Origin: Paludibaculum fermentans
GTDB taxonomy: Bacteria > Acidobacteriota > Terriglobia > Bryobacterales > Bryobacteraceae
Length of the DNA stretch: 64,000 nt
Direction: 5' to 3'
Assembly (NCBI RefSeq): GCF_015277775.1
Contig: NZ_CP063849.1
Location: 6,339,501 to 6,403,500 of the forward strand
A program made the position numbers and the translations under genes. Below the pieces are notes generated by a model that worked only from the letters and a program-made list of their open reading frames with translations, was not told where the DNA came from and searched no databases. Position 1 is the stretch's first letter. Every line of letters starts with the position of its first letter. Positions 1 to 64,000 of this stretch are shown here, one piece after another.

Positions 1-2736
1 CTGTATTCCACCTACGTGAGCGGGCGCATAGACGGGATGGCTGTGGATGCGGCCGGACACGCGTACGTGACGGGCAGGCTCCAGGATCGATCCGCGCCGG
101 GCTATGCCGGCTGCGGCCCGGAGCCGAACGGATTCGTGGTGAAGTTGGGCCGGCGCGGGGATTCGGCGGAGTATGCGTCCTGTCTTCCGGAAATGACGCC
201 CACCGCCATCGCGTTGGACGAAACAGGGGCCGCGTATGTGGCCGGCTCTACCACCTCGCCGCGACTGGCTGTGACGCCGGGTGCGGCGCAAGCGCGATCC
301 GGGAATGGGGCGACCCTGGGGTCGGATGGATTTGCCGGGAAGCTGAAAGCGGACGGTCAGCAGTTCGAGTACCTGACGTATCTCGGCGGAAGTGCCGATG
401 ACGCGATCCAGGCCATTGCCGTCGACAAAGCCGGGCAAGCTTACGTGACAGGCTGGACCAAGTCGCCTGACTTTCCCGTGGCGCAGGCCCGGCAGTGGGA
501 ACCTGGCGGCGGGGTGTTGATGCGAAGCGAGGATGCCGCTGCCAACTGGCGGAGAGCGGAGAGCGGCTTGCCGGTGGCACCGTCGCTCCTGGTAGCTCAC
601 CCTAACGCGGCGGGTGTGGTGCTGGCGGTTCTCCAGGATCCCGGCGACGGAATCTACCGGTTGTATAAGACGGTGGATGGCGGTGCGGCCTGGTTTCCGT
701 ATGCGCCCATTCCGGTCCAGCCGGCGGCCGTTCTCTTCGACACCAAGGACGATTCCATCCTCTATCTGGTTGCCGCGGGCACACTCTACAGAACCACGAA
801 CGGCGGCGCGAACTGGCAGCCGATCCGGCTGCCGAACTCGAGTGCGGACGTGAGCCTGACAGCCGGCCGGCAGGGCTCTACTCTTTACTTCCTGGCGCTG
901 GGTACGCTGTGGCGCAGCCGGGACGCCGGAGATACGTGGTCCGCCCTGAATGCCCTGGGGCATGGCGTGAATCAGGTGGCGGTGGATGCGGTGAACGAGC
1001 AGGGTTTGTACGTGCTTGGCGGCGACACTTTGCTCAAGAGCGCAGATAGCGGTACGACCTGGGCTGAGGTTGGCAAGGATGCGCGCATCGCGGGTTCAAA
1101 GCTGCTGGTTGCGGCCGGAAATCCATCGATCCTTTACGCGTCCGGCGCGTCGACTTACCTCAGTGAGGACGGCGGGAAGAACTGGACACTGGCGCTGAAT
1201 GCCGGGGTTTCCGCCATCGACTCAGGGGATCCTCATACGGCGTACCAGATCACCTCGCAGGGCCTCTACCGGATCCGGTTCGAGGGGGGCGCGGCCACTT
1301 CGAGCCTTGTGCTGTCCGGCAAGATACGGTCGCTGCAAATGGACGCAGGCACTTCGTCCCGTGTGTATGTATCGGCGCCGCCCGCATGGGATGCGTTTCT
1401 GACCAAGATCAACTCTGACGGCTCGGCTTGGGTTTATTCCACCTATTTCGGAGGGACCGGGTTCGATGTGGGCCGGTCGCTGGCCGTGGATGTGGATGGG
1501 AACGTGACGATGGTTGGCTCGACAAACTCGACGAACCTGCCTACGACCGAATCCGGGCCGCAGAGAATTTTCGGCGGTGCTCTTTCTGCGTGGAGCGAGG
1601 CGGGCGCTGACCTTGGTGCGGGCGCGGCTCCGGATGCGTTCGTGGCGCAGTTTGACAGCTCAGGCCAGACTCTGCGGTTCGGCACGTATCTGGGTGGGAC
1701 GCTGCAGGAGGACGGCCTGGGTGTCACGATGGACTGGCAAGGCACGATCTACGCGATGGGCACGGCGCGATCAGCGGAGTTCCCTTTCAGCGCGGATAGT
1801 GCAAAGCCACGCGGAGAGCCCGGACTGGCCGGGAGCATCGCCGGGACATTCCTGGCGCGTATCGACGGATCGGAACCAGCGATGGACTACCGCGGGTACT
1901 TCGAGAACTTTGCATCGGCTCTTGCCGTGGATGCGGCGGATCAGGTGCTGTTGGCCAGCTTGACACGGACCTTCGAACAGGGCCAGGCCACGTCCGCGGA
2001 GGACCTCGAGTTCAAGATCATTCGATTCGGAGAGAGCCTGGTGCGGCCCCAGGTGGCCACCGGCGGTCTGGTGGATCCATTTACGCAGCGGACAGGGCGA
2101 GCGGTGCCGGGCTCAGTGCAATGGCTTTCCGGATCGCATCTGGCGTCCGGTACGGCCGAGGCGGCCGGTACACCACTGCCGCTGGAACTGTTGGGAACCC
2201 GTGTGCTGATAGATGGGCGGCCGGCTCCGCTGCTGAAGGTGGGTCCGGAGAGGATCGAGTTCCAGGTGCCGTACGAGACGCCGGCGGACACGGTGGTCGA
2301 AATCGTAGTGCGCACTGCGGAGGGCGACAGCCTGCCGGCGGCGTTGCGGATCCTGAAAGCGGCGCCGAACGTCCGGGTGGATCTGGAGACGGCGCGCGCG
2401 GTGGCGACGAACGAGGACGGCAGCGTGAATGGGCCGGAACATCCCGCGGCGGCAGGGTCGGTTGTGACGGTGTCTCTGACGGGTGTGGGGCCGCTGGAGA
2501 ATGGTCCGGTGACGGGTGAGGCGGCGGCGGGCAAAGCACGGGCTGTGTTGCCGTCCAGTGTGAGGATCGGCAAGAAGGATGGAGCGGTGGTGTACCTGGG
2601 CGCGGCTCCCGGGCAGGTGGGCGTGGGGCAGGCGGAGATCCGGATTCCGATGCTGGTTTCCAGCGAGTACCCGATGGTGTTGACGGTGGGCGGTGTGGCC
2701 GGCAACCGTTGTCTGATTTCGGTGGTGGCGCAATGA
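1..2736 (+). CDS. SBBP/Asp-box repeat secreted protein with Solibacter-type C-terminal domain (5' partial)
   Basis: The reading frame is open from base 1 (first residues LYSTY, the core of an SBBP beta-propeller repeat), so the true start lies outside the window; the GTG at 16 is not the start. Two SBBP blocks (YLTYLGGSADDAIQAIAVD, YSTYFGGTGFDVGRSLAVD) flank a run of sortilin/sialidase-like Asp-boxes (TVDGGAAW, TTNGGANW, SRDAGDTW, SADSGTTW, SEDGGKNW) that should form a second propeller. From about residue 685 to the end is an Ig-like tail with the composition of the Solibacter C-terminal domain (TIGR03437 type). No catalytic residues are recognised. Such proteins are usually exported; the role is inferred to be binding or surface display. 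The stop overlaps the start of the paralogue downstream (ATGA), so the two are co-translated. Confidence 0.85.
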   Translation: MYSTYVSGRIDGMAVDAAGHAYVTGRLQDRSAPGYAGCGPEPNGFVVKLGRRGDSAEYASCLPEMTPTAIALDETGAAYVAGSTTSPRLAVTPGAAQARSGNGATLGSDGFAGKLKADGQQFEYLTYLGGSADDAIQAIAVDKAGQAYVTGWTKSPDFPVAQARQWEPGGGVLMRSEDAAANWRRAESGLPVAPSLLVAHPNAAGVVLAVLQDPGDGIYRLYKTVDGGAAWFPYAPIPVQPAAVLFDTKDDSILYLVAAGTLYRTTNGGANWQPIRLPNSSADVSLTAGRQGSTLYFLALGTLWRSRDAGDTWSALNALGHGVNQVAVDAVNEQGLYVLGGDTLLKSADSGTTWAEVGKDARIAGSKLLVAAGNPSILYASGASTYLSEDGGKNWTLALNAGVSAIDSGDPHTAYQITSQGLYRIRFEGGAATSSLVLSGKIRSLQMDAGTSSRVYVSAPPAWDAFLTKINSDGSAWVYSTYFGGTGFDVGRSLAVDVDGNVTMVGSTNSTNLPTTESGPQRIFGGALSAWSEAGADLGAGAAPDAFVAQFDSSGQTLRFGTYLGGTLQEDGLGVTMDWQGTIYAMGTARSAEFPFSADSAKPRGEPGLAGSIAGTFLARIDGSEPAMDYRGYFENFASALAVDAADQVLLASLTRTFEQGQATSAEDLEFKIIRFGESLVRPQVATGGLVDPFTQRTGRAVPGSVQWLSGSHLASGTAEAAGTPLPLELLGTRVLIDGRPAPLLKVGPERIEFQVPYETPADTVVEIVVRTAEGDSLPAALRILKAAPNVRVDLETARAVATNEDGSVNGPEHPAAAGSVVTVSLTGVGPLENGPVTGEAAAGKARAVLPSSVRIGKKDGAVVYLGAAPGQVGVGQAEIRIPMLVSSEYPMVLTVGGVAGNRCLISVVAQ

Positions 2737-5141
2737 AGACGTCGAGCGTTCTGGGGGCGGCCTGGCTGGCGGCCACGATGGCGGCGGGTATGCTGCCGGG
2801 CCAGCAGGAGGCGCAGTTCCATTACTTCCTGGGAAAAGATCCGGCGCAATGGCGGCGCGGAGAGACGCTGAGATTGAGGAACCGGGACCGGATCCGGGCG
2901 GCCTCCCTGAGTTACTCCACCTTCCTCGGTGGCGGGTCGAACGAGCACGCGTCGGCCGTGGTGACCGATGACCAGGGGAACATCTACATGACCGGCTACA
3001 CCATGTCGGCCGACTTTCCGGTAACGGAAGACGCCTATCAGGGTTCGCTGGGCTATAGCGGTTACAGCACGGACGCGTTTGTCGCCAAGTTCGATGCGAA
3101 TGGCCGGCTGGTGTACTGCACGTTTCTGGGCGGCGCCTCCGATGACAAGGCCAACGCGATCGCTGTGGACCGGTATGGCAATGCGTACATCACGGGGAGC
3201 ACGATTTCGCGGGATTTTCCCACGACGGAAGGCGCGATTGTCACAACATTGGGGACTGCCGCCGGCGCGGCAGCCGGGGTCTTCGTCACGAAGCTGAATG
3301 CCGCGGGCAACTCGATACTCTACTCGACGCTGTTGGCCCGCGGGGTTGCCTCAGACAGCGGCAACGCGATCGCCGTGGACGCGGCGGGCTACGCATTGGT
3401 GGCCGGCAAGACTTCGGCCGTTCAGCTTCGCGTGACAACCGGCGCGATGGCGGCCTTGGGTACGGGCAGCGGTTTCCTGGTGAAGCTGAATCCGGCGGGC
3501 TCACGTTTTGTCTTCGTCACTTCCATGTCGAGGCTGACCGATCAGGTCAATGCCTTGACGACGGACCGGGACGGGAATGTGTATGTCACGGGCAGCACCA
3601 ATGACCTCGAGCCGCGCGACGGCGGCGCCCAGAGATCGAATGCCGGGCGGACCCTGTTTCTCACCTCGGACGCCGGAGCGCACTGGGCGCTGCCCGGGCC
3701 CGGACTGGAGGACATGCGTGTGGCGAGCGTGACTTTTGATCCGCGGAATGCCGCAGTGGTCTATGCTGCCGGGACCAGGGGGCTGTTCCGCAGCACCGAT
3801 GGCGGCGGCTCGTGGTCCCTTTTCTATAGCGGAGAGAATATTGCGAAGGTTGTGCTGGATCCCAGCGACTCAAGCCATATGGTGGTCTTTGCATTTACTT
3901 CCGTAGTGTTCCGGTATACCCAGCTGAGCAGCAGGGACGGTGGCCTGAGTTGGACGTCTCAGGTGACGAACTTCGGAGACATGGTGTGCGACCCGGCGGA
4001 TGCCCGGAGGTGCTCAGCAGGGGGCAGCGCGGGCTTCTACTTCAGCGCGGACGGCGGCGACACGTGGGGGATGACGACGATCGTTGGCGAAAACAACTTC
4101 TCCGCTCCGGTGATCGATCGGGGCAACCCCGGCACATTGTATTCGACGAACAACCACGGAGTTTGGCGCAGCCAGAACTTCGGCGTAACGTGGTCCTCAG
4201 TGAACCGTGCAGTCCCGATCGCCGGGCTGGTGGTCCACCCTGACGGCAATGGTGTGCTGTACGGGGCTTATGCCTCTTTCCTGCTGAAGAGCGTGGATGG
4301 CGGAGTGAACTGGACACAGATCGGCTATGCCCTGAGTTCGAGATTGTTCTTCGATCCGGTGGATCGCAGGACCCTTTACCAGGCGGGTTCGCAAGGGCTG
4401 CTTCGCAGTACGGACGATGGCAGGAGTTTTGAAGCGGTGGCCTCCCAGCCGCTGAATTCCAATGTCTTCGGGCTGGAGTTCGCACCCAACCAACCCGGCG
4501 TCTGGTTTGCCCTGAGCGGTGCCGCCACCGACGCCTTCCTCACCAAGGTGAGCGCTGACGGAAGTACTCAGTTGTTCTCCACTTACTTCGGCGGCGCCAG
4601 CGCCGACACCGCCAACCGGATCGCCTTGGATGGGAGTGGCAATATCTACATCGCGGGTTCCACGAATTCGAGCGATTTGAATGGGGCAGTGAATGCGTAT
4701 GGCGGCGGCCGGGGCGATGCCTTTGTGGCGAAGTTCAGCGCCGACGGATCGCGACTGCTTTATTCACGGCTGGTGGGCGGGCAGGACTTTGAAAGCGGGT
4801 TGGGCCTGGCTGTGGATGCGGCGGGGCGCGCGGTGCTGACCGGCGCCACCTACTCGGCCGACTTTCCCCGGACCGTGGACGCCCTGCCTGGCGCGGCGTC
4901 CGGCCTCTATTCCATCGGCTACTACCTGCAACTGGATCCGGATGGAGCCGTGGTCTCCGCGTCCTATCTGGGCGGACCGAACGAGGACAGCGCCACGGCG
5001 GCGGCGATCTCCACCAGTGGCAAGGTGTGTATTGTCGGTGACACCAACTCGCCCGAGATGGCCACGACACCGGGCGCGGCGCAGCCGGTGCGGAACGGAT
5101 TCGCCGACACGTTTTTGATGATCCTGGATCTGGTGCGGTGA
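2733..5141 (+). CDS. SBBP/Asp-box repeat secreted protein, paralogue of the upstream gene
   Basis: The product is 802 residues. I chose the ATG at 2733, which overlaps the upstream TGA, because it opens directly onto a signal peptide (MKTSSVLGAAWLAATMAAGM); an upstream in-frame TTG at 2709 would bury it. After the signal peptide come SBBP repeats (YSTFLGGGSNEHASAVVTD, YCTFLGGASDDKANAIAVD). Next is a block of at least six Asp-boxes (TSDAGAHW, STDGGGSW, SRDGGLSW, SADGGDTW, SQNFGVTW, SVDGGVNW), then further SBBP repeats to the end. Unlike its neighbour it lacks the Ig-like C-terminal domain. The architecture predicts an exported protein with two kinds of beta-propeller blade; function unknown. 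Confidence 0.85.
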   Translation: MKTSSVLGAAWLAATMAAGMLPGQQEAQFHYFLGKDPAQWRRGETLRLRNRDRIRAASLSYSTFLGGGSNEHASAVVTDDQGNIYMTGYTMSADFPVTEDAYQGSLGYSGYSTDAFVAKFDANGRLVYCTFLGGASDDKANAIAVDRYGNAYITGSTISRDFPTTEGAIVTTLGTAAGAAAGVFVTKLNAAGNSILYSTLLARGVASDSGNAIAVDAAGYALVAGKTSAVQLRVTTGAMAALGTGSGFLVKLNPAGSRFVFVTSMSRLTDQVNALTTDRDGNVYVTGSTNDLEPRDGGAQRSNAGRTLFLTSDAGAHWALPGPGLEDMRVASVTFDPRNAAVVYAAGTRGLFRSTDGGGSWSLFYSGENIAKVVLDPSDSSHMVVFAFTSVVFRYTQLSSRDGGLSWTSQVTNFGDMVCDPADARRCSAGGSAGFYFSADGGDTWGMTTIVGENNFSAPVIDRGNPGTLYSTNNHGVWRSQNFGVTWSSVNRAVPIAGLVVHPDGNGVLYGAYASFLLKSVDGGVNWTQIGYALSSRLFFDPVDRRTLYQAGSQGLLRSTDDGRSFEAVASQPLNSNVFGLEFAPNQPGVWFALSGAATDAFLTKVSADGSTQLFSTYFGGASADTANRIALDGSGNIYIAGSTNSSDLNGAVNAYGGGRGDAFVAKFSADGSRLLYSRLVGGQDFESGLGLAVDAAGRAVLTGATYSADFPRTVDALPGAASGLYSIGYYLQLDPDGAVVSASYLGGPNEDSATAAAISTSGKVCIVGDTNSPEMATTPGAAQPVRNGFADTFLMILDLVR

Positions 5142-5170
5142 AGGCGCGGAGAGTCTCGCGGGCAAAGTCA

Positions 5171-5183
5171 TTGCCAAAAGCAA
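5171..5183. promoter_or_regulatory. Short inverted repeat upstream of the MarR-GNAT gene (possible operator)
   Basis: TTGC-N5-GCAA is a perfect but short (4-bp arms) inverted repeat, 24 bases before the MarR-GNAT start. MarR proteins often bind palindromes near their own gene, so this is a plausible autoregulatory site. The arms are too short to exclude chance. Confidence 0.2.
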
Positions 5184-5207
5184 CTACTTTCAGGTAGCCT
5201 GTTGTCG

Positions 5208-6125
5208 ATGGCCAACGGCGCTATATCGAGCACGCAGGCAGACCAGATTGCCGTGGTCCGCGACTTCAATCGTTTCTATACGGCGCGATTGGGGTTGCTG
5301 CGGAAACGGCACCTGGACGGAGAGTTTTCGCTGACGGAGGCCCGGATCCTTTACGAGATCGGGACCACTCCGCGGACTACCGCCGCGACGTTGCGTGGCA
5401 GGCTGGGGCTCGATGCCGGCTACCTCAGCCGCTTGCTCGCGCTGCTGACGAAGCGGAAGCTGATCCGTCAAACGGCGTCCAGGGAAGATGGGCGCGAGAA
5501 GCTGCTCACGCTGGCAGCAGCGGGTGAGGCGGCGGTGGCCCGGCTCAATGAACAATCCTCGCTCCAGATCAGCGACCTGCTCGCGGGCCTCGGCGCCGAA
5601 GAGCGCGGACTGCTGGTGCAGTCGTTGTCCAAGGTTCGCTCGCTTCTCAGCCAGAGCGACGAAGAGCCCGTGCAGGTGGTACGGCTGACGGAGTCCAGTG
5701 AGGATGCGATCGGCCTGCTGCACGAGTATTACGAAGCCGTCCATGTGGTGCGGCGCGACACTCCACGGAGCATTGAGAAGATGATCCATGGCGCCTCGTC
5801 GGGCCTCTGGCTGGCGTATCTCGAAGGCGAGGCGGTCGGCTGTGTAGCGCTGAAGAGTCTGCCTTCCATTGCCTCCGCCGTCGAATGCAAACGGCTTTAC
5901 GTGCGGCCTTCGGCGCGCGGACGCCACATCGCCGAAAAGCTGTTGGATGCGCAGGAGGAGTTTGCCCGTAGCCAGGGCCTGCAATGGATCTACCTGGACA
6001 GCTATGACGACCTCAAGGCGGCCATCGCCCTATACCGGAAACGGGGCTACGTCGCCTGCGAGCGCTACAACGACAATCCGCAGGCAACGGTGTTTCTCCG
6101 GAAGTACATCGGGGCTGGCCGGTAG
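5208..6125 (+). CDS. MarR-type winged-helix regulator fused to a GNAT N-acetyltransferase
   Basis: The product is 305 residues. Residues about 15-145 form a MarR-like winged helix (LTEARILYEIG, then a recognition-helix region DAGYLSRLLALLTKRKLI and the wing with REDGREK). Residues about 155-303 form a GNAT fold with the acetyl-CoA loop (RPSARGRHIAEKLL) and the C-terminal YRKRGY strand-helix. MarR-GNAT fusions are a known bacterial family; the acyl acceptor cannot be told. I chose ATG 5208 over the in-frame TTG at 5202 for lack of any reason to prefer TTG. This is the last chromosomal gene before the left repeat of the putative island, 50 bases away. Confidence 0.85.
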   Translation: MANGAISSTQADQIAVVRDFNRFYTARLGLLRKRHLDGEFSLTEARILYEIGTTPRTTAATLRGRLGLDAGYLSRLLALLTKRKLIRQTASREDGREKLLTLAAAGEAAVARLNEQSSLQISDLLAGLGAEERGLLVQSLSKVRSLLSQSDEEPVQVVRLTESSEDAIGLLHEYYEAVHVVRRDTPRSIEKMIHGASSGLWLAYLEGEAVGCVALKSLPSIASAVECKRLYVRPSARGRHIAEKLLDAQEEFARSQGLQWIYLDSYDDLKAAIALYRKRGYVACERYNDNPQATVFLRKYIGAGR

Positions 6126-6174
6126 CCATCGCCGTGATGCCCACCGGGCTGAGGGCACATCGAATCTGGCGGGG

Positions 6175-6220
6175 TGGTGGGCGGTGAGGGACTTGAACCC
6201 CCGACTTCCTGCTTGTAAGG
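6175..6220 (-). repeat. Left 46-bp attachment-site repeat (partial tRNA-Val copy)
   Basis: These 46 bases are identical to 20558-20603. Read on the minus strand they give the anticodon loop, 3' anticodon stem, variable loop, T-arm, acceptor strand and CCA of tRNA-Val(UAC). The 5' half (acceptor strand, D-arm) is absent: the sequence diverges at 6221. It cannot make a tRNA and is best read as the att site remaining after integration. Confidence 0.85.
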
Positions 6221-6378
6221 GATCAGCGCCCCTTCCAATGGCTCCTTGACATACGTCTGAATCTCAATATTTACAATAACTTGGGGAATCTGCTTCTTCG
6301 CTCGAGACAACCCAAGTGGAATCAACAGGTCGAGTTTTGGCGCAGTTCTGACACAGCGAGGTCGGTCAGATCGTTCCG

Positions 6379-7410
6379 ATGGAACTCGTCCTGGGTATTG
6401 AGGGTCCAGGCGTGGAACTTCACTCGATGCGCGACCGGAGCTCGCGCGGTCCGAACAGTCCAAGAGACGGTGGGTTCGAGCGGGTTGGGGAAGCTCTGCG
6501 GCTGGGATATCCCGAACTACTTGTCTCCAAGCGACGGCTCCGGCAGGTAGAGTCCATCCAGTTGGTTCGAGAACGACGGGAGACCGAGACTCAGAATCTC
6601 GGATTCTCGTCGCGCCCCTTTGTTCTCTGTGGGCTGCCGGTGAAGCGCCCTCCCACGGGGTGCCTCCTCCATGAGCGCCGCAATGGACGGTTCGTCCTCC
6701 AGGTGACCGGGCATCCGAGCTATGGATTGCCCTGGGGGCAGGACCGACTGATTCCCATCTTCTTGGCGACCCTCGCGATTCGACAAAAGTCACCACGGAT
6801 CCAATTCAGTAGCGCAGCGCAGATGCTTGACGCCTTCGGGCTTCAGCAAGGGGGCTCACAGTACCGCCGGCTAATTGCCTCATTCCAGAGGATCTTTGGT
6901 GCAACGATCTTCTTCGGCACAGACACGCAACTTGAACGTACAGCCGTCGTCCACTGCGCCCGGTTCAACTTCATGACTGAGGCGAGGATCTGGTACTCGA
7001 GGTACTCCAATGAGCAGCTGCTGCCTGGGGACTGCCAGAACGTGATCCTGCTGAGCGATCAGTTCTATCGAGAGATTCTGGACCACCCGATTCCCACAGA
7101 TCTAGACGCAGCCAAAGCTCTGTCTTCCTGTCCGGCGGCTCTGGACCTGTTCATGTGGCTTTCCTATCGCTGCTTTACGGCAACGCGGCAAGAATGGATA
7201 CCTCTTTTCGGGCGCTTCGGTCTGGCGAGCCAGTTGGGGAGTGCCGAATACGCGCGGCCGCGCAAGTTCAGGGAGAAGTTGGAGGGCTGGCTCGGAATTG
7301 TTCGAGCGATGTGGCCGATGTGTCCGGCGGTCATTGACGAGCATGGGACGGGACTGATGCTGGATCGTGCATATGCGGTTTCGCCGAAAGATCAAGCGCG
7401 GCCTGCGTGA
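6379..7410 (+). CDS. Plasmid-type replication initiator, RepA_C family
   Basis: The product is 343 residues. The core matches the plasmid-encoded RepA C-terminal family as I know it: a GLPWGQDRLIPIFLATLAIR block where the family has GLPYGxxPRLLL, then GGSQYRRLIASFQRIFGATI, a VILSDQFYREIL-like strand-helix, the PIPTDLDAAKAL segment and LDLFMWLSYR. The family binds plasmid origin iterons and starts replication. Residues 1-80 are charged and not recognised. The start is uncertain: no good ribosome-binding site precedes ATG 6379, and other Met codons lie downstream. It sits just inside the left att repeat, as expected of an integrated plasmid. Convergent with the sigma54 activator gene. Confidence 0.75.
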   Translation: MELVLGIEGPGVELHSMRDRSSRGPNSPRDGGFERVGEALRLGYPELLVSKRRLRQVESIQLVRERRETETQNLGFSSRPFVLCGLPVKRPPTGCLLHERRNGRFVLQVTGHPSYGLPWGQDRLIPIFLATLAIRQKSPRIQFSSAAQMLDAFGLQQGGSQYRRLIASFQRIFGATIFFGTDTQLERTAVVHCARFNFMTEARIWYSRYSNEQLLPGDCQNVILLSDQFYREILDHPIPTDLDAAKALSSCPAALDLFMWLSYRCFTATRQEWIPLFGRFGLASQLGSAEYARPRKFREKLEGWLGIVRAMWPMCPAVIDEHGTGLMLDRAYAVSPKDQARPA

Positions 7411-7598
7411 GGTCTACTAGGCTTGTGAGGCCCAAGAGTCCTGAATTATGACATAGGTCAGTTGCCTATCGGGTTTCGGCATTGAACCGCAGTGCTTCCC
7501 GGGGACCGTGAAACCGGCCGCCCCTCATCCGCACTGCATCGAAGCGGCCAATCTCCGTGCAGGTCGGGGGTAACTTTTCCTTCGCGTGACGGCCCCTA

Positions 7599-9485
7599 TT
7601 ACTCTCGGTTTGCCTTCAGCCCGTATGCACGAAGCAGGCGGTGTAGGTACTTCACGTTGATGCCGAGTCGAGCCGCTGCCTGCGTGTAGTTTCCTGAAGC
7701 AGCTTCCATGGCACTTGTGAGTAGCTGCCGTTTTGACTGCAAGACGCCGGAGTGGTAACCGGTGGCGGCCATGATCCCGGCCGGTATCACGCCGGCAATC
7801 TCGTCCGGCAGATCTTCGAACTCGATCCAGTCGCTCTGTCCGAGCACGACCGCGCGCTCAACCGTGTTCTGGAGTTCACGGACATTGCCCGGCCATGTGT
7901 ACTGAAGGAGAGCGGCGCGCGCGGCGGATGAGAAGCCTCTGATGAGACGCCCCGCCTTGCGGGCGAAGCGCTCGAGAAAGAGATCGGCCAGAACCAGAAT
8001 ATCCTTCTCCCTGTCGCGGAGCGCAGGCATTCGCAGCGCCACCACATTCAGTCGGTAATACAGGTCATCACGGAACTTTCCCTGTTCTACGAGTTCTGCG
8101 AGATCGCGATTGGTAGCGGCCACCAAACGAAAATCGACTTTGATTGGCCTCGACCCTCCGACTCTCTCGAGCTCCTTTTCCTGCAGCGCACGAAGGAGTT
8201 TGGACTGCGAGGGAGCCGGCAGTTCGCCGATTTCGTCTAGGAACAGCGTTCCACCGTCCGCAAGCTCCAGTTTCCCGCGTTTCTGCGAGATCGCGCCCGT
8301 GAAAGCACCACGTTCGTGGCCAAATAGTTCACTTTCCAGTAAGTTCTCGGCAATGGCGGCGCAATTGACGGCCACCCAGGCCTCCTTCCGGCGCGGGCTG
8401 TTCGCATGGATCGCCCGTGCAGCCAGTTCCTTGCCCGTGCCGCTCTCCCCCAACAGCAGCACTGTCGCATCGGATGGCGCAGCTCTCAGGATTGAGTCAT
8501 AGATCTTCCGCATCTTCGGGCTGTCGCCAGTCATGTTCAAGGTCTGCCCAAGATCGGAACGCAGCCGACGAACTTCACTATCGAGCCGTTCAATCCGGAG
8601 CGCACTCTCCAGGGGTTGCGAGGCCATGCCCGCGATCGCCGCCAGCAGGGTCACCTCTGCTTGGCCGAATAGGCAGGAAGGGTCGGAAGTCTCCAGGTAG
8701 ATCAAGCCGAGCGGGCGTCCCGCGATGAGCAGCGGCGCGGCAGCGATGGAGGCTATGCGCGTGGAGCGAATGCTTGCCGCGCCATCGAGTCGTGGATCTG
8801 AACCCGGAGCACCGGCGAAGGCGCATTTGTCATCCATCACCATGCGGATCAACGTACGACTTACGCGAATGTCAGCGGGCTCAGTCCCCCCTATGCCACG
8901 TTCCCAGCCATAGCTGGCGACAGGGGTCTCAGTGCCCGGGTCAAGAAGCAGAATCGCCGCGCGTTCAGGCGGCAGTAAGGACATGATTGATTCCAGCAAT
9001 TGCCGCTGCAGCCCGTTGAGGCTCCGCCACGAATTCAGGGAAAGGCCAATTCTGGTCAGCAATTGGACACTCTGCTCAGCCGTGATAAGCGGCGTCGCTG
9101 TCGACCTGCCGCCCGTTTCCGCGACCGGGAGACGGATGGTGGCGAGCAGGTCCTGTCCTTCTTCGTCGATTGATACCCGGTCGGGCCCCTCGGTTTCCCC
9201 CCCCAGAAATAGAAACGCACTATCTCCGATCGATAGGTGGTCGCCAGCGACAAGTGCTCTCGCCATTATCCTTTCGCCATTGACGAAAGTTCCATTTGCA
9301 CTGCTCAGATCTTCGACAATCCAGATCGAATCCTGGAAGCGCAAAAGGCAGTGCTGACGCGAGACGAGCAGATCTTCCAATTTGATGTGGTTCGACCCAT
9401 CTCTGCCGAGTTGCACGAGCGGGATCGGCAGCGGCACCACGATTCCCTTCATGGGGCCCTGAATTCCAACCAGTCTGTCGTTCAT
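7599..9485 (-). CDS. FHA-GAF-AAA+ sigma54-dependent transcription activator with Fis-type HTH
   Basis: The product is 628 residues. Residues about 12-95 are an FHA phosphothreonine-binding domain ([26 protein letters not shown]). About 150-300 resembles GAF. About 335-570 is the AAA+ domain with Walker A GESGTGKE, the sigma54-contact loop GAFTGA, Walker [14 protein letters not shown] and the arginine-finger region ([22 protein letters not shown]). The last 40 residues are a Fis-type HTH ([24 protein letters not shown]). An N-terminal FHA in place of a receiver implies control by Ser/Thr phosphorylation. It is divergent from the Ser/Thr kinase at 9559, the obvious partner. Its target promoters are not evident; sigma54 itself is encoded at 49874-51451. 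Confidence 0.95.
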
Positions 9486-9512
9486 CTAGATTGATTCCTA
9501 CAAAAGATTAGG

Positions 9513-9540
9513 TTGAAAACCAACCGCTTTGAGTTATACT
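9513..9540 (+). promoter_or_regulatory. Sigma70-type promoter of the kinase gene
   Basis: TTGAAA (9513-9518), a 16-bp spacer and TATACT (9535-9540) make a good sigma70 match in the 73-bp gap between the divergent activator and kinase genes. It would start transcription near 9547, just before the ATG at 9559. It also argues against the in-frame TTG at 9529, which lies inside the promoter. Confidence 0.5.
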
Positions 9541-9558
9541 CATCAAACCTCGGGCTGC

Positions 9559-12453
9559 ATGATCTCCCTGATTCAGACATTTCGAAGGTTAACACTGCGC
9601 ATCGGCACTCGCACAGAGACCGCAGTGGACAGCCCGGTCTGTCGTGATCCGGCTGCGGCCGTCGAGGTGGAAGCCCTGGGTAAATGGGGCAATTTCGTCA
9701 TTCGGGAGCAAATCGCGCAGGGCGCTTTTGGGCAAGTATATCGCGCATGGGATCCAGCGCTAGCCCGGGAAGTGGCGTTGAAGCTCTACCCGACAGTTGA
9801 CAACACGCTCAGCTCAGAAGTCGTAGAGGAGGGCCGTATGTTGGCGCGACTGCGGCATCAGAACATCGCCACAGTCTACGGCGCGGCTATTCAAGACGGT
9901 CGTGTCGGACTTTGGATGGAGCTCATCAAGGGGCAGTCGCTGGCCGAACTGCTTGCCTCACAAGGACCGATGAGTTCCAGGGAAGCCGCAGTTATTGGAA
10001 CTGACCTATGTCACGCATTGGCGACGGTTCACGCTGTGGGCCTGTTGCATCGTGACATTAAGGCTCAGAACCTGATGAGAGAAAGTGGCGGACGTATTGT
10101 CCTGATCGACTTCGGCCTCGGCGAGGACAGGAAGAAGGCGGACTTCAAGGGACAGGCCGAACTTGCCGGCACACCCTTCTATATGGCCCCAGAGCTCTTC
10201 GACGGGGAGCGCGCGAGTGTGCGCTCGGAGGTCTATTCCGTCGGCGTTCTGCTCTTCCATCTGGTATCTGGCCGTTTCCCGATTGAAGCTGACAACATCG
10301 ACGAACTGCGGAACGCCCAACGGCTGCAGCTCGTTCAGGATCTGGCGGAGCTTCGGCCTGAGCTGCCCGCGGCGTTCGTATCACTGGTCCGGCGCGCAAC
10401 GGCTCTTGATCCTACGGACCGATTTTCCAGTGTGGCTGAGCTCGCGCGACCTCTTCGAGACCTGCTCTCCGGTGAGAATCGTTTCGAGGCGGGACGTCTG
10501 CTGACCCGCCGAACCGCGATCCTCACAGCTGCCGCGGTCACGTCGGCGCTCGCCGGGATCACAGTTTGGCGTTCAAAATGGCAGGGAAGTCCGTTTCGCA
10601 CCAACCCCGGCGAGGCCCTCCTGATCAGCCCAATAGAGAACCTAACGGGCGACGCAGAACTCGATGGATTCGGAACCGCGCTGCATCAGTTCGTTTCACA
10701 GTCCGGGTTCTTCAATCTCCTGGGGGCCGACGAGATCAACAGTTCCATTGAGCGGATGGACCGGACCAAATCAGAATCTTCTCATCCCGATGTTGCGCGG
10801 GAACTAGCGCTGCGCAACGGTGCCCATATCATCGTATTCGGAAACCTGTCCCGGATTGGAGATGAGTTTGCGCTCATGCTTCGGGTGGAGAAGCTCGGCG
10901 AAGACCCGAATGCTGTTGAATCGAAACGCGACACGCGCTGGAATGCGTCGGGGAAACGGGAATTGTTCGGGGTGATCCGGGACGCGGGCAATTGGATCCG
11001 CTCCGAGTGTGGTGAAGGCGCGGATAGCATTGCCGAACGGGAGCGCGCACCGGAGGATGTCACAACCAGTTCCTGGCAAGCGCTCAAGCTCTTCGGCGTG
11101 GCGGAGAGCCTCAAGATGGCAGACAGAGGAGAGGACGCGATTGGGATTCTGAAGCAGGCCGTGCAATTTGATCCAGAGTTCACTTTGGCATACATGCGAA
11201 TTGGAGACATCCGCCTGGGTCAAGGCAACTATGATGAAGGTGAACAGTGGTGGGCGAAGGCGGTGGGCATTCTCGGGCGGCGCAGGCTTTCTGAGCGCGA
11301 GGATTTCCGCATCAAAGCAATGCTGGCTGGAGATTCCACGCAATATGCCGAGTGCGAACGCATTTATCGTGCCTATGTGGTTCGATTTCCAAACGACTGG
11401 TATGCCCATTGGCGGCATGGCAGCGTCCTGGATCACTTCGACTCCAGCAAGGAGGCCGCAGAGGAACTGAAGACCGCTGACCGGCTGCGCCCCAATACCT
11501 GGCGGATTCACGCTCAGCTCTGCGCTACCTATCTTGCCAATAGTGATTTCGGCTCGGCCATGTCTGCAGCCCAGACGCTCAGGAAGCTGAAGCAGCCGGA
11601 ATGGGCTAAGTTGTATGAAGCGCCATGCGCTCTTCTCCGGGGAGACATCCCGGCGGCGGAGCGGCTATACCTGGAACTTTACCGGTCCGAGGCAGCACAA
11701 CGTTTGGCCGTAGCGCCTATCCTGTTGGCAAGCTTCTATACCGAACTTGGCCGCCTCGAAGAGGCCATCCTGGTTCTGGACGAGAGCTTGAAGCGCGATC
11801 AAGGAGCCGTCGGGGTATCTGATATAGCCGCGCGAATGCTCTGCAAAGCCTGGATCGAACAATCCGCTGGGCGTTCCGGCGATGCCGTTCTCACGCTCCA
11901 GGCCGCGCTCGCCCGATCGGATTCCGCCGACACGCGCTTCAACGCAGGACTCCTGTACGCCCGACTCGGCCACATTTCCGAGGCTGAACGGCTGAAAGGC
12001 ACTTTCAACCCCGCACACAGATTCCAGATCAACGCGGTTGCTCCGCATCGTCTGGCTGGGGAAATTGCATTGGCACGTGGAGCCTTCGAGCGGGCCTACA
12101 GCAGTTTCGAGGCCGCGGCCGCCCACGAACCGCCCGCACATCACAAAGAGCCGCTGGCGCGCGCTTATGCAAAGGCCGGCCGTTGGGGGCGAAGTATGGC
12201 TCTTTACGATTCGATGCTGAGCCGGCCCGGCAGAATCTGCCGTTACCTGGATCAGGAAGCGCCAGGCCTCTGGATGGATAGTACTTTGCAGCACGCTTGT
12301 GTTGCCGCAGAGGCGGGAAGTATTGAGGCTGCTCGCAAATCCGTTGGTCGTTATCGTGCGGTGCGTGGAAATAAGACCACAGTTTTGACCGATCAGCTGG
12401 CCCAACGACGAGCCGAAGAATTGATTCAATCTGACACAGAAAGGTTGCGATGA
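9559..12453 (+). CDS. Membrane-anchored Ser/Thr protein kinase with TolB-like and TPR C-terminal region
   Basis: The product is 964 residues. Residues about 35-300 are a Hanks-type kinase: glycine loop (QGAFGQVYRAWD), ATP lysine (VALKLYP), catalytic loop HRDIKAQN (near residue 165), metal-binding DFG in LIDFGLG, and GTPFYMAPE. A single membrane helix follows near 316-336 (AILTAAAVTSALAGITVW). Next is a TolB N-domain-like segment (ISPIENLTGDAELDGFGTAL) and then TPR-type helices from about 480 to 900. This is a common acidobacterial layout, with a cytoplasmic kinase and a periplasmic repeat sensor. It shares a 73-bp divergent promoter region with the FHA-sigma54 activator, so FHA recognition of a kinase product is the likely link. 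It overlaps the next gene by ATGATGA. Confidence 0.92.
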   Translation: MISLIQTFRRLTLRIGTRTETAVDSPVCRDPAAAVEVEALGKWGNFVIREQIAQGAFGQVYRAWDPALAREVALKLYPTVDNTLSSEVVEEGRMLARLRHQNIATVYGAAIQDGRVGLWMELIKGQSLAELLASQGPMSSREAAVIGTDLCHALATVHAVGLLHRDIKAQNLMRESGGRIVLIDFGLGEDRKKADFKGQAELAGTPFYMAPELFDGERASVRSEVYSVGVLLFHLVSGRFPIEADNIDELRNAQRLQLVQDLAELRPELPAAFVSLVRRATALDPTDRFSSVAELARPLRDLLSGENRFEAGRLLTRRTAILTAAAVTSALAGITVWRSKWQGSPFRTNPGEALLISPIENLTGDAELDGFGTALHQFVSQSGFFNLLGADEINSSIERMDRTKSESSHPDVARELALRNGAHIIVFGNLSRIGDEFALMLRVEKLGEDPNAVESKRDTRWNASGKRELFGVIRDAGNWIRSECGEGADSIAERERAPEDVTTSSWQALKLFGVAESLKMADRGEDAIGILKQAVQFDPEFTLAYMRIGDIRLGQGNYDEGEQWWAKAVGILGRRRLSEREDFRIKAMLAGDSTQYAECERIYRAYVVRFPNDWYAHWRHGSVLDHFDSSKEAAEELKTADRLRPNTWRIHAQLCATYLANSDFGSAMSAAQTLRKLKQPEWAKLYEAPCALLRGDIPAAERLYLELYRSEAAQRLAVAPILLASFYTELGRLEEAILVLDESLKRDQGAVGVSDIAARMLCKAWIEQSAGRSGDAVLTLQAALARSDSADTRFNAGLLYARLGHISEAERLKGTFNPAHRFQINAVAPHRLAGEIALARGAFERAYSSFEAAAAHEPPAHHKEPLARAYAKAGRWGRSMALYDSMLSRPGRICRYLDQEAPGLWMDSTLQHACVAAEAGSIEAARKSVGRYRAVRGNKTTVLTDQLAQRRAEELIQSDTERLR

Positions 12454-12920
12454 TGAGTGACATAACAATAACTGGAAGCGACGCAGGCGGATCTGGCATC
12501 GATTCCTCCGCCAAGGCGGCGTTCCTATTGGCGCTGCTCGCAGATCCAGATGCCCTAAATGATCTAAAAATTCGATCAAAGTCCCAGGATGACACCCTTA
12601 TGTCCGGAGCGTATATTTTCCAGGCATACAAGGGAACCCTCCCTCAAGACTGGGAGGAAAGTTATTATAATATCGCATTTGACGAAGTTAAGCTACTGTG
12701 GCTTGCAGTCCTTAACAAGCCCGGCCTTGTAGATGCGCTCGTCACCCTCTCAGGCGCGATTACCGGCTGTAACACGCGACCAGTCTGCAAGATGCTTGTG
12801 CGTGATTGTATTGTCCCAATGCTTGTAGGAGCCGGATTTGACTCCAAGATAAAAGAGGTCTACTATAATCGGGTTGAGCTGGCACATGGTCCATATCCCA
12901 CAACAATCCGATCAAAATAA
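12450..12920 (+). CDS. Hypothetical protein, translationally coupled to the kinase
   Basis: The product is 156 residues (155 if the second ATG at 12453 is used). I do not recognise the family. It has an acidic, Gly/Ser-rich N-terminus, a helical middle (SAKAAFLLALLADPDALNDL), and a C-terminal half with three cysteines (GCNTRPVCKMLVRDC). No signal peptide or obvious membrane span is seen. It overlaps the kinase stop in an ATGATGA junction, so it should be made with the kinase and may be its substrate or a modulator (inference only). The DNA is more A/T-rich than the kinase gene, suggesting separate origin. Confidence 0.7.
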   Translation: MMSDITITGSDAGGSGIDSSAKAAFLLALLADPDALNDLKIRSKSQDDTLMSGAYIFQAYKGTLPQDWEESYYNIAFDEVKLLWLAVLNKPGLVDALVTLSGAITGCNTRPVCKMLVRDCIVPMLVGAGFDSKIKEVYYNRVELAHGPYPTTIRSK

Positions 12921-13496
12921 CTGCATTGGCATAATGTCTTTGGTTCTGTAGGTAGCGCAGCCTACTTGCTCTAGCGATGACATTGGTCACTAGTAGTGTG
13001 AGGCGGGGCATCTGGGACGGGGTCAAGGAAAGTCAGCTACCTTGCCTATCGTGGCAATAATCTAAGGCAGCAACTCGTGCGGATCCTATTCTCCCTGGAT
13101 GCCCTCCGCCAATTATTCCGTTTTCTTTCGGAGTCTTGATTACGCCACCAAGCCCCCAATCCTTTGATGGCGCAACCTACACCCACACTCTTAACCTCAA
13201 TAGACTCGCGAACCTCGAATGGGGGTCAGACGGACGGGGGAGAGACGTGCTCCCTACAATTAGGCTTCGGCGCCGTTTTGTTTTCGCACCGGGATCGCGC
13301 CCGCACCACACCCAAGTAGGCCAAGACTTGCCTGTGGGAGGTGTGCCCTGCCTCGGACAGCCGTGCCGCAATCATGAAGTTAGTTGGGTTGGCGAGTTTG
13401 CGCGATCTCGACTGCACGTGGATGGCAGCGCTGGGTTGGACGACTGGCTTGCGCCTTGTGTGCGTCCCTGCGCGGTTGCGACTCGTCGAGACAAGC
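12921..13496. other. Island intergenic stretch without a supported gene
   Basis: These 576 bases hold only short overlapping frames with no recognisable domain or start signal. A minus-strand frame at 13226-13534 has a fragment faintly like a tyrosine-recombinase tail (see rejected list). A weak inverted repeat GTAGG-N8-CCTAC occurs near 12949-12966. It may be decayed sequence between island genes. Confidence 0.5.
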
Positions 13497-14318
13497 CTAA
13501 GTTGCGAAATTATGAGAGGACTTAGGCAAGGCATATCCGTCTGGAACGAAGTAGAAGGAATCTAGCCTTTGGCCTTTCTCCATGGGATTCTGGTAAGGGT
13601 CAGTAATGTATCGACCTCTTGATGTATCTCGGGTCGGAGGCGAGTCAATGTTCTTAGAAGACCAATATCCATCGCTGTCGAGCCTCGTGAAATGATATAC
13701 ACTCATTCCCTTTAGATACAGGGCGATATAATGACCGCGCCCAGAAGGGCGCATATCAACATCCCACGGGATAAGCTTGAATTCTTTCAAGCCACACTTA
13801 TAACGCTCACCGGCATCACCCTGTTTACACTTGGAAGCGATGGAGCCTATCGGATTGATACTTCTATTTATCTTTAGGTTGAGAGCATAAACAAAGCAAT
13901 TCGCACGGGGAAAACCTTTCCACTCGTCCGGCTCAAAATCAGGCGCACCGACAACGCTTTTCGGATATTCCGGCGAAAGAAGTCCTAGCAAGTCGACTCT
14001 CGTCGCTTTCAGGGATGTAAATATCTCCGACGGGGCCGAATGCAGGATGGCGCTTTCAAGGCCTGCCGCGATCCGGATGGTATCATCCTCGCTGGATAGG
14101 AATCCGAAGCGCAGGATGTAGGATTTTTGACCAAAATGGATCTTCAGTCCGTTATAGCCAAGACTCTTGCATCCACGGATCGGGGTACGGGCATACGAAG
14201 GCACACAGTTCGACAGTCGGAGTATTTCCTCCAGCCGAGAAAGATTGCCTTGTGACAGCTCCCACGAGACACCTGAGTAGAGGTTTTTGTCGAGTAATGC
14301 AGCGGTCCCTTTTTTCAT
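13497..14318 (-). CDS. Hypothetical protein, possible cysteine-peptidase-like fold
   Basis: From the ATG at 14318 the product is 273 residues; a longer frame from 14378 is possible but adds a hydrophobic, basic stretch without support. Residues 135-150 (GFPRANCFVYALNLKI, Cys141), a GRGHYIALYL strand (His196), YHFTRLDSDGYWSSK (His209) and ITDP (Asp240) give the order Cys...His...Asp typical of papain-like/NlpC-like peptidases or transferases. No named family can be assigned. No signal peptide from this start. It is alone on the minus strand between plus-strand island genes, in visibly A/T-rich DNA. An effector or toxin role would be a guess. Confidence 0.6.
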   Translation of the reverse strand: MKKGTAALLDKNLYSGVSWELSQGNLSRLEEILRLSNCVPSYARTPIRGCKSLGYNGLKIHFGQKSYILRFGFLSSEDDTIRIAAGLESAILHSAPSEIFTSLKATRVDLLGLLSPEYPKSVVGAPDFEPDEWKGFPRANCFVYALNLKINRSINPIGSIASKCKQGDAGERYKCGLKEFKLIPWDVDMRPSGRGHYIALYLKGMSVYHFTRLDSDGYWSSKNIDSPPTRDTSRGRYITDPYQNPMEKGQRLDSFYFVPDGYALPKSSHNFAT

Positions 14319-14720
14319 AGTCAAATATCTTAGCACGATTTCTCTGTGCCATCGCAGGAAAATCAAGTAAAACCTCAAGTACTTGGTGCGTGCGCGTGCG
14401 ACCTCCGAAGAAGAGCCTGTCTCGTATCTGATCGCGGCGTTTGGATAAAGCGACCACAGGGGCTTTGCGGGAGTATCCGCTCGAGCATCACTGGTATCTG
14501 TTTAGATACCACCACACTCGCCTTATGACCTGTAGCAGATTGAAAACAAACTGAAAGCGATTCGGCGCATCACCTGCACCAGTTGCTCCTGTAATCGGAG
14601 GGCCGAAGGTGATTGGATCTGCCCAATCGCAGGGCCGGTGCCAGTTCGGTACTGTGCCCAACACTCCTCCGATTGCCGGGACCACAACGGTACCCGAATC
14701 CGAACGCAGGAGCTGACGTC
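14319..14720. other. Divergent intergenic region
   Basis: About 400 bases separate the minus-strand Cys-protein gene from the plus-strand exported-protein gene. It contains the inverted repeat at 14492-14511 and the ribosome-binding site AGGAG at 14707-14711. No supported ORF or RNA gene is seen. Confidence 0.5.
14492..14511. promoter_or_regulatory. Perfect 7-bp inverted repeat in the divergent region (possible operator)
   Basis: TGGTATC-TGTTTA-GATACCA is a perfect palindrome with a 6-base centre. It is about 174 bases upstream of the minus-strand gene start and 209 upstream of the plus-strand start. No T-run follows, so it is not an intrinsic terminator; an operator is more likely. Confidence 0.35.
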
Positions 14721-16274
14721 ATGTTCAAACTGCTGTCCATTTCTGTGCTGACTCTCGTGCTGCCACTCGCGGCTCAACCCCGAGGTTCAGTAAACAACGG
14801 AAAGACAGGGACCAACCCAAACTGCAAAGGAAGAGACGTGTGCATTGATGCCGCCACGGGTGCCAGTTTCGGCGAGTCAATATTTCGGCGATACGACAAC
14901 GTCACGATTCTTCTTTATAACAAGAACCCATTTTGTTGCACCTACAGACTCTCACAAAGTACTAAGGTCATCGGTGAATCAACTGCCCCGGACTTCCTCC
15001 GAACCTTCTTCCCAGTGGTCGCCAAAGAGGACGACAAGAAAGAGGCCACCGCTAGTCTCAACACCCTGAGAACGGAGATGCTGGAGGTGAAAGAACTACA
15101 AAGAGATGACCCCGGCAAGGCGCAGAAGTTGTTGAACCTCTATAAAGACACGACAGAACGACTGGAGGCAGCCAGCAGAGACGCATTCACCAACATGGAG
15201 AAGGCGGACGATGCAATGAGGACCTACACCGATCAGTTGGCGCTCCTTCGGCGACCTGATCTCGGGCAAACCGCAGCGACCTGCTCAGCGCGGATCGTGC
15301 AGAGGATGGCCGCCCATAACCTTTTGCCCCAATGCTCTCCTAACGTTCAGCCAGCTCCGCCGGTTGTGGACCTCCAAGTGAGCTGCGACAAATTGAACTC
15401 TGCTGTACGTGACATTGACTCAAACTATGGGCGTCTTAACAGCGAAATCAAGCAGTTACTAGGAGGCCCTGCAGTAACATCGCAACCAGAACAGACTGCT
15501 ACCATTCGTGCGCTTACCGGATGGCAAGCGAAACTACCTAACGACCTCGCCGAAAGAAAGGCGGCGGCAGAGAAGCTACTAAAAGCGCTTGAGCGCACTC
15601 TAGCTAACTACAAAAAGGCGCATTCTGAGATGGTTGCCAATAGTCAGATCTTTGCCGCCTTTCTCAGCGACGAGACCTCGTTCGCCCAGGAGGCGACGAT
15701 CTCACGCGACGACACCCATGGCCGGATGGTAACCGTCACTCTCGAGGTTGCCGCACCCGACGACAAAGGCAAGCTGGGCGACCTAACCAAGAAGCTGACG
15801 CTCAACATCCAGATGGGCTACCAAGTGATGACAGTGTCCGCCGGACTCGCCGGCTCGCCCATGAAGAAGGCCCAGTATAACGCCGTCACCACCACCGTCA
15901 AGGACGCCAATGGCCAATCCACTACCACGAACACCGTCGGCATTCAGTCGAATTCGCCCCGGCTGCTTCCCATGATTCAACTCAACGCCGACCTCTTCGA
16001 TTTCTCGTCGCGTCGGTTGCCCGTGTCTCTCAACGCCAGTCTCGGGCTGACTGGCAAGGTCGACAACCAGGGCACCGATGTCGAGTTCCTTCTCGGTCCC
16101 TCGCTCGGATTTCTCGGAAATCAGCTCTTCGTCACTGTCGGCGCCTATGGCGGCCGCCAGCAGGTCCTCCAGGGCGGTCTGAGTGCCGGCAGCATAATCC
16201 CATCCACGACGGTACCGGTTGCCAAGAACCTCCAATGGGGTCTCGGCTGGTCCCTGACCTGGAAGATCAAGTAA
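14721..16274 (+). CDS. Exported protein with helical middle and predicted C-terminal outer-membrane beta-barrel
   Basis: The product is 517 residues. I chose ATG 14721 because AGGAG lies nine bases upstream and the frame opens on a signal peptide (MFKLLSISVLTLVLPLAAQ). Residues about 90-320 are charged and helical (coiled-coil-like stretches such as EAASRDAFTNMEKADDAMR), with six or more Cys spread through the N-terminal half. The last 200 residues alternate polar and hydrophobic strands, end in WGLGWSLTWKIK, and look like a beta-barrel with a C-terminal closing strand. Family not recognised. It heads a run of four same-strand genes (gaps of 36, 13 and 37 bases), so it may export or anchor the product of the downstream enzymes; that is inference. 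Confidence 0.75.
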   Translation: MFKLLSISVLTLVLPLAAQPRGSVNNGKTGTNPNCKGRDVCIDAATGASFGESIFRRYDNVTILLYNKNPFCCTYRLSQSTKVIGESTAPDFLRTFFPVVAKEDDKKEATASLNTLRTEMLEVKELQRDDPGKAQKLLNLYKDTTERLEAASRDAFTNMEKADDAMRTYTDQLALLRRPDLGQTAATCSARIVQRMAAHNLLPQCSPNVQPAPPVVDLQVSCDKLNSAVRDIDSNYGRLNSEIKQLLGGPAVTSQPEQTATIRALTGWQAKLPNDLAERKAAAEKLLKALERTLANYKKAHSEMVANSQIFAAFLSDETSFAQEATISRDDTHGRMVTVTLEVAAPDDKGKLGDLTKKLTLNIQMGYQVMTVSAGLAGSPMKKAQYNAVTTTVKDANGQSTTTNTVGIQSNSPRLLPMIQLNADLFDFSSRRLPVSLNASLGLTGKVDNQGTDVEFLLGPSLGFLGNQLFVTVGAYGGRQQVLQGGLSAGSIIPSTTVPVAKNLQWGLGWSLTWKIK

Positions 16275-16310
16275 CCGCGGAACCTTTCCCTAACTCCACC
16301 ACGAGGCCAC

Positions 16311-17297
16311 ATGCTCCGCGACTCTCGCTTTCACATCGCGGGCTGCGCATCCGCCCTGCCCCGGACCGCGGTCCCCAATGCCGTTCTCGCTCGCGAACTT
16401 GAAACCGATGAAGATTGGATCGAGTCGCGATGCGGAATCCGCAACCGATATCGCACCTCTCCTGAGGAGACAACGCTCTCCCTGGCTGTCAGCGCCGGCC
16501 GAGCTCTCCTTGACGAGCAGCCGGACTTCTGGCCGGATCTGCTGCTCTGCAGCACGTTCACGCCGGAGCACCTTCTTTGCCCGACGGCCCCAGCCATTGC
16601 GGAACAGCTCCGCCTGGGGCCCATCGGGGCCTTCGACCTCAACGCGGCCTGCACCGGAGCCGCGTTCGGGTTCCTAACGGCCTTCGGCTTTCTCGCCTCC
16701 GGACTGGCCAGCAAGGTCCTCCTGGTCGCGAGCGATACGCCCACCAAGTACCTGGCCCAAGATGATCGGAGCACGCGGATCCTGATGGGCGATGGAGCCG
16801 CGGCCGTAGCCCTGGAGCAAGGCGGCGCCGCCGGCTCCCGTGTGCTGAGCTGGCTGACCGGCAGCGATGGTTCAGGCGCTCAAAACTTCTTTGTGCCCCA
16901 CGGTGGCTCCCGCTACCCGCAATCCATTCAGCATGGCGCGACCCGGAGTTTGGCGGTCCAGATGGACGGAAGGGCCATCTTCCGTTTTGCCGTCAGCGCG
17001 GGTGCTGCGATGCTGAAACGGCTCTGTGAGCTGGCTGGCGTCACCCCTGCAGAGGTGACCTGGGTGATTCCGCATCAAGCGAACCTGCGCATTCTCGACG
17101 CGCTCCAGCAGCAGTCCGGCATCCCACCCGACCGGTGGGTGATCAATATCGGGGCCGTGGGCAACACGGCCTCAGCGTCAATCCCAATCGCCCTGGCCGA
17201 GTGTATGGCCAGCGGGCAATTCCGTAAGGGCGATCTCGTTTTGATCGCTGGATTCGGAGCCGGTCTCACCTGGGCCGGCTTCCTACTGGAGTGGTGA
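16311..17297 (+). CDS. 3-oxoacyl-ACP synthase III (KAS III/FabH-like)
   Basis: The product is 328 residues, the usual FabH length. It condenses an acyl-CoA starter with malonyl-ACP. The triad is intact: Cys near 114 in LNAACTGAAFG, His near 255 in IPHQANLRIL, Asn near 285 in GAVGNTASASIP. The FabH-type end GFGAGLTWAGFLLEW is present. The frame starts after GAGG with four bases to ATG. Lying between an exported protein and an acyltransferase plus ammonia-lyase, rather than with fabD/fabG/acpP, it is more likely a dedicated pathway enzyme than the housekeeping FabH. DarB-type ketosynthases of dialkylresorcinol clusters are one precedent for KAS III enzymes paired with ammonia-lyases. Confidence 0.92.
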   Translation: MLRDSRFHIAGCASALPRTAVPNAVLARELETDEDWIESRCGIRNRYRTSPEETTLSLAVSAGRALLDEQPDFWPDLLLCSTFTPEHLLCPTAPAIAEQLRLGPIGAFDLNAACTGAAFGFLTAFGFLASGLASKVLLVASDTPTKYLAQDDRSTRILMGDGAAAVALEQGGAAGSRVLSWLTGSDGSGAQNFFVPHGGSRYPQSIQHGATRSLAVQMDGRAIFRFAVSAGAAMLKRLCELAGVTPAEVTWVIPHQANLRILDALQQQSGIPPDRWVINIGAVGNTASASIPIALAECMASGQFRKGDLVLIAGFGAGLTWAGFLLEW

Positions 17298-17310
17298 GAG
17301 GAACAACTCG

Positions 17311-18231
17311 ATGGTTCAGAAACAGACACAAGCCCGCACTGCGCGCGCTCCCTGGCGCAAGGCCGCGTTTGCCGCGATCTCCCTGCTTTACTTGTCGCTA
17401 ATCTACGGCGCTCCAGCCCTCCTATTGAGTCTGCTACTTCGTGCCTGGCCGGGATCATTCTGGCGGTTGGGGTGTGCTTTCGCTGGTCCCGTCCTCTATA
17501 GTGTCGGATTCCTCGTAACGGCCGGCTGCTTGAGCCTGTACCACCAGCCCGCGATCGTGCCGGGGCGCTTCCCTCGCGACACCGCCCATCCAGTCTATTT
17601 CCACAGGCGGCTCTACGGACTCTGTTGGACCACATTGTTCTACTGCAAACCGGTCTATTCGCTCTGCCTGGCCGTACCCTTACTGAAACGACTGATGTTC
17701 CGCCTGTTCGGTTATCGCGGGGGCATGAACTTCACCGTGTATCCCGATAGCTGGATTCGAGATCTGCCGCTATTGCGTTTCGGCGACGGCGTCTATATCT
17801 CGAACCGCGCCACCTTGGGCACGAACATCGCACTGGCCAGCGGCCACATCCTGGTCGACCGCATCGAACTGGAGGACGGCGCGATGGTGGGCCACCTCGC
17901 CATGCTCGCCCCTGGAGTGCGGCTGGGCCGGCGAGCCGAGATTGCAGTTGGCTGTGCCATCGGAATTGGCTCCGTCATTGGCGACGGCGCCAAGGTGCTT
18001 CCGACCTGCACCGTCGAGCACGGTGTTGTGATGTCGGCTCGCGCCGTTGCGGGCACGATGAGCTACCTAGGCAACAAAGCCTTCATCGGGCAGGGTGTGC
18101 AACTGGCACCTGGCACGTTGCTGACACGTCGAAGCATCGTTACCAGCAGGCACGATGCTGACGCCTACATCTCTTCCACAACTCGAATTAGCGGCACGCT
18201 CGCTTCCGCGGAGGCTCTCGATGACGAATAG
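17311..18231 (+). CDS. Membrane-anchored left-handed beta-helix (hexapeptide) acyltransferase
   Basis: The product is 306 residues. Two or three hydrophobic helices occupy residues about 17-75 (AAISLLYLSLIYGAPALLL, LYSVGFLVTAGCLSLY), then a hydrophobic patch near 100-130. From about 140 to 285 are hexapeptide-type turns (FGDGVYISNRATLG, LEDGAMVGHLAMLAPGVRLG, IGIGSVIGDGAKV). It resembles the C-terminal membrane/beta-helix module of multidomain Pls-type proteins (general knowledge). The acyl acceptor is unknown. It begins 13 bases after the KAS III gene, suggesting the KAS III product, or an acyl chain derived from it, is transferred at the membrane. Confidence 0.8.
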   Translation: MVQKQTQARTARAPWRKAAFAAISLLYLSLIYGAPALLLSLLLRAWPGSFWRLGCAFAGPVLYSVGFLVTAGCLSLYHQPAIVPGRFPRDTAHPVYFHRRLYGLCWTTLFYCKPVYSLCLAVPLLKRLMFRLFGYRGGMNFTVYPDSWIRDLPLLRFGDGVYISNRATLGTNIALASGHILVDRIELEDGAMVGHLAMLAPGVRLGRRAEIAVGCAIGIGSVIGDGAKVLPTCTVEHGVVMSARAVAGTMSYLGNKAFIGQGVQLAPGTLLTRRSIVTSRHDADAYISSTTRISGTLASAEALDDE

Positions 18232-18268
18232 TGCGTTGTGTTCGGAACTGGGATCCGAGGAGGAGCCG

Positions 18269-19786
18269 ATGCTCACTTTGACGGGCGAGCTGTTACGGCC
18301 AGACGAACTGTGGCGATTCTGCAGGGAGGCGGCTTCCGCGGAAAGCCTATCCATTGAACTGAGCCCCGCCGCCTGGTCTCGCATCGAAGCGGCGGGTGCG
18401 TTCGTCGACCGGTTAGTGGAGTCCGGTGAACGCATTTATGGCGTGAATACCGGCGTGGGCTTTCTACGGAACGTTGTCATTGATCGAGACCGGCTGTCGG
18501 AACTGCAGAAGAATCTGATCCGGTCGCATTGCTGTGGCGTGGGTGAGGAGCTGCCCCGTGCGCTCGTCCTAGCCATGTGGGTCATCGTACTGAACTCGGC
18601 TTGTCGCGGGCACCGGGGGCTGCGGCGACCAACGGTGGAGGCGGCGTTGAAACTACTACAGCATGGGATCTTGGGGTGCGTGCCAGCGCGCGGCAGCGTC
18701 GGCGCTTCCGGTGATCTGGCTCCTTCCGCGCACGCGGCCCTCGCCTTGATCGGGGAAGGGCCATGCACCGTGGTGCGTCAAGGAGAGACCCTTCGAATCC
18801 CGGCTGCACAGGCCCTCGCCGAAGAAGGCTTGCTACCTGCGGACCTCCAACCAAAGGAGGGACTCAGCCTCATGAACGGTACGCAGATGACGACGGCTAT
18901 GGCGGTGTCCGTCTGGTCTGAGGCGAAGAATCTGCTGGAGACTGCCAATCTGGCGACGGCGCTCTCTCTCCTTGGTGTCAAGGGATTCCCATCCGTGTCG
19001 CCAGAGGAGCTATTGATTGCCCACGGCCACCCAGGAACCTTGGAGTGTGGGCGGATGATTCGGGAGTGGCTCCACGATCCCGTACGCCCGATTCACGAGC
19101 CGGATCATCAGCAGGATCCCTACTGCCTCCGCTGCGCGCCGCAAGTTCATGGCGCAGTCCTCGAAGAAGTGGAAGCTACGGAGACGATCCTGGTGAGGGA
19201 GTTGAACTCCTCGGCCGACAACCCCTTGGTCTTCGCAGATCTCGGCAAGGTAGCGCATGGCGGGAACTTCCATGCAATCCAGCCGGCACGCGTCTGTGAT
19301 CGCCTGGCCTCAGCGCTGACGACGCTGGCCGCGATCTCGGAGCGACGCGTCAATCTTGCAATGAATGGCGACCGCACCGGCCTGCCGCATTTCCTGATCT
19401 CTGAGGGTGGACTGAACTCGGGCTTAATGATGGTGCAAACCACCGCGGCGGCTCTCGTAAGCGAGTGCCGGTCATTGAGCTTCCCTGCCAGCACAGACAG
19501 CATCCCCACGAACTGCGACCAGGAAGACCATGTGTCTATGGGACCCATTGCGGCGTTGAAGGCAATGCGAGTTGCTGAAAATGTCCGGTACGTGCTGGCC
19601 ATAGAGCTCCTCACCGCCATCCAGGCGATCGACCTGCGGAAGGTGGAACATCTGCCGCCACGGACCGCGGCCGCCCACCGGATGCTGCGCGAATGTGCGG
19701 ACTTTTTGGCTCAGGATCGGGTGAACTCGCACGACATCGAGGCCATTGCAGCCCTAATAGAGTCAGGCAAACTCTCTCGGTGCTAA
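18269..19786 (+). CDS. MIO-dependent aromatic amino acid/histidine ammonia-lyase (HAL/TAL family)
   Basis: The product is 505 residues from ATG 18269; ATG 18221, overlapping the previous gene by 11 bases, would add 16. I prefer 18269: AGGAGGAG lies just upstream and the N-terminus aligns with the family (LTG..L, then YGVNTGVG). The prosthetic-group triad Ala-Ser-Gly is at 146-148 in GSVGASGDLAPSAH. Also present are NLIRSHCCGVG (Ser-His selectivity pair, found in HAL and in some TAL), YCLRCAPQVHG, and NCDQEDHVSMG. The enzyme removes ammonia from His, Tyr or Phe; substrate is not decided by sequence. No hutU, hutI or hutG is near, so histidine catabolism is unlikely. The KAS III and acyltransferase neighbours favour making an aryl or urocanyl building block. 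Confidence 0.9.
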   Translation: MLTLTGELLRPDELWRFCREAASAESLSIELSPAAWSRIEAAGAFVDRLVESGERIYGVNTGVGFLRNVVIDRDRLSELQKNLIRSHCCGVGEELPRALVLAMWVIVLNSACRGHRGLRRPTVEAALKLLQHGILGCVPARGSVGASGDLAPSAHAALALIGEGPCTVVRQGETLRIPAAQALAEEGLLPADLQPKEGLSLMNGTQMTTAMAVSVWSEAKNLLETANLATALSLLGVKGFPSVSPEELLIAHGHPGTLECGRMIREWLHDPVRPIHEPDHQQDPYCLRCAPQVHGAVLEEVEATETILVRELNSSADNPLVFADLGKVAHGGNFHAIQPARVCDRLASALTTLAAISERRVNLAMNGDRTGLPHFLISEGGLNSGLMMVQTTAAALVSECRSLSFPASTDSIPTNCDQEDHVSMGPIAALKAMRVAENVRYVLAIELLTAIQAIDLRKVEHLPPRTAAAHRMLRECADFLAQDRVNSHDIEAIAALIESGKLSRC

Positions 19787-20557
19787 CGGGATCAGTGACG
19801 CTCCGGGGGCTGCATCAAAACCACGGCAATACCCATAAGAGCCCACCTAAGTCCAACCAGGTGACCGAGTGTTTATGCGCCTGATCCGGTTATTTTCACG
19901 CAGTGCAGGAGAGGCTGCGAAGTAGAATGAGCAGCACTGCATCTTGGCGGAGCTTGGCACTCTTGAATTGGGGTTGGCCCGCCGAATCGGAGTCTCCCGG
20001 ACTCACTGGGCAGTGGAGCAATGGCGATTCCGGAGAGCGGCCCTCAAAAGCTGCCAACAGTCGGAGTCTGATAGACGGAAACTCACAGATTCGTTGGCGT
20101 CTTCCGGCGCTATTCCCATTCCAGACCGAATTGCAGGTTTGTGCCACAGGATCGAGTTCCATTTGCGTTGTGACACAGTGAACTACCGGATCCAGTGGTG
20201 GCAGAGGCATGTAGAAGGGCCAACTCGTCTGGAATCCGATCTTTGGGGTCGGAATCTGCAAGCGTCGATTGTTTGACCTCCTGCTATGAGGGCATGCGGT
20301 CGCGGGCAGGATTCCATGATCGACTGCACGGACAAAGCGAGGTCGGTTCGCGCGCCGTATTGCATTTATTCTATTGGCTTTACCCGCGGCTCTCATAGCA
20401 TCAAAGCCACGGTCCAGAGCTTTTCTGTTGTCACAGTTGTAACGAGCAACGGCTGACAAACTGGCCCAAGCACCGTGTTTTTGAGGGGTTTTGACACAGT
20501 CCTGCTGTGCCCGGGAGAGAGCCTCGAACGACTAACAGGTGTAGAATCAACCAGTTA
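19787..20557. other. Right end of the island, no supported gene
   Basis: These 771 bases lie between the ammonia-lyase and tRNA-Val. Frames on both strands (for example 19944-20276 plus, 19896-20459 minus) overlap one another, lack ribosome-binding sites and show no domain. An integrase is often found here in tRNA islands; none is recognisable, although a decayed one cannot be excluded. Confidence 0.5.
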
Positions 20558-20603
20558 TGGTGGGCGGTGAGGGACTTGAACCCCCGACTTCCTGCTTGTA
20601 AGG
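20558..20603 (-). repeat. Right 46-bp attachment-site repeat (3' half of the intact tRNA-Val)
   Basis: It is identical to 6175-6220. It starts exactly at the encoded CCA end of the tRNA and runs to the 5' strand of the anticodon stem, the usual crossover zone of tRNA-targeting tyrosine recombinases. Confidence 0.85.
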
Positions 20604-20634
20604 CAGGCGCTCTAACCAGCTGAGCTAACCGCCC
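20558..20634 (-). tRNA. tRNA-Val(UAC)
   Basis: The minus strand folds as a complete cloverleaf. The acceptor GGGCGGT pairs with ACCGCCC, followed by discriminator A and an encoded CCA. The D-arm has GCTC/GAGC with AGCTGGTTA; the anticodon stem CCTGC/GCAGG encloses loop CTTACAA (anticodon TAC, reading GUA Val); the T-arm contains GGTTCAAGTCC. It is 77 bases with CCA. It is also the integration target of the neighbouring island, whose insertion kept the gene intact. Confidence 0.97.
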
Positions 20635-20672
20635 GCAACTTTTATCTTACCGCGTACGGGCCCGGCGGCCAA

Positions 20673-21692
20673 TCAGTTGCCGATGTAGCGGGAATACAGG
20701 CTGCGGGCCAGGCCTGGATCCTGCGTCCCCTTGATGATCGCCCGTCCGTCCGGGAAAATCGTCATCTCATACGGCTGCACGACAAAGCGGAGTGCGAAGC
20801 CGTTCGACCGGACCTGCCCCAACGGCGACAGGCTGGCGGCAAGCGCATCGAGGTCCAGCGGGCGGCGGCGGTCGTGGATCTGCACCGCGTTGCGGCCGCA
20901 GAGGCTGATGGGTACACGGTCTTCGCCGTGCAGATGGCGGCAGGTGCGCGCTCCTCCGCACGCGGGACAGGCGGGATCCGCTGAGGGCATGGCTACCTGG
21001 CGGATGACACCGGTCCAGGCATCGAAGGTCGAGATGCGGGGCTCCACTTCCTGGCCGCAGAGCAGGCGCAGGGCCAGCGAGACCTGCCAGGACGCCACCA
21101 GACTTGTGATGGTATTCAGCACACCGGCGGTGTCGCAGGTGGGTTGGGCTCCGCTGGGCGGTTCCGGGTAGATGCACTCGAAACAGGCGGATCGACCGGG
21201 CAGGATCGGCATGGCGAGGCCATAGGTCCCCACGGCTCCACCATAAATCCACGGTATGGCGCGGTCGACGGCGTAGTCGTTGAGCAGATACCGGGTTTCG
21301 AAGTTGTCGGTACCGTCCAGGATGAGCGAGGCGGGCTGCAACAGGTCGTGGATGTTGCCCGCGGTCAGGTCGTCCACCAGGGCCTCGGCTCGGACGCCGG
21401 AGTTGATCCGGCCAATGGCACGGGCGGCGGCCACCGCTTTGGGTAGAGCTTCGCGGGCATCGGCTTCCTCATAGAGCCATTGGCGCTGCAGGTTGCTGAG
21501 TTCGACGAAGTCGCGGTCAACCAGCAGGATGCGGCCGACGCCAGCGCGGGCCAGGGCGCCGGCGTGGAAGGCGCCCAGCGCTCCACAGCCGACGACGGCA
21601 ACACAGGCGTCGAGCAGAAGCTGTTGGCCTGGTGCGCCGATGCCGGGCAAAAGGATCTGGCGGCTGTAGCGGTCGCGCTCGGAATCAGTCAT
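20673..21692 (-). CDS. ThiF/MoeB/HesA-family sulfur-carrier adenylyltransferase
   Basis: The product is 339 residues. The E1-like Rossmann fold begins YSRQILLPGIGAPGQQLL and has the nucleotide loop GCGALGAFHAGALARAG. Also present are the DRD..ELSNLQRQ segment and the catalytic aspartate in LDGTDNFETRY. Zinc cysteines occur as CFEC and CPAC. The enzyme should adenylate the C-terminal glycine of a ThiS- or MoaD-like carrier. Residues 265-339 (SLCGRNAVQIHDRR through YSRYIG) form an extra C-terminal domain in place of rhodanese. No carrier gene adjoins; moaA is 35 kb away. ThiF versus MoeB cannot be decided. It is divergent from the Omp85 gene, 42 bases away. Confidence 0.88.
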   Translation of the reverse strand: MTDSERDRYSRQILLPGIGAPGQQLLLDACVAVVGCGALGAFHAGALARAGVGRILLVDRDFVELSNLQRQWLYEEADAREALPKAVAAARAIGRINSGVRAEALVDDLTAGNIHDLLQPASLILDGTDNFETRYLLNDYAVDRAIPWIYGGAVGTYGLAMPILPGRSACFECIYPEPPSGAQPTCDTAGVLNTITSLVASWQVSLALRLLCGQEVEPRISTFDAWTGVIRQVAMPSADPACPACGGARTCRHLHGEDRVPISLCGRNAVQIHDRRRPLDLDALAASLSPLGQVRSNGFALRFVVQPYEMTIFPDGRAIIKGTQDPGLARSLYSRYIGN

Positions 21693-21734
21693 CAGTCAAA
21701 ATCGTAGCAACCAAGGCTGTTAAGATGACAGTGT

Positions 21735-24671
21735 GTGACTCAGCCTAGGCTCTGGACGGCATTGCTGACGTGTCTGTTGGCGGGTGCGGCTCCAATGTGG
21801 GGCGGTGAAGACCTGTCGCCTTTTTACGGCAAAACGATTGAGTCGATCCGGTTCGAGCCTGAGAAACAACCTCTTTCCAACGAACAACTTGCGCTGTTGA
21901 TTGGGCTGAAGGCCGGCGACACGCTGGCCGAACTGCCACTCAGCAAGGCCATTGAACGGCTGTGGACGAGCGGCCGCTACGTTGATATTGTGGCCGAAGG
22001 CGAGGCGAAGGGCGCCGGAGTTGAGCTTACCTTCGTCACAACCTGGGCCTCCTTCGTCAGCCGCGTGACCGTTGAGGGTGTGCCCGAACCGCCCAATCCG
22101 GCTCAGTTGACCAACGCCACAAAGCTGGGTCTCGGCGACCCCTTCGAGGACAGCTTGCTGCCGGGCGCGGAGAGCAGCCTCCAGGATGTGCTGCGCAACA
22201 ACGGCTTCTACACCGCGACGATCCGGCATGAGACCAGCTCGCGGCCCGAGACGGAGGAGACCGACATCCGGTTCTACATCCAGCCGGGTCCTCGCGCCAA
22301 ACTGACCAGGCCGGTCTTTGAAGGTGAGCCGGCGATGAGCGAAAAAAAGCTTATCCGGCTGACGAACTTCCAGCGCTGGTACGGCTTGCGCGGCTGGAAA
22401 GACATGGACGGCCGGCGGGTGCAGCGCGCGGTGGAGAAGATGCGCGACGCGTATCTGAAGACAGAGCACCTGGAAGCCACCATCCGCATCGCCTCGGTAG
22501 ACTACGATCCAAAATCCATCACCGTCACGCCGCACTTCCTGATTCATGCGGGCCCCAGCGTGTTCGTGAAGACGGAGGGAGCGAAGATTTCCAAGGGCCA
22601 GTTGCGCAGACTGCTGCCGATCTATCAGGAGCGCACGGTGGACCGCGAATTGCTTCTGGAAGGACAGATGAATCTGGAGCGCTACTTCGAGGCCCAGGGC
22701 TTCTACGACGCGAAGGTCACATACTCGCTGGCCGACCCGACGCCCGAAGGCGCGCAAACCATCCAGTTCCGCATCCAGAAGGGCCCACGGTACCGCCTGG
22801 TTCACTTGGATGTCGGCGGCAACAAGTACTTCGACCAACAGACCATCCGCGAGCGTCTGGGGATGATCCCAGCCCGTTTTCCGCGCTACCGCCGCGGCCA
22901 GTTCAGCCAGCAACTGATGGAACAGGATGAAGCCTCGATCCTGGATCTCTATCGCTCGAACGGCTTCCGCGATGCGGAAGTGAAGTCGGTCGTGGAACGC
23001 GGCTTCAAGGGGAAAGCGACTGACCTGGGCGTGACCCTGGCGATCACCGAAGGCGCCCAGTGGTTCGTCACGGACCTGGAATTGACTGGCGTCGATCTTC
23101 AACTTCTGGACGTCATCAAGGCATTTCTCGCCTCCACACCGGGGCAGCCCTACTCCGTGGCGAGCGTAGCCGCCGATCGGGACAACGTTCTCAATTGGTA
23201 CTTCAACAACGGCTACCCGGACGCCACCTTCGACGCGTCGGTGGTGGTGGCCGACGAACCCAATCGAATCATCTTGAAATACGCCGTGACGGAAGGCCGC
23301 CGCAATTTTGTGCGCGACATCCTGGTCAGCGGCTTGAAGGCCACACGCCCGGACCTCGTGAACCATCGGTTGGCGGTGGCGCCAGGGCAGCCGCTGTCGC
23401 AGGGCAGCATCGTCGAGACACAGCGGCGGTTGTACGATCTCGGTATCTTCGCCAAGGTCGACGTCGCCGTTCAGAACCCGGACGGCCGTGAGCGCGACAA
23501 GTATGTCCTGCTGCAGGTGGAAGAGGCCAAGAAGTACTCGCTGAATCTCGGCTTCGGCGCCGAGTTCGGGCGCATCGGCGGCGGCAGCAATAGTTTCGAT
23601 TCGCCGGCCGGAGCTTCCGGCTTCTCACCGCGAGGGCAGATCGGCCTGACGCGCTCGAACATCTTCGGGCTGGCGCATACCGCCAGCGCCACCATCCGAG
23701 TGTCCAGCATCCAGCAGCGCCTGTTGGCCAGCTACCTGGCTCCGCAGTTCCTGGGAAACGAGAATTTCAATCTCACCTTCAGTTCGCTGGTTGACCGTTC
23801 GCGTGACGTGCGCACCTACACTTCAAACCGTTCGGAGAGCTCGGTTCAGTTGGGCCAGAAGGTGAGCCGCGGCATTACGATGCAGTATCGTGCGACGGCG
23901 CGCTTTGTCTTCATCGACAGGAATTCCCTGAAGATTGACCCGACCCTGATTCCCATCTACTCTCAGCCGGTGAAGACGATCGCCGCCTCCGCTTCCTTCA
24001 TCCAGGACCATCGTGACGATCCGCTGGACGCGCGCCGCGGCTTCTACAACACGCTGGACGCGGGCTATGCCGTGCCGTTCTCCGGAACAAGCACCAACTA
24101 CTTCCGCCTGGTGGCGAAGAATTCGACCTACCATCCGCTGCGCCGTGAAGTCGTGATCGCCCGGACCACCTCGTTCGGCTGGCTGCACAACCTGGACAAT
24201 GAACCCGTGCCGCTGCCCGAAAACTTCTATGCCGGCGGCGCCTCCACCCATCGCGGCTTCCCTGATAACCAGGCCGGCCCGCGCGATCTGGTTACCGGCT
24301 ACCCCATCGGCGGGGCGGCTTTCCTGTTCTTCCAGCACGAACTGCGCTTCCCGCTGGTTGGCACCAATCTGACCGGCGTGCTCTTCCACGACATGGGCAA
24401 CGTGTTCTCGTCCTTCGATAACATCTCGTTCCGCTACCGTCAGAAGAACCAGCAGGATTTCGACTACACAGTGCAGGCGATGGGCTTCGGCTTCCGCATC
24501 AAAACGCCGGTGGGCCCCCTGCGGCTGGATTTGGCCTATGCTCCGAACACTCCGCGATTCGTGGGTTTCGTGGGCAGCCGCGACGATCTGATCAACGGCA
24601 CGGGGCAATATAACGTGCCGCAACGGGTGAGCCGCTTCCAGTGGCATTTCTCCATCGGGCAGGCCTTCTAA
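21735..24671 (+). CDS. Omp85-family outer membrane assembly protein (BamA/TamA type)
   Basis: The product is 978 residues. A GTG start leads into a signal peptide (LWTALLTCLLAGAAPMWG). About 570 residues follow that can hold roughly seven POTRA-like repeats (for example YGKTIESIRFEPEKQPL, FVSRVTVEGVPEPPNPAQL, RYRLVHLDVGGNKYFDQQ, NFVRDILVSGLKATRPDLV). The barrel starts near 597 (KKYSLNLGFGAEFG). The lid-loop arginine motif is present (GGASTHRGFPDNQAGPRD), and the chain ends in FQWHFSIGQAF with a C-terminal aromatic. It is longer than classical BamA (about 800). The SurA-like protein and TamB directly downstream suggest a TamA-like partner role, though BamA function is equally possible. Confidence 0.93.
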   Translation: MTQPRLWTALLTCLLAGAAPMWGGEDLSPFYGKTIESIRFEPEKQPLSNEQLALLIGLKAGDTLAELPLSKAIERLWTSGRYVDIVAEGEAKGAGVELTFVTTWASFVSRVTVEGVPEPPNPAQLTNATKLGLGDPFEDSLLPGAESSLQDVLRNNGFYTATIRHETSSRPETEETDIRFYIQPGPRAKLTRPVFEGEPAMSEKKLIRLTNFQRWYGLRGWKDMDGRRVQRAVEKMRDAYLKTEHLEATIRIASVDYDPKSITVTPHFLIHAGPSVFVKTEGAKISKGQLRRLLPIYQERTVDRELLLEGQMNLERYFEAQGFYDAKVTYSLADPTPEGAQTIQFRIQKGPRYRLVHLDVGGNKYFDQQTIRERLGMIPARFPRYRRGQFSQQLMEQDEASILDLYRSNGFRDAEVKSVVERGFKGKATDLGVTLAITEGAQWFVTDLELTGVDLQLLDVIKAFLASTPGQPYSVASVAADRDNVLNWYFNNGYPDATFDASVVVADEPNRIILKYAVTEGRRNFVRDILVSGLKATRPDLVNHRLAVAPGQPLSQGSIVETQRRLYDLGIFAKVDVAVQNPDGRERDKYVLLQVEEAKKYSLNLGFGAEFGRIGGGSNSFDSPAGASGFSPRGQIGLTRSNIFGLAHTASATIRVSSIQQRLLASYLAPQFLGNENFNLTFSSLVDRSRDVRTYTSNRSESSVQLGQKVSRGITMQYRATARFVFIDRNSLKIDPTLIPIYSQPVKTIAASASFIQDHRDDPLDARRGFYNTLDAGYAVPFSGTSTNYFRLVAKNSTYHPLRREVVIARTTSFGWLHNLDNEPVPLPENFYAGGASTHRGFPDNQAGPRDLVTGYPIGGAAFLFFQHELRFPLVGTNLTGVLFHDMGNVFSSFDNISFRYRQKNQQDFDYTVQAMGFGFRIKTPVGPLRLDLAYAPNTPRFVGFVGSRDDLINGTGQYNVPQRVSRFQWHFSIGQAF

Positions 24672-24675
24672 CGCC

Positions 24676-25344
24676 ATGCTGAGACGCGCGCTAACGATAC
24701 TGGTGCTGGCCGGCAGCCTGCGGGCTGAAAAGGTCGTGCTCGACCGCGTGGCGGCGGCGGCCGGGCAGCAGGTAGTGACGCTCAGCGCCATCCGGCGGCA
24801 CCTGCGCATCCTGGCGCTGGTCGACAACAGCCCGCTGGAAGATACACCCGAGGCGCGCCGCAAAGCGGCCGACCGGCTCATCGACCAGGCGCTCATCCAT
24901 CGCGAAATCGAGCTCAGCCGGTATGCCGCGCCCACGCGAGCTGAAGCCGAGGCGCGCATCCAGGATTTCATCAAGCAGCGCAACGTGACACAGCAGCAGT
25001 ATGAGGCCCTGCTGGCTCGCTACGGTTTCAACGAGGACGACTTCACGGCGGAAGTGCTGTGGCGTATCAGTGTGACGCGCTTCATCGACTTCCGGTTCTC
25101 ACCGGGCGTCCAGATCTCCGACGACGAGATCAAGAAATACTACACCAGCGAATTCGTGCCGCAGTTCCGTCGGCGGGCCCCCGACGCGCCCACACCACCG
25201 CTGGACGACGTGCGCGATCAGGTTGCCCAGGTGCTGATGCTCCGCAAGACCAACTTAGCTGTGGATCAGTGGCTGGCACAGATGCGGGCGACCGTGAAGG
25301 TGCGTTACTTCGACGCCGTGCTGGGCGCGGAGGCGAGTAAATGA
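24676..25344 (+). CDS. SurA N-terminal-domain periplasmic chaperone-like protein lacking a PPIase domain
   Basis: The product is 222 residues. A short signal sequence (MLRRALTILVLAGSLRA) is followed by the SurA/PpiC N-terminal helical pattern (DRVAAAAGQQVVTLSAIRRH, then AADRLIDQALIHREIE). No parvulin domain follows; the C-terminus (RDQVAQVLMLRKTNLAVDQWL) matches the usual closing helix. It presumably escorts outer-membrane proteins to the Omp85 protein encoded four bases upstream. It overlaps the TamB gene by ATGA. Confidence 0.82.
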   Translation: MLRRALTILVLAGSLRAEKVVLDRVAAAAGQQVVTLSAIRRHLRILALVDNSPLEDTPEARRKAADRLIDQALIHREIELSRYAAPTRAEAEARIQDFIKQRNVTQQQYEALLARYGFNEDDFTAEVLWRISVTRFIDFRFSPGVQISDDEIKKYYTSEFVPQFRRRAPDAPTPPLDDVRDQVAQVLMLRKTNLAVDQWLAQMRATVKVRYFDAVLGAEASK

Positions 25345-28300
25345 GCCGGCGCCTGAAGTGGATCCTGGCGACGGTGGTGCTGCTCCTGGCCGGGCTGTCC
25401 GCAGGAATCGTGCTCGTATTGCGCAGCGATTGGCTGCGTGAGAAGCTGCGGGCTTCCATCGTCGAGGAGGTGGAGCGCGCGTCAGGCGGCCAGGCGACCC
25501 TGAAGTCATTCGACTTTGATTGGGGTACGATGACCGCCCGTACCGGTGAGTTCACCCTGCGCGGGAAAGAAGCGCAGGAGCAGGCTCCTCTCTTCCAGGC
25601 CGACCGGATTCAGCTGGGTCTCACCGTCCTTTCGTGGATTGGACGCGACGTCCGGCTAAACGACCTGACGGTGGAGAAGCCGCGCATCCACATCTATGTG
25701 GCCCAGGATGGCACCACGAACCTGCCCGAGCCCAAGCTGAAGAAGACCGGCGGCAATGCCGTCCAGGATCTCATCGCCCTCAAGATCGGCAAGCTGAACG
25801 TACGCGATGGGTTGTTGGAGTTCGACTCCAAGGCCATTCCCTTCTCTGTGGTGGCGGAAGGATTGAATGCGACCCTGACCTACGACATGGTGAAGCCGCG
25901 CTACAAGGCCGCAATTTCGGCCCGCGCGCTGCGCCTGCCGGATGGCCTGGCTCCGCAGTTGGAAGCGACCGCTCTGCTGGAGGCCAACCAACTGGAGATC
26001 GAACGGGCACGGTTGAGCCTGGGCGACTCCTGGCTGGAAGCATCCGGGCCGCTCAAGGACTTCAAGAACCTCTCGGGTGATCTGAAGTTCAAAGGGTCCG
26101 TGCTGATGCGGGACATACCCGGCAGCCCCGTCCAGGAAGGCTTTGCTGTGGCCGAAGGTACGGCGCTCTTCGGCCCCGATCGCACCCCCTTGGTACAAGG
26201 CACTATCCGGCTGGAACAGGCCGGCTACACGGCGAAGGGCGTCAGGCTGAGAAACGTCAGCGCGGCGTCGAAGTTTGAACTCACTCCGTCGCTGTTGATC
26301 CTCACCGGACTGGGTGTCAGAAGCCCTTACGGTGCCTGGAATGGCGCCGGAGAACTGCGCGACTGGAAGCTCTTCCATCTGAAGGGAGACTTGACGGCGG
26401 TAGCGCTGGATCTGGTGCAGGCCGCGGTTCTGGACCAGCCCTATGCCTGGGACGGCAGCTTGCGCGGACCGGTCGAGGTGTCGGGAGAGATCACCTCCGC
26501 CGGCGTCGCCCATTTATTGGCGAAGGTGGCATTGGATGTCGCGCCGAAGGAGGGCGACCTGCCGGTTTCGGGCCGCATCGAGGCCGCGTGGAATCAGGAT
26601 AGCGGCAAGTTGGACCTGGGCGCCTCACACCTCGAAACGCAATCGGCTCGAGTGAACTTCCAGGGGACGTTGGGCGAGCGGTTGGAAGTGGGTTTGTTCG
26701 CATCCCGGCTGCACGATCTGGATCCCGTCATCGGGCTGCTGCTCAGGGAAGACGGTTACCGGTTGCCCATCAGTCTGGAAGATGGCGAAGCACGCGTGAA
26801 TGCGGTGGTGAGCGGCGACCTGAAGGATCCGCGCCTTCAGGGCCACGTTTCGATGACGAATGCTGTCTACGAGTCCGTCCTGTTCCAGCGCGTCGCCGCC
26901 GAGTTCCAGCTTTCCCGCGGCCGTCTGGAACTGACCGCGATGGAGCTGCGGCGCAACGAGGCGGCCACCAGCGGCCATCTGGCGCTCGGCCTGAAGAATT
27001 GGGTGCCCGGCTCGGACAGTGTGCTCGATGGCGCCTTTGACCTGAAAAACGCCAAATTGATTGACCTGTTGCAGGTCGCCAAAATCACCGCGCCCATCCA
27101 GGGCGGGCTGGCCGGTGCGGTCACCCTGGGCGGAACCCTGGGCCAACCCGTGGGGTCGTTGAACTTCACGTTGACCGGGGTCGACTGGCAGGAAGAGAAG
27201 TTCGACCGCATCGCCGGCAATCTCCAGCTGAAACCGGGCGGCGCGCTGCAGGGCGCGGCGGACCTCGACCAGATGCACTTGTCCCTGGCCGGCCAGTATC
27301 AGCACCCCAACGGCAATTTCCGGGCCGGTGAACTGAACCTGACGATGCAGTCCAGTGGGCTGCAACTCCGCGACTCGGAACGGGCGATGACGATCCGGCC
27401 CGGTCTGGACGGCGACGTCAAGGCTGAGTTGCGCACCCGCGTCAGCATTGAGGACGGAACGCCGCTCCTGCGTGCCCTCGACGGCGCGCTGGCCATTCGC
27501 GGGCTCCGCATCGGAGGCCGCCAGCTCGGCGAACTGCTAGTGAACGGCACCACTTCCAGTGGACAACTGACTGTCACGGCCAGCCTCAATCTGCCCGGCA
27601 GCAAAGTGGAAGGAGATGCGACCATACAGCTCTCCGGCGACTATGCGTCGAAGGGCACATTCCGCTCCCCACGCCTGCCGTTCCGCCTTATCAAGGATCT
27701 CACCTCCAGTTCGGCCGACCCGTCAAAGGACGAGCCCTGGCCGGCGCGTGGTTTCATCGAAGGATCCGTCGCCTGGCAGGCGCCGCTGACCGACCCGCGC
27801 AAGGGCTCGGCCGTCATTACAGTGAAGACCCTGCAGGTGCGCCCACGCGACGCCCAGCCATTGGAAACGCAGGTCGACACTAACGATATGACACTGCGGA
27901 ACGACGGCCCGCTGGTGATCGAGGTGGATGCGAACTCGGCCCGTTTCAAGTCGGCCAAGGTGACCGCGCTGGACACCAGCCTGGCGCTCTCCGGGGCGTA
28001 TCTTTTCCCGGCTAAGAATCCGTGGAACCTGAACGTCAAGGGCTCGGCGAACCTGGCGATTCTGGGCAGCTTCCGGCCCGATCTCATATCCACCGGCGTG
28101 GCGGAGATTGACGCCTCCGTGCGTGGCACGGCCGCCGATCCCCAGTTGAGCGGCCGCATGACCATCCAAAAGGCCTCATTCTTCCTCAAGGATCTGCCCA
28201 ACGGGATTGAGAATGCGAGCGGCACCGTCTACTTCGAGAAGAATCGCGCCAACATCGAACAGCTCACCGGCCAGACCGGCGGCGGCAAGTTCTCTGTAAA

Positions 28301-29318
28301 CGGGTTTCTCGGCGTGTCGGGCCAGGAGCTCACCTACCGCCTGCAGGCCAACGCTTCCAACATTCGCGTGCGCTACCCCGAAGGCGTGAGCACGACTCTG
28401 GACGCGGCATTGACGCTGACCGGTTCGACCTTCCGCAGCCTGCTGGCCGGCTCGATCACTATCCAGCGCTCCGGCTTCAGCAGCGGCAGCGATCTGGCGA
28501 GCATGGTCGGCGGCTCCGGCAACCCCATTCCGTCGGCGGCTTCGCAACACGAGTTCCTGCGCAACCTGCAGTTCGATGTACGCATCCGCACGACGCCTGA
28601 CGCTGTCTTCCAGAGCAGCTACACCCAGGATCTGCAGACTGAGGCGGATTTGCGGCTGCGGGGCAGCCCGGCGAAGCCCATCCTTCTGGGCAGCGTGAAA
28701 TCCAGCCAGGGCGGCATCCAGTTCTTCGGCAACCGCTACACCGTCTCACGCGGTGAGATCCTCTTTTACAACACGGCCGTCGTCCAGCCGCAAATCGACC
28801 TGGACCTGGAAACGAGGGTCCGCGGCATCACGGTCTACATCAACGTCAACGGCCCGTTGAGCCGCCTGAACTTCACATACCGGTCCGAACCGCCGCTGCA
28901 GTCGTCCGAAATTGTGGCGCTGCTCACCGTCGGCCGCCAGCCCGAATCCACTTCCAGTTCCGTCACTGCCTCCCAGAGCATCCGCAATCAGAACGTGATG
29001 GAGAACACGCCGAACTCCCTGCTGGGCGGAGCCTTGAGCGCCGGAGTCTCCAGCCGCGTCGAGCGCTTCTTCGGCTCCAGCCGGATCCGCATCGATCCCA
29101 ACTTCACCGGAGTGGAAAACCTCCCACAGGCGCGCCTCTCCGTCGAACAGTCCATTTCGCGCGACATCACGCTCACCTACATCACGAACCTCAGCCGGTC
29201 GCAGCAGCAGATCGTACGCGTCGAGTGGGATTTGAACAAACAGTGGTCCGTTGTCGCGGTCAAGGATGAAAACGGCACCTTTGCCATGGACTTCCTCTAC
29301 CGCAAGAGGTTTAAGTAA
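25341..29318 (+). CDS. tamB: TamB/AsmA-like translocation and assembly protein
   Basis: The product is 1325 residues. An N-terminal membrane anchor (LKWILATVVLLLAGLSAGIVLVL) is followed by a long repetitive beta-rich body, as in TamB and other bridge-like lipid-transfer proteins. The C-terminal TamB domain shows RGITVYINVNGPLSRLNFTY and EIVALLTVGRQ, ending DFLYRKRFK. TamB spans the periplasm between inner membrane and a TamA-type barrel, moving phospholipids or helping autotransporter assembly. It follows the Omp85 and SurA-like genes with a 4-base ATGA overlap, supporting one operon and a TamA-TamB pair. Confidence 0.92.
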   Translation: MSRRLKWILATVVLLLAGLSAGIVLVLRSDWLREKLRASIVEEVERASGGQATLKSFDFDWGTMTARTGEFTLRGKEAQEQAPLFQADRIQLGLTVLSWIGRDVRLNDLTVEKPRIHIYVAQDGTTNLPEPKLKKTGGNAVQDLIALKIGKLNVRDGLLEFDSKAIPFSVVAEGLNATLTYDMVKPRYKAAISARALRLPDGLAPQLEATALLEANQLEIERARLSLGDSWLEASGPLKDFKNLSGDLKFKGSVLMRDIPGSPVQEGFAVAEGTALFGPDRTPLVQGTIRLEQAGYTAKGVRLRNVSAASKFELTPSLLILTGLGVRSPYGAWNGAGELRDWKLFHLKGDLTAVALDLVQAAVLDQPYAWDGSLRGPVEVSGEITSAGVAHLLAKVALDVAPKEGDLPVSGRIEAAWNQDSGKLDLGASHLETQSARVNFQGTLGERLEVGLFASRLHDLDPVIGLLLREDGYRLPISLEDGEARVNAVVSGDLKDPRLQGHVSMTNAVYESVLFQRVAAEFQLSRGRLELTAMELRRNEAATSGHLALGLKNWVPGSDSVLDGAFDLKNAKLIDLLQVAKITAPIQGGLAGAVTLGGTLGQPVGSLNFTLTGVDWQEEKFDRIAGNLQLKPGGALQGAADLDQMHLSLAGQYQHPNGNFRAGELNLTMQSSGLQLRDSERAMTIRPGLDGDVKAELRTRVSIEDGTPLLRALDGALAIRGLRIGGRQLGELLVNGTTSSGQLTVTASLNLPGSKVEGDATIQLSGDYASKGTFRSPRLPFRLIKDLTSSSADPSKDEPWPARGFIEGSVAWQAPLTDPRKGSAVITVKTLQVRPRDAQPLETQVDTNDMTLRNDGPLVIEVDANSARFKSAKVTALDTSLALSGAYLFPAKNPWNLNVKGSANLAILGSFRPDLISTGVAEIDASVRGTAADPQLSGRMTIQKASFFLKDLPNGIENASGTVYFEKNRANIEQLTGQTGGGKFSVNGFLGVSGQELTYRLQANASNIRVRYPEGVSTTLDAALTLTGSTFRSLLAGSITIQRSGFSSGSDLASMVGGSGNPIPSAASQHEFLRNLQFDVRIRTTPDAVFQSSYTQDLQTEADLRLRGSPAKPILLGSVKSSQGGIQFFGNRYTVSRGEILFYNTAVVQPQIDLDLETRVRGITVYINVNGPLSRLNFTYRSEPPLQSSEIVALLTVGRQPESTSSSVTASQSIRNQNVMENTPNSLLGGALSAGVSSRVERFFGSSRIRIDPNFTGVENLPQARLSVEQSISRDITLTYITNLSRSQQQIVRVEWDLNKQWSVVAVKDENGTFAMDFLYRKRFK

Positions 29319-29323
29319 GCCAG

Positions 29324-29617
29324 ATGCGCCTGCGAGCCAGCCAGAACAAGCTCAAAATCGAGCACAGCATTATCGATGGTCTGCGGCCTGTGCTTGAGCG
29401 CCTGCTCGTCCACGACGACATCCGCAGCATCATCCCGGGCGTGATCAAGCCCGTACGGGATGCGCGCGGCGCTGTGAAGATCCGCGTGACCGTGCCGACG
29501 CAGAATGGCTGGAAGGCGATCGCGCTTTCGGCCGGCGCCCGGCAGGAGCTTTTCGTGAGTACGGCGATCCCGCAGGAGGAGTTGGAGAGGCGCATCGCCG
29601 CCGCCCTGGTCGAGTAG
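29324..29617 (+). CDS. DUF2103-like predicted metal-binding protein
   Basis: The product is 97 residues, small and basic. KLKIEHSIIDGLRPVLERLL followed by IRSIIPGVIKPVRDARG fits the DUF2103 pattern as I remember it. It starts five bases after tamB and is the last gene of that run. Biochemical role unknown. Confidence 0.7.
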   Translation: MRLRASQNKLKIEHSIIDGLRPVLERLLVHDDIRSIIPGVIKPVRDARGAVKIRVTVPTQNGWKAIALSAGARQELFVSTAIPQEELERRIAAALVE

Positions 29618-29660
29618 CCTCCTTGGCTCGGTTTCCGGCTCACTGTAAGCTGGTAGAGCT

Positions 29661-30497
29661 ATGAGTAATCCCATCGTCCCCTTCACGCTGGAAGGCGCGT
29701 CCGTCCTGCACCAGACGTTTCACGTTCGTTGGGACGAGTGGCGCGCCCTGGACGGGCAGTCGCGGACCGCCATTGTGCACGAGTGGTCCGAATGGCTGAC
29801 CATGCAGGAGGGTGCCGAGGGTGGCGAGCAGTCGGCCGCCTACGCGCTGCTGGGGCACAAGGGCGACCTGATGCTGCTCCACTACCGCGCGGATTTTGTC
29901 GGGCTGCTGGAAGCGCAGTCGCAAGTCCAGCACCTGCGGCTCAGCGAGTTTCTCGACGTCTCGAACTCCTACCTCAGCATTGTGGAACTGGGCCTCTACG
30001 AGTCGACACGCAAGATTCACGACGATCTCAACGAGCGCGGCATCGAGCCGGGCAGCCCCGAGTGGGAATCGGCCTCGGCCGAAGTTCTCGACCGCCAGCG
30101 CCGCGCCATGGCCGGCCGCCTGGCGCCCGAAATCCCCGAATCGCGCTATCTCTGCTTCTACCCGATGGACCGCAAACGCGGCGAAGACAAGAACTGGTAC
30201 CAAGTGCCGTTCGCCGACCGTCAGAAGATGATGCACGAGCACGGCATGATCGGCCGCAAATACGGCGGCGTGGTGAAACAGGTGATTTCCGGCTCCATCG
30301 GCCTCGACAACTGGGAATGGGCCGTCGACCTGTTCGCGGACTCCCCCGTGCCCTTCAAGCAGTTGATCTACGAGATGCGCTTCGACGAAGTCAGCGCGGT
30401 GTATGCCCTGTTCGGCGAATTCTGCATCGGCCTGCGCGTGCCGTCCGAGAAGTTCGGCTCTTTCATGAAGGGCGAGATTCGAAACGCCGTAGAATAG
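29661..30497 (+). CDS. hemQ: Coproheme decarboxylase HemQ (chlorite dismutase family)
   Basis: The product is 278 residues. It turns coproheme into heme b by two oxidative decarboxylations. Typical segments are YPMDRKRGEDKNWYQVPF (with the reactive tyrosine), MMHEHGMIGRKYGG (proximal histidine), ISGSIGLDNWEWAVDLF and LIYEMRFDEVSA. The chlorite-dismutase distal arginine is not apparent, which favours HemQ. A ferrochelatase gene lies 3.6 kb downstream, matching the coproporphyrin-dependent heme route. The last 35 bases overlap the convergent DUF1835 gene. Confidence 0.92.
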   Translation: MSNPIVPFTLEGASVLHQTFHVRWDEWRALDGQSRTAIVHEWSEWLTMQEGAEGGEQSAAYALLGHKGDLMLLHYRADFVGLLEAQSQVQHLRLSEFLDVSNSYLSIVELGLYESTRKIHDDLNERGIEPGSPEWESASAEVLDRQRRAMAGRLAPEIPESRYLCFYPMDRKRGEDKNWYQVPFADRQKMMHEHGMIGRKYGGVVKQVISGSIGLDNWEWAVDLFADSPVPFKQLIYEMRFDEVSAVYALFGEFCIGLRVPSEKFGSFMKGEIRNAVE

Positions 30498-31254
30498 GGT
30501 TCCACTGCCATCCGGTGCCCCGCGGCGCCGCGCCGTCCAGCACCCGGAAGAACGACCAGTCGCCCATCCAGATCGCCTGCTCCTGCCGGCTGAAGGCGCC
30601 GAACAACTCGCTACGATCGGTCAAACCCTGCCGCTGAAGCTCGCGGATGACCCGCTGTGTCCGTGACAGCCCGTCGGTGGTCCAGGGGTACTCTTCACAA
30701 AGGCGGGCCAGTGCCGGAGCCAGGAACGGCAACGCCGCATTCGGCACCAGGAATGGCTCCAGGTCGGCGGGATCAGCCGACCGGAAGGCTCTCCAGGCGG
30801 CTGACGCGAGGCCCAGTTGTGCCGCCGAGACGGCCCTGCGGGCAGGAAAGAGTTCAGCGAACCGGGCCCGGCTCATGCGGCCCAGGTAGTCGTCCGCCTG
30901 GATCAGCCGCAGATTGGCGGTGTCCGGGGCCTGTGTTTGGAACCAGTCGAGAATCTGGATGAGCTGGAGCTGGTCGTACAGGTCGTGTTCGAACCAGAGA
31001 ACGACCTCCTCGAACTCCGCGTACCGGGCCAAAAGACCGTCACGGGCGTGGAAGTCGGCCAGCACCCGCTCCACGGGCCGCCCGGATTCGGCTGACAGGA
31101 ATTGGGCGCGCACTTCAGAAAGTTCGGGGAGTGGAAGCTCTGGCGGGACGGGTCCTTCGTGCAGGACATCACGCCAGGGAAGAACCGTGTCACCCGGAAA
31201 CAGTTCCTGGAACGAACCAACGACACTGTCTCCGTTGGTGATGTGGAGCCTCAC
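30463..31254 (-). CDS. DUF1835 domain protein
   Basis: The product is 263 residues from GTG 31254, chosen because AGGGGAGG lies just upstream and the domain opens at once (VRLHITNGDSVVGSF). The N-terminal half is DUF1835-like: LPWRDVLHEGPVP, VVLWFEHDLYDQLQLIQIL. The C-terminal half (SRTQRVIRELQRQGLTD, then AIWMGDWSFFRVL) is a second helical domain common to this family. Function unknown. It follows the cyclophilin gene on the same strand by 22 bases, so is probably co-transcribed with it, and overlaps hemQ tail to tail. Confidence 0.88.
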   Translation of the reverse strand: MRLHITNGDSVVGSFQELFPGDTVLPWRDVLHEGPVPPELPLPELSEVRAQFLSAESGRPVERVLADFHARDGLLARYAEFEEVVLWFEHDLYDQLQLIQILDWFQTQAPDTANLRLIQADDYLGRMSRARFAELFPARRAVSAAQLGLASAAWRAFRSADPADLEPFLVPNAALPFLAPALARLCEEYPWTTDGLSRTQRVIRELQRQGLTDRSELFGAFSRQEQAIWMGDWSFFRVLDGAAPRGTGWQWNPILRRFESRPS

Positions 31255-31276
31255 GGTTCCTCCCCTGGCTAACTTG

Positions 31277-31810
31277 TTATTCGCTGACGGACGCCTTCTT
31301 GATGGCGTCCAGCTTGGGGAAGTTGGCGTCGAGATACTCGTTGCCATACATCCGCACCCGGCCCTGGTCGGGACCATTGCCGTGCGGCGCGCCCTCGCCG
31401 TAGCCGGAGTACAGCTGCTCGACGATGTCCATGCCCTCGGTGACCTTTCCGAATGGAGCGAAGCCCATGCCGTCCAGGCGCGGATTGTCGCCCAGATTGA
31501 TGAAGACCTGCGTGGTGCGGGTGTTGGGACCGGCCGTGGCGAAGGTGATGGTGCCCTTCGTGTTGGAGGCGCTCACCGGATCGTCCTTGATGCTCGCGGT
31601 GGGAATCGACTTGGCTGCCTGCGGATCGGCGGCAAGACCGAACTGGACCACAAAGCCGGGCAGGACGCGGAAGAACTTGGCCCCGTCGAAGTAGCCGGAG
31701 GTGACGAGTGAGTGGAACCGCTCCACGCCGAGGGGAGCCCATTCCTTGTTCACCTGGATGACAAAGTCACCCTTGGTGGTTTCGAATTTTACGTTGAATG
31801 TGTCTTGCAT
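31277..31810 (-). CDS. Cytoplasmic cyclophilin-type peptidyl-prolyl isomerase
   Basis: The product is 177 residues, without a signal peptide. Cyclophilin motifs: KGDFVIQVNKEWAPLGVERF, a modified active site FFRVLPGFVVQFG (FHRxxxxFMxQGG in the family, so His is replaced by Phe while the catalytic Arg stays), TQVFINLGDN and FAPFGKVTEGMD. It catalyses X-Pro isomerisation during folding. It is divergent from a second, exported cyclophilin 61 bases away, likely an old duplication split between compartments. Confidence 0.93.
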   Translation of the reverse strand: MQDTFNVKFETTKGDFVIQVNKEWAPLGVERFHSLVTSGYFDGAKFFRVLPGFVVQFGLAADPQAAKSIPTASIKDDPVSASNTKGTITFATAGPNTRTTQVFINLGDNPRLDGMGFAPFGKVTEGMDIVEQLYSGYGEGAPHGNGPDQGRVRMYGNEYLDANFPKLDAIKKASVSE

Positions 31811-31871
31811 GGGACACCTTCATTGTCGCACTGGCGCGTATCCGGCGCGCCGGCGGGTCTACAATAGCGGC

Positions 31872-32441
31872 GTGCGGACCCTTCTGTTTCTGGCCATTTT
31901 TGCCGCGGCTCTGCCTGCCCAGACCGCGCGGGTCGTTTTGGAGACCGAATTGGGCTCCATCGAGGTCCAGCTGGACTTGAAGAACGCGCCCGTCACCAGC
32001 GCCAACTTCCTCAAGTATGTCGATGCCGGCGCCTACGATGGCGGAGTTTTTCACCGCACGGTCCGGCTGGACAACCAGCCGCGCAATAGGATCCGCATTG
32101 AGGTGATCCAGGGCGGCATCCAGCCTGGCCGCCGGGGTCCGGACGCGGATCCGATCCCCCTCGAGCGCACAAACAAGTCCGGTTTGAAGCACGTCGACGG
32201 CACCATCTCCATGGCGCGCGACCGCCCGGATACCGCCACCTCCGATTTCTTCGTCTGCATCGGAGACCAGCCCGCCCTCGACTTCGGCGGCATGCGCAAC
32301 CCCGACGGCCAGGGCTTCGCCGCCTTCGGCCGCGTCGTTTCAGGCATGGACGTCGTTCGCAAGATTCAACAGGCGCCGGCCGAGGGGCAGACCCTCAAAC
32401 CGCCCGTGAAGATCCTGCGCGTGCGGCGCGCCGCCCCATGA
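31872..32441 (+). CDS. Exported cyclophilin-type peptidyl-prolyl isomerase
   Basis: The product is 190 residues from GTG 31872, chosen because it starts a clear signal peptide (VRTLLFLAIFAAALPAQ); upstream residues in the open frame are not protein-like. Domain: LGSIEVQLDLKNAPVTSANF, active-site FHRTVRLDN then VIQGG with an insertion between, TSDFFVCIGDQPALDFGG, and FAAFGRVVSGMDVV. It is predicted to be periplasmic, serving outer-membrane protein folding. Divergent partner of the cytoplasmic paralogue. Confidence 0.9.
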   Translation: MRTLLFLAIFAAALPAQTARVVLETELGSIEVQLDLKNAPVTSANFLKYVDAGAYDGGVFHRTVRLDNQPRNRIRIEVIQGGIQPGRRGPDADPIPLERTNKSGLKHVDGTISMARDRPDTATSDFFVCIGDQPALDFGGMRNPDGQGFAAFGRVVSGMDVVRKIQQAPAEGQTLKPPVKILRVRRAAP

Positions 32442-32487
32442 ATGTGTACAAACTCGTAAGGAATAAGCCGGTTGCTACAATGGTAGT

Positions 32488-34167
32488 GTGCAGCCGTGGT
32501 TCCCTCGATCTTTTCAATGCCTGAAGGATTACAACGCAAGTAAGTTTGTGTCCGACCTGATCGCCGGTGTGACGGTCGGTTTAGTGGCTCTACCCCTGGC
32601 CATGGCGTTCTCCATCGCCTCGGGATTATCGCCGCAGGCAGGCATTTACTGCGCGGTCGTGACCGGATTCCTCATCTCCCTGCTGGGCGGATCCAACACC
32701 CAAATTGGTGGTCCCACCGGCGCGTTCGTTGTCGTCGTGGCCGGCATCGTCGGCAAGTACGGGGTGGACGGACTGTTCACCTGCACCATGATGGCTGGAG
32801 TCCTGCTCGTCATCCTCGGCGTCACCGGCATGGGCACGGCGGTGAAGTTCATCCCCCGCCCGATTGTCGTAGGCTTCACCAACGGCATCGCCCTGCTGAT
32901 TGCCAGCACTCAGATCAAGGATTTCTTCGGGCTGAAACTCGACAAGGTCCCTGGCGAGTTCATCGAGAAGATGGAGGCGTTGGCCACCCACGCCAGCACG
33001 TTCTCAGTGGAAGAGACCGCCATCGGCGTGATCTCCCTCTGCGTGATTCTGCTCTTCGTCAAGTTTGTACCCAAGGTCCCCGGCACCATCGTTGCGCTCT
33101 TCGGAGCGACGGTTGCCGTCACATTCCTGAATCTGAATGTGGAGACGATTGGTACCCGTTTCGGCGGAATCCCCAGCGGCCTGCCGACCCTGCACATTCC
33201 GGAATTCCACTGGAAGTATGTGCGGCAACTCCTGAGCCCCGCGATCACCGTCGCCATGCTCGGTTCCATTGAGAGCCTGCTCTCCGCCGTCGTGGCGGAC
33301 CGTATGACGAAGGACAAGCACAATCCGAACACGGAACTGTTCGCGCAGGGCGTGGCCAACATCATCTCGCCGCTCTTCGGCGGCCTGCCGGCCACGGGCG
33401 CCATCGCCCGCACCGCCACCAGTATCCGCAGCGGCGCGAAAACTCCCGTTGCGGGCATGATCCACGCCCTCACCCTGCTGATGGTGCTGCTGGTGGCGGC
33501 GCCGCTGGCCAAGAACATTCCGCTGGCCGCCCTGGCCGCGATCCTGTTCATCGTTGCCTACAACATGGGCGAGTGGGGCGAGATCCCGGAGATCCTGAAG
33601 CTCGGCAAACGGGACGTCTCGGTTTGGGCCCTGACTTTCCTGCTCACCGTGTTCGCCGATCTGACCGTCGCCGTCGAGTTTGGCATGATCCTCGCCGCGC
33701 TGGTCTTCATCAGCCGCGTGGCGCTCACCACCACGGTGTCGAAGGTCACCGCCGACTACCTCAAACAGGGCTGGCAGCACATCCTCCAGGACAAGGAAAT
33801 CCCATCCTATGCCGCGATCTTCCGCATCCACGGACCCTTCCTGTTTGGTAGCACCGACAAGCTGGACGAGGTCACCTCGCCCATCGAGGATCTCCCGCCA
33901 GTCGTCATCCTGCGCCTGCGCAATATGACCGCCATCGACGCTACCGGACTGCAGGCATTGGAGATGTTCGCCGACAAGCTGAAGGACAGCGGCCGTGTGC
34001 TGATTCTCTGCGGCGCCCCCTGGCAACCCCAGCGGATGATCAAGCGCGCGGAGTTCGAACGCCACGTCGGGGAAGAAAACATCTGCGAGAACGTCGAAAC
34101 GGCGCTTACTCGTGCCGAGGCCGTTTACCGGACTCTACCTGCGTCGGCTCAGCGGAATTTGGCGTAG
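32488..34167 (+). CDS. SulP-family anion transporter with STAS domain
   Basis: The product is 559 residues, GTG start. It opens FVSDLIAGVTVGLVALPLAMAF, the SulP signature, and has 10-14 hydrophobic segments to about residue 420. A C-terminal STAS domain (about 440-540) carries VVILRLRNMTAIDATGLQAL. SulP proteins move sulfate, bicarbonate or dicarboxylates; the substrate is not told by sequence, and no carbonic anhydrase or sulfur gene adjoins. The last 62 bases overlap the convergent hemH. Confidence 0.93.
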   Translation: MQPWFPRSFQCLKDYNASKFVSDLIAGVTVGLVALPLAMAFSIASGLSPQAGIYCAVVTGFLISLLGGSNTQIGGPTGAFVVVVAGIVGKYGVDGLFTCTMMAGVLLVILGVTGMGTAVKFIPRPIVVGFTNGIALLIASTQIKDFFGLKLDKVPGEFIEKMEALATHASTFSVEETAIGVISLCVILLFVKFVPKVPGTIVALFGATVAVTFLNLNVETIGTRFGGIPSGLPTLHIPEFHWKYVRQLLSPAITVAMLGSIESLLSAVVADRMTKDKHNPNTELFAQGVANIISPLFGGLPATGAIARTATSIRSGAKTPVAGMIHALTLLMVLLVAAPLAKNIPLAALAAILFIVAYNMGEWGEIPEILKLGKRDVSVWALTFLLTVFADLTVAVEFGMILAALVFISRVALTTTVSKVTADYLKQGWQHILQDKEIPSYAAIFRIHGPFLFGSTDKLDEVTSPIEDLPPVVILRLRNMTAIDATGLQALEMFADKLKDSGRVLILCGAPWQPQRMIKRAEFERHVGEENICENVETALTRAEAVYRTLPASAQRNLA

Positions 34168-35152
34168 CCGAGATGGCCGTGAAGCCGGAGCCCCGGATGG
34201 GCGCCGGGCAGCAGTCCTGACGGCACGGGTCGGCACTGGGTAGCCCGGCGGCGCGCTCGGCGACCAGTTCCCGAATCATTCCAATGAATTGCGGATGTGT
34301 GCCCACGGTGGCCGCCCGCACCATCTTTAAGCCCAGTTCGCCGGCCCGCGCCTTTGCCTCGTAATCGAGATCGTAGATCACCTCCATGTGATCGGAGATG
34401 AACCCGATGGGCGCGACGACGACGCTCTCCGTTCCGGACGCCTTCTCCTCATTGAGAGCCTCCAGGATGTCGGGCCCGAGCCAGGGCTGGTGCGGAGCTC
34501 CGCTGCGACTTTGATAAACGAGCCGGTAATCGGGGTTGCCCGCCTGCTCCGCGACAAGCCTGGCCGCTTCCTCCAACTGCGCGACGTACTTCGATGTCCG
34601 CGCCATCTCCATCGGAATCGAATGAGCCGTGAACAAAACCCGCGATCCCGGCAACTGGTCGAGGGCCGTCCTCAAATTCTCCGCGTTCGGCCCAATGAAG
34701 CCCGGCTGGTTGTTGAAGTGGCGCAGCTTATCGCAAAGGGGGGCCTTGTCACCCACGGCCTGGCGCGCCCGCTCGATATCTTCCATATACTGCCGGCACG
34801 CCGAATACGAACTGTACGCCGACGTAATGAAGACGATGGCCCGCTGGATGCCATCCTCCGCCATCTGGCGCATCGTATCTTCCAGCATCGGGTGCCAGTT
34901 CCGATTGCCCCAATAAATCGGAAGCTGCGGCCCATGCGCGTCGAGTTCGGTACGCAATGCGGCAATCAGCGCCCGGCACTGGTCATTGATCGGACTGCGC
35001 CCGCCGAACTGGTAGTAGTGCTCAGCCACCTGCAGCAGCCGCGGCCGGGGTACATTCCGGCCGCGCAGGACGTTCTCCAGAAATGGCATAACGTCTTCCG
35101 GCTTTTCAGGACCGCCGAAGCTGAGCACGAGAATGGCGTCGTAGTGGGGCAT
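34106..35152 (-). CDS. hemH: Ferrochelatase (HemH/CpfC)
   Basis: The product is 348 residues. It inserts Fe(II) into a porphyrin. Signatures: LSFGGPEKPEDVMPFLENV, the iron-site histidine in LFTAHSIPM, YQSRSGAPHQPWLGPDI, and VVVAPIGFISDHMEVIYDLD. With hemQ nearby, the likely substrate is coproporphyrin III rather than protoporphyrin IX (inference). The C-terminus has a Cys cluster (DPCRQDCC) that could hold metal or a cluster. The final 62 bases overlap the sulP gene on the other strand, including the last 20 codons. Confidence 0.95.
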   Translation of the reverse strand: MPHYDAILVLSFGGPEKPEDVMPFLENVLRGRNVPRPRLLQVAEHYYQFGGRSPINDQCRALIAALRTELDAHGPQLPIYWGNRNWHPMLEDTMRQMAEDGIQRAIVFITSAYSSYSACRQYMEDIERARQAVGDKAPLCDKLRHFNNQPGFIGPNAENLRTALDQLPGSRVLFTAHSIPMEMARTSKYVAQLEEAARLVAEQAGNPDYRLVYQSRSGAPHQPWLGPDILEALNEEKASGTESVVVAPIGFISDHMEVIYDLDYEAKARAGELGLKMVRAATVGTHPQFIGMIRELVAERAAGLPSADPCRQDCCPAPIRGSGFTAISATPNSAEPTQVESGKRPRHE

Positions 35153-35220
35153 CGCTCTCTTAGGATGCCTGAGAGTCAGGCCCGGTGCACTGGTTGTGCG
35201 ACAATGCGTGTTTTCTCCCC

Positions 35221-36603
35221 ATGCACAGAAGAACCTTTCTTTCCCTCACTCCGGCGATAGCTGCATTCGCGCAAGGGCGGCCCAACCTGACCGAACTCTA
35301 TGGCAGCGCGGCGGCCCGCCTCATCGCAGCCGCTCAGGCCGACGATGGCGGCTGGAAGAAGATGATGTACCTCTGTGACCGCATTGGGAACCGCTTGGCC
35401 GGATCCTCTTCGCTGAACCGCGCCGTCGAGTGGAGCGCCGCCGAGATGAAGCGCGAAGGGCTCCAGAACGTGAAGACCCCGCTCGTGAAAGTCCCCCACT
35501 GGGTGCGCGGGGAAGAGAGTGCCTGGATGGTCGAGCCGCTGGAGTCGAAGATCGTCATGCTCGGCCTGGGCGGCAGCGTCGCCACTCCGCCGGAAGGCAT
35601 CACGGCCGAGGTTGTCGTGGTTTCCACCTTCGAGGAACTGGAGCAACTCGGCGCCGAAAAGGTTCGCGGCAAGATCGTCCTCTACAACGAAGCCTGGCAG
35701 GGCTACGGGCGGTCAGTGGCCTATCGCGCCGCCGGAGCCTCCCGCGCGGCGAAACTGGGCGCGGTGGCCGCCCTCGTCCGCAGCGTCACCCCAGTGAGCC
35801 TGCGCTCCCCGCACACCGGCCAAATGATCTATACGGAAGGCGTCGAGAAGATTCCAACGGCTGCGGTCACCATCGAAGACGCGCTCCGTATGCACCGCCT
35901 CTACCAGCAGGGCGTGAAGATTCGCGTCCGGCTCAAAATGGAGGCCAAGACTCTGGCCGACGCCGACTCCGCCAACATCATCGGCGAGATTCCCGGGCGC
36001 GAGAAACCGGAAGAGATCGTCGTGATGGGTGGCCACATCGACTCCTGGGACGTCGGCCAGGGCGCGCAGGACGATGGCAGCGGCTGCGTGGCGTGCTGGC
36101 AGGCCATTATGCTCGCTCACCAGTTGGGTTTGAAACCCCGCCGCACCCTGCGCGTCTGCCTCTGGACCAACGAGGAAAACGGCACGCGCGGCGGCCAGGC
36201 TTACCGCGAATGGGCCGGCGCCACCGTGAAGAACCACGTGGCGGCCGTCGAGATGGACGGCGGAGCCGAGAAACCAGCCGGCTTCGGCCTCTCCATCCAG
36301 GGCGCCAGTGAGGAAGTGATGGTCCGTGCGATGGAGCGCATGCAGCAGATCGGAGCCCTGCTCAAGCCTGTGGGCGCCGACAATATGATCCGCGGCGGCG
36401 GCGGAGCCGACATCGGTCCCATCATGCGCGACGGCGTGCCCGGCATCGCCCACCGCTCCTCTGGGCAGCGCTACTTCGAGTGGCATCACACCGATGCCGA
36501 CACGCTCGACAAAATCGATCCTCAGGAATTCCGGCAGAACATCGCGGCCCTGGCCGTCGTCGGCTACGTCCTGGCCGACATGCCGGAAAAGCTCACCGAC
36601 TAG
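35221..36603 (+). CDS. M28-family zinc metallopeptidase, exported
   Basis: The product is 460 residues from ATG 35221, chosen since HRRTFLSLTPAIAAFAQG is a signal peptide with a twin-Arg start; the in-frame ATG at 35185 adds unrelated residues. A PA-like insert (about 110-210, GKIVLYNEAWQGYG) precedes the M28 catalytic part. Zinc ligands and base: GGHIDSWDVGQGAQDDGSG (His, Asp), WTNEENGTRGG (Glu-Glu), AVEMDGG (Asp), and EWHHTDADTLD (His). It is a periplasmic or secreted aminopeptidase or carboxypeptidase (PSMA/CPQ-like). Confidence 0.92.
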   Translation: MHRRTFLSLTPAIAAFAQGRPNLTELYGSAAARLIAAAQADDGGWKKMMYLCDRIGNRLAGSSSLNRAVEWSAAEMKREGLQNVKTPLVKVPHWVRGEESAWMVEPLESKIVMLGLGGSVATPPEGITAEVVVVSTFEELEQLGAEKVRGKIVLYNEAWQGYGRSVAYRAAGASRAAKLGAVAALVRSVTPVSLRSPHTGQMIYTEGVEKIPTAAVTIEDALRMHRLYQQGVKIRVRLKMEAKTLADADSANIIGEIPGREKPEEIVVMGGHIDSWDVGQGAQDDGSGCVACWQAIMLAHQLGLKPRRTLRVCLWTNEENGTRGGQAYREWAGATVKNHVAAVEMDGGAEKPAGFGLSIQGASEEVMVRAMERMQQIGALLKPVGADNMIRGGGGADIGPIMRDGVPGIAHRSSGQRYFEWHHTDADTLDKIDPQEFRQNIAALAVVGYVLADMPEKLTD

Positions 36604-36753
36604 TCCGGGAATAAACGCCGAATTAGCATCGCCTCCGCGGCAGTGTACTATTCGTACAGTTGGGAGCGGCCGTTATGGCAGTCGCGGGCAGAGACCCGTT
36701 TGCCGGCCGCCTTCCCAGGCTGTACTGACCGTACGCATAGGAGGAATACACCC

Positions 36754-37713
36754 GTGGCAGATGGAAAGCCTGACCCGATTGATGCCGCCAACCAGGTAAT
36801 CGTTCTGGCCTTCGACCTGGTCGATGCCGAGCTACCGAAACTCCCCAGCCAACTTGCGCAGGCCCTGCAGAGCCCGCCTGTGCAGGATGCGATCAAGAAG
36901 ACCCTGCTCGACTTCGCCAAGGGCAAGCAGGCTTCCGGCGGCGTGGCCCTCAAGCCCGCTGACGGACAGAAACTCCTGGAAGCACTCGGGACCGGCGTCA
37001 AGGATGCCGCCACCGCAGACCTGCTCGACCAGATCAAGAAGACCTCCGAGTACAAAAAGCTGGAAGCCAGCGTCGAGGGCTTCAAAACAGCCGCCGGGTC
37101 TTCGACACTGGGCGTCTGGGTCGACAAGAACAAGAAGATCCTGTATGTCGTCGGCGCTGCCCTGATCGTCGGCACCGCCAGCGTCCTCTACATCACCAAG
37201 ACCGGCGGCCCCATGGTCAACATGGCCCTCGATCCGCTCCAGGGCAAGGAGTTCGAGGTTCTCCAGATCGGCTCCCTGAACCTGAAAGCCGGCCTCTGGA
37301 AGTTCCAGCCGGATGCCCGCATCCTGGGCGCGCGCATCTCCGCCGGCAAGAAGTGGGAGAAGGTCAGCGTCGACCTCAAGATCGGAGTGCTGGCCAAGGC
37401 TCAGTTGGTGCAGGAGATCGAAGGCTCGGCTGTGGTGAAGTCGGGTCCGGTCAGCGTCACCCTGTCCGGCAACGGCAAGCCGCAGACGCATGAGGTGAAC
37501 CTGGGGCTGAAGGTGGGCTATGACGGCACCATCGGCAACGGTAAGTTCAACATCGGGGTCGGCGCGATGTACCAGGACAAGGCGTTGAGCGGAACCCTGG
37601 GCGCGAGCTACCAGATGAAGAACGCCACCCTCGGCCTGCAGGGCAATGTAGGGCCCCAAAAGGGCGGCGGCGTCCAGTATGGCGGGCTGCTCACTCTGAC
37701 CATTCCGCTCTAA
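36754..37713 (+). CDS. Hypothetical protein with one membrane helix and beta-rich C-terminus
   Basis: The product is 319 residues from GTG 36754, selected because AGGAGG lies at 36739-36744. Residues 1-120 are helical and charged. A membrane helix follows near 128-147 (ILYVVGAALIVGTASVLYIT). About 150-319 is a run of amphipathic strands (VNLGLKVGYDGTIG, FNIGVGAMYQDKALSGTLGASYQM) ending in LLTLTIPL, like a small barrel or sheet. Family not recognised. It stands alone on its strand, 57 bases before the NTF2-like gene. Confidence 0.7.
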   Translation: MADGKPDPIDAANQVIVLAFDLVDAELPKLPSQLAQALQSPPVQDAIKKTLLDFAKGKQASGGVALKPADGQKLLEALGTGVKDAATADLLDQIKKTSEYKKLEASVEGFKTAAGSSTLGVWVDKNKKILYVVGAALIVGTASVLYITKTGGPMVNMALDPLQGKEFEVLQIGSLNLKAGLWKFQPDARILGARISAGKKWEKVSVDLKIGVLAKAQLVQEIEGSAVVKSGPVSVTLSGNGKPQTHEVNLGLKVGYDGTIGNGKFNIGVGAMYQDKALSGTLGASYQMKNATLGLQGNVGPQKGGGVQYGGLLTLTIPL

Positions 37714-37770
37714 TCGCGCGCGGGCTCGCAACGGCCGGCGGGTCGCAAATCGGATATGATGATCGGCGAC

Positions 37771-38202
37771 ATGCTGAAAAACATCCTGGTTTCCCTCGTC
37801 CTGCTGGCCGTGCCCGCCTTCTGCGCCGACGACGCGGCCAAGGCCGTGGAAGCGGCTGAGCGCGCCTGGGCCAAAGGCGTAACCACCAACGATTACGCCC
37901 TGCTCGAGAAGACGCTCGGCGACGATCTCACCTACACCCACTCCACCGGAGCCGTCGATACCAAGGCCACCTACATCGGCAAGCTGAAGACCGGCGAAGC
38001 GAAGTATGTGAAGGTCGACCACGACCAGCTCAAGGTCCAGGTCCTGTCCAAGGACACGGCCATCACCATCTGCCGCGCACAGGTTCTGACCATCTCCGCC
38101 GGCAAGGAAAACCCGGCTCACCTCTCGTTCCTGCACATCTTCCAGAAGCGCGGCGCCAATTGGCAACTGGTCGCCCACCAGAGCGCGAAACTGCCCAACT
38201 AG
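37771..38202 (+). CDS. Exported NTF2-like (DUF4440/SnoaL-type) protein
   Basis: The product is 143 residues from ATG 37771 (ATG 37756 would add five); the later start gives a clean signal peptide (MLKNILVSLVLLAVPAFCA). The rest fits the NTF2-like fold: AVEAAERAWAKGVTTNDYALLEKTLGDDLTYTHSTG, then LSFLHIFQKRGANWQLVAHQ. Such domains bind small ligands or act as isomerase-like enzymes; no substrate can be given. The stop is four bases from the convergent permease gene. Confidence 0.82.
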   Translation: MLKNILVSLVLLAVPAFCADDAAKAVEAAERAWAKGVTTNDYALLEKTLGDDLTYTHSTGAVDTKATYIGKLKTGEAKYVKVDHDQLKVQVLSKDTAITICRAQVLTISAGKENPAHLSFLHIFQKRGANWQLVAHQSAKLPN

Positions 38203-38205
38203 CAG

Positions 38206-39465
38206 CTACTCGTAGTGCAGCGCTTCGATCGGATCGAGTTTCGAGGCCTTGATCGCCGGCACCAGCCCGGCGATCAGGCCCACCACCAGCAGCACGCCCG
38301 TTGAGATGAGAATCGACGAACCGCTGATGTGGAGATAGATATCGCCTGCCCCCGTGGTGTCCTTGAAAGCCGGCCCCAGGAAGGGCATCGACCCGATCAC
38401 TTTCGTGGCTATGATCCCCAGGCTGATCCCCAGCGCGCCGCCCGCCGCCACAATCAGGCAAGCCTCCACCAGAAACTGCTTCAGCACCATCGACCGTAGT
38501 CCGCCCAGCGCCTTGATCATGCCGATCTCCCGCGTCCGGTCGATCACCGAGGCGAGCATGATGTTCGCCAACCCCACGCCCCCGATCGCCAGCGTCAATG
38601 CTCCGACAAAGCCCAGCAGCAGTTGGACCGCCAGCGACATACCCGTGACGATGGACATGAACTTGGAGAACGCGAGAATCTCCACGGCCTTCTCATCGGT
38701 CGGCGAGAATCGATGGATCTCGGCCAGTTTGGCGCGGACCATCTTGATCGCCCGTTCCCGCGAATCCGGAGTGGCCGGCTTCCAGACCAGGAACCACGGG
38801 TACTTCGTATCCCCGAAAACATTGAAGCTGTCGTACGGAATGAAGATGCACTGATTGTCGCTGCGGTTGTAGTTCGCAATCTGTAGCTTGTTGTCCATCA
38901 CCCCGATCACTGTGAAGTGGATGCCGTTCAGGATCACGTCCTCATTCACGGCCGGAGCCCCGCCGAACAGCTCGGTCGCGACCTTGGCCCCGAGAATCGC
39001 CACGCGGTACTGATGCTGCCGGTCGTCTTCGTTCAGCCAGCGCCCGTCGGTGATCTTGATGTTGCGGACGATATCGTACTCGGGCCAGACCGCGCGAATC
39101 GAAACTTCTTTCTCCCGCCCGCGATACTGAGCCTTCACCCCATTGCGCATGATCTCCGGCGACAGGTTCTCCACCAGCGGGACAGCCTCTTTCACCGCGG
39201 CCGCGTCGGACAGCTCCAGCCGCACCCGCCGGCCCGTCCTCATCCCGCCTGCCTGCTCGCTCGTCTGTCCGCCCATGGTCAGCACGAGGTCCTGGCCCAC
39301 CGCCTGGAACGCCTTGACCAGCGCCTGCTCAAACCCCTTGCCGTAGCTGATGAGAATCACAAAGCAGGTGACACCCCACGCCAGGCTCAGCGTCGTAAAC
39401 ATCGTCCGCTGGCGATGGAAGCGCAAAGCGGCCCAGGCTTCTGTGAAGATGAATCGCCAAGTCAT
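38206..39465 (-). CDS. MacB/FtsX-type ABC transporter permease
   Basis: The product is 419 residues. A first membrane helix (TMFTTLSLAWGVTCFVILIS) is followed by a large periplasmic MacB-type domain (about 45-270, with AVWPEYDIVRNIKI). Three FtsX helices follow, including GFVGALTLAIGGVGLANIMLASVIDRTREIGMIKALG. Type VII ABC systems transmit force to periplasmic partners to export toxins, peptides or lipoproteins. It is three bases behind a paralogous permease, so the two may form a heterodimer. No ATPase or MacA-like gene is in the neighbourhood. Confidence 0.92.
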   Translation of the reverse strand: MTWRFIFTEAWAALRFHRQRTMFTTLSLAWGVTCFVILISYGKGFEQALVKAFQAVGQDLVLTMGGQTSEQAGGMRTGRRVRLELSDAAAVKEAVPLVENLSPEIMRNGVKAQYRGREKEVSIRAVWPEYDIVRNIKITDGRWLNEDDRQHQYRVAILGAKVATELFGGAPAVNEDVILNGIHFTVIGVMDNKLQIANYNRSDNQCIFIPYDSFNVFGDTKYPWFLVWKPATPDSRERAIKMVRAKLAEIHRFSPTDEKAVEILAFSKFMSIVTGMSLAVQLLLGFVGALTLAIGGVGLANIMLASVIDRTREIGMIKALGGLRSMVLKQFLVEACLIVAAGGALGISLGIIATKVIGSMPFLGPAFKDTTGAGDIYLHISGSSILISTGVLLVVGLIAGLVPAIKASKLDPIEALHYE

Positions 39466-39468
39466 GGC

Positions 39469-40851
39469 TTACCTCTCGTGGCGGAGCGCTTCCACCGGAG
39501 TCATCGCAGCCGCCCGCCGCGCCGGCGGCAGGGACGATCCCACGGCCACCAGGCCCAGCGACAGGGTGGCGAAAGCCAGCACGCGCCAGTGAATCGGGAG
39601 CCCCGAGAACATCGCCGGCATGGGCAGGGAATTCACCAGGCTCGAAAGCCCCCACACCAGCAGCAGGCCGCCCACTCCGCTCAGGATGGCCAGGAACAGG
39701 CCCTCCAGGAAGAAATCCAGCAGGATGCGCTGGCTGGTCGCGCCCAGGGCCTTTTTGAGGCCGATCTCGTTCGTGCGTTCCGACACCGCCATCATCATCG
39801 TGTTCATGACGCCGACCCCGCCCAACGACAGCGTGACCAGCGAGACCACGGCCAGGAAGATCTCTCCAGCGTTGAAGATGGAATCGAACATCTGGGCGCT
39901 CTCAATCGAGTCGAAGATCCGCAGGGCGCCCTTGTCGGTGGGTTCGAATTTGTACAACCGGCCCAGTGTGCCGCGCACCTGCGCCTGCGCCTCTTCCCAA
40001 CGCGCCACATCCATGGGGCGATAGAGGAACCCGTCCACACGGCCCTCCGCGTAGACCTGCCGGTTCGGCGGCATGTCGCGCAACAACGCACTCGTCGGGA
40101 TGAGGATCTTGTCGTTGTCCCAGCCGTCGTACGAGCTGTTCTGGTCCTTCTCGCTCATCACCCCAATCACTTCGTACGGATAGTCGTTCAGGTAGAAGCG
40201 CTCACCCAGCGGCGCCTTGTTCTTCTCGAACAGTTGCTTGCGGACGCTGGAGCCCAGCACCGCCACCCTGCGGCCATCGTCGACATCCGCCTGGCCGACG
40301 GTCCTGCCGATTTCCACCGGTAGATTGCGCAGCTTGAGGTAGTCGGGATTCACGCCCAGCGAAAGGAATCGGCCGGAGTTGGTCGTCGTGCGGGCCGGCA
40401 CCTGGTAGGTCTTGTGCTCCGCCGAGAGCACCTGGACCGAAGGGCAATTCTGGCGCAGGATGTCCAGATCCCGCTGGTACAGCGATATGCGGCGTCCGGC
40501 GCGCTGTCCGCCGGCCTGCTCCTCGGTCACTCCGCCATACACAAAGACAATGTTGTCGCCGATCTGAGCCATATTCTTGCGCTGGCCCTGGCGGAAGCCG
40601 TCGCCCAACGCGGACATCAGCACCAGCGAGGCGATGCCCCATGCAATGCCAAAGAGGGTGAGAAAGCTGCGCAGCTTGTTGCGCCGCAGGTTGGCGAAAG
40701 TCTGTGCCGCAAGATCGGCCAGAAACTCGCCCGGATGCATCGTCCGGCCGGCTCGCCGCCGCTGCGGTTTCGCCTTCGCCCTGTCGAGGGCCGCCTGCAC
40801 TTCCGGTTCAAGTACTGCGCTCACAGCCGATTCTGCCTTCCTGTCTTTCAT
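39469..40851 (-). CDS. MacB/FtsX-type ABC transporter permease, paralogue
   Basis: The product is 460 residues. A 35-residue charged N-terminal extension precedes the usual start (LADLAAQTFANLRRNKLRSF). It has the first helix (FLTLFGIAWGIASLVLMSALG), the periplasmic MacB domain, and FtsX helices (VSLVTLSLGGVGVMNTMMMAVSERTNEIGLKKALG). It ends PVEALRHER like its neighbour (PIEALHYE). First gene of the two-gene permease unit. Confidence 0.92.
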   Translation of the reverse strand: MKDRKAESAVSAVLEPEVQAALDRAKAKPQRRRAGRTMHPGEFLADLAAQTFANLRRNKLRSFLTLFGIAWGIASLVLMSALGDGFRQGQRKNMAQIGDNIVFVYGGVTEEQAGGQRAGRRISLYQRDLDILRQNCPSVQVLSAEHKTYQVPARTTTNSGRFLSLGVNPDYLKLRNLPVEIGRTVGQADVDDGRRVAVLGSSVRKQLFEKNKAPLGERFYLNDYPYEVIGVMSEKDQNSSYDGWDNDKILIPTSALLRDMPPNRQVYAEGRVDGFLYRPMDVARWEEAQAQVRGTLGRLYKFEPTDKGALRIFDSIESAQMFDSIFNAGEIFLAVVSLVTLSLGGVGVMNTMMMAVSERTNEIGLKKALGATSQRILLDFFLEGLFLAILSGVGGLLLVWGLSSLVNSLPMPAMFSGLPIHWRVLAFATLSLGLVAVGSSLPPARRAAAMTPVEALRHER

Positions 40852-40971
40852 ACGTGCGGCGGGGCAGCGTTGTTCCCGGTGAGGGCGAAGAATTATTCAG
40901 ACGTGTACGTCCGCAATTCAGCCGCCGCCGCCCTTGATGCGGCAACCCGCCGTTCTGGGAGAATGAGGTCT

Positions 40972-41943
40972 ATGCCTCTTCAGGGACAGGACGAGCCCCC
41001 TTCCACCGGGCTCGTATTTGACTCCGCCTTCCAGTTGCACGATCCCGGACCCGCCCATCCCGAGTCGCCCGATCGCTACCGCGCTTTGAAGAAAGCCCTC
41101 CAACAGGGAGAACTGGCCGGCCGCCTCAAGCACCTGCCCGCCCGGATGGTCGAGGAAGAGGATCTGCTGCTCTGCCATACCCGCGCTTACCTCTCCACCG
41201 TGAGGCACGACATCGCACGGCACTCGCCGGCCCTCAGCACCGGCGATACCGGCCTGTGTGAGAAGTCGCTCGACGTGGCCATGCTGGCCGTCGGCGCGGC
41301 CTTCGCCGCCGTCGATGCGGTGATGCTGGGCCAGGTGTCCAACGCTTTCGCCGCGGTACGGCCGCCCGGCCACCACGCCACGGCCTCGCGCGGCATGGGC
41401 TTCTGCATCTTCAACAACGTGGCCCTCGCCGCTCGCCATGCGCGCAAGGTCCACGGCGTCGACCGCGTACTGATCGTTGACTGGGACGTACACCATGGCA
41501 ACGGCACGCAGGATATCTTCTATCAGGATCCCAGCGTCTTCTTCTTCAGCACGCACCAGACCCCCTGGTATCCGGGCACGGGCGCCTTTGATGAGGTCGG
41601 CAGCGGTTCCGGCAAAGGGACCACAATGAACTGCCCGTTCCATGCCGGCGCGGGCCATGCGGAGATCGTTGGAGCCTTCCGCCGCAAACTGGTGCCCGCC
41701 ATGGCAGCCTACAAGCCCGACCTCGTGCTCATCTCCGCCGGCTTCGATTCGCGGAAAGGCGATCCGCTTGGCCGCTTCCTGCTCAAGGACGACGACTTTC
41801 GAGAACTCACCGCGATCACCATGGAAGTCGCCGCCGAATCCGCACACGGACGTGTAGTCAGCCTGCTGGAGGGCGGTTACAGCCTGGCCGGACTCGCGGC
41901 GGCCGTGACGGCGCACGTGGAAGCCCTGTTGGGATTGGGGTAG
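40972..41943 (+). CDS. Histone deacetylase-family (class II/acetylpolyamine-type) zinc hydrolase
   Basis: The product is 323 residues from ATG 40972 (ATG 40963 is an alternative). Fingerprints: HPESPDRYRAL, RPPGHHATASRGMGFCIFNN, the zinc Asp-His in DWDVHHGNGTQDIF, SAGFDSRKGDPLG (second zinc Asp) and LLEGGYSLAGLA. It removes acyl groups from lysine or acetylpolyamines; the target is unknown. It is divergent from the permease pair; 257 bases of terminators follow. Confidence 0.93.
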   Translation: MPLQGQDEPPSTGLVFDSAFQLHDPGPAHPESPDRYRALKKALQQGELAGRLKHLPARMVEEEDLLLCHTRAYLSTVRHDIARHSPALSTGDTGLCEKSLDVAMLAVGAAFAAVDAVMLGQVSNAFAAVRPPGHHATASRGMGFCIFNNVALAARHARKVHGVDRVLIVDWDVHHGNGTQDIFYQDPSVFFFSTHQTPWYPGTGAFDEVGSGSGKGTTMNCPFHAGAGHAEIVGAFRRKLVPAMAAYKPDLVLISAGFDSRKGDPLGRFLLKDDDFRELTAITMEVAAESAHGRVVSLLEGGYSLAGLAAAVTAHVEALLGLG

Positions 41944-41960
41944 GTCCAAAAACAAAAGAG

Positions 41961-41987
41961 CCGGCCACTGTTTGGCGCAGTGGCCGG
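41961..41987 (-). terminator. Stem-loop with distal T-run on the minus strand
   Basis: CCGGCCACTG pairs perfectly with CAGTGGCCGG around a 7-base loop. On the minus strand it is followed by CTCTTTTGTTTTTGG. It lies beyond the first terminator of the decaheme cytochrome gene and probably backs it up, protecting the convergent HDAC gene. Confidence 0.6.
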
Positions 41988-42138
41988 CGGCTAGAAGAAG
42001 ATGAGGCGGAGTGGGCCCCTATCTAGGAGAATATACGGAAAAGAGCGGTAAAGTACTACTCAACATCCCCATCTTACGCGCTCCCTGTCGGGAGTGCAAA
42101 CAAAAAATGCGCAAAATGTTTTAGTGTGCGCAAGGGCC

Positions 42139-42176
42139 GAAAAAAGGCCCGCCTCCCTGTTATGGGGAAGCGGGCC
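42139..42176 (-). terminator. Intrinsic terminator of the decaheme cytochrome gene
   Basis: On the minus strand a GC-rich hairpin (GGCCCGCTTCCCC paired, with one or two mismatches, to GGGAGGCGGGCC) is followed directly by TTTTTT. It lies 26 bases beyond the cytochrome stop codon. Confidence 0.8.
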
Positions 42177-42201
42177 GGAGGAGCGGTGTACGCAGCTATG
42201 A

Positions 42202-44142
42202 CTACTGAGCGTGCACCTTGCTAACAGAAAATTCAGACGTCGCGCCGTGGCACACTGAGCAGCTCTCGCCGAGAGCCGTGGTGTTGGCCTGCGTGTGCGA
42301 CCACGCTGCCGTCGTGTTGTGGCACGAGTTGCAGGCGTTGGCCGTCGGCGGCGCCGGGTTCACCGGAGCCAGCCCGTTCTTTACGTTCTGCAGCCCGTCG
42401 TCGAGAGCGGGGATCTGCGAGTTGTTCACATGGCACTGGGCGCAATCGCGGATGTTGCCCGGATAGCGAACCTTCTCAGCATGGAACGTATGGATCATGT
42501 TGGTCAGGTTGTAGCTCTCCGCCGTCGTACCCACCGTGAGGGTCGGATTGTGGCAGAAAGTGCACATCGCGGCTTCGTTGCGGTTGCCGCCATGGAACTC
42601 GAGCGAGTAGTGGCACCGGTTGCAGGTGGCGCTGGTCACCACCGTGCGGCGCGGCGTGGCCGTGCCTCCGCTCAGCGAGGCATAGAACACTTTGTTCATG
42701 CCGTAGTCGCGGATCGAGCGCTGCTTCTGCGTGCCGGCCAGGACGATCGTCGTGCGATAGCCTTCAATGCCGAACTGCCAGCTACCCGTAGGATCGGCGG
42801 TGGCCGGAATCGTGGCGGCAAAGGTCCAGTTATACGTGCCGTTGGATCCGACAGCCTTCAGCCCGTCCTCACGCACATAGGTGGCAATGTCCGTTGCCGG
42901 CCCGCCCATGTAGAGCCGCAGATTGTTCAGGGTGCTGGCTTCCACCGGATTGCCCTGCTTGTCTTTTACCGTGAAGGTGAGGGTGGGGTGCTTGCCGGGC
43001 GCTACATCCTTGGCGCCCTCGATCGTGAAAACTACGCCGGGAATCAGCGAGGACTCCACGGGGATCATGTGCGCACCCGTGATGGAGGCATCGAAGTCGA
43101 TCTCGCCCTTTTGGGTGTGGCAGGTCGCACACTGGTTGTCGCTGAACTGCGGCAGCCCGACGTGGTTCTCGCCCGTGGCGAAATTCACGTTGTCGTGGCA
43201 GGACCCGCAAGCCGCGCGCGACGGCTTCGTCGACCAATTGTCCGCCTGGGTGGCGCCGGTCACGGTCTTCGGCTCGTGGCAGACCTTGCAAGCCATCGCC
43301 GGAGCCGGGAAGCCAACATCGGAGTAATCCTGGCTCGCAACCTTGTAAGGAGTGCCCGCCTTCACACTAGGCAGATTCGCCGCGTAGTGAATCTTGTGAA
43401 TGAAGACCTTCATGTCCACCGGATTGCCCGTCGCGGAATCCGTCGTCTGCGGGGTGTGGCACATGTTGCAGACTTCCACGCTACGCCGTGAACCGCCATG
43501 CAGCCCCAGGGGATCGTGGCAACGGTTGCAGCTCGCCGTCCGGATGACGTCGCGAACCTTGGTCACCGCGCCGCCCGCCGGCACAAAGCTATACGTGGCA
43601 TCGGAGTAGAACCGGCCCATCTCAAATTCGTCCAGATTGCGCGAGCCGTAGGCGCCCACAGTATGGGTCAGAGTGCGATCCGCTGAAGCCGGAACCTTGT
43701 TGGCGAAGGTGTAGGTATACTCACCATCCGCAACCGGCGTCCACGTGCCGTTACTTTCACCCGTGGCTTGGGTGAACGTGCCCGCCGCGCCCGTGCGGCT
43801 GCGCGTGATGTAAGAGATGTACTGCGACTGATCAGCCGGAATGTAGCCGGATAGGAAGCTGACGCTCACCGTGCCCGGTGTGACCAGCCCCGCGCGGTCC
43901 AGCCCGGCGCCCTTGGAGTCGGTCAATTTGACCCAGGCCTTCAGCGTGCCGTCAGCAGCCAGCTCCGCCTTGGTGATGGCCACGTTGAATCCGGGCCGGA
44001 CGAAGTTCACCATGGCCTGATCGGCATAAAAGGCCTTGTCGGTGGGGCGGAGCGCTTGAGGACGATCCGCGGATAGGGCGGCGGCGACGAGGACTACGCT
44101 GCCCAGGGAAAAGATGATCTTCTTGCGAGAGTTTGAAAGCAT
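42202..44142 (-). CDS. Decaheme c-type cytochrome, OmcA/MtrC-like
   Basis: The product is 646 residues from ATG 44142, chosen for GGAAGGGAAG upstream and a signal peptide (KKIIFSLGSVVLVAAALSA). There are exactly ten CxxCH sites: CNRCH, CNMCH, CKVCH, CGSCH, CATCH in the first half and CNRCH, CTFCH, CAQCH, CNSCH, CSVCH in the second. Each pentaheme half follows a beta-rich domain (about 25-160 and 345-450), the OmcA/MtrC layout. These cytochromes pass electrons to extracellular Fe(III)/Mn(IV) or humics. The signal peptide shows no lipobox cysteine, unlike MtrC and OmcA, so surface anchoring would need another route. No MtrA/MtrB-like partner adjoins. Confidence 0.9.
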   Translation of the reverse strand: MLSNSRKKIIFSLGSVVLVAAALSADRPQALRPTDKAFYADQAMVNFVRPGFNVAITKAELAADGTLKAWVKLTDSKGAGLDRAGLVTPGTVSVSFLSGYIPADQSQYISYITRSRTGAAGTFTQATGESNGTWTPVADGEYTYTFANKVPASADRTLTHTVGAYGSRNLDEFEMGRFYSDATYSFVPAGGAVTKVRDVIRTASCNRCHDPLGLHGGSRRSVEVCNMCHTPQTTDSATGNPVDMKVFIHKIHYAANLPSVKAGTPYKVASQDYSDVGFPAPAMACKVCHEPKTVTGATQADNWSTKPSRAACGSCHDNVNFATGENHVGLPQFSDNQCATCHTQKGEIDFDASITGAHMIPVESSLIPGVVFTIEGAKDVAPGKHPTLTFTVKDKQGNPVEASTLNNLRLYMGGPATDIATYVREDGLKAVGSNGTYNWTFAATIPATADPTGSWQFGIEGYRTTIVLAGTQKQRSIRDYGMNKVFYASLSGGTATPRRTVVTSATCNRCHYSLEFHGGNRNEAAMCTFCHNPTLTVGTTAESYNLTNMIHTFHAEKVRYPGNIRDCAQCHVNNSQIPALDDGLQNVKNGLAPVNPAPPTANACNSCHNTTAAWSHTQANTTALGESCSVCHGATSEFSVSKVHAQ

Positions 44143-44318
44143 ACTAAGCTTCCCTTCCGCTAAACGTTCCAGGAAAAGGAAAGTATCAGCCGTAGGGCAG
44201 TTTATCATAATAAGGTCTGAAAAGGCGATAGAAAACCATTAAGACTCATTCGTACTGTCCAGGTTCTCCACACCCCCATCGACTGATCGTAGTGTTCTGC
44301 TACAGCGCCTATGTCTCT

Positions 44319-44358
44319 GAAAACAAAAAGCCCGCAGTCTCCGTGAGGAGCTGCGGGC
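44319..44358 (-). terminator. Intrinsic terminator of groES-groEL
   Basis: On the minus strand GCCCGCAG pairs with CTGCGGGC around a 13-base loop and is followed by TTTTTGTTTT. It starts 31 bases after the groEL stop. Confidence 0.8.
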
Positions 44359-44389
44359 CTTTTGAGGCTCGATTTTGAGCGGCTACTGT

Positions 44390-46021
<1,632 letters not shown>

Positions 46022-46072
46022 TCAATCTCCTTGTAGGGTTACCCTGTGGATCCAGCTTGACTTGCGAACCGC

Positions 46073-46378
46073 TTACGCGGTCACCGCGACCGGGTCGAGA
46101 ATGCCCAGTACTTCGTCTTCGCGAAGGATCAGATATTCCTGGCCGTCAATCTTGATGTCGCTTCCGGAGTACTTGCCAAAGAGGATCCGGTCGCCGACCT
46201 TCACGTCCAACGGCACAACAGTGCCGTCTTCCAGACGCTTGCCACGGCCCGCTGCCATGACTTCCGCTTCCTGAGGCTTTTCTTTGGCCGAGTCCGGGAT
46301 GATGATCCCGTTCAGTACCGTTTCCTGATTCTCGATCCGGCGCACAACCAGCCGGTCATAGAGGGGACGGATTTGCAT
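46073..46378 (-). CDS. groES: Co-chaperonin GroES (10 kDa)
   Basis: The product is 101 residues from ATG 46378, with GGAGG 11 bases upstream; an in-frame TTG at 46387 would be too close to that site. Mobile loop: [20 protein letters not shown]; also [20 protein letters not shown] and the C-terminal [14 protein letters not shown]. It caps GroEL. First gene of the groESL operon. Confidence 0.98.
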
Positions 46379-46458
46379 AGCTCTCAAAACCTCCGTTGGT
46401 TTCGACTCAATAGGGAGTATTGGATTTGCCGATCCGAGGTGGATCGATCACCGAGACT

Positions 46459-46489
46459 ATTATTAGCACAATCCGCCGAAGAGTGACAA
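46459..46489 (-). promoter_or_regulatory. Likely groESL promoter overlapping the CIRCE-like element
   Basis: On the minus strand TTGTCA (46484-46489) and AATAAT (46459-46464) are near-consensus -35 and -10 boxes, with a somewhat long 19-bp spacer. They bracket the CIRCE-like repeat, as expected for HrcA-repressed heat-shock promoters. Confidence 0.4.
46463..46489. promoter_or_regulatory. Degenerate CIRCE element (HrcA operator)
   Basis: TTAGCACAA-N9-GAGTGACAA matches the CIRCE consensus TTAGCACTC-N9-GAGTGCTAA at 14 of 18 positions with the exact 9-base spacer, 84 bases upstream of groES. HrcA is not encoded in this window. Four mismatches suggest weaker binding or drift. Confidence 0.7.
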
Positions 46490-46665
46490 TAACTTTGTGT
46501 AAATATATGAAAACAAATGAAATAAAATTGCATCGTCACCTAGTAAAAACGTTGATCGAGCTCATAACGCGAAGGGATCGGAAGAAAATCTGAGCGCTAT
46601 GGACTCATATCTGGAGATTGGCCCCCTGCCCGTTTCCACCGCCCCCTAAATGCTATGCTGAAGGC

Positions 46666-48984
46666 ATGCTCCGGCGGGCCCGCTGGCTGATCCTGCTCGC
46701 CATCTTCTCCATCATTGGCGTCGTCTCCTCCATCTTCATAACTCAGCGGAAGGTCAATCGCAAAAAGCGCCCCCACATCTCCGCGCCCCTCCCTGCCAAT
46801 ACCGCCTTCGATTCCCCCACCTGGGAATGGGAGAAAACCTCCGGCGACAAAACCCGCCTCAAGATCCGCTCCAAACACATGCAGCAGATCAAGGATCCAC
46901 CGGCCATCCTCTTCGAGGACCTCGAGATGGAGATCCACGACAAAACCGGAGCCAAGTACGATCTCGTCAAGAGCAAGCGCGCCTCGCTCGACCAGCAGGG
47001 CGGCCTCATGTACTCCGAAGGCGACGTGGAGATCACCACCAACCTCGGCGTCGACGGTGCTCCCTCCGGCCGCCTCCTCAAGATCAGGACCTCCGGCGTC
47101 ACCCTGGACGTGAAGTCCTCCAAGGTCAGCACCGAACGCGCCGCGTCCTTCGAGTTCGACCAGGGGAACGGCGAATGTGTCGGGGCCACCTACGATCCCT
47201 CAAACCGCGTCCTCTTCATGAAGTCCGAGGTAAAACTAGACTGGCGCGGCAAGGATGAGAAGAAGCCGCCCATGCACCTCGAGTCCGGCACCCTCACTTA
47301 TAACGAGGTGACCACTGAGATCTTCCTCTCCCCCTACGCCAAGCTCCAGCGCGCCGGCTTTACCCTCGACGCGAAGGACACCGTCGTCATTCTCAAACAC
47401 GGCCTGCTCGATCACGTCGAGGCCAAGTCCGCCGTGGGCCGCGACCAGATGCCCGCCCGGCTCGTCGAGTACCAGGCCGACTTCCTGAACATGTTCTTCA
47501 CGCCCAAGGCGGAGATCCAGAAGCTCGACGCGTCGGAGCACGCCAAGCTCGTCTCCACCACCCCCGCCGGCAAGACCACCGTCACCGCCAACCGGTTCGA
47601 CATGGACTTCGATGTGCCGGGCGAGGAGAGCAAGAACAAGGAGGATGGCAGCACGTTGAAGCACGTGCTCGCGCGCGGCCAGTCCCGCGTCGAATCCCAG
47701 GCCGCGCAGAAGCCCGGCGCACCGCCCAAAGGTGCTCGCATCCTCTCCAGCGAAGCCATCGAACTCAATATGCGGCCCGGCGGCAAGGAGATCGACAAGG
47801 TGGTGACCCTCGCTCCCGGCCAGGTGGAGTTCCTCGCCGCCAAGAAGGGCGACCGCCACCGCATCATGAACGGCGAGCGCATCTGGATCGACTACGGGGC
47901 CGACAACGCCATCGAGAAGTTCCGCTCCGTCAAGGTGAACACGCGCACCGAGTCCGATCCCAAACCGAACGACAAACTGAAGAAACCCGTCATCACCCTG
48001 ACGAAGAGCCAGGACCTCCAGGCCGAGTTTGATCCCAAGACCGGCCAGATGTCCCGCCTCGAGCAGTGGAACAATTTCGAATACGAAGAAGGAACCCGCC
48101 GCGCCACCGCCGACAAGGCCTTCATGGACTCCGACAAGGAGCTCATCACCCTCACCGGACGCGGCCGCATGTGGGACGAGACCGGCTCCACCTCCGCCGA
48201 CGAGATCCTGCTCGACCAGAAAACCGGCGACATGACCGCCACGGGCAACGTCTCCTCCACCCGCCAGCCGGACAAGAAGGACACCAGCGAGGGCATGCTC
48301 TCGTCCAAGGAGCCTCTCCAGGCCCGCGCCGCCAAAATGACCACGCAGGAGAAGAATCAGAAGATCCACTACTCCGGCAACGCCATCATGTGGCAGGCCA
48401 GCAGCCGCCTCCAGGCGCGCGAGATCTTCATCGACAAGACCGCCAAGACCCTCGAAGCCACCGGCGACGTCATCAGTGAACTGCCGGACCAGCGCGACAA
48501 ACCCGAAGCCGCGCCCGCCGCCGGCGCCAGGAAGAAGAAGGCCAATGTCTTCACTGTGGTCAAGGCTCCGGCGATGGTCTACAACGACAAGACGAAACTC
48601 GCCACCTACACCGGCGGAGTCGTCCTCGACCGCCCCGACCTCAACGTCAAATCCAGCCAGCTCCGTGCCTGGTTCGAAGTCGAACCCAGCAAGGACGGCG
48701 GCGACGAGACCAAGCTCGACCACATGTTCGCTGACGGTAAGGTCGAGATGGTGCAGCGGAGTCCGGGCCGCTCCCGCACCGGCAACGGTGAACATGCCGA
48801 GTACTACCTCGACGAAGACAAGATCATCCTGAATGGCGGATCCCCGGTCGTCGTCGACTCCAAGAAGGGCACCACCCGCGGCAACGAGATCATCTGGTAC
48901 TCCCGCCAGGACAAGCTGACCGTCGACAACACCGGCTCCGGCCAATCCGTCAGCCGCGTCAACCGCGCCGAAAAGAAGAAGTAA
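46666..48984 (+). CDS. Large LptC/LptA (OstA)-like LPS transport protein
   Basis: The product is 772 residues from ATG 46666, at the membrane anchor ([19 protein letters not shown]). The remainder is a long series of beta-jellyroll OstA-type segments ([109 protein letters not shown]). LptC is about 190 residues and LptA about 185, so this single chain could combine both and extend the periplasmic LPS bridge. It lies 70 bases before lptB, supporting this role. Confidence 0.85.
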
Positions 48985-49054
48985 TGGCTCCGCGCGGGTG
49001 CCCATCCGTCAATGGGATGAGTCTTTTGGCGGACCTTCGTGGATAATACAGGTA

Positions 49055-49810
49055 GTGGGCAATAACGGAAACGGCGACCTGCGCCGCACGCTTCGCACCG
49101 AAGAGATCTCGAAGACCTACCGTGGCCGCCGGGTCGTTGATAGTGTCTCGGTATCGGTCGAAATGGGCGAAGTCGTAGGCCTGCTGGGACCCAACGGCGC
49201 CGGCAAAACCACCTCGTTCTACATGATTGTTGGCTTGGTGAGCCCAGACTCCGGCCGCATCTACCTGGAAAATCAGGAGATCACCCCCCTGGCCATGTAT
49301 GAGCGGGCGCGCGTCGGCATCAGCTACCTGCCGCAGGAACCCTCGGTCTTCCGCAAGCTCTCCGTCGAAGAGAACCTGCTCGCCATCCTCGAAACCCTGC
49401 CCATCTCCGGCCGCGAACGGCGCGAGCGCCTCGAACTCCTGCTGGAGCAGATGGGCCTTGAGCATGTCCGCAAGAACAAGGGCTACATGCTCTCCGGTGG
49501 TGAGCGCCGCCGCGTCGAAATCGCACGCTCCCTCGCCATCAATCCACAATTTCTACTGCTCGATGAACCGTTTTCAGGCATCGATCCCATTCAGGTTCTC
49601 GAACTCCAGCGCATCATCTCCGATCTCAGGACGAACGGAATCGGCATCCTGATTACTGACCATAACGTGCGGGAAACGCTGGCCGTCACTGACCGTGCCT
49701 ACATCATCAACAACGGCCGCATCTTCCGCGCCGGCACCCCCTCTGCCCTCGCCATGGATCCCGACGTCCGCCGCATCTACCTCGGCGAAGGTTTTGAACT
49801 CGGCTCGTAG
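49055..49810 (+). CDS. lptB: LPS export ABC transporter ATPase LptB
   Basis: The product is 251 residues from GTG 49055; an earlier in-frame ATG at 48998 gives extra residues without homology. Walker [11 protein letters not shown]-loop [14 protein letters not shown], signature [16 protein letters not shown], Walker [14 protein letters not shown] and H-loop TDHNVRETL are all intact and LptB-specific. It powers LPS extraction by LptFG (not in the window). Set between the LptC/A-like gene and rpoN as in proteobacteria. Confidence 0.97.
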
Positions 49811-49873
49811 CGGTCCGCCCTACCGGGCGAAAAGGCTGGACTTGCCGGGTCTCTGCGCTATGATGAGGTTCAG

Positions 49874-51451
49874 ATGAGCCTGCTCTCTCCGAGACTTCAG
49901 CTCGCGGTCAAGCAGAAACAGATCCTCACTCCTGGGCTTGTCCAGATGGTGACGGTACTCCAGTTGAACCGGCTGGAGCTGCGTGAAATGATCGCCCAGG
50001 AAATCGCCGAAAACCCCGTGTTGGAAGACACAGGGGAGATCGGGGAAGACCTGACCCCTGCCGAAGTGCAGTCGCTGCTGGAACTGGAACGCGATCCGGC
50101 CCCCTCCGACGCGGCCGTGCTCCAGGTGACCAAGGACGCCGCCGCCGCCACCTACGAAGGCGACTCCGACGGCTTCGACGCGCCTGAAAGCGCCGAACCG
50201 GCCGCCCAGGCCGCCTCCGACTACGACACGCAGGTCTCCACCGACGCCGCCCAGGCCGTCGATCCCTTCGAACAGATCGACTTTGGCAACTACTTCGACG
50301 AGTGGATGGACCCGGGCTTCCGTTCGCCCGCCTCCGAGGATTCCGACAAACCCTCGTTCGAAACGTTTCTCTCCTCGCCCGTCACCCTGACTGAGCACCT
50401 GCGCCAGCAACTGGCTCTGCTCGTCATGGATCCCGAAGTCCGTGATGCGGCCGACGCCATCATCGGAAATCTTGACGACACAGGCTACCTTTGCATCTCG
50501 CTGGACGAAATCGCCGAGACTGAAGGCTACACGATGGACAACCTCGAGGCTGCCCTCGAGGAGGTTCAGTGCCTGGAGCCCGCCGGCATCGCCGCCCGCT
50601 CGCTGCAGGAGTGCCTGCTGCTCCAGATCGAAAGCCGCAACGGCAAGGACGGCGTCGCCTGGCAGATCGTTAAGGACCACCTGAAACTGGTCGAGTCCAA
50701 GAGCGTCAAGGAACTCGCCCGCCTCCTGGGCCGGCCCATGGAGCACATCCAGATCGCGCTCGAGGTCATCCGCCACCTCGATCCGAAGCCCGGCATCCGC
50801 TACTCGGGTCCCGGCGCCCGCCAGGTCGAACCGGATGTCTATATCTTTAAGGATGGCGACGACTACGTCATCCAGATCAGCGACGAGGACCTGCCCCAAC
50901 TCCGGTTGAACGGCGGCTACCGCCGTCTGCTCGACCGCGAGCAGGAACCCGATAAGGATACGCGCAATTACATCAAGGAGCGCTTCCAGTCGGCCCTGCA
51001 GCTCATCCGCAACATCGAACAACGCAAGCAGACCATCCTGAAGGTCTGCCAAAGCATCGTACGCCGCCAGGGCGAGTTCCTCGAAGAAGGAATCGACGAG
51101 CTGCGGCCCATGATGATCAAGGACGTCGCCGAAGAGATCGGCGTCCATCCCTCGACGGTCAGCCGCGCGGTTGCCGGCAAGTACGCCCACACCCCGCAAG
51201 GTGTCTTTGAACTGCGATTCTTCTTTTCAGAGGCAGTGCAGGGACCTTCGGGCGGCGGCATCCCGCTACAAACCTTGAAGCGCATGGTGAAGAAAATGAT
51301 TGAGGAAGAAGACTCCGCCAAACCTCTCACCGACGACCAGATTGCCGCCAAGCTCCAGGCCCAGGGCATCCAGGTCACGCGCCGCACGGTGGCCAAATAC
51401 CGCGAGGATATGAAGATTCCCTCCACCCACCATCGCCGGGTCCGGAACTAA
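49874..51451 (+). CDS. rpoN: RNA polymerase sigma54 factor RpoN
   Basis: The product is 525 residues. Region I: SPRLQLAVKQKQILTPGLVQMV with Gln-rich activator contact and IAENPVLED. Acidic region II spans about 60-150. Region III: core-binding and DNA-binding domains (HVHPSTVSRAVAGKYAHTP-like HTH, seen here as IGVHPSTVSRAVAGKY). The RpoN box is RRTVAKYRE near the end. It directs polymerase to -24/-12 promoters and needs AAA+ activators such as the island regulator at 7599-9485. It is conserved next to lptB and hpf. Confidence 0.98.
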   Translation: MSLLSPRLQLAVKQKQILTPGLVQMVTVLQLNRLELREMIAQEIAENPVLEDTGEIGEDLTPAEVQSLLELERDPAPSDAAVLQVTKDAAAATYEGDSDGFDAPESAEPAAQAASDYDTQVSTDAAQAVDPFEQIDFGNYFDEWMDPGFRSPASEDSDKPSFETFLSSPVTLTEHLRQQLALLVMDPEVRDAADAIIGNLDDTGYLCISLDEIAETEGYTMDNLEAALEEVQCLEPAGIAARSLQECLLLQIESRNGKDGVAWQIVKDHLKLVESKSVKELARLLGRPMEHIQIALEVIRHLDPKPGIRYSGPGARQVEPDVYIFKDGDDYVIQISDEDLPQLRLNGGYRRLLDREQEPDKDTRNYIKERFQSALQLIRNIEQRKQTILKVCQSIVRRQGEFLEEGIDELRPMMIKDVAEEIGVHPSTVSRAVAGKYAHTPQGVFELRFFFSEAVQGPSGGGIPLQTLKRMVKKMIEEEDSAKPLTDDQIAAKLQAQGIQVTRRTVAKYREDMKIPSTHHRRVRN

Positions 51452-51506
51452 GCTACAGTTTCTTCCTCCCGCGATCGATGAATGGGCGAAGGAGAAAGGC
51501 ACGGCC

Positions 51507-52082
51507 ATGAAAATCACTTTTACTGGCAAGCAGGACAAGCTGAATCCGTCGCAGGAGCGTAAGCTCGCTATGGCGTTCTCACGGCTCTCCAAGCTTTTGG
51601 AACGCCGTGGAGAGAAGGAAGCTCAAGTCATCTTGAGCGTCCAGCGCCATCTGCAGCACGCGGAGGTACGTGTCAACTTCTATGACCACACGCTGGTCGG
51701 CGCCGGTGCGGCGACCGATCAGTTCGCGGCCACCATGGAAGCTGTAGACAAGGTCGAGAAACAGGCCTTGAAGAATCGCGAGAAGTGGCGCGACACCAAG
51801 CGCGACGGCACCAAGCGCACCGCGGCCGAGATCGCTGAGCCGCTCGTCGCCGTACCCGCCGCCAAGCCCGCGAAAGCCAGCAAGGCCAAGCCGGTGAAGT
51901 CCAAGCCCGCCAAGGTAGTGAAGGCCAACGGCAAATCCAGCGGCAAGCCAATGACCGTGGACGAGGCGATGATCGCCATGGAAGAGGATCGCGACTACAT
52001 GGTTTTTCGCGATTGCGAGACCGACAAGGTGAGTGTGCTCATACGCCGCCGCGACGGGAAGGTGGATTTGGTCGAGGCCTAG
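51507..52082 (+). CDS. hpf: Ribosome hibernation promoting factor, long form
   Basis: The product is 191 residues, with GGAGAAAGG upstream. The N-terminal domain (1-100) is the ribosome-binding S30AE fold (MKITFTGKQDKLNPSQERKLAMA-type opening). A Lys/Ala/Pro linker (about 112-148) follows, then the C-terminal dimerisation domain (MTVDEAMIAMEEDRDYMVFR, RRRDGKVDLVEA). Long HPF makes 100S ribosome dimers by itself. The short form is usual beside rpoN in enterobacteria. Confidence 0.93.
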   Translation: MKITFTGKQDKLNPSQERKLAMAFSRLSKLLERRGEKEAQVILSVQRHLQHAEVRVNFYDHTLVGAGAATDQFAATMEAVDKVEKQALKNREKWRDTKRDGTKRTAAEIAEPLVAVPAAKPAKASKAKPVKSKPAKVVKANGKSSGKPMTVDEAMIAMEEDRDYMVFRDCETDKVSVLIRRRDGKVDLVEA

Positions 52083-52113
52083 GCCTTAGAAACAAGGGGT
52101 TAAGTAAGGACGA

Positions 52114-52992
52114 GTGGGAGAGCAACCGAAGCGGGATCAACAGCCCGAACTGGTGATCATCACCGGTCTCAGCGGCTCGGGTAAGGGGACTGTCCTCAAA
52201 ACGCTGGAGGATCACGGCTACTATTCCGTCGACAATCTCCCCCTCGGCCTCATACCCAAATTTGCGGAACTCACGCGCGACTCGCCCAACATCCGGCGCG
52301 CCGCGCTCGTCGTCGACATCCGGGAACGCGAGCAACTGGAGCAGTTCCCGGATGTCTTCGCCAAAATCCGGCGCAGCATCTCCACGCGCCTCATCTTCCT
52401 CGACGCCGATGACGATTCTCTCGTCCGGCGCTACAGCGAGACCCGCCGCCCCCACCCGCTAGGCGGCGACCGCAGCGTCCTGCGCAACGTGCGCTCCGAA
52501 CGCCGCACGCTCGAACCCATCCGAGCCCTGGCCGATCACGTCATCAATACCACCGAACTCAACGTCCACCAGCTCAGGAAGCGCATCATCGAGAACTTCG
52601 GAGCCTCGGACGAAGCCAAGCTCCGCGTCTATGTGATGAGCTTCGGCTTTCGCCACGGCGTCCCGCCGGAAAGCGATCTGGTCTTCGACGTCCGGTTTCT
52701 GCCGAACCCCAACTACATCCCGGAGTTCAAGAATCTCACCGGCAAGAACGCCGGAGTCGCCCGCTATATCCGCAGCTTTCCCCAGACGGTGGAGTTCATG
52801 GAGCGTATCTCCAGCCTCCTGCTCTACCTGATGCCGCACTACACGGCGGAGGGCAAGAGTTACCTGACGATCTCGATCGGTTGTACAGGAGGCCAGCACC
52901 GGTCGGTGATGATGGCTGAGGAGATCAACAAGCGTCTGGCCAAGGCGGGTTACGCCACCAAAGTCGCCCACCGCGACATCGAGAAGCACTGA
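52114..52992 (+). CDS. rapZ: RNase adapter/nucleotide-binding protein RapZ (YvcJ family)
   Basis: The product is 292 residues, GTG start with AAGGA upstream. Walker A GLSGSGKGT; YYSVDNLPLGLIPKF; the domain junction RPHPLGGDRSVL; C-terminal FGFRHGVPPESDLVFDVRFLPNPN and IGCTGGQHRSVMMAE. It is an NTPase that in E. coli guides RNase E to GlmZ; in other bacteria it links to cell-wall precursor metabolism. Conserved position downstream of rpoN-hpf; ptsN is missing here. Confidence 0.96.
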   Translation: MGEQPKRDQQPELVIITGLSGSGKGTVLKTLEDHGYYSVDNLPLGLIPKFAELTRDSPNIRRAALVVDIREREQLEQFPDVFAKIRRSISTRLIFLDADDDSLVRRYSETRRPHPLGGDRSVLRNVRSERRTLEPIRALADHVINTTELNVHQLRKRIIENFGASDEAKLRVYVMSFGFRHGVPPESDLVFDVRFLPNPNYIPEFKNLTGKNAGVARYIRSFPQTVEFMERISSLLLYLMPHYTAEGKSYLTISIGCTGGQHRSVMMAEEINKRLAKAGYATKVAHRDIEKH

Positions 52993-53000
52993 CCCCACCC

Positions 53001-53047
53001 GGAGCCGCTCCACAAACGGAGCCGCCCGGCAAACGGAGCCGCGAACG
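53001..53047. repeat. Three tandem 17-bp units containing GGAGCCGC
   Basis: GGAGCCGC recurs at 53001, 53018 and 53035, each followed by a C-rich stretch and, between units, CAAAC. The period is exactly 17. The last unit runs into GAACGTCAGTGAGCGG, resembling an interspersed GGAGCCGCGA..GAGCGG element I associate with this lineage. It lies in the gap between rapZ and the convergent CpaE-like gene. Confidence 0.55.
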
Positions 53048-53102
53048 TCAGTGAGCGGATACCCAACCGAACTACCCCAACCCAATCCGCAACCGGAAAG
53101 CC

Positions 53103-54284
53103 CTACCCCGCCGCCGCCAAACTAACTTCCCCCGCCACCCCGTCCACCTCCACCCCGTGCACCTTCGGAGTCCCGCAGAAGTCAGTAGCCATCTTCCTGA
53201 CTGCCAGGGCCAGCGCGCTCTCGCCCGTCAGTCCCAACTGTCCCGCCGCCTGCAAGCTAAAGTAATCGTTCGGCAGAATCCACGACAGGTGCATCTTCAA
53301 CGCCGCCGATATCGCATCCGGCTGCAGCGGATCCCGCTTCGACGTCCGGTTCAATGCGACATGCAGCGAAGCCGGTTCGACCCCCGCCGCGTACAACAGC
53401 TCCGTATTTCGATGTAGCGTGTTCAGGCTGGCCAGTTCCGGAGTCGTCACCACCACAACATCATCCATCAGCGCCGCGGCCGCCAGCGTCTCCGGAGCGG
53501 CGGTGCATGGTAGATCCACCACCACCCAGTCGAAACACTGCCGCGCCATCTGCAGCAACGAACGCAGCTCTTCCTCCGGCACCGAATCCGTCTCCGGAAT
53601 CGCCGGGGCCGGCAGCATGCTGATGCCATTGAATTGAATGGCTTCGCTAAAACAACGCGCACCCGCCGGCAGCGCCGCTACCGCGTCCACTACGTCGAAC
53701 GGATGCACCATCGCCTCGGCCCAACCCGAAGTCGTACCCGAAAGCAAATTCAAATCGATCGACAACACCCGCCGCCCGCTCATCCTCCGCAACGCGAAGG
53801 CGGCCTGGGTAGCAAGGGTCGTGGCGCCTGAGCCGGGCTTACTACTCGTAAAACCCACAACCCGGGCGCCACACTGGAGAAAACTCTCTGAGTTTCGTGG
53901 AGCACGGCTCTCCACACGCTGCGCCACTTCGCGAAAGGAGAATTCGTCGAAGGGCAGATGCAGGTAGTCAAAAGCGCCGCCGCGCAGCAGGTCGATCACC
54001 GCATCCGGCTGGTGCCGCATCGCACACGCCACCACCGGCCCGCGGAACTCCATCTGGTGCAGGGTCTGCAGCAATTTCATCGAGGCGGGCAGATCGTCGC
54101 ACTGCAGGTACAGGCAATCCGGCTGGAAATGCGCCAGCGTCAGTCTCAACCGCTCCGCACCCGGATAGGATGCAAGGACAGTGACGACCTCGAATCCTAC
54201 CTCCTCTAAAAATCGGGCGCGAAGTTCCGAGGCCATCGCCGCATGCGGAGCAACCACGACAACTCGCAAAGGACCGGCACTCAT
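53103..54284 (-). CDS. CpaE-like ATPase (pilus assembly/MinD superfamily)
   Basis: The product is 393 residues. Residues 1-125 are a receiver-like domain (LRVVVVAPHAAMASELRARF, FRGPVVACAMRHQPDAVIDL, GAFDYLHLP) without a clear phospho-Asp. A SIMIBI ATPase domain follows with deviant Walker A SSKPGSGATTLATQAA, lacking the usual GK-T lysine as in CpaE proteins (GATT), and DWVVVDLPCTAAPETL. CpaE localises tight-adherence (Tad) pilus machinery. No cpaB, cpaC or cpaF adjoins in the window. Confidence 0.82.
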   Translation of the reverse strand: MSAGPLRVVVVAPHAAMASELRARFLEEVGFEVVTVLASYPGAERLRLTLAHFQPDCLYLQCDDLPASMKLLQTLHQMEFRGPVVACAMRHQPDAVIDLLRGGAFDYLHLPFDEFSFREVAQRVESRAPRNSESFLQCGARVVGFTSSKPGSGATTLATQAAFALRRMSGRRVLSIDLNLLSGTTSGWAEAMVHPFDVVDAVAALPAGARCFSEAIQFNGISMLPAPAIPETDSVPEEELRSLLQMARQCFDWVVVDLPCTAAPETLAAAALMDDVVVVTTPELASLNTLHRNTELLYAAGVEPASLHVALNRTSKRDPLQPDAISAALKMHLSWILPNDYFSLQAAGQLGLTGESALALAVRKMATDFCGTPKVHGVEVDGVAGEVSLAAAG

Positions 54285-54510
54285 GCAGGAGTTATCGCAC
54301 GTTCCTGGCCAAGTGGCCCTATCTCCAGATGGATGTAAGTTATTGATTTATATGTATAGTACTCGCCGCAGGCAGGATCTAGACACGGGCAGTGTGGACA
54401 GAATGTCCCGCCTTCAGGACACGCATGTCCTTGCAGTACTTGGGGCTTGGCCGATCCATCCGCCCCGCTCTTGTGGAAAACGGTTGATACAATAAGGTCA
54501 GATTACGCCC

Positions 54511-55440
54511 ATGCTGGCAACCAACACCATTGCGGAAGAGATCCTGGACCTGAAGCGCGACCGCAAGGCAATCCTCCTCGCGCATCACTACCAGGAGTCC
54601 GAGATCCAGGAACTGGCCGACTCCATCGGCGATAGCCTGGAACTCGCCCGGAAAGCTCAGCAGTTCGAAGGCGACGTCATCGTCTTCTGCGGCGTCTGGT
54701 TCATGGCGGAGACCGCGAAGGTCCTCAACCCGGACCGCATCGTCGTCGTGCCTGACCGTGAGGCCGGCTGCAGTCTGGTCGACTCCTGCCCCGCCGATCA
54801 GCTCAAGGCCTGGAAACACCGCCATCCGGACCATGCCATCGTCAGCTACATCAACACCTCCGTCGAGGTGAAGGCCGAGAGCGACATCCTCTGCACCTCG
54901 CGCAACGCCGTCCAGGTGGTCAATTCGATCCCGGCCGGCCAGCCCATCCTCTTCCTGCCCGACATCAACCTCGGCAACTACGTGAAGCAGCAGACCGGCC
55001 GCGAGAACATGAAGATCTGGCAGGGCGCCTGCATCGTCCACGCCACCTTCCCCGCGCGCCGTGTCACCTCCGCCAAGGCGGAGCACCCCACCGCGCTCGT
55101 CGCCGCCCACCCCGAGTGCCCGGCCGACGTCCTCCGCCTGGCCGATTTCATTGGCTCTACTTCGGCCATCATCGACTGGTGCGTCAAACACCCGCACAAC
55201 GAATTCATCATCATGACCGAGAGCGGCGTCCGCCACTCGCTCGAACGCCTTGCGCCGGAAAAGACTTTCCACTTCGTGGCCAACGAGCAGTGCAACTGCA
55301 GCGAATGCCCGTACATGAAGCGCAATACCCTCGAGAAACTGCGCGACTGCCTGCGCGACCTCACCCCGCGCGTGGAACTCACCGCCGAACTGATGGATCG
55401 CGCCCGGCGCCCCGTCGAACGCATGCTCGCCCTGCGCTAA
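54511..55440 (+). CDS. nadA: Quinolinate synthase NadA
   Basis: The product is 309 residues. It condenses iminoaspartate with dihydroxyacetone phosphate to quinolinate for NAD synthesis. Signatures: ILLAHHYQESEIQELAD, VVFCGVWFMAETAK-like block, the 4Fe-4S ligands (GCSLVDSC, HPECPADV, NCSECPYM), and MKIWQGACIVHATF. It is the head of a run nadA-moaA-glycosyltransferase; moaA starts 16 bases after it. nadB and nadC are not in the window. Confidence 0.97.
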   Translation: MLATNTIAEEILDLKRDRKAILLAHHYQESEIQELADSIGDSLELARKAQQFEGDVIVFCGVWFMAETAKVLNPDRIVVVPDREAGCSLVDSCPADQLKAWKHRHPDHAIVSYINTSVEVKAESDILCTSRNAVQVVNSIPAGQPILFLPDINLGNYVKQQTGRENMKIWQGACIVHATFPARRVTSAKAEHPTALVAAHPECPADVLRLADFIGSTSAIIDWCVKHPHNEFIIMTESGVRHSLERLAPEKTFHFVANEQCNCSECPYMKRNTLEKLRDCLRDLTPRVELTAELMDRARRPVERMLALR

Positions 55441-55456
55441 GCGAAAGGGACCCCTG

Positions 55457-56461
55457 ATGACGCCCGCGTCCACACCTCTCATCGATACCTTCGGGCGCGT
55501 CCACGACAACCTGCGCATCAGCGTCACAGACCGCTGCAACATCCGCTGCTTCTACTGCATGCCCGAGGACGGCGTCCAGTTCATGCAGCGCTCCGAGATC
55601 CTCACCTTCGAGGAAATCGAGCACTTCGCCCGCGTCGCCGTTTCCCTGGGCGTCAATAAGATCCGCATTACCGGCGGTGAACCCCTGGTCCGCAAGGATC
55701 TTCCAGTTCTCGTAGAGAAACTCACCGCCATCGAAGGCGTCAAGGACATCGCCCTCACCACCAACGGCGTCCTGCTGGCCGAACAGGCCGAGGCCCTCTA
55801 CGCCGCCGGGCTGCGCCGCTTGAACGTCCACCTCGACACCCTCGATCGCGAGCGCTTCCACCAGATCACGCGCCGCGACGACCTGCCGCGCGTCCTGGCC
55901 GGCATCGACCGCGCCCAGCAGTTGGGCTTCGGACCCATCAAAATCAATGCCGTCGCCGTCAAGAATCTGGTCGAGCCCGACATCGTGCCCCTCGCCCGCT
56001 TCGGTCGCGAGCGTGGCATCGAGATCCGCTACATCGAATTCATGCCCCTGGACGCCCAGGGCCTGTGGGACCACCGCAAGGTGCTCCTCACCGACGAGAT
56101 GATCGGCCTGCTGGAAGCCGGCATCGGGCCGCTGGAAGTCATGCCGGACCCCGACCCCCGCGCTCCGGCGCTCGAGTATCGCTGGAAAGATGGCGGCGGC
56201 GCCATCGGCTTCATCGCCTCCGTCAGCCGCCCCTTCTGCCTCAACTGCAACCGTCTCCGCATTACCTCGGATGGAAAGCTGCGATACTGCCTGTTTGCGA
56301 TTGAAGAGACTGACGTGAAGGGCCTGTTGCGCGGAAACGCCGGAGACGATGCCATCCGGCAGGTCATCCGGGACGTGGTGTGGGCCAAGTGGCAGGGCCA
56401 CGAGATCAACACCGCGAAGTTCGTCGCTCCGCCTCGGCCCATGTATTCCATCGGCGGGTAG
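55457..56461 (+). CDS. moaA: GTP 3',8-cyclase MoaA (molybdenum cofactor)
   Basis: The product is 334 residues, preceded by AAAGGGA. The radical SAM cluster is in TDRCNIRCFYCMPEDG. The C-terminal auxiliary cluster cysteines are in FCLNCNRLRITSDGKLRYC. ITGGEPLVRKDL and IRYIEFMPLDAQG are further marks. The usual C-terminal Gly-Gly is present (YSIGG). It makes the first intermediate of Mo cofactor synthesis from GTP. Other moa genes are absent here. Confidence 0.97.
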   Translation: MTPASTPLIDTFGRVHDNLRISVTDRCNIRCFYCMPEDGVQFMQRSEILTFEEIEHFARVAVSLGVNKIRITGGEPLVRKDLPVLVEKLTAIEGVKDIALTTNGVLLAEQAEALYAAGLRRLNVHLDTLDRERFHQITRRDDLPRVLAGIDRAQQLGFGPIKINAVAVKNLVEPDIVPLARFGRERGIEIRYIEFMPLDAQGLWDHRKVLLTDEMIGLLEAGIGPLEVMPDPDPRAPALEYRWKDGGGAIGFIASVSRPFCLNCNRLRITSDGKLRYCLFAIEETDVKGLLRGNAGDDAIRQVIRDVVWAKWQGHEINTAKFVAPPRPMYSIGG

Positions 56462-56463
56462 TA

Positions 56464-58077
56464 ATGTTTCAACGATCTTTGCCTTATCTGGCCGGGCTCC
56501 TCGCCTGCGGGCTATTCCTGGCCTTGGGCCTCATCTTCCTCCCCTATCCGGGCGCACAGTACGACGAGACGCTCTTCGTCATGTCGATCCACAGCCCGCA
56601 ATATGTCGAGTACGCCATGAAGTTCGGCGCCGTGAAGGTGCCCATCATGCTCATGACGTACATCGGCTCGCTCAAGGCCGCCATCTACGCCCCAATCCTG
56701 TACTTCTTCGGCGCCGGCAACGCCACCCTCCGCATCCCCGTGCTGCTCATGGGCGGAGCCTCCGTCTTCCTGCTCTACCTCATCCTCAAACGGCTCAGCG
56801 GCTGGAAGACCGCCTTCCTCCTCGCCCTCCTGCTCGCGACCGACGCGCTCTTCCTGCTCACCGATGTCTTCGATTGGGGACCCGTCGCGCTCCAGCACAT
56901 CCTCTTCACCGGAGCTGTCTACTGCTTCGTGCGCTTCAGCACCGATCAACGCCGCCGCTGGCTGTTCATCGGCTCCCTCTGCGCCGGCCTCGCCCTCTGG
57001 GACAAAGCACTCTTCATCTGGCTGCTGGGCGGATTCTCCGTCGCGCTGCTGGCTGTCTTCCCGCGACAACTCCTCGCCCTGGCGAAGAATCGCCGCCATC
57101 TCGCCGCCGTCGTGCTCGGCTTTGTCCTCGGCGCCGCGCCGTTCCTCTACTACAACAAGATCCACAAGCTGCGCACCATCACCGCCAATACCGAGATGGA
57201 CGAGCAGCACCCGCTCGACAAGCTCGTCATGCTCGACCGCACCCTCGACGGCAGCGGTCTCATGGGCTACATTGTGCGGGAAGACCCCGAAGGCGCGGTC
57301 CTCAACCTCAAGTCGTGGGAGAAGATCCCGCTCTTCCTCAACGGCAAACTCGGCAACCCGCGCAATAGCCTGCAGCACATCCTGCTCGTCCTGGCGCTGT
57401 TCATCGCGCCCGTCCTCTGCTGGAGCGGTCCCAATCGCAAAGCCGCCCTGTTATTCGTGCTCGGCGGGCTTTTCACCTACATCCTCATGCTGCTCACGAA
57501 GAGTGCCGGAGGCTCCGCCCACCACACCGTCCTCCTGTGGCCCATCCCGCAGATCCTGGCCGGGCTGATGGTCGGTGAGATCTATCGCCGCTGGCCGCGC
57601 CGCGGCTTCCGCATCGCCTCCGCCATCGTCCTCCTCTGCGTCGTCTCGAACCTGACCGTCCTCAACACCTATCTCGCCCACTTCATCGCCTGCGGACCCA
57701 CCGTCATCTGGAGCGACGCCATCCGCCCGCTCGTCGCCGAGATCGGCAGCCGCCCCGGCAAGCTCTTCTTCGGCACGGATTGGGGCATCACCCAGCAGGT
57801 GGAGTTCTATGGCAACGGCAAAATCGGCTTCCATCGCACCAGCGACGCCATCGTCATCGGCCTGCCTGAGCCGCTGAACGTCCAGCACCTCGAAGGCTAT
57901 ATGGCCGACCCCTCCACCGTCTTCGTCACCCACACCGAAGGCCACGAAGCCTTCGTCGGAGTCCGTAAAAAACTGCTCGATTTCGCCGCCGAACGCGGCT
58001 ATCGCGACGAGCTCTACAAAGTGATCAGCGACCGCCACGGCGTGCCCATCTTCGAGATCCATGAATTCCGAAAATGA
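56464..58077 (+). CDS. PMT/ArnT-like membrane glycosyltransferase
   Basis: The product is 537 residues from ATG 56464, two bases after the moaA stop. About 10-11 hydrophobic helices run to residue 420, followed by a soluble C-terminal domain of about 115 residues. The first loop has an acidic YDETLF motif, as in GT-C enzymes that use polyprenyl-phosphate sugars. No donor or acceptor can be named. It overlaps the Smr gene by 17 bases. Confidence 0.8.
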   Translation: MFQRSLPYLAGLLACGLFLALGLIFLPYPGAQYDETLFVMSIHSPQYVEYAMKFGAVKVPIMLMTYIGSLKAAIYAPILYFFGAGNATLRIPVLLMGGASVFLLYLILKRLSGWKTAFLLALLLATDALFLLTDVFDWGPVALQHILFTGAVYCFVRFSTDQRRRWLFIGSLCAGLALWDKALFIWLLGGFSVALLAVFPRQLLALAKNRRHLAAVVLGFVLGAAPFLYYNKIHKLRTITANTEMDEQHPLDKLVMLDRTLDGSGLMGYIVREDPEGAVLNLKSWEKIPLFLNGKLGNPRNSLQHILLVLALFIAPVLCWSGPNRKAALLFVLGGLFTYILMLLTKSAGGSAHHTVLLWPIPQILAGLMVGEIYRRWPRRGFRIASAIVLLCVVSNLTVLNTYLAHFIACGPTVIWSDAIRPLVAEIGSRPGKLFFGTDWGITQQVEFYGNGKIGFHRTSDAIVIGLPEPLNVQHLEGYMADPSTVFVTHTEGHEAFVGVRKKLLDFAAERGYRDELYKVISDRHGVPIFEIHEFRK

Positions 58078-58342
58078 GCCTGTCGAGGTTCCAATCACCG
58101 ATGTCTTCGACCTCCACCCCTTCGCACCCCGGGATGTGAAGGCGGCCGTCGAAGCCTATCTCGAAGAGGCGCACGCCCGCGGCTTCACCGCCTTGCGCAT
58201 CATCCACGGCCGCGGCATCGGCGTGCAGCGTGAGATGGTCCGCAAGACCCTGGCGCGCACACCCTATGTGTTGGAGTTTCGCGACGCGCCCGAAGGCGCC
58301 GGCGGCTGGGGCGCTACGCTCGTAACGCTGCGGCAGCCCTGA
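58061..58342 (+). CDS. Small stand-alone Smr-domain protein
   Basis: The product is 93 residues, all Smr domain: FDLHPFAPRDVKAAVEAYLEE (the LDLHG-like motif with P in place of G), then LRIIHGRGIGVQREMVRKTL and the C-terminal GGWGATLVTL. Smr domains are nucleases or nucleic-acid binders, usually attached to MutS2. It overlaps the glycosyltransferase gene by 17 bases, and tail-to-tail the membrane-protein gene by 29. Confidence 0.88.
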   Translation: MNSENEPVEVPITDVFDLHPFAPRDVKAAVEAYLEEAHARGFTALRIIHGRGIGVQREMVRKTLARTPYVLEFRDAPEGAGGWGATLVTLRQP

Positions 58343-58733
58343 CCAGCAGCCACGCACCCGCCACCACCAGCAGCGGAGCCGACAGCACCCCCGGCAGCAT
58401 CCTCTGGAAGTAAAGAGAACCCGCAATGTGCACGCAGCCGTTCAGCAGCAGGATCAGCCCATAGGGCAACGAGGCCCATTGAATCCACCGTGCCCCGCGG
58501 AACGCCGCCCGTGAGGCGATCAGCAGCAGCACCACCGCCGCAATCAATCCGGCCAGCCACTCCCCAAATTCGTAGGTGGGCAGCCACTGGATCAGCAGCA
58601 CGTCCCGCAGCATCATCACGAAGGGATTGTAGAAACCGAGAAAATCGTGCACGGCCTCATCCGCCACGTGCACCGCCAGCACCAGCGTCAGTGCGACCCA
58701 AGCCATCGCATGACGCCGTACCACTGAGTTCAT
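58314..58733 (-). CDS. HXXEE-like integral membrane protein
   Basis: The product is 139 residues with four hydrophobic helices. An acidic-His motif AVHVADEAVHDFLGFYNP in the first helix and NGCVHIAGSLYFQRMLPG in the third fit HXXEE-type membrane proteins as I know them. Function unknown. It is convergent with the Smr gene (29-bp overlap). Confidence 0.65.
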   Translation of the reverse strand: MNSVVRRHAMAWVALTLVLAVHVADEAVHDFLGFYNPFVMMLRDVLLIQWLPTYEFGEWLAGLIAAVVLLLIASRAAFRGARWIQWASLPYGLILLLNGCVHIAGSLYFQRMLPGVLSAPLLVVAGAWLLVRAAAALRA

Positions 58734-58767
58734 TGCAAAGGCCTTTCGACGAGATTCTACCGCGCCT

Positions 58768-60606
58768 TCACCACCCCAGCATCTTCCTCAGGAACTCGAT
58801 CGCCGCCGGACCATCCACCCGGTGCGGCCCGTTGAAGAACGCAATCCTCGTCTGCTCGCCGAGGCCGGCCTCTTCGTAGAACCGCCTCACCTTGGCATAC
58901 TCATACGCTACCCACTCGTCTTTCCCCACACCGTCGCGATGCCCCCGCTCCACCAGGAACGCCCGCGGAGCCATTATCATCGCCAGCTCCGCATGGCTCG
59001 CCACATGCCCCATGTTCCACTCGAGAATCTCGTACTCCTTCGTGAACATGTAGCTGTAGCGCTCGTCCACCGTGGTCAGCTTCCTGATCCACTCGTTGAA
59101 GTCCCCGCCGCACACCACCACGCGATACCGCTCATCGAACACCGGTACGCGCAGCGCCGTCTTGCCGCCGTAGCTCAACCCATAGAACCCCAGCCGCGTG
59201 GCATCCACCTCGGGCAGCGTCACCAGCCAGTCCGTCAGCGTCTCATACTGCGCCCGGATCAACGAGTACAGCGACAGGCCCAGCGGATTGGCCAGCCGCG
59301 CCAGATGCCGGAACTCGCCGACCGTCGGATTCTGCGCCGAGTACACAATGAAGCCAAGATCCGCCAACTGTGCCCCCAGATTGCGATACACCTCCAACCC
59401 GCGGCCTTCCTTCTGCCCGAAGTACACATCCGCCAGCCCGTTCAACCCATGCTGCACCACCACCAGGGGCCGCTTCTCGCCGGGCTTCAGGTCCTTCGGC
59501 ACCAGCAGGTAGCCCGAGCCAAATACCTCGGGCCGCACATCGAACTGAATCGAGTACGCCACCCACTGCCCGCCATCCTGATGGAACGCGCGCCGCACAT
59601 TCGAAGCGCTCGCCGGACCCGGCAGCCGCCCGATCACTTCATCCAGAAATTTCTCGGCGACCTTCTTCGGCCCCGCGTCCTTCCACAACGCCGCCCGGAC
59701 ATTCTCTGAAGCCGCCACCAGCCGTTGCGTGTAGTCCACCAGTTCCCAAACCTGCTGCCGCATGTGGATCTCCGGCTCCATGTTATCGGGCAGCACAGCG
59801 GCCACAGGCAGTTGCCCCGCCCGGGCGCCCAGCAGCGCGGCGAATTCCGCATCGCCGAAGTCGCGCAGCAGTCCGAACACATTGCGGTAGATCGGCTGCT
59901 GCCACAGCGCCGGCGATTCGATCGAGAAGCCGCGCGCCTCGATCTTCGCGATCCTTGCATCCAACACGCCCGCGAACACCGCCTCCGCCGCGCCCTCTCC
60001 CTCTCCGTACACCGCAATCGGCATCGCCGGCTGCTTCGAGGCGAACCAGTCCACCGCCGCCAGCGCCTTCTCCACCTCATACCCGTAGATATGGCGGCCC
60101 ACGGGGAACGCCATGCGGTAGATCCACTCCCGGTGCGGCTGCTCCGTCTGCAAACCCAGCGCCGGATTCCCGCTATAGGTCGATTTCGTATCGATGAGAA
60201 CCGGAGCCAGCACCTCGCAGCCGGCCGCCGCCAGTGCCCGGGCCCGCGTGACATTGTCAGACAGCACGACAACCCGCATCCGGGCGCCGGTCTTCGGCTG
60301 ATAGTAGAGCCCCTCCGCCGTCACCCCGTCCAGCACCGGCCAGCGCGCCGCGAAGACACGGTAAACCGCCGTCTCTCCGCGCAGCCGCAGGTCCGGCTCC
60401 TGGAAGGGCACCCGCTCATCCACCGCGCCGATCATCCGCCGCAGCTTCTCGGGCGTTGGCTTGCGCCCCGCAGCCGATTCTGCCGTCAGCTTCTGCAGAT
60501 AGCGCGTCATGCCCGCCACCATCTCCTCTACCGGCGCCGGCGCGGACGCAGGCCCTTGCGCCGCGGCGGTGGCGGCCAGGACGAACCACAGATACACGGT
60601 CTTCAT
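58768..60606 (-). CDS. Exported alpha/beta hydrolase (acetyl-xylan esterase/peptidase-like)
   Basis: The product is 612 residues from ATG 60606, chosen because it opens a signal peptide (MKTVYLWFVLAATAAAQG) and overlaps the upstream stop (ATGA). The hydrolase fold shows PLVVVQHGLNGLADVYFG, nucleophile Ser near 477 in GLSYGGKTAL, and a final His near 594 in NGPHRVDGP. A long N-terminal half of about 320 residues has a Rossmann-like segment (VVVLSDNVTRARALAAAGCE). Substrate unknown; extracellular esters of plant polymers are plausible. Confidence 0.85.
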   Translation of the reverse strand: MKTVYLWFVLAATAAAQGPASAPAPVEEMVAGMTRYLQKLTAESAAGRKPTPEKLRRMIGAVDERVPFQEPDLRLRGETAVYRVFAARWPVLDGVTAEGLYYQPKTGARMRVVVLSDNVTRARALAAAGCEVLAPVLIDTKSTYSGNPALGLQTEQPHREWIYRMAFPVGRHIYGYEVEKALAAVDWFASKQPAMPIAVYGEGEGAAEAVFAGVLDARIAKIEARGFSIESPALWQQPIYRNVFGLLRDFGDAEFAALLGARAGQLPVAAVLPDNMEPEIHMRQQVWELVDYTQRLVAASENVRAALWKDAGPKKVAEKFLDEVIGRLPGPASASNVRRAFHQDGGQWVAYSIQFDVRPEVFGSGYLLVPKDLKPGEKRPLVVVQHGLNGLADVYFGQKEGRGLEVYRNLGAQLADLGFIVYSAQNPTVGEFRHLARLANPLGLSLYSLIRAQYETLTDWLVTLPEVDATRLGFYGLSYGGKTALRVPVFDERYRVVVCGGDFNEWIRKLTTVDERYSYMFTKEYEILEWNMGHVASHAELAMIMAPRAFLVERGHRDGVGKDEWVAYEYAKVRRFYEEAGLGEQTRIAFFNGPHRVDGPAAIEFLRKMLGW

Positions 60607-61949
60607 TTGGTCTCCGGAGGAAGGATCCTGCCCACCAGATCCTGAAACGGCGCGAAGCCGTGCAGCGGCGCAAAGATGGGATCGACCCGCAGCATGATCA
60701 GCCACGGCTCGTGCTCGGCCGTAGCCTCCACCAGCAGCCGGCAGGCCTCGTCATGCTGCCCCAGGCCCAGATGGATCAGCGCCCGGTCATAGGCGGACAC
60801 ATAAGAATCCGCCGAAAGGGCCGCCAGCGACTCCAGGATCTGTGTCGCCTTCTCCACATGGCCCAGCCGGCCTTGGACGTAGCCTTGCGTCGCCAGCAGC
60901 CTTGGATCGCCGGCCGCCAGCGGCTCCGCCAGTTCCAGTGACCGCAGCGCTTCATCCCCGCGCCCCAGCGCGAGCAGGGCGTACGCCATCAGCCGGTGCG
61001 CGCCATAGAACGACGAGTTCAACTCAATCGCTCGCCGGTAGTGCTCCAGCGCCGCTTCATAATCGCCCGAGAAGTACTCGGTCATGCCCGTGGCCGCGCT
61101 CAGCATCACTGAGGCCGGATCCAGCAGCGCCGCGGCCCCCAGGTGGGCTCGCGCTTCCAGAAACCGGCCCTGCGGATTCATCACCGTCGCCGCGTAGAAG
61201 AGCCGCGCCTGCACCAGGCTGGGATTCAGTTCCAGCGCCCGTTCGTAATCCACTTCGGCCTCGACCCAGTTCCACAGCAGGGCGGCGTTCAGGAAGCCCC
61301 GCCACAGGTGGCCCGCGGCGAGGTCGGGGCTCAGCGTCAACGCCCGGTAGATCACCAGCCCTGCATCCGTCATCACCACCGAGGGCGAAATATTGCCGAA
61401 GAGCGCCAACTGGAGAATCGAGCCGCCCACCGCCGCATACGCCGCGGCAAACTGCGGATCCAGGTGAATCGCCCGCTGGAAACACTCGATGCTTCGCCGC
61501 AAGTGCGCGGGGGTCATGCGGTTGGCGAAATGACGTCCCTCCAGCAGCAGTTGGTAGGCGTCGCCGGTAATGATGTGCGGCGCGTTCGGGTCTGCCTTGG
61601 CCGGGGGTGGCAGTGCGGGAGGCCCGCCCGTCGCAAACGTCGGCGCGTAGGTGCCCTCCTGCAAATTGATCCGTACGAAATCGCTTTTGCCTTCGCTCTC
61701 GTAATACTCATTGAGCTTCCGGCGCAGACGGCGGGCCTCGACGCGAACAATCGAGTCGATTCGAGGGTCAAAGTCGTCCGGCCGGTCGAATACTGCCATG
61801 CCGACCGTATACTCTTTCAGCGCCTCGCTGTCCCCATCCAGAGCCCGTTCCACCACGAAACGCAGAAACCGGCGCATCCGCTCCGACTGCCGGAACGGCT
61901 TCGACTTATCGATCTTCGCCAGTGCTGCTTCGACGCTATCCCTTTGCAT
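60603..61949 (-). CDS. TPR-repeat protein with acidobacterial regulator-like N-terminal domain
   Basis: The product is 448 residues from ATG 61949. Residues about 1-85 hold a conserved block (RMRRFLRFVVERALDG, FDPRIDSIVRVEARRLRRKL) often joined to TPR or TolB domains in this lineage. After a Pro-rich linker are eight or so TPR-type helical hairpins (SIECFQRAIHLDPQFAAAYA, ALEHYRRAIELNSSFYGAHR). No DNA-binding helix or membrane segment is plain. It is translationally coupled to the downstream hydrolase. Confidence 0.82.
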   Translation of the reverse strand: MQRDSVEAALAKIDKSKPFRQSERMRRFLRFVVERALDGDSEALKEYTVGMAVFDRPDDFDPRIDSIVRVEARRLRRKLNEYYESEGKSDFVRINLQEGTYAPTFATGGPPALPPPAKADPNAPHIITGDAYQLLLEGRHFANRMTPAHLRRSIECFQRAIHLDPQFAAAYAAVGGSILQLALFGNISPSVVMTDAGLVIYRALTLSPDLAAGHLWRGFLNAALLWNWVEAEVDYERALELNPSLVQARLFYAATVMNPQGRFLEARAHLGAAALLDPASVMLSAATGMTEYFSGDYEAALEHYRRAIELNSSFYGAHRLMAYALLALGRGDEALRSLELAEPLAAGDPRLLATQGYVQGRLGHVEKATQILESLAALSADSYVSAYDRALIHLGLGQHDEACRLLVEATAEHEPWLIMLRVDPIFAPLHGFAPFQDLVGRILPPETK

Positions 61950-62075
61950 TCCTTGGGCTTCCCCTGCCGGATTCCCCGATTGTAGCGCGAGACTTCTCAC
62001 CGTGAGATCACCACTTCTCACTCTGCCCGCCACCCCGCTGTCGTGCATTCTGGACATGCACAGGAGGAATCAGTA

Positions 62076-62681
62076 ATGACCACCACGCAAACTACCAGGC
62101 TGACCGGAGAGCACGAACTGATCCTCCGCGCACAAAATGGCGACCGCACCGCGTTCGACGAGTTGACGAAAGAGTACTGGCCGCGCATGCTGCGCACCGC
62201 CCTCCGCGTCGTTCGCAGCCCCGAAGATGCCGAGGACGCCACTCAGCAGGCCTTTGTCGCCGCCTTCACCAAACTCGACCGTTTCCGCGGCGACGCGTCC
62301 TTCTCCACCTGGATCACGCGCATCACCCTCAACGAGTCCCTGACGCTGCTGCGCCGCCGCAAGCACGACTTCCGGCCCATTGAGGACGTGCCTGACAACA
62401 ACGGCGAGCCCCTTCGGATCGAACTGCCCGACACCACCAGCAACCCGGAAGAGCTCTACCTGCGCGACGAGACCTCGAACCTCATCCAGATGAGCCTGCG
62501 CGCCGTAAAACCGGCCTACCGCAAGGCCATGAAACTGCGCCTCAGTGAGGATCTCAGCATCGAAGAGATCGCCGGACGCCTCAAGATCCCGGTCAACACC
62601 ATCAAGGTGCACCTCTACCGCGGCCGCCAGGCCATGAAGAACTTCCTCGAAGAGCGGATGACCCTGCCGCAAGCGGCCTGA
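62076..62681 (+). CDS. ECF (sigma70 family) RNA polymerase sigma factor
   Basis: The product is 201 residues from ATG 62076; AGGAGG lies at 62062-62067. Region 2: EYWPRMLRTALRVVRSPEDAED with the core-binding ATQQAFVAAFTKL. Region 4 HTH: LSIEEIAGRLKIPVNTIKVH then LYRGRQAMKNFL. No anti-sigma follows directly: the next gene is convergent. It is divergent from the TPR regulator/hydrolase pair, which it might control. Confidence 0.95.
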   Translation: MTTTQTTRLTGEHELILRAQNGDRTAFDELTKEYWPRMLRTALRVVRSPEDAEDATQQAFVAAFTKLDRFRGDASFSTWITRITLNESLTLLRRRKHDFRPIEDVPDNNGEPLRIELPDTTSNPEELYLRDETSNLIQMSLRAVKPAYRKAMKLRLSEDLSIEEIAGRLKIPVNTIKVHLYRGRQAMKNFLEERMTLPQAA

Positions 62682-62714
62682 TTCACGCCGCTGGGCGGAT
62701 TTCCTGCGAACAAA

Positions 62715-62750
62715 GGGCGGCAGTCCCGAAGAGCTGCCGCCCGCTTCTTT
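62715..62750. terminator. Stem-loop terminator between convergent genes
   Basis: GGGCGGCAG pairs perfectly with CTGCCGCCC around a 10-base loop, followed by GCTTCTTT on the plus strand. It ends the ECF sigma transcript and, given AAAG on its left, may also work weakly for the oxidoreductase. Confidence 0.75.
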
Positions 62751-62763
62751 ACCAACGACCGGA

Positions 62764-64000
62764 CTAGACCGACGGTTCTTTCCGCGGGCCGCCCGGATTG
62801 TTCTTGCCGTCGCCCTCGAACCCTTCCCGCGTCGCGGCCTTCTTGCCCCGCTTCTGCGTGCTGGGATCGAACAGCTTCATCTCGCCCGTCCGCCAGCTCT
62901 CACAGCCCAGCATCACCGAGACCATGATCTGGTGCGCCAGTTCCGGTCCAAGCACCGGGGTCTGCCTCGTCCGCATGCACGAGAAGAAGTTGTCGCTATG
63001 CCGCCGCGCCATGTCGCGCACAGCCGTCGGGAAGTCGAAGGTCTTGACCTCCGTGGGCCGGTTCAGGGCCTTGGCGATGCGCTCCGGAGTCACGGTGACC
63101 TTGTCGTTCTCCACCAGGATGGTGCCCGAGTGGCCGTAAACCACCTCTGGCAGGTACTTGTTGGCCGACATGTTCGCCATCGAGCCGGCCACCACGATCA
63201 TGAACTTGCCGTACTCGGCCATGATCCCCAGCGTATCCGGTACTTCGCGGTCTTTCTGTACATAGATGCCGCCCGCGCCCGACACCCGCGTCGGGAACTG
63301 CGCGCCCATCGCAAACAACATCGGACCCACGCGGTGATAGAACAGATCCGACGCGATGCCGTTCGAATACTCCCAATACTTGCGCCACCGGAAGAACCGC
63401 TCGGCGCTGAACGGCCGCTTCTTGGCGGAGCCCAGCCAGCGCGTCCAGTCGATGTTCTCGGGCGTGGCTTCCTCGTCGACGTAGTAGTTCCACTCACCCA
63501 CAATCGAGTTGCGGCTGTAAGTCGTCTGGCCCCAGAGGACCTCGCCGATCGCGCCTTCCCCGATCAACTCCTTCACCTTGTGCCACCGCGCGTCGGACAG
63601 GAACTGGCTGCCCACCTGCAAAACACGCTTGTACTTCGCCGCCGCCGCAATCACCTGCGCCGACTCATCCACCGTCAGCGTGATCGGCTTCTGCAGGTAC
63701 ACGTCCTTGCCCGCCGCAAACGCGTCGATCGCCATCTGCGCATGCCAGTGGTCCGGCGTCGCTATCAGCACGCAATCCACGTCATCGCGCTTCAGCACGT
63801 CGCGGTAGTCCACCACGATGTTCTTGGCGTCGATCTTCGAAATCGCCTGCGCGCGCTCGCGGTGACGCTTGTAAACATCCGAGATCGCGGTGATCTCGAT
63901 ATCTTTATCGGCCTCGGCCTGCCGCGCGAACGCCCGCAGGTGCCCCGTACCCATGATGCCGACACCGATCATGCCGACGCGGATACGGTCGTTGGCGCCC
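62764..64000 (-). CDS. Gfo/Idh/MocA-family NAD(P)-dependent oxidoreductase (5' partial)
   Basis: The frame continues past the ATG at 63972 to the window edge as GANDRIRVG, the usual lead into the fold, so the start lies beyond 64000. The Rossmann glycine motif is VGMIGVGIMGTGHLRAF. DCVLIATPDHWHAQMAIDAF and KDVYLQKPIT (Gln where EKP is usual) follow, then VLQVGSQFLSD and the C-terminal substrate domain. The family oxidises or reduces sugars and inositols; the substrate is not told. It is convergent with the ECF sigma gene. Confidence 0.9.
   Translation of the reverse strand, partial: GANDRIRVGMIGVGIMGTGHLRAFARQAEADKDIEITAISDVYKRHRERAQAISKIDAKNIVVDYRDVLKRDDVDCVLIATPDHWHAQMAIDAFAAGKDVYLQKPITLTVDESAQVIAAAAKYKRVLQVGSQFLSDARWHKVKELIGEGAIGEVLWGQTTYSRNSIVGEWNYYVDEEATPENIDWTRWLGSAKKRPFSAERFFRWRKYWEYSNGIASDLFYHRVGPMLFAMGAQFPTRVSGAGGIYVQKDREVPDTLGIMAEYGKFMIVVAGSMANMSANKYLPEVVYGHSGTILVENDKVTVTPERIAKALNRPTEVKTFDFPTAVRDMARRHSDNFFSCMRTRQTPVLGPELAHQIMVSVMLGCESWRTGEMKLFDPSTQKRGKKAATREGFEGDGKNNPGGPRKEPSV

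Follow-up and report, generated by a model that had tools for sequence, protein, structure and literature searches.

Within the window, the whole stretch of 64,000 nucleotides of Paludibaculum fermentans DNA that was analysed, a foreign island at the 3' end of a tRNA-Val gene appears to carry an operon-like row of four genes, whose recurrent core would be a membrane hexapeptide-repeat protein (HexAT) and a dedicated, predicted histidine ammonia-lyase (HAL). In two further genomes the pair again lies next to lipid-type or export genes, a hint that its product may be a histidine-linked envelope compound, so far unstudied, and not that of an aromatic pathway. Tentatively, and at a little short of an even chance, we favour a mobile module in which urocanate from the HAL would serve, or simply accompany, the acylation of an exported product at the membrane. 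About half of this reading is inferred; what the sequences themselves support are the ends of the island, the HAL signature, the lyase's status as a second copy and the recurrence of the pair.

The island that carries the four genes as cargo is 14.4 kb long. At each end it has the same 46 bp of the tRNA-Val 3' end, without a mismatch (Table 1), and homology to relatives is lost at this tRNA gene, as expected of a tRNA-integrated island. The island ORFs scanned include a RepA-type initiator instead of an integrase; the best eight of the initiator's 403 plasmid records are 26–32% identical and all are labelled RepA. Genome G006 has Phage_integrase ORFs at the same tRNA-Val gene. A defence-system reading was rejected, as PADLOC returned nothing for the four genes and its kinase and sigma-54 matches were taken as generic domains.

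Table 1. Features of the island and of the four-gene row, in window coordinates.
Feature	Position	Strand	Basis
attL-like copy of tRNA-Val 3' end	6175-6220		blastn, 46 bp, 100% identical to 20558-20603
RepA-type plasmid replication initiator	6379-7410	+	RepA_C 38.5 bits, RPA 31.4 bits
Gene 1, exported protein, family unassigned	14721-16274 (alternative start 14613)	+	ORF call; no Pfam
Gene 2, KAS III (FabH-like paralogue)	16311-17297	+	Pfam, NCBIfam, Cys114-His255-Asn285
Gene 3, membrane hexapeptide (LbH) acyltransferase-like protein, HexAT	17311-18231	+	Pfam Hexapep, hydrophobic stretches
Gene 4, predicted histidine ammonia-lyase, genome's second copy	18269-19786	+	Pfam, residues, NCBIfam models, tree
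attR-like site, 3' 46 bases of tRNA-Val	20558-20603		blastn
tRNA-Val(tac), integration site	20558-20634	-	

The preliminary description had reported four tightly spaced genes on one strand, and the ORF calls bear this out, with intergenic gaps of 36, 13 and 37 bases, the last assuming a lyase start at 18269 (the ORF opens at 18155, and the later in-frame starts are 18221, overlapping HexAT, and 18269). Pfam matches to genes 2–4 agree with its succession of KAS III, hexapeptide protein and ammonia-lyase. Gene 1 has a hydrophobic, signal-like N-terminus and was assigned no family by the Pfam search; its earlier designations as a barrel or outer-membrane protein are putative labels and unproven, because AlphaFold2, run without an alignment, did not yield a confident fold (pLDDT 34). 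No homologue was found in 60 relatives (a match in one of 61 genomes, its own), and plasmids gave no match at E 1e-3. Gene 2 matches ACP_syn_III and ACP_syn_III_C in Pfam and carries Cys114, His255 and Asn285, which we take to be the Cys-His-Asn triad of FabH. Its scores against PRK09352 (294.6 bits, above 249) and TIGR00747 fabH (237.9 bits, below 292.1) accompany an affinity that is FabH-like rather than DarB-like (49.3 bits).

Judged by sequence, the island lyase is predicted to be a histidine ammonia-lyase. It scores 518 bits against Pfam Lyase_aromatic, 532.2 bits against PRK09367 (above 524) and 521.9 bits against TIGR01225 hutH (below 539.15), compared with 325 bits for the Tyr aminomutase model and 302.7 bits for the FlxA model, whose cut-off is 700. 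The Ala-Ser-Gly triad that forms the MIO group is A146-S147-G148, and the HAL residues Tyr57, His87, Asn203, Gln282, Tyr285, Arg288, Phe334 and Glu419 are all present. Motif 1 is the dyad Ser86-His87, a Ser-His pair given as a HAL feature in PMC11432326, and the second selectivity site (motif 2) is Glu419, not Gln.

The host encodes a native HutH elsewhere (669.6 bits to PRK09367) and hutU-hutI at C1:4846k, so that the island lyase is a second copy, and a foreign one; genome G057 also has a second lyase together with hutU-hutI. In a tree of 36 rows (two of them the same window lyase; matches with <380 aligned residues and duplicate copies omitted), the lyases of the window and of loci L003, L004 and L010 form a clade separate from native HutH with support of 100/100. 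Within it the L003 lyase groups with that of L010 at weak support (86/56), and the HexAT-paired lyases are for this reason not shown to be one lineage. On plasmids, 858 of 72,556 records matched the lyase, all at <60% identity; among the best 15 of these, 12 are labelled hutH and three are unlabelled.

A search for the same four genes, which the preliminary description had suggested, recovered the complete row from its own genome alone and the HexAT–lyase pair from two others. HexAT and lyase are adjacent in all three genomes found to encode HexAT (own, L003 and L004), one of which belongs to another phylum and two of which are MAGs, at identities of 41–48% for HexAT and 53–55% for HAL. HexAT was found only at paired loci, in 2 of 399 genomes of the class and in 1 of 395 and 1 of 176 around genome G770; the family is rare. 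A phylum-wide search matched 107 of 396 genomes at E <= 0.001, and these matches were taken as generic left-handed beta-helix (LbH) proteins because the best outside the window genome reached 42.2 bits. As at most five first-look candidates per genome were scored in the 396-, 399- and 395-genome sets and at most 13 in the 176-genome set, HexAT could be missed in genomes searched.

The surroundings of the pair vary. At L003, HexAT, HAL, HutU and HutI are consecutive, with 4-base overlaps after HAL, and just before HexAT lie a KS fragment, a FabA-like gene and a KAS gene, divergent from a FabK/FabI-like gene. At L004, DevC-, DevA- and DevB-like genes (best NCBIfam models, all below curated cut-offs) directly follow HAL, and no hut reference protein matched in the 17 kb covered at this locus. 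The L010 lyase sits in a hut cluster, and no HexAT was found in that genome. Of the aryl-acyl envelope pathway proposed earlier, the aryl part is not supported and the acylation and envelope part is partly supported, because the pair recurs with these Dev-like or KS, FabA-like and FabK/FabI-like genes. In titles and abstract openings of the open-licence literature we found no description of a HexAT–HAL pair; nor did that literature yield anything joining HAL with ketosynthase III and a hexapeptide protein, aryl polyenes with an ammonia-lyase and ketosynthase, or Acidobacteria HAL with a genomic island.

HexAT exceeds the cut-off of the generic Pfam Hexapep model (47.5 bits, cut-off 27) and of no other model in Pfam or NCBIfam. 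It has two hydrophobic stretches, at about residues 18–46 and 53–76, and His78, His195 and His237 are invariant in an alignment of three sequences only. Its sequence matches are mostly LbH acyl- or acetyltransferases, and acyl transfer is inferred from this fold family; some weak matches are carbonic anhydrases. A gamma-carbonic anhydrase was considered and rejected, because the invariant histidines are not spaced as in the Zn motif of that family. The AlphaFold2 model from the three-row alignment is poor (pLDDT 52), and Foldseek returned no match to it at E <= 0.001. Plasmids gave no HexAT match at E 1e-5, and 81 pattern matches in viral contigs included no relative.

In the favoured scheme, the lyase would convert L-histidine to urocanate and ammonia, and HexAT, at the inner membrane, would load an acceptor with an acyl chain that the FabH-type KAS III next to it may have started; the histidine product may be the precursor of this acceptor or a modifying group. 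The acylated product would then pass to the envelope or be exported, by a DevBCA-like pump at L004 and perhaps with the help of the gene 1 protein here; no cinnamate- or coumarate-primed route would be involved. We consider unlikely a bolder extension, in which envelope lipids or lipopeptides of a class not seen before would derive from histidine, being built from HAL urocanate by a new family of membrane LbH acyltransferases and FabH/FAS II-type enzymes and exported by a DevBCA-like pump, with the two genes of the core carried between phyla on islands.

A close rival, quite possible though itself somewhat under an even chance, is that the island lyase is a spare HutH feeding the host hutU-hutI, with HexAT as passenger and KAS III and the exported protein as unrelated cargo. 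HutU lies inside the fetched stretch at seven of eight related lyase loci, and plain catabolism predicts both the direct run of the L003 pair into hutU-hutI and a lyase of the same clade in a hut cluster at L010. The favoured scheme is further weakened by the Dev-like scores, by the poor HexAT model and by the lack of a urocanate-activating enzyme among the ORFs scanned; with three genomes only, two of them MAGs, and differing other neighbours, no constant pathway is visible. Against a purely catabolic role stand the native HutH already in the host, a situation repeated in G057, and the exporter-like genes and missing hut matches at L004, and a passive passenger poorly explains an adjacency kept at such divergence. 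Rather improbably, HexAT may not be an acyltransferase at all but an LbH membrane protein serving the lyase as scaffold, anchor or regulator. It is without a solved close relative (best PDB match QdtC, 45 bits) and its catalytic residues are candidates only, but the predominance of acyltransferases among its matches and the exporter- or fatty-acid-type genes adjoining the pair argue against this.

Far less probable is the aryl pathway itself, in which the lyase would supply a cinnamate- or coumarate-type starter for KAS III to extend and the acyltransferase to fix in the envelope. Clusters for aryl polyenes, flexirubins and dialkylresorcinols hold a CoA ligase, ACP, ketoreductase, dehydratase and several ketosynthases; among the island ORFs scanned, one KAS III was the sole member of this set, which agrees with the ACP, ketoreductase and dehydratase genes noted earlier as missing and adds the CoA ligase to them. 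The adjacency of an ammonia-lyase to KAS III and an acyltransferase-like gene, and the KS, FabA-like and KAS genes near the L003 pair, favour such a route; against it, the HAL models score ~200 bits above the TAL and aminomutase models, and the KAS III is not DarB-like. What had been named as counter-evidence was largely found: no other genome was seen to have all four genes side by side, and the lyase stands near HutH, its relatives having hut genes beside them. The Ser-His dyad alone does not rule out a TAL, because FlxA, a proven TAL, is also HAL-like at motif 1, whereas at motif 2 HALs carry Glu and TAL/PAL enzymes, FlxA among them, carry Gln (both from PMC3992019). Glu419 thus speaks against an aryl starter, and Gln does occur at this site in four related lyases (L034–L037).

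The known role of HAL is catabolic. If the favoured scheme is true, histidine would gain a use in biosynthesis through a second HAL that accompanies a membrane acyltransferase family and has lipid-type or export genes as neighbours. As a caution in cluster mining, the presence of a ketosynthase next to an ammonia-lyase does not by itself mark the lyase as an aryl-polyene starter enzyme, and Glu or Gln at the second selectivity site offers a quick first test.

Among known systems, HutH (Pseudomonas putida HAL, PDB 1GKM) aligns over nearly the whole length of the island lyase and has the MIO triad and all active-site residues in common with it; the island enzyme differs in its divergent clade, its carriage on an island, its membrane LbH partner and its status as second copy. 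HexAT shares hexapeptide repeats and weak sequence matches with LbH acyltransferases (LpxD, LpxA, QdtC) and the Pls/PosA NRPS terminal domain; it differs in the long conserved part that precedes its repeats and in two hydrophobic stretches near the N-terminus. DevBCA, the exporter of heterocyst glycolipids, is the best match, at sub-cut-off scores, of the three L004 genes after HAL; it is absent from the window island. The flexirubin cluster, described in PMC3992019 as holding a CoA ligase, KS, reductases and dehydratases and, in Chitinophaga pinensis, the TAL FlxA, the CoA ligase FlxY and several KAS, shares a MIO lyase that is HAL-like at motif 1 and ketosynthases with our loci, to which L003 adds KS and FabA-like genes. 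Unlike that cluster, the island combines Glu at motif 2 with a KAS III that is not DarB-like and no CoA ligase among its ORFs scanned, and the L003 pair has hutU-hutI as neighbours.

An ORF scan confirmed all four genes of the preliminary description where it had placed them, with the assignments listed below. The exported protein was matched in one of the 61 genomes searched, its own, and KAS III in 56 of the 61 at no more than 41% identity apart from the query itself, including three matches in its own genome, itself among them. For the lyase, GGAGG lies upstream of the starts at 18221 and 18269 alike (by eye), and alignment with L010, a hut-cluster locus carrying a related lyase, favours 18269 over 18155 and 18221 as the probable start.

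Features of the island and its tRNA-Val boundary (window positions)
Feature	Position	Strand	Assignment
Island	6175–20603		~14.4 kb
Copy of tRNA-Val last 46 bases	6175–6220		perfect copy
Activator and kinase genes	7599–12453		FHA-GAF-sigma54; Ser/Thr kinase with TPR repeats
Low-G+C ORF	12450–12920
143-bp element	13185–13327
Low-G+C ORF	13497–14378
Exported protein	14721–16274		ORF; no Pfam family
KAS III	16311–17297		Pfam ACP_syn_III and its C-terminal domain
Hexapeptide protein (HexAT)	17311–18231		Pfam Hexapep
Lyase	18155/18221/18269–19786		Pfam Lyase_aromatic; alternative starts
tRNA-Val	20558–20634	minus	Rfam span 20561–20634

The membrane hexapeptide protein, HexAT, forms a small family with proteins of two other genomes, at loci L004 (genome G057; 48% identity) and L003 (41%), sharing long conserved stretches ahead of the hexapeptide repeats in the three-row alignment. 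Its repeats and weak family matches suggest an acyltransferase; the predicted structure was of too low quality to inform function. HexAT stands immediately upstream of the lyase in all three cases, and by eye a possible lyase start in L004 shares ATGA with the HexAT stop, while in L003 the overlap between the two is 8 or 14 bases. Because L003, L004 and L010 were first recovered by lyase search, the pairing weighs only as far as the later HexAT samples reach. With the three-row profile (E ≤ 1e-15), in samples that overlap one another and with few candidates scored per genome, HexAT was detected in two of 399 genomes of the window genome's class (the window genome and G057), one of two of G057's order, one of 395 of the phylum of genome G770 and one of 176 of its order, every match being a locus paired with a lyase. 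At E ≤ 1e-5, two of three genomes searched were positive and that of L010 yielded no HexAT; viral contigs and plasmids gave no match.

The row lies in the window (G000:C1:6339501–6403500 of a 9.53-Mb genome) within an island with attL/attR-like ends, recognised as such because homology stops at tRNA-Val and the end of this tRNA is repeated on the far side. In comparisons of window positions 8000–26000 with five same-genus genomes, long homology starts at 20541 (G002), 20545 (G006), 20557 (G007 and G008) or 20673 (G004), with only short scattered matches to its left. Conservation of the left flank in G002 picks up again ~3.5 kb from the tRNA, at a point matching window position −1098, and the stretch from −1098 to 6174 is therefore likewise unshared with G002 at this place. 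G+C content is 58.1% in the interior (6221–20557), 64.2% to the left (1–6174) and 62.9% to the right. The element encodes a RepA-type initiator with plasmid RepA relatives, no integrase was found among the island ORFs scanned, and the whole has the appearance of a plasmid that has integrated or of a mobilised element. The site itself resembles an insertion hotspot, since the sister genome G006 carries four Phage_integrase ORFs within ~6 kb to the left of the same tRNA-Val (G006:C1; L094 13132–18856).

Elsewhere on the island, the activator gene is divergent from the kinase gene, and the two may act as a signalling pair that controls the cargo. The low-G+C ORFs (48–49%) are without match in Pfam, PHROGs and PADLOC. 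The 143-bp element has 11 further matches in G006 (74–83% identity, some partial) and is not repeated elsewhere in the window or in the preceding 40 kb.

The preliminary description had proposed an ammonia-lyase-primed pathway placing an aryl-acyl group in the envelope, which we judge unlikely given the Glu at the second selectivity site of the lyase and the hut genes beside its relatives. Its best solved-structure match is Pseudomonas putida histidine ammonia-lyase (HAL; phmmer, 328 bits), and it retains all HAL residues listed in PMC11432326 (Tyr, His, Asn, Gln, Tyr, Arg, Phe and Glu) as well as the MIO triad and the Ser-His dyad. According to PMC3992019, the second site invariably holds Glu in HAL but Gln in TAL or PAL, and FlxA, a TAL, resembles HAL at the first motif, so that the Ser-His dyad by itself is not proof of HAL. 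Among 36 tree rows (the window lyase entered twice), 30 combine Ser-His with Glu, both window rows included, one has Asn-His with Glu, and L031 has Ser-His with the second site missing. Three MIO lyases of related genomes (L034, L035 and L037) carry His-Leu with Gln and a fourth (L036) Phe-Leu with Gln, making them candidate TAL/PAL- or aminomutase-like enzymes.

Lyase matches of whatever closeness occur in 28 of the 61 genomes. The window lyase, L004, L003 and L010 form a clade (support 100/100) separate from the window genome's native HutH; within this clade the window and L004 pair (99/94) and L003 groups weakly with L010 (86/56). The host encodes this native HutH at C1:7650856 and hutU-hutI at C1:4846k; G057 has hutU-hutI on C72 and a second lyase on C17.

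Two readings lie close together. That the lyase is a surplus HutH for histidine catabolism, with HexAT as a passenger, is quite plausible, if short of an even chance: hut genes adjoin the lyase in L003 and L010, and urocanase lies in the fetched stretch at seven of eight lyase-found loci in genome_contigs (L003 and L005–L010), L004 having none. L010 carries HutF-like (HutF_N 23.6 bits, cut-off 25), HutI, HAL, HutU and a putative HutG named from its start sequence. However, because HexAT and the lyase recur together, the lyase is a second copy and lipid-type genes lie nearby, we tentatively favour a specialised histidine-linked acylation module. In the window the pair accompanies the exported protein and KAS III; in L004 HexAT and HAL precede DevC-, DevA- and DevB-like genes (best NCBIfam models), all scoring under cut-off (89.5 bits against 290, 233.5 against 295.8 and 101.8 against 129). 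The plus strand of L003, a 9,169-base contig ending on both sides of the cluster, encodes a FabK-like/FabI-like ORF, HexAT, HAL, HutU (881 bits) and HutI (288, cut-off 298), and its minus strand a KAS apparently without the active Cys (by eye) together with a FabA-like protein and the beginning of a further KS. The L003 ORF at 2301–3677 joins a FabK-like (NMO) N-terminal part to a FabI-like C-terminal part, so that either a single frame combines two enoyl reductase families or MAG assembly has joined them.

The weakest link of the acylation-module reading is the step from urocanate to product, no candidate urocanate-activating enzyme being found among the ORFs scanned. Open-licence literature, searched at the level of titles and abstract beginnings, yielded no description of the HexAT-lyase pair or the HexAT family; the enzyme classes involved are already known.
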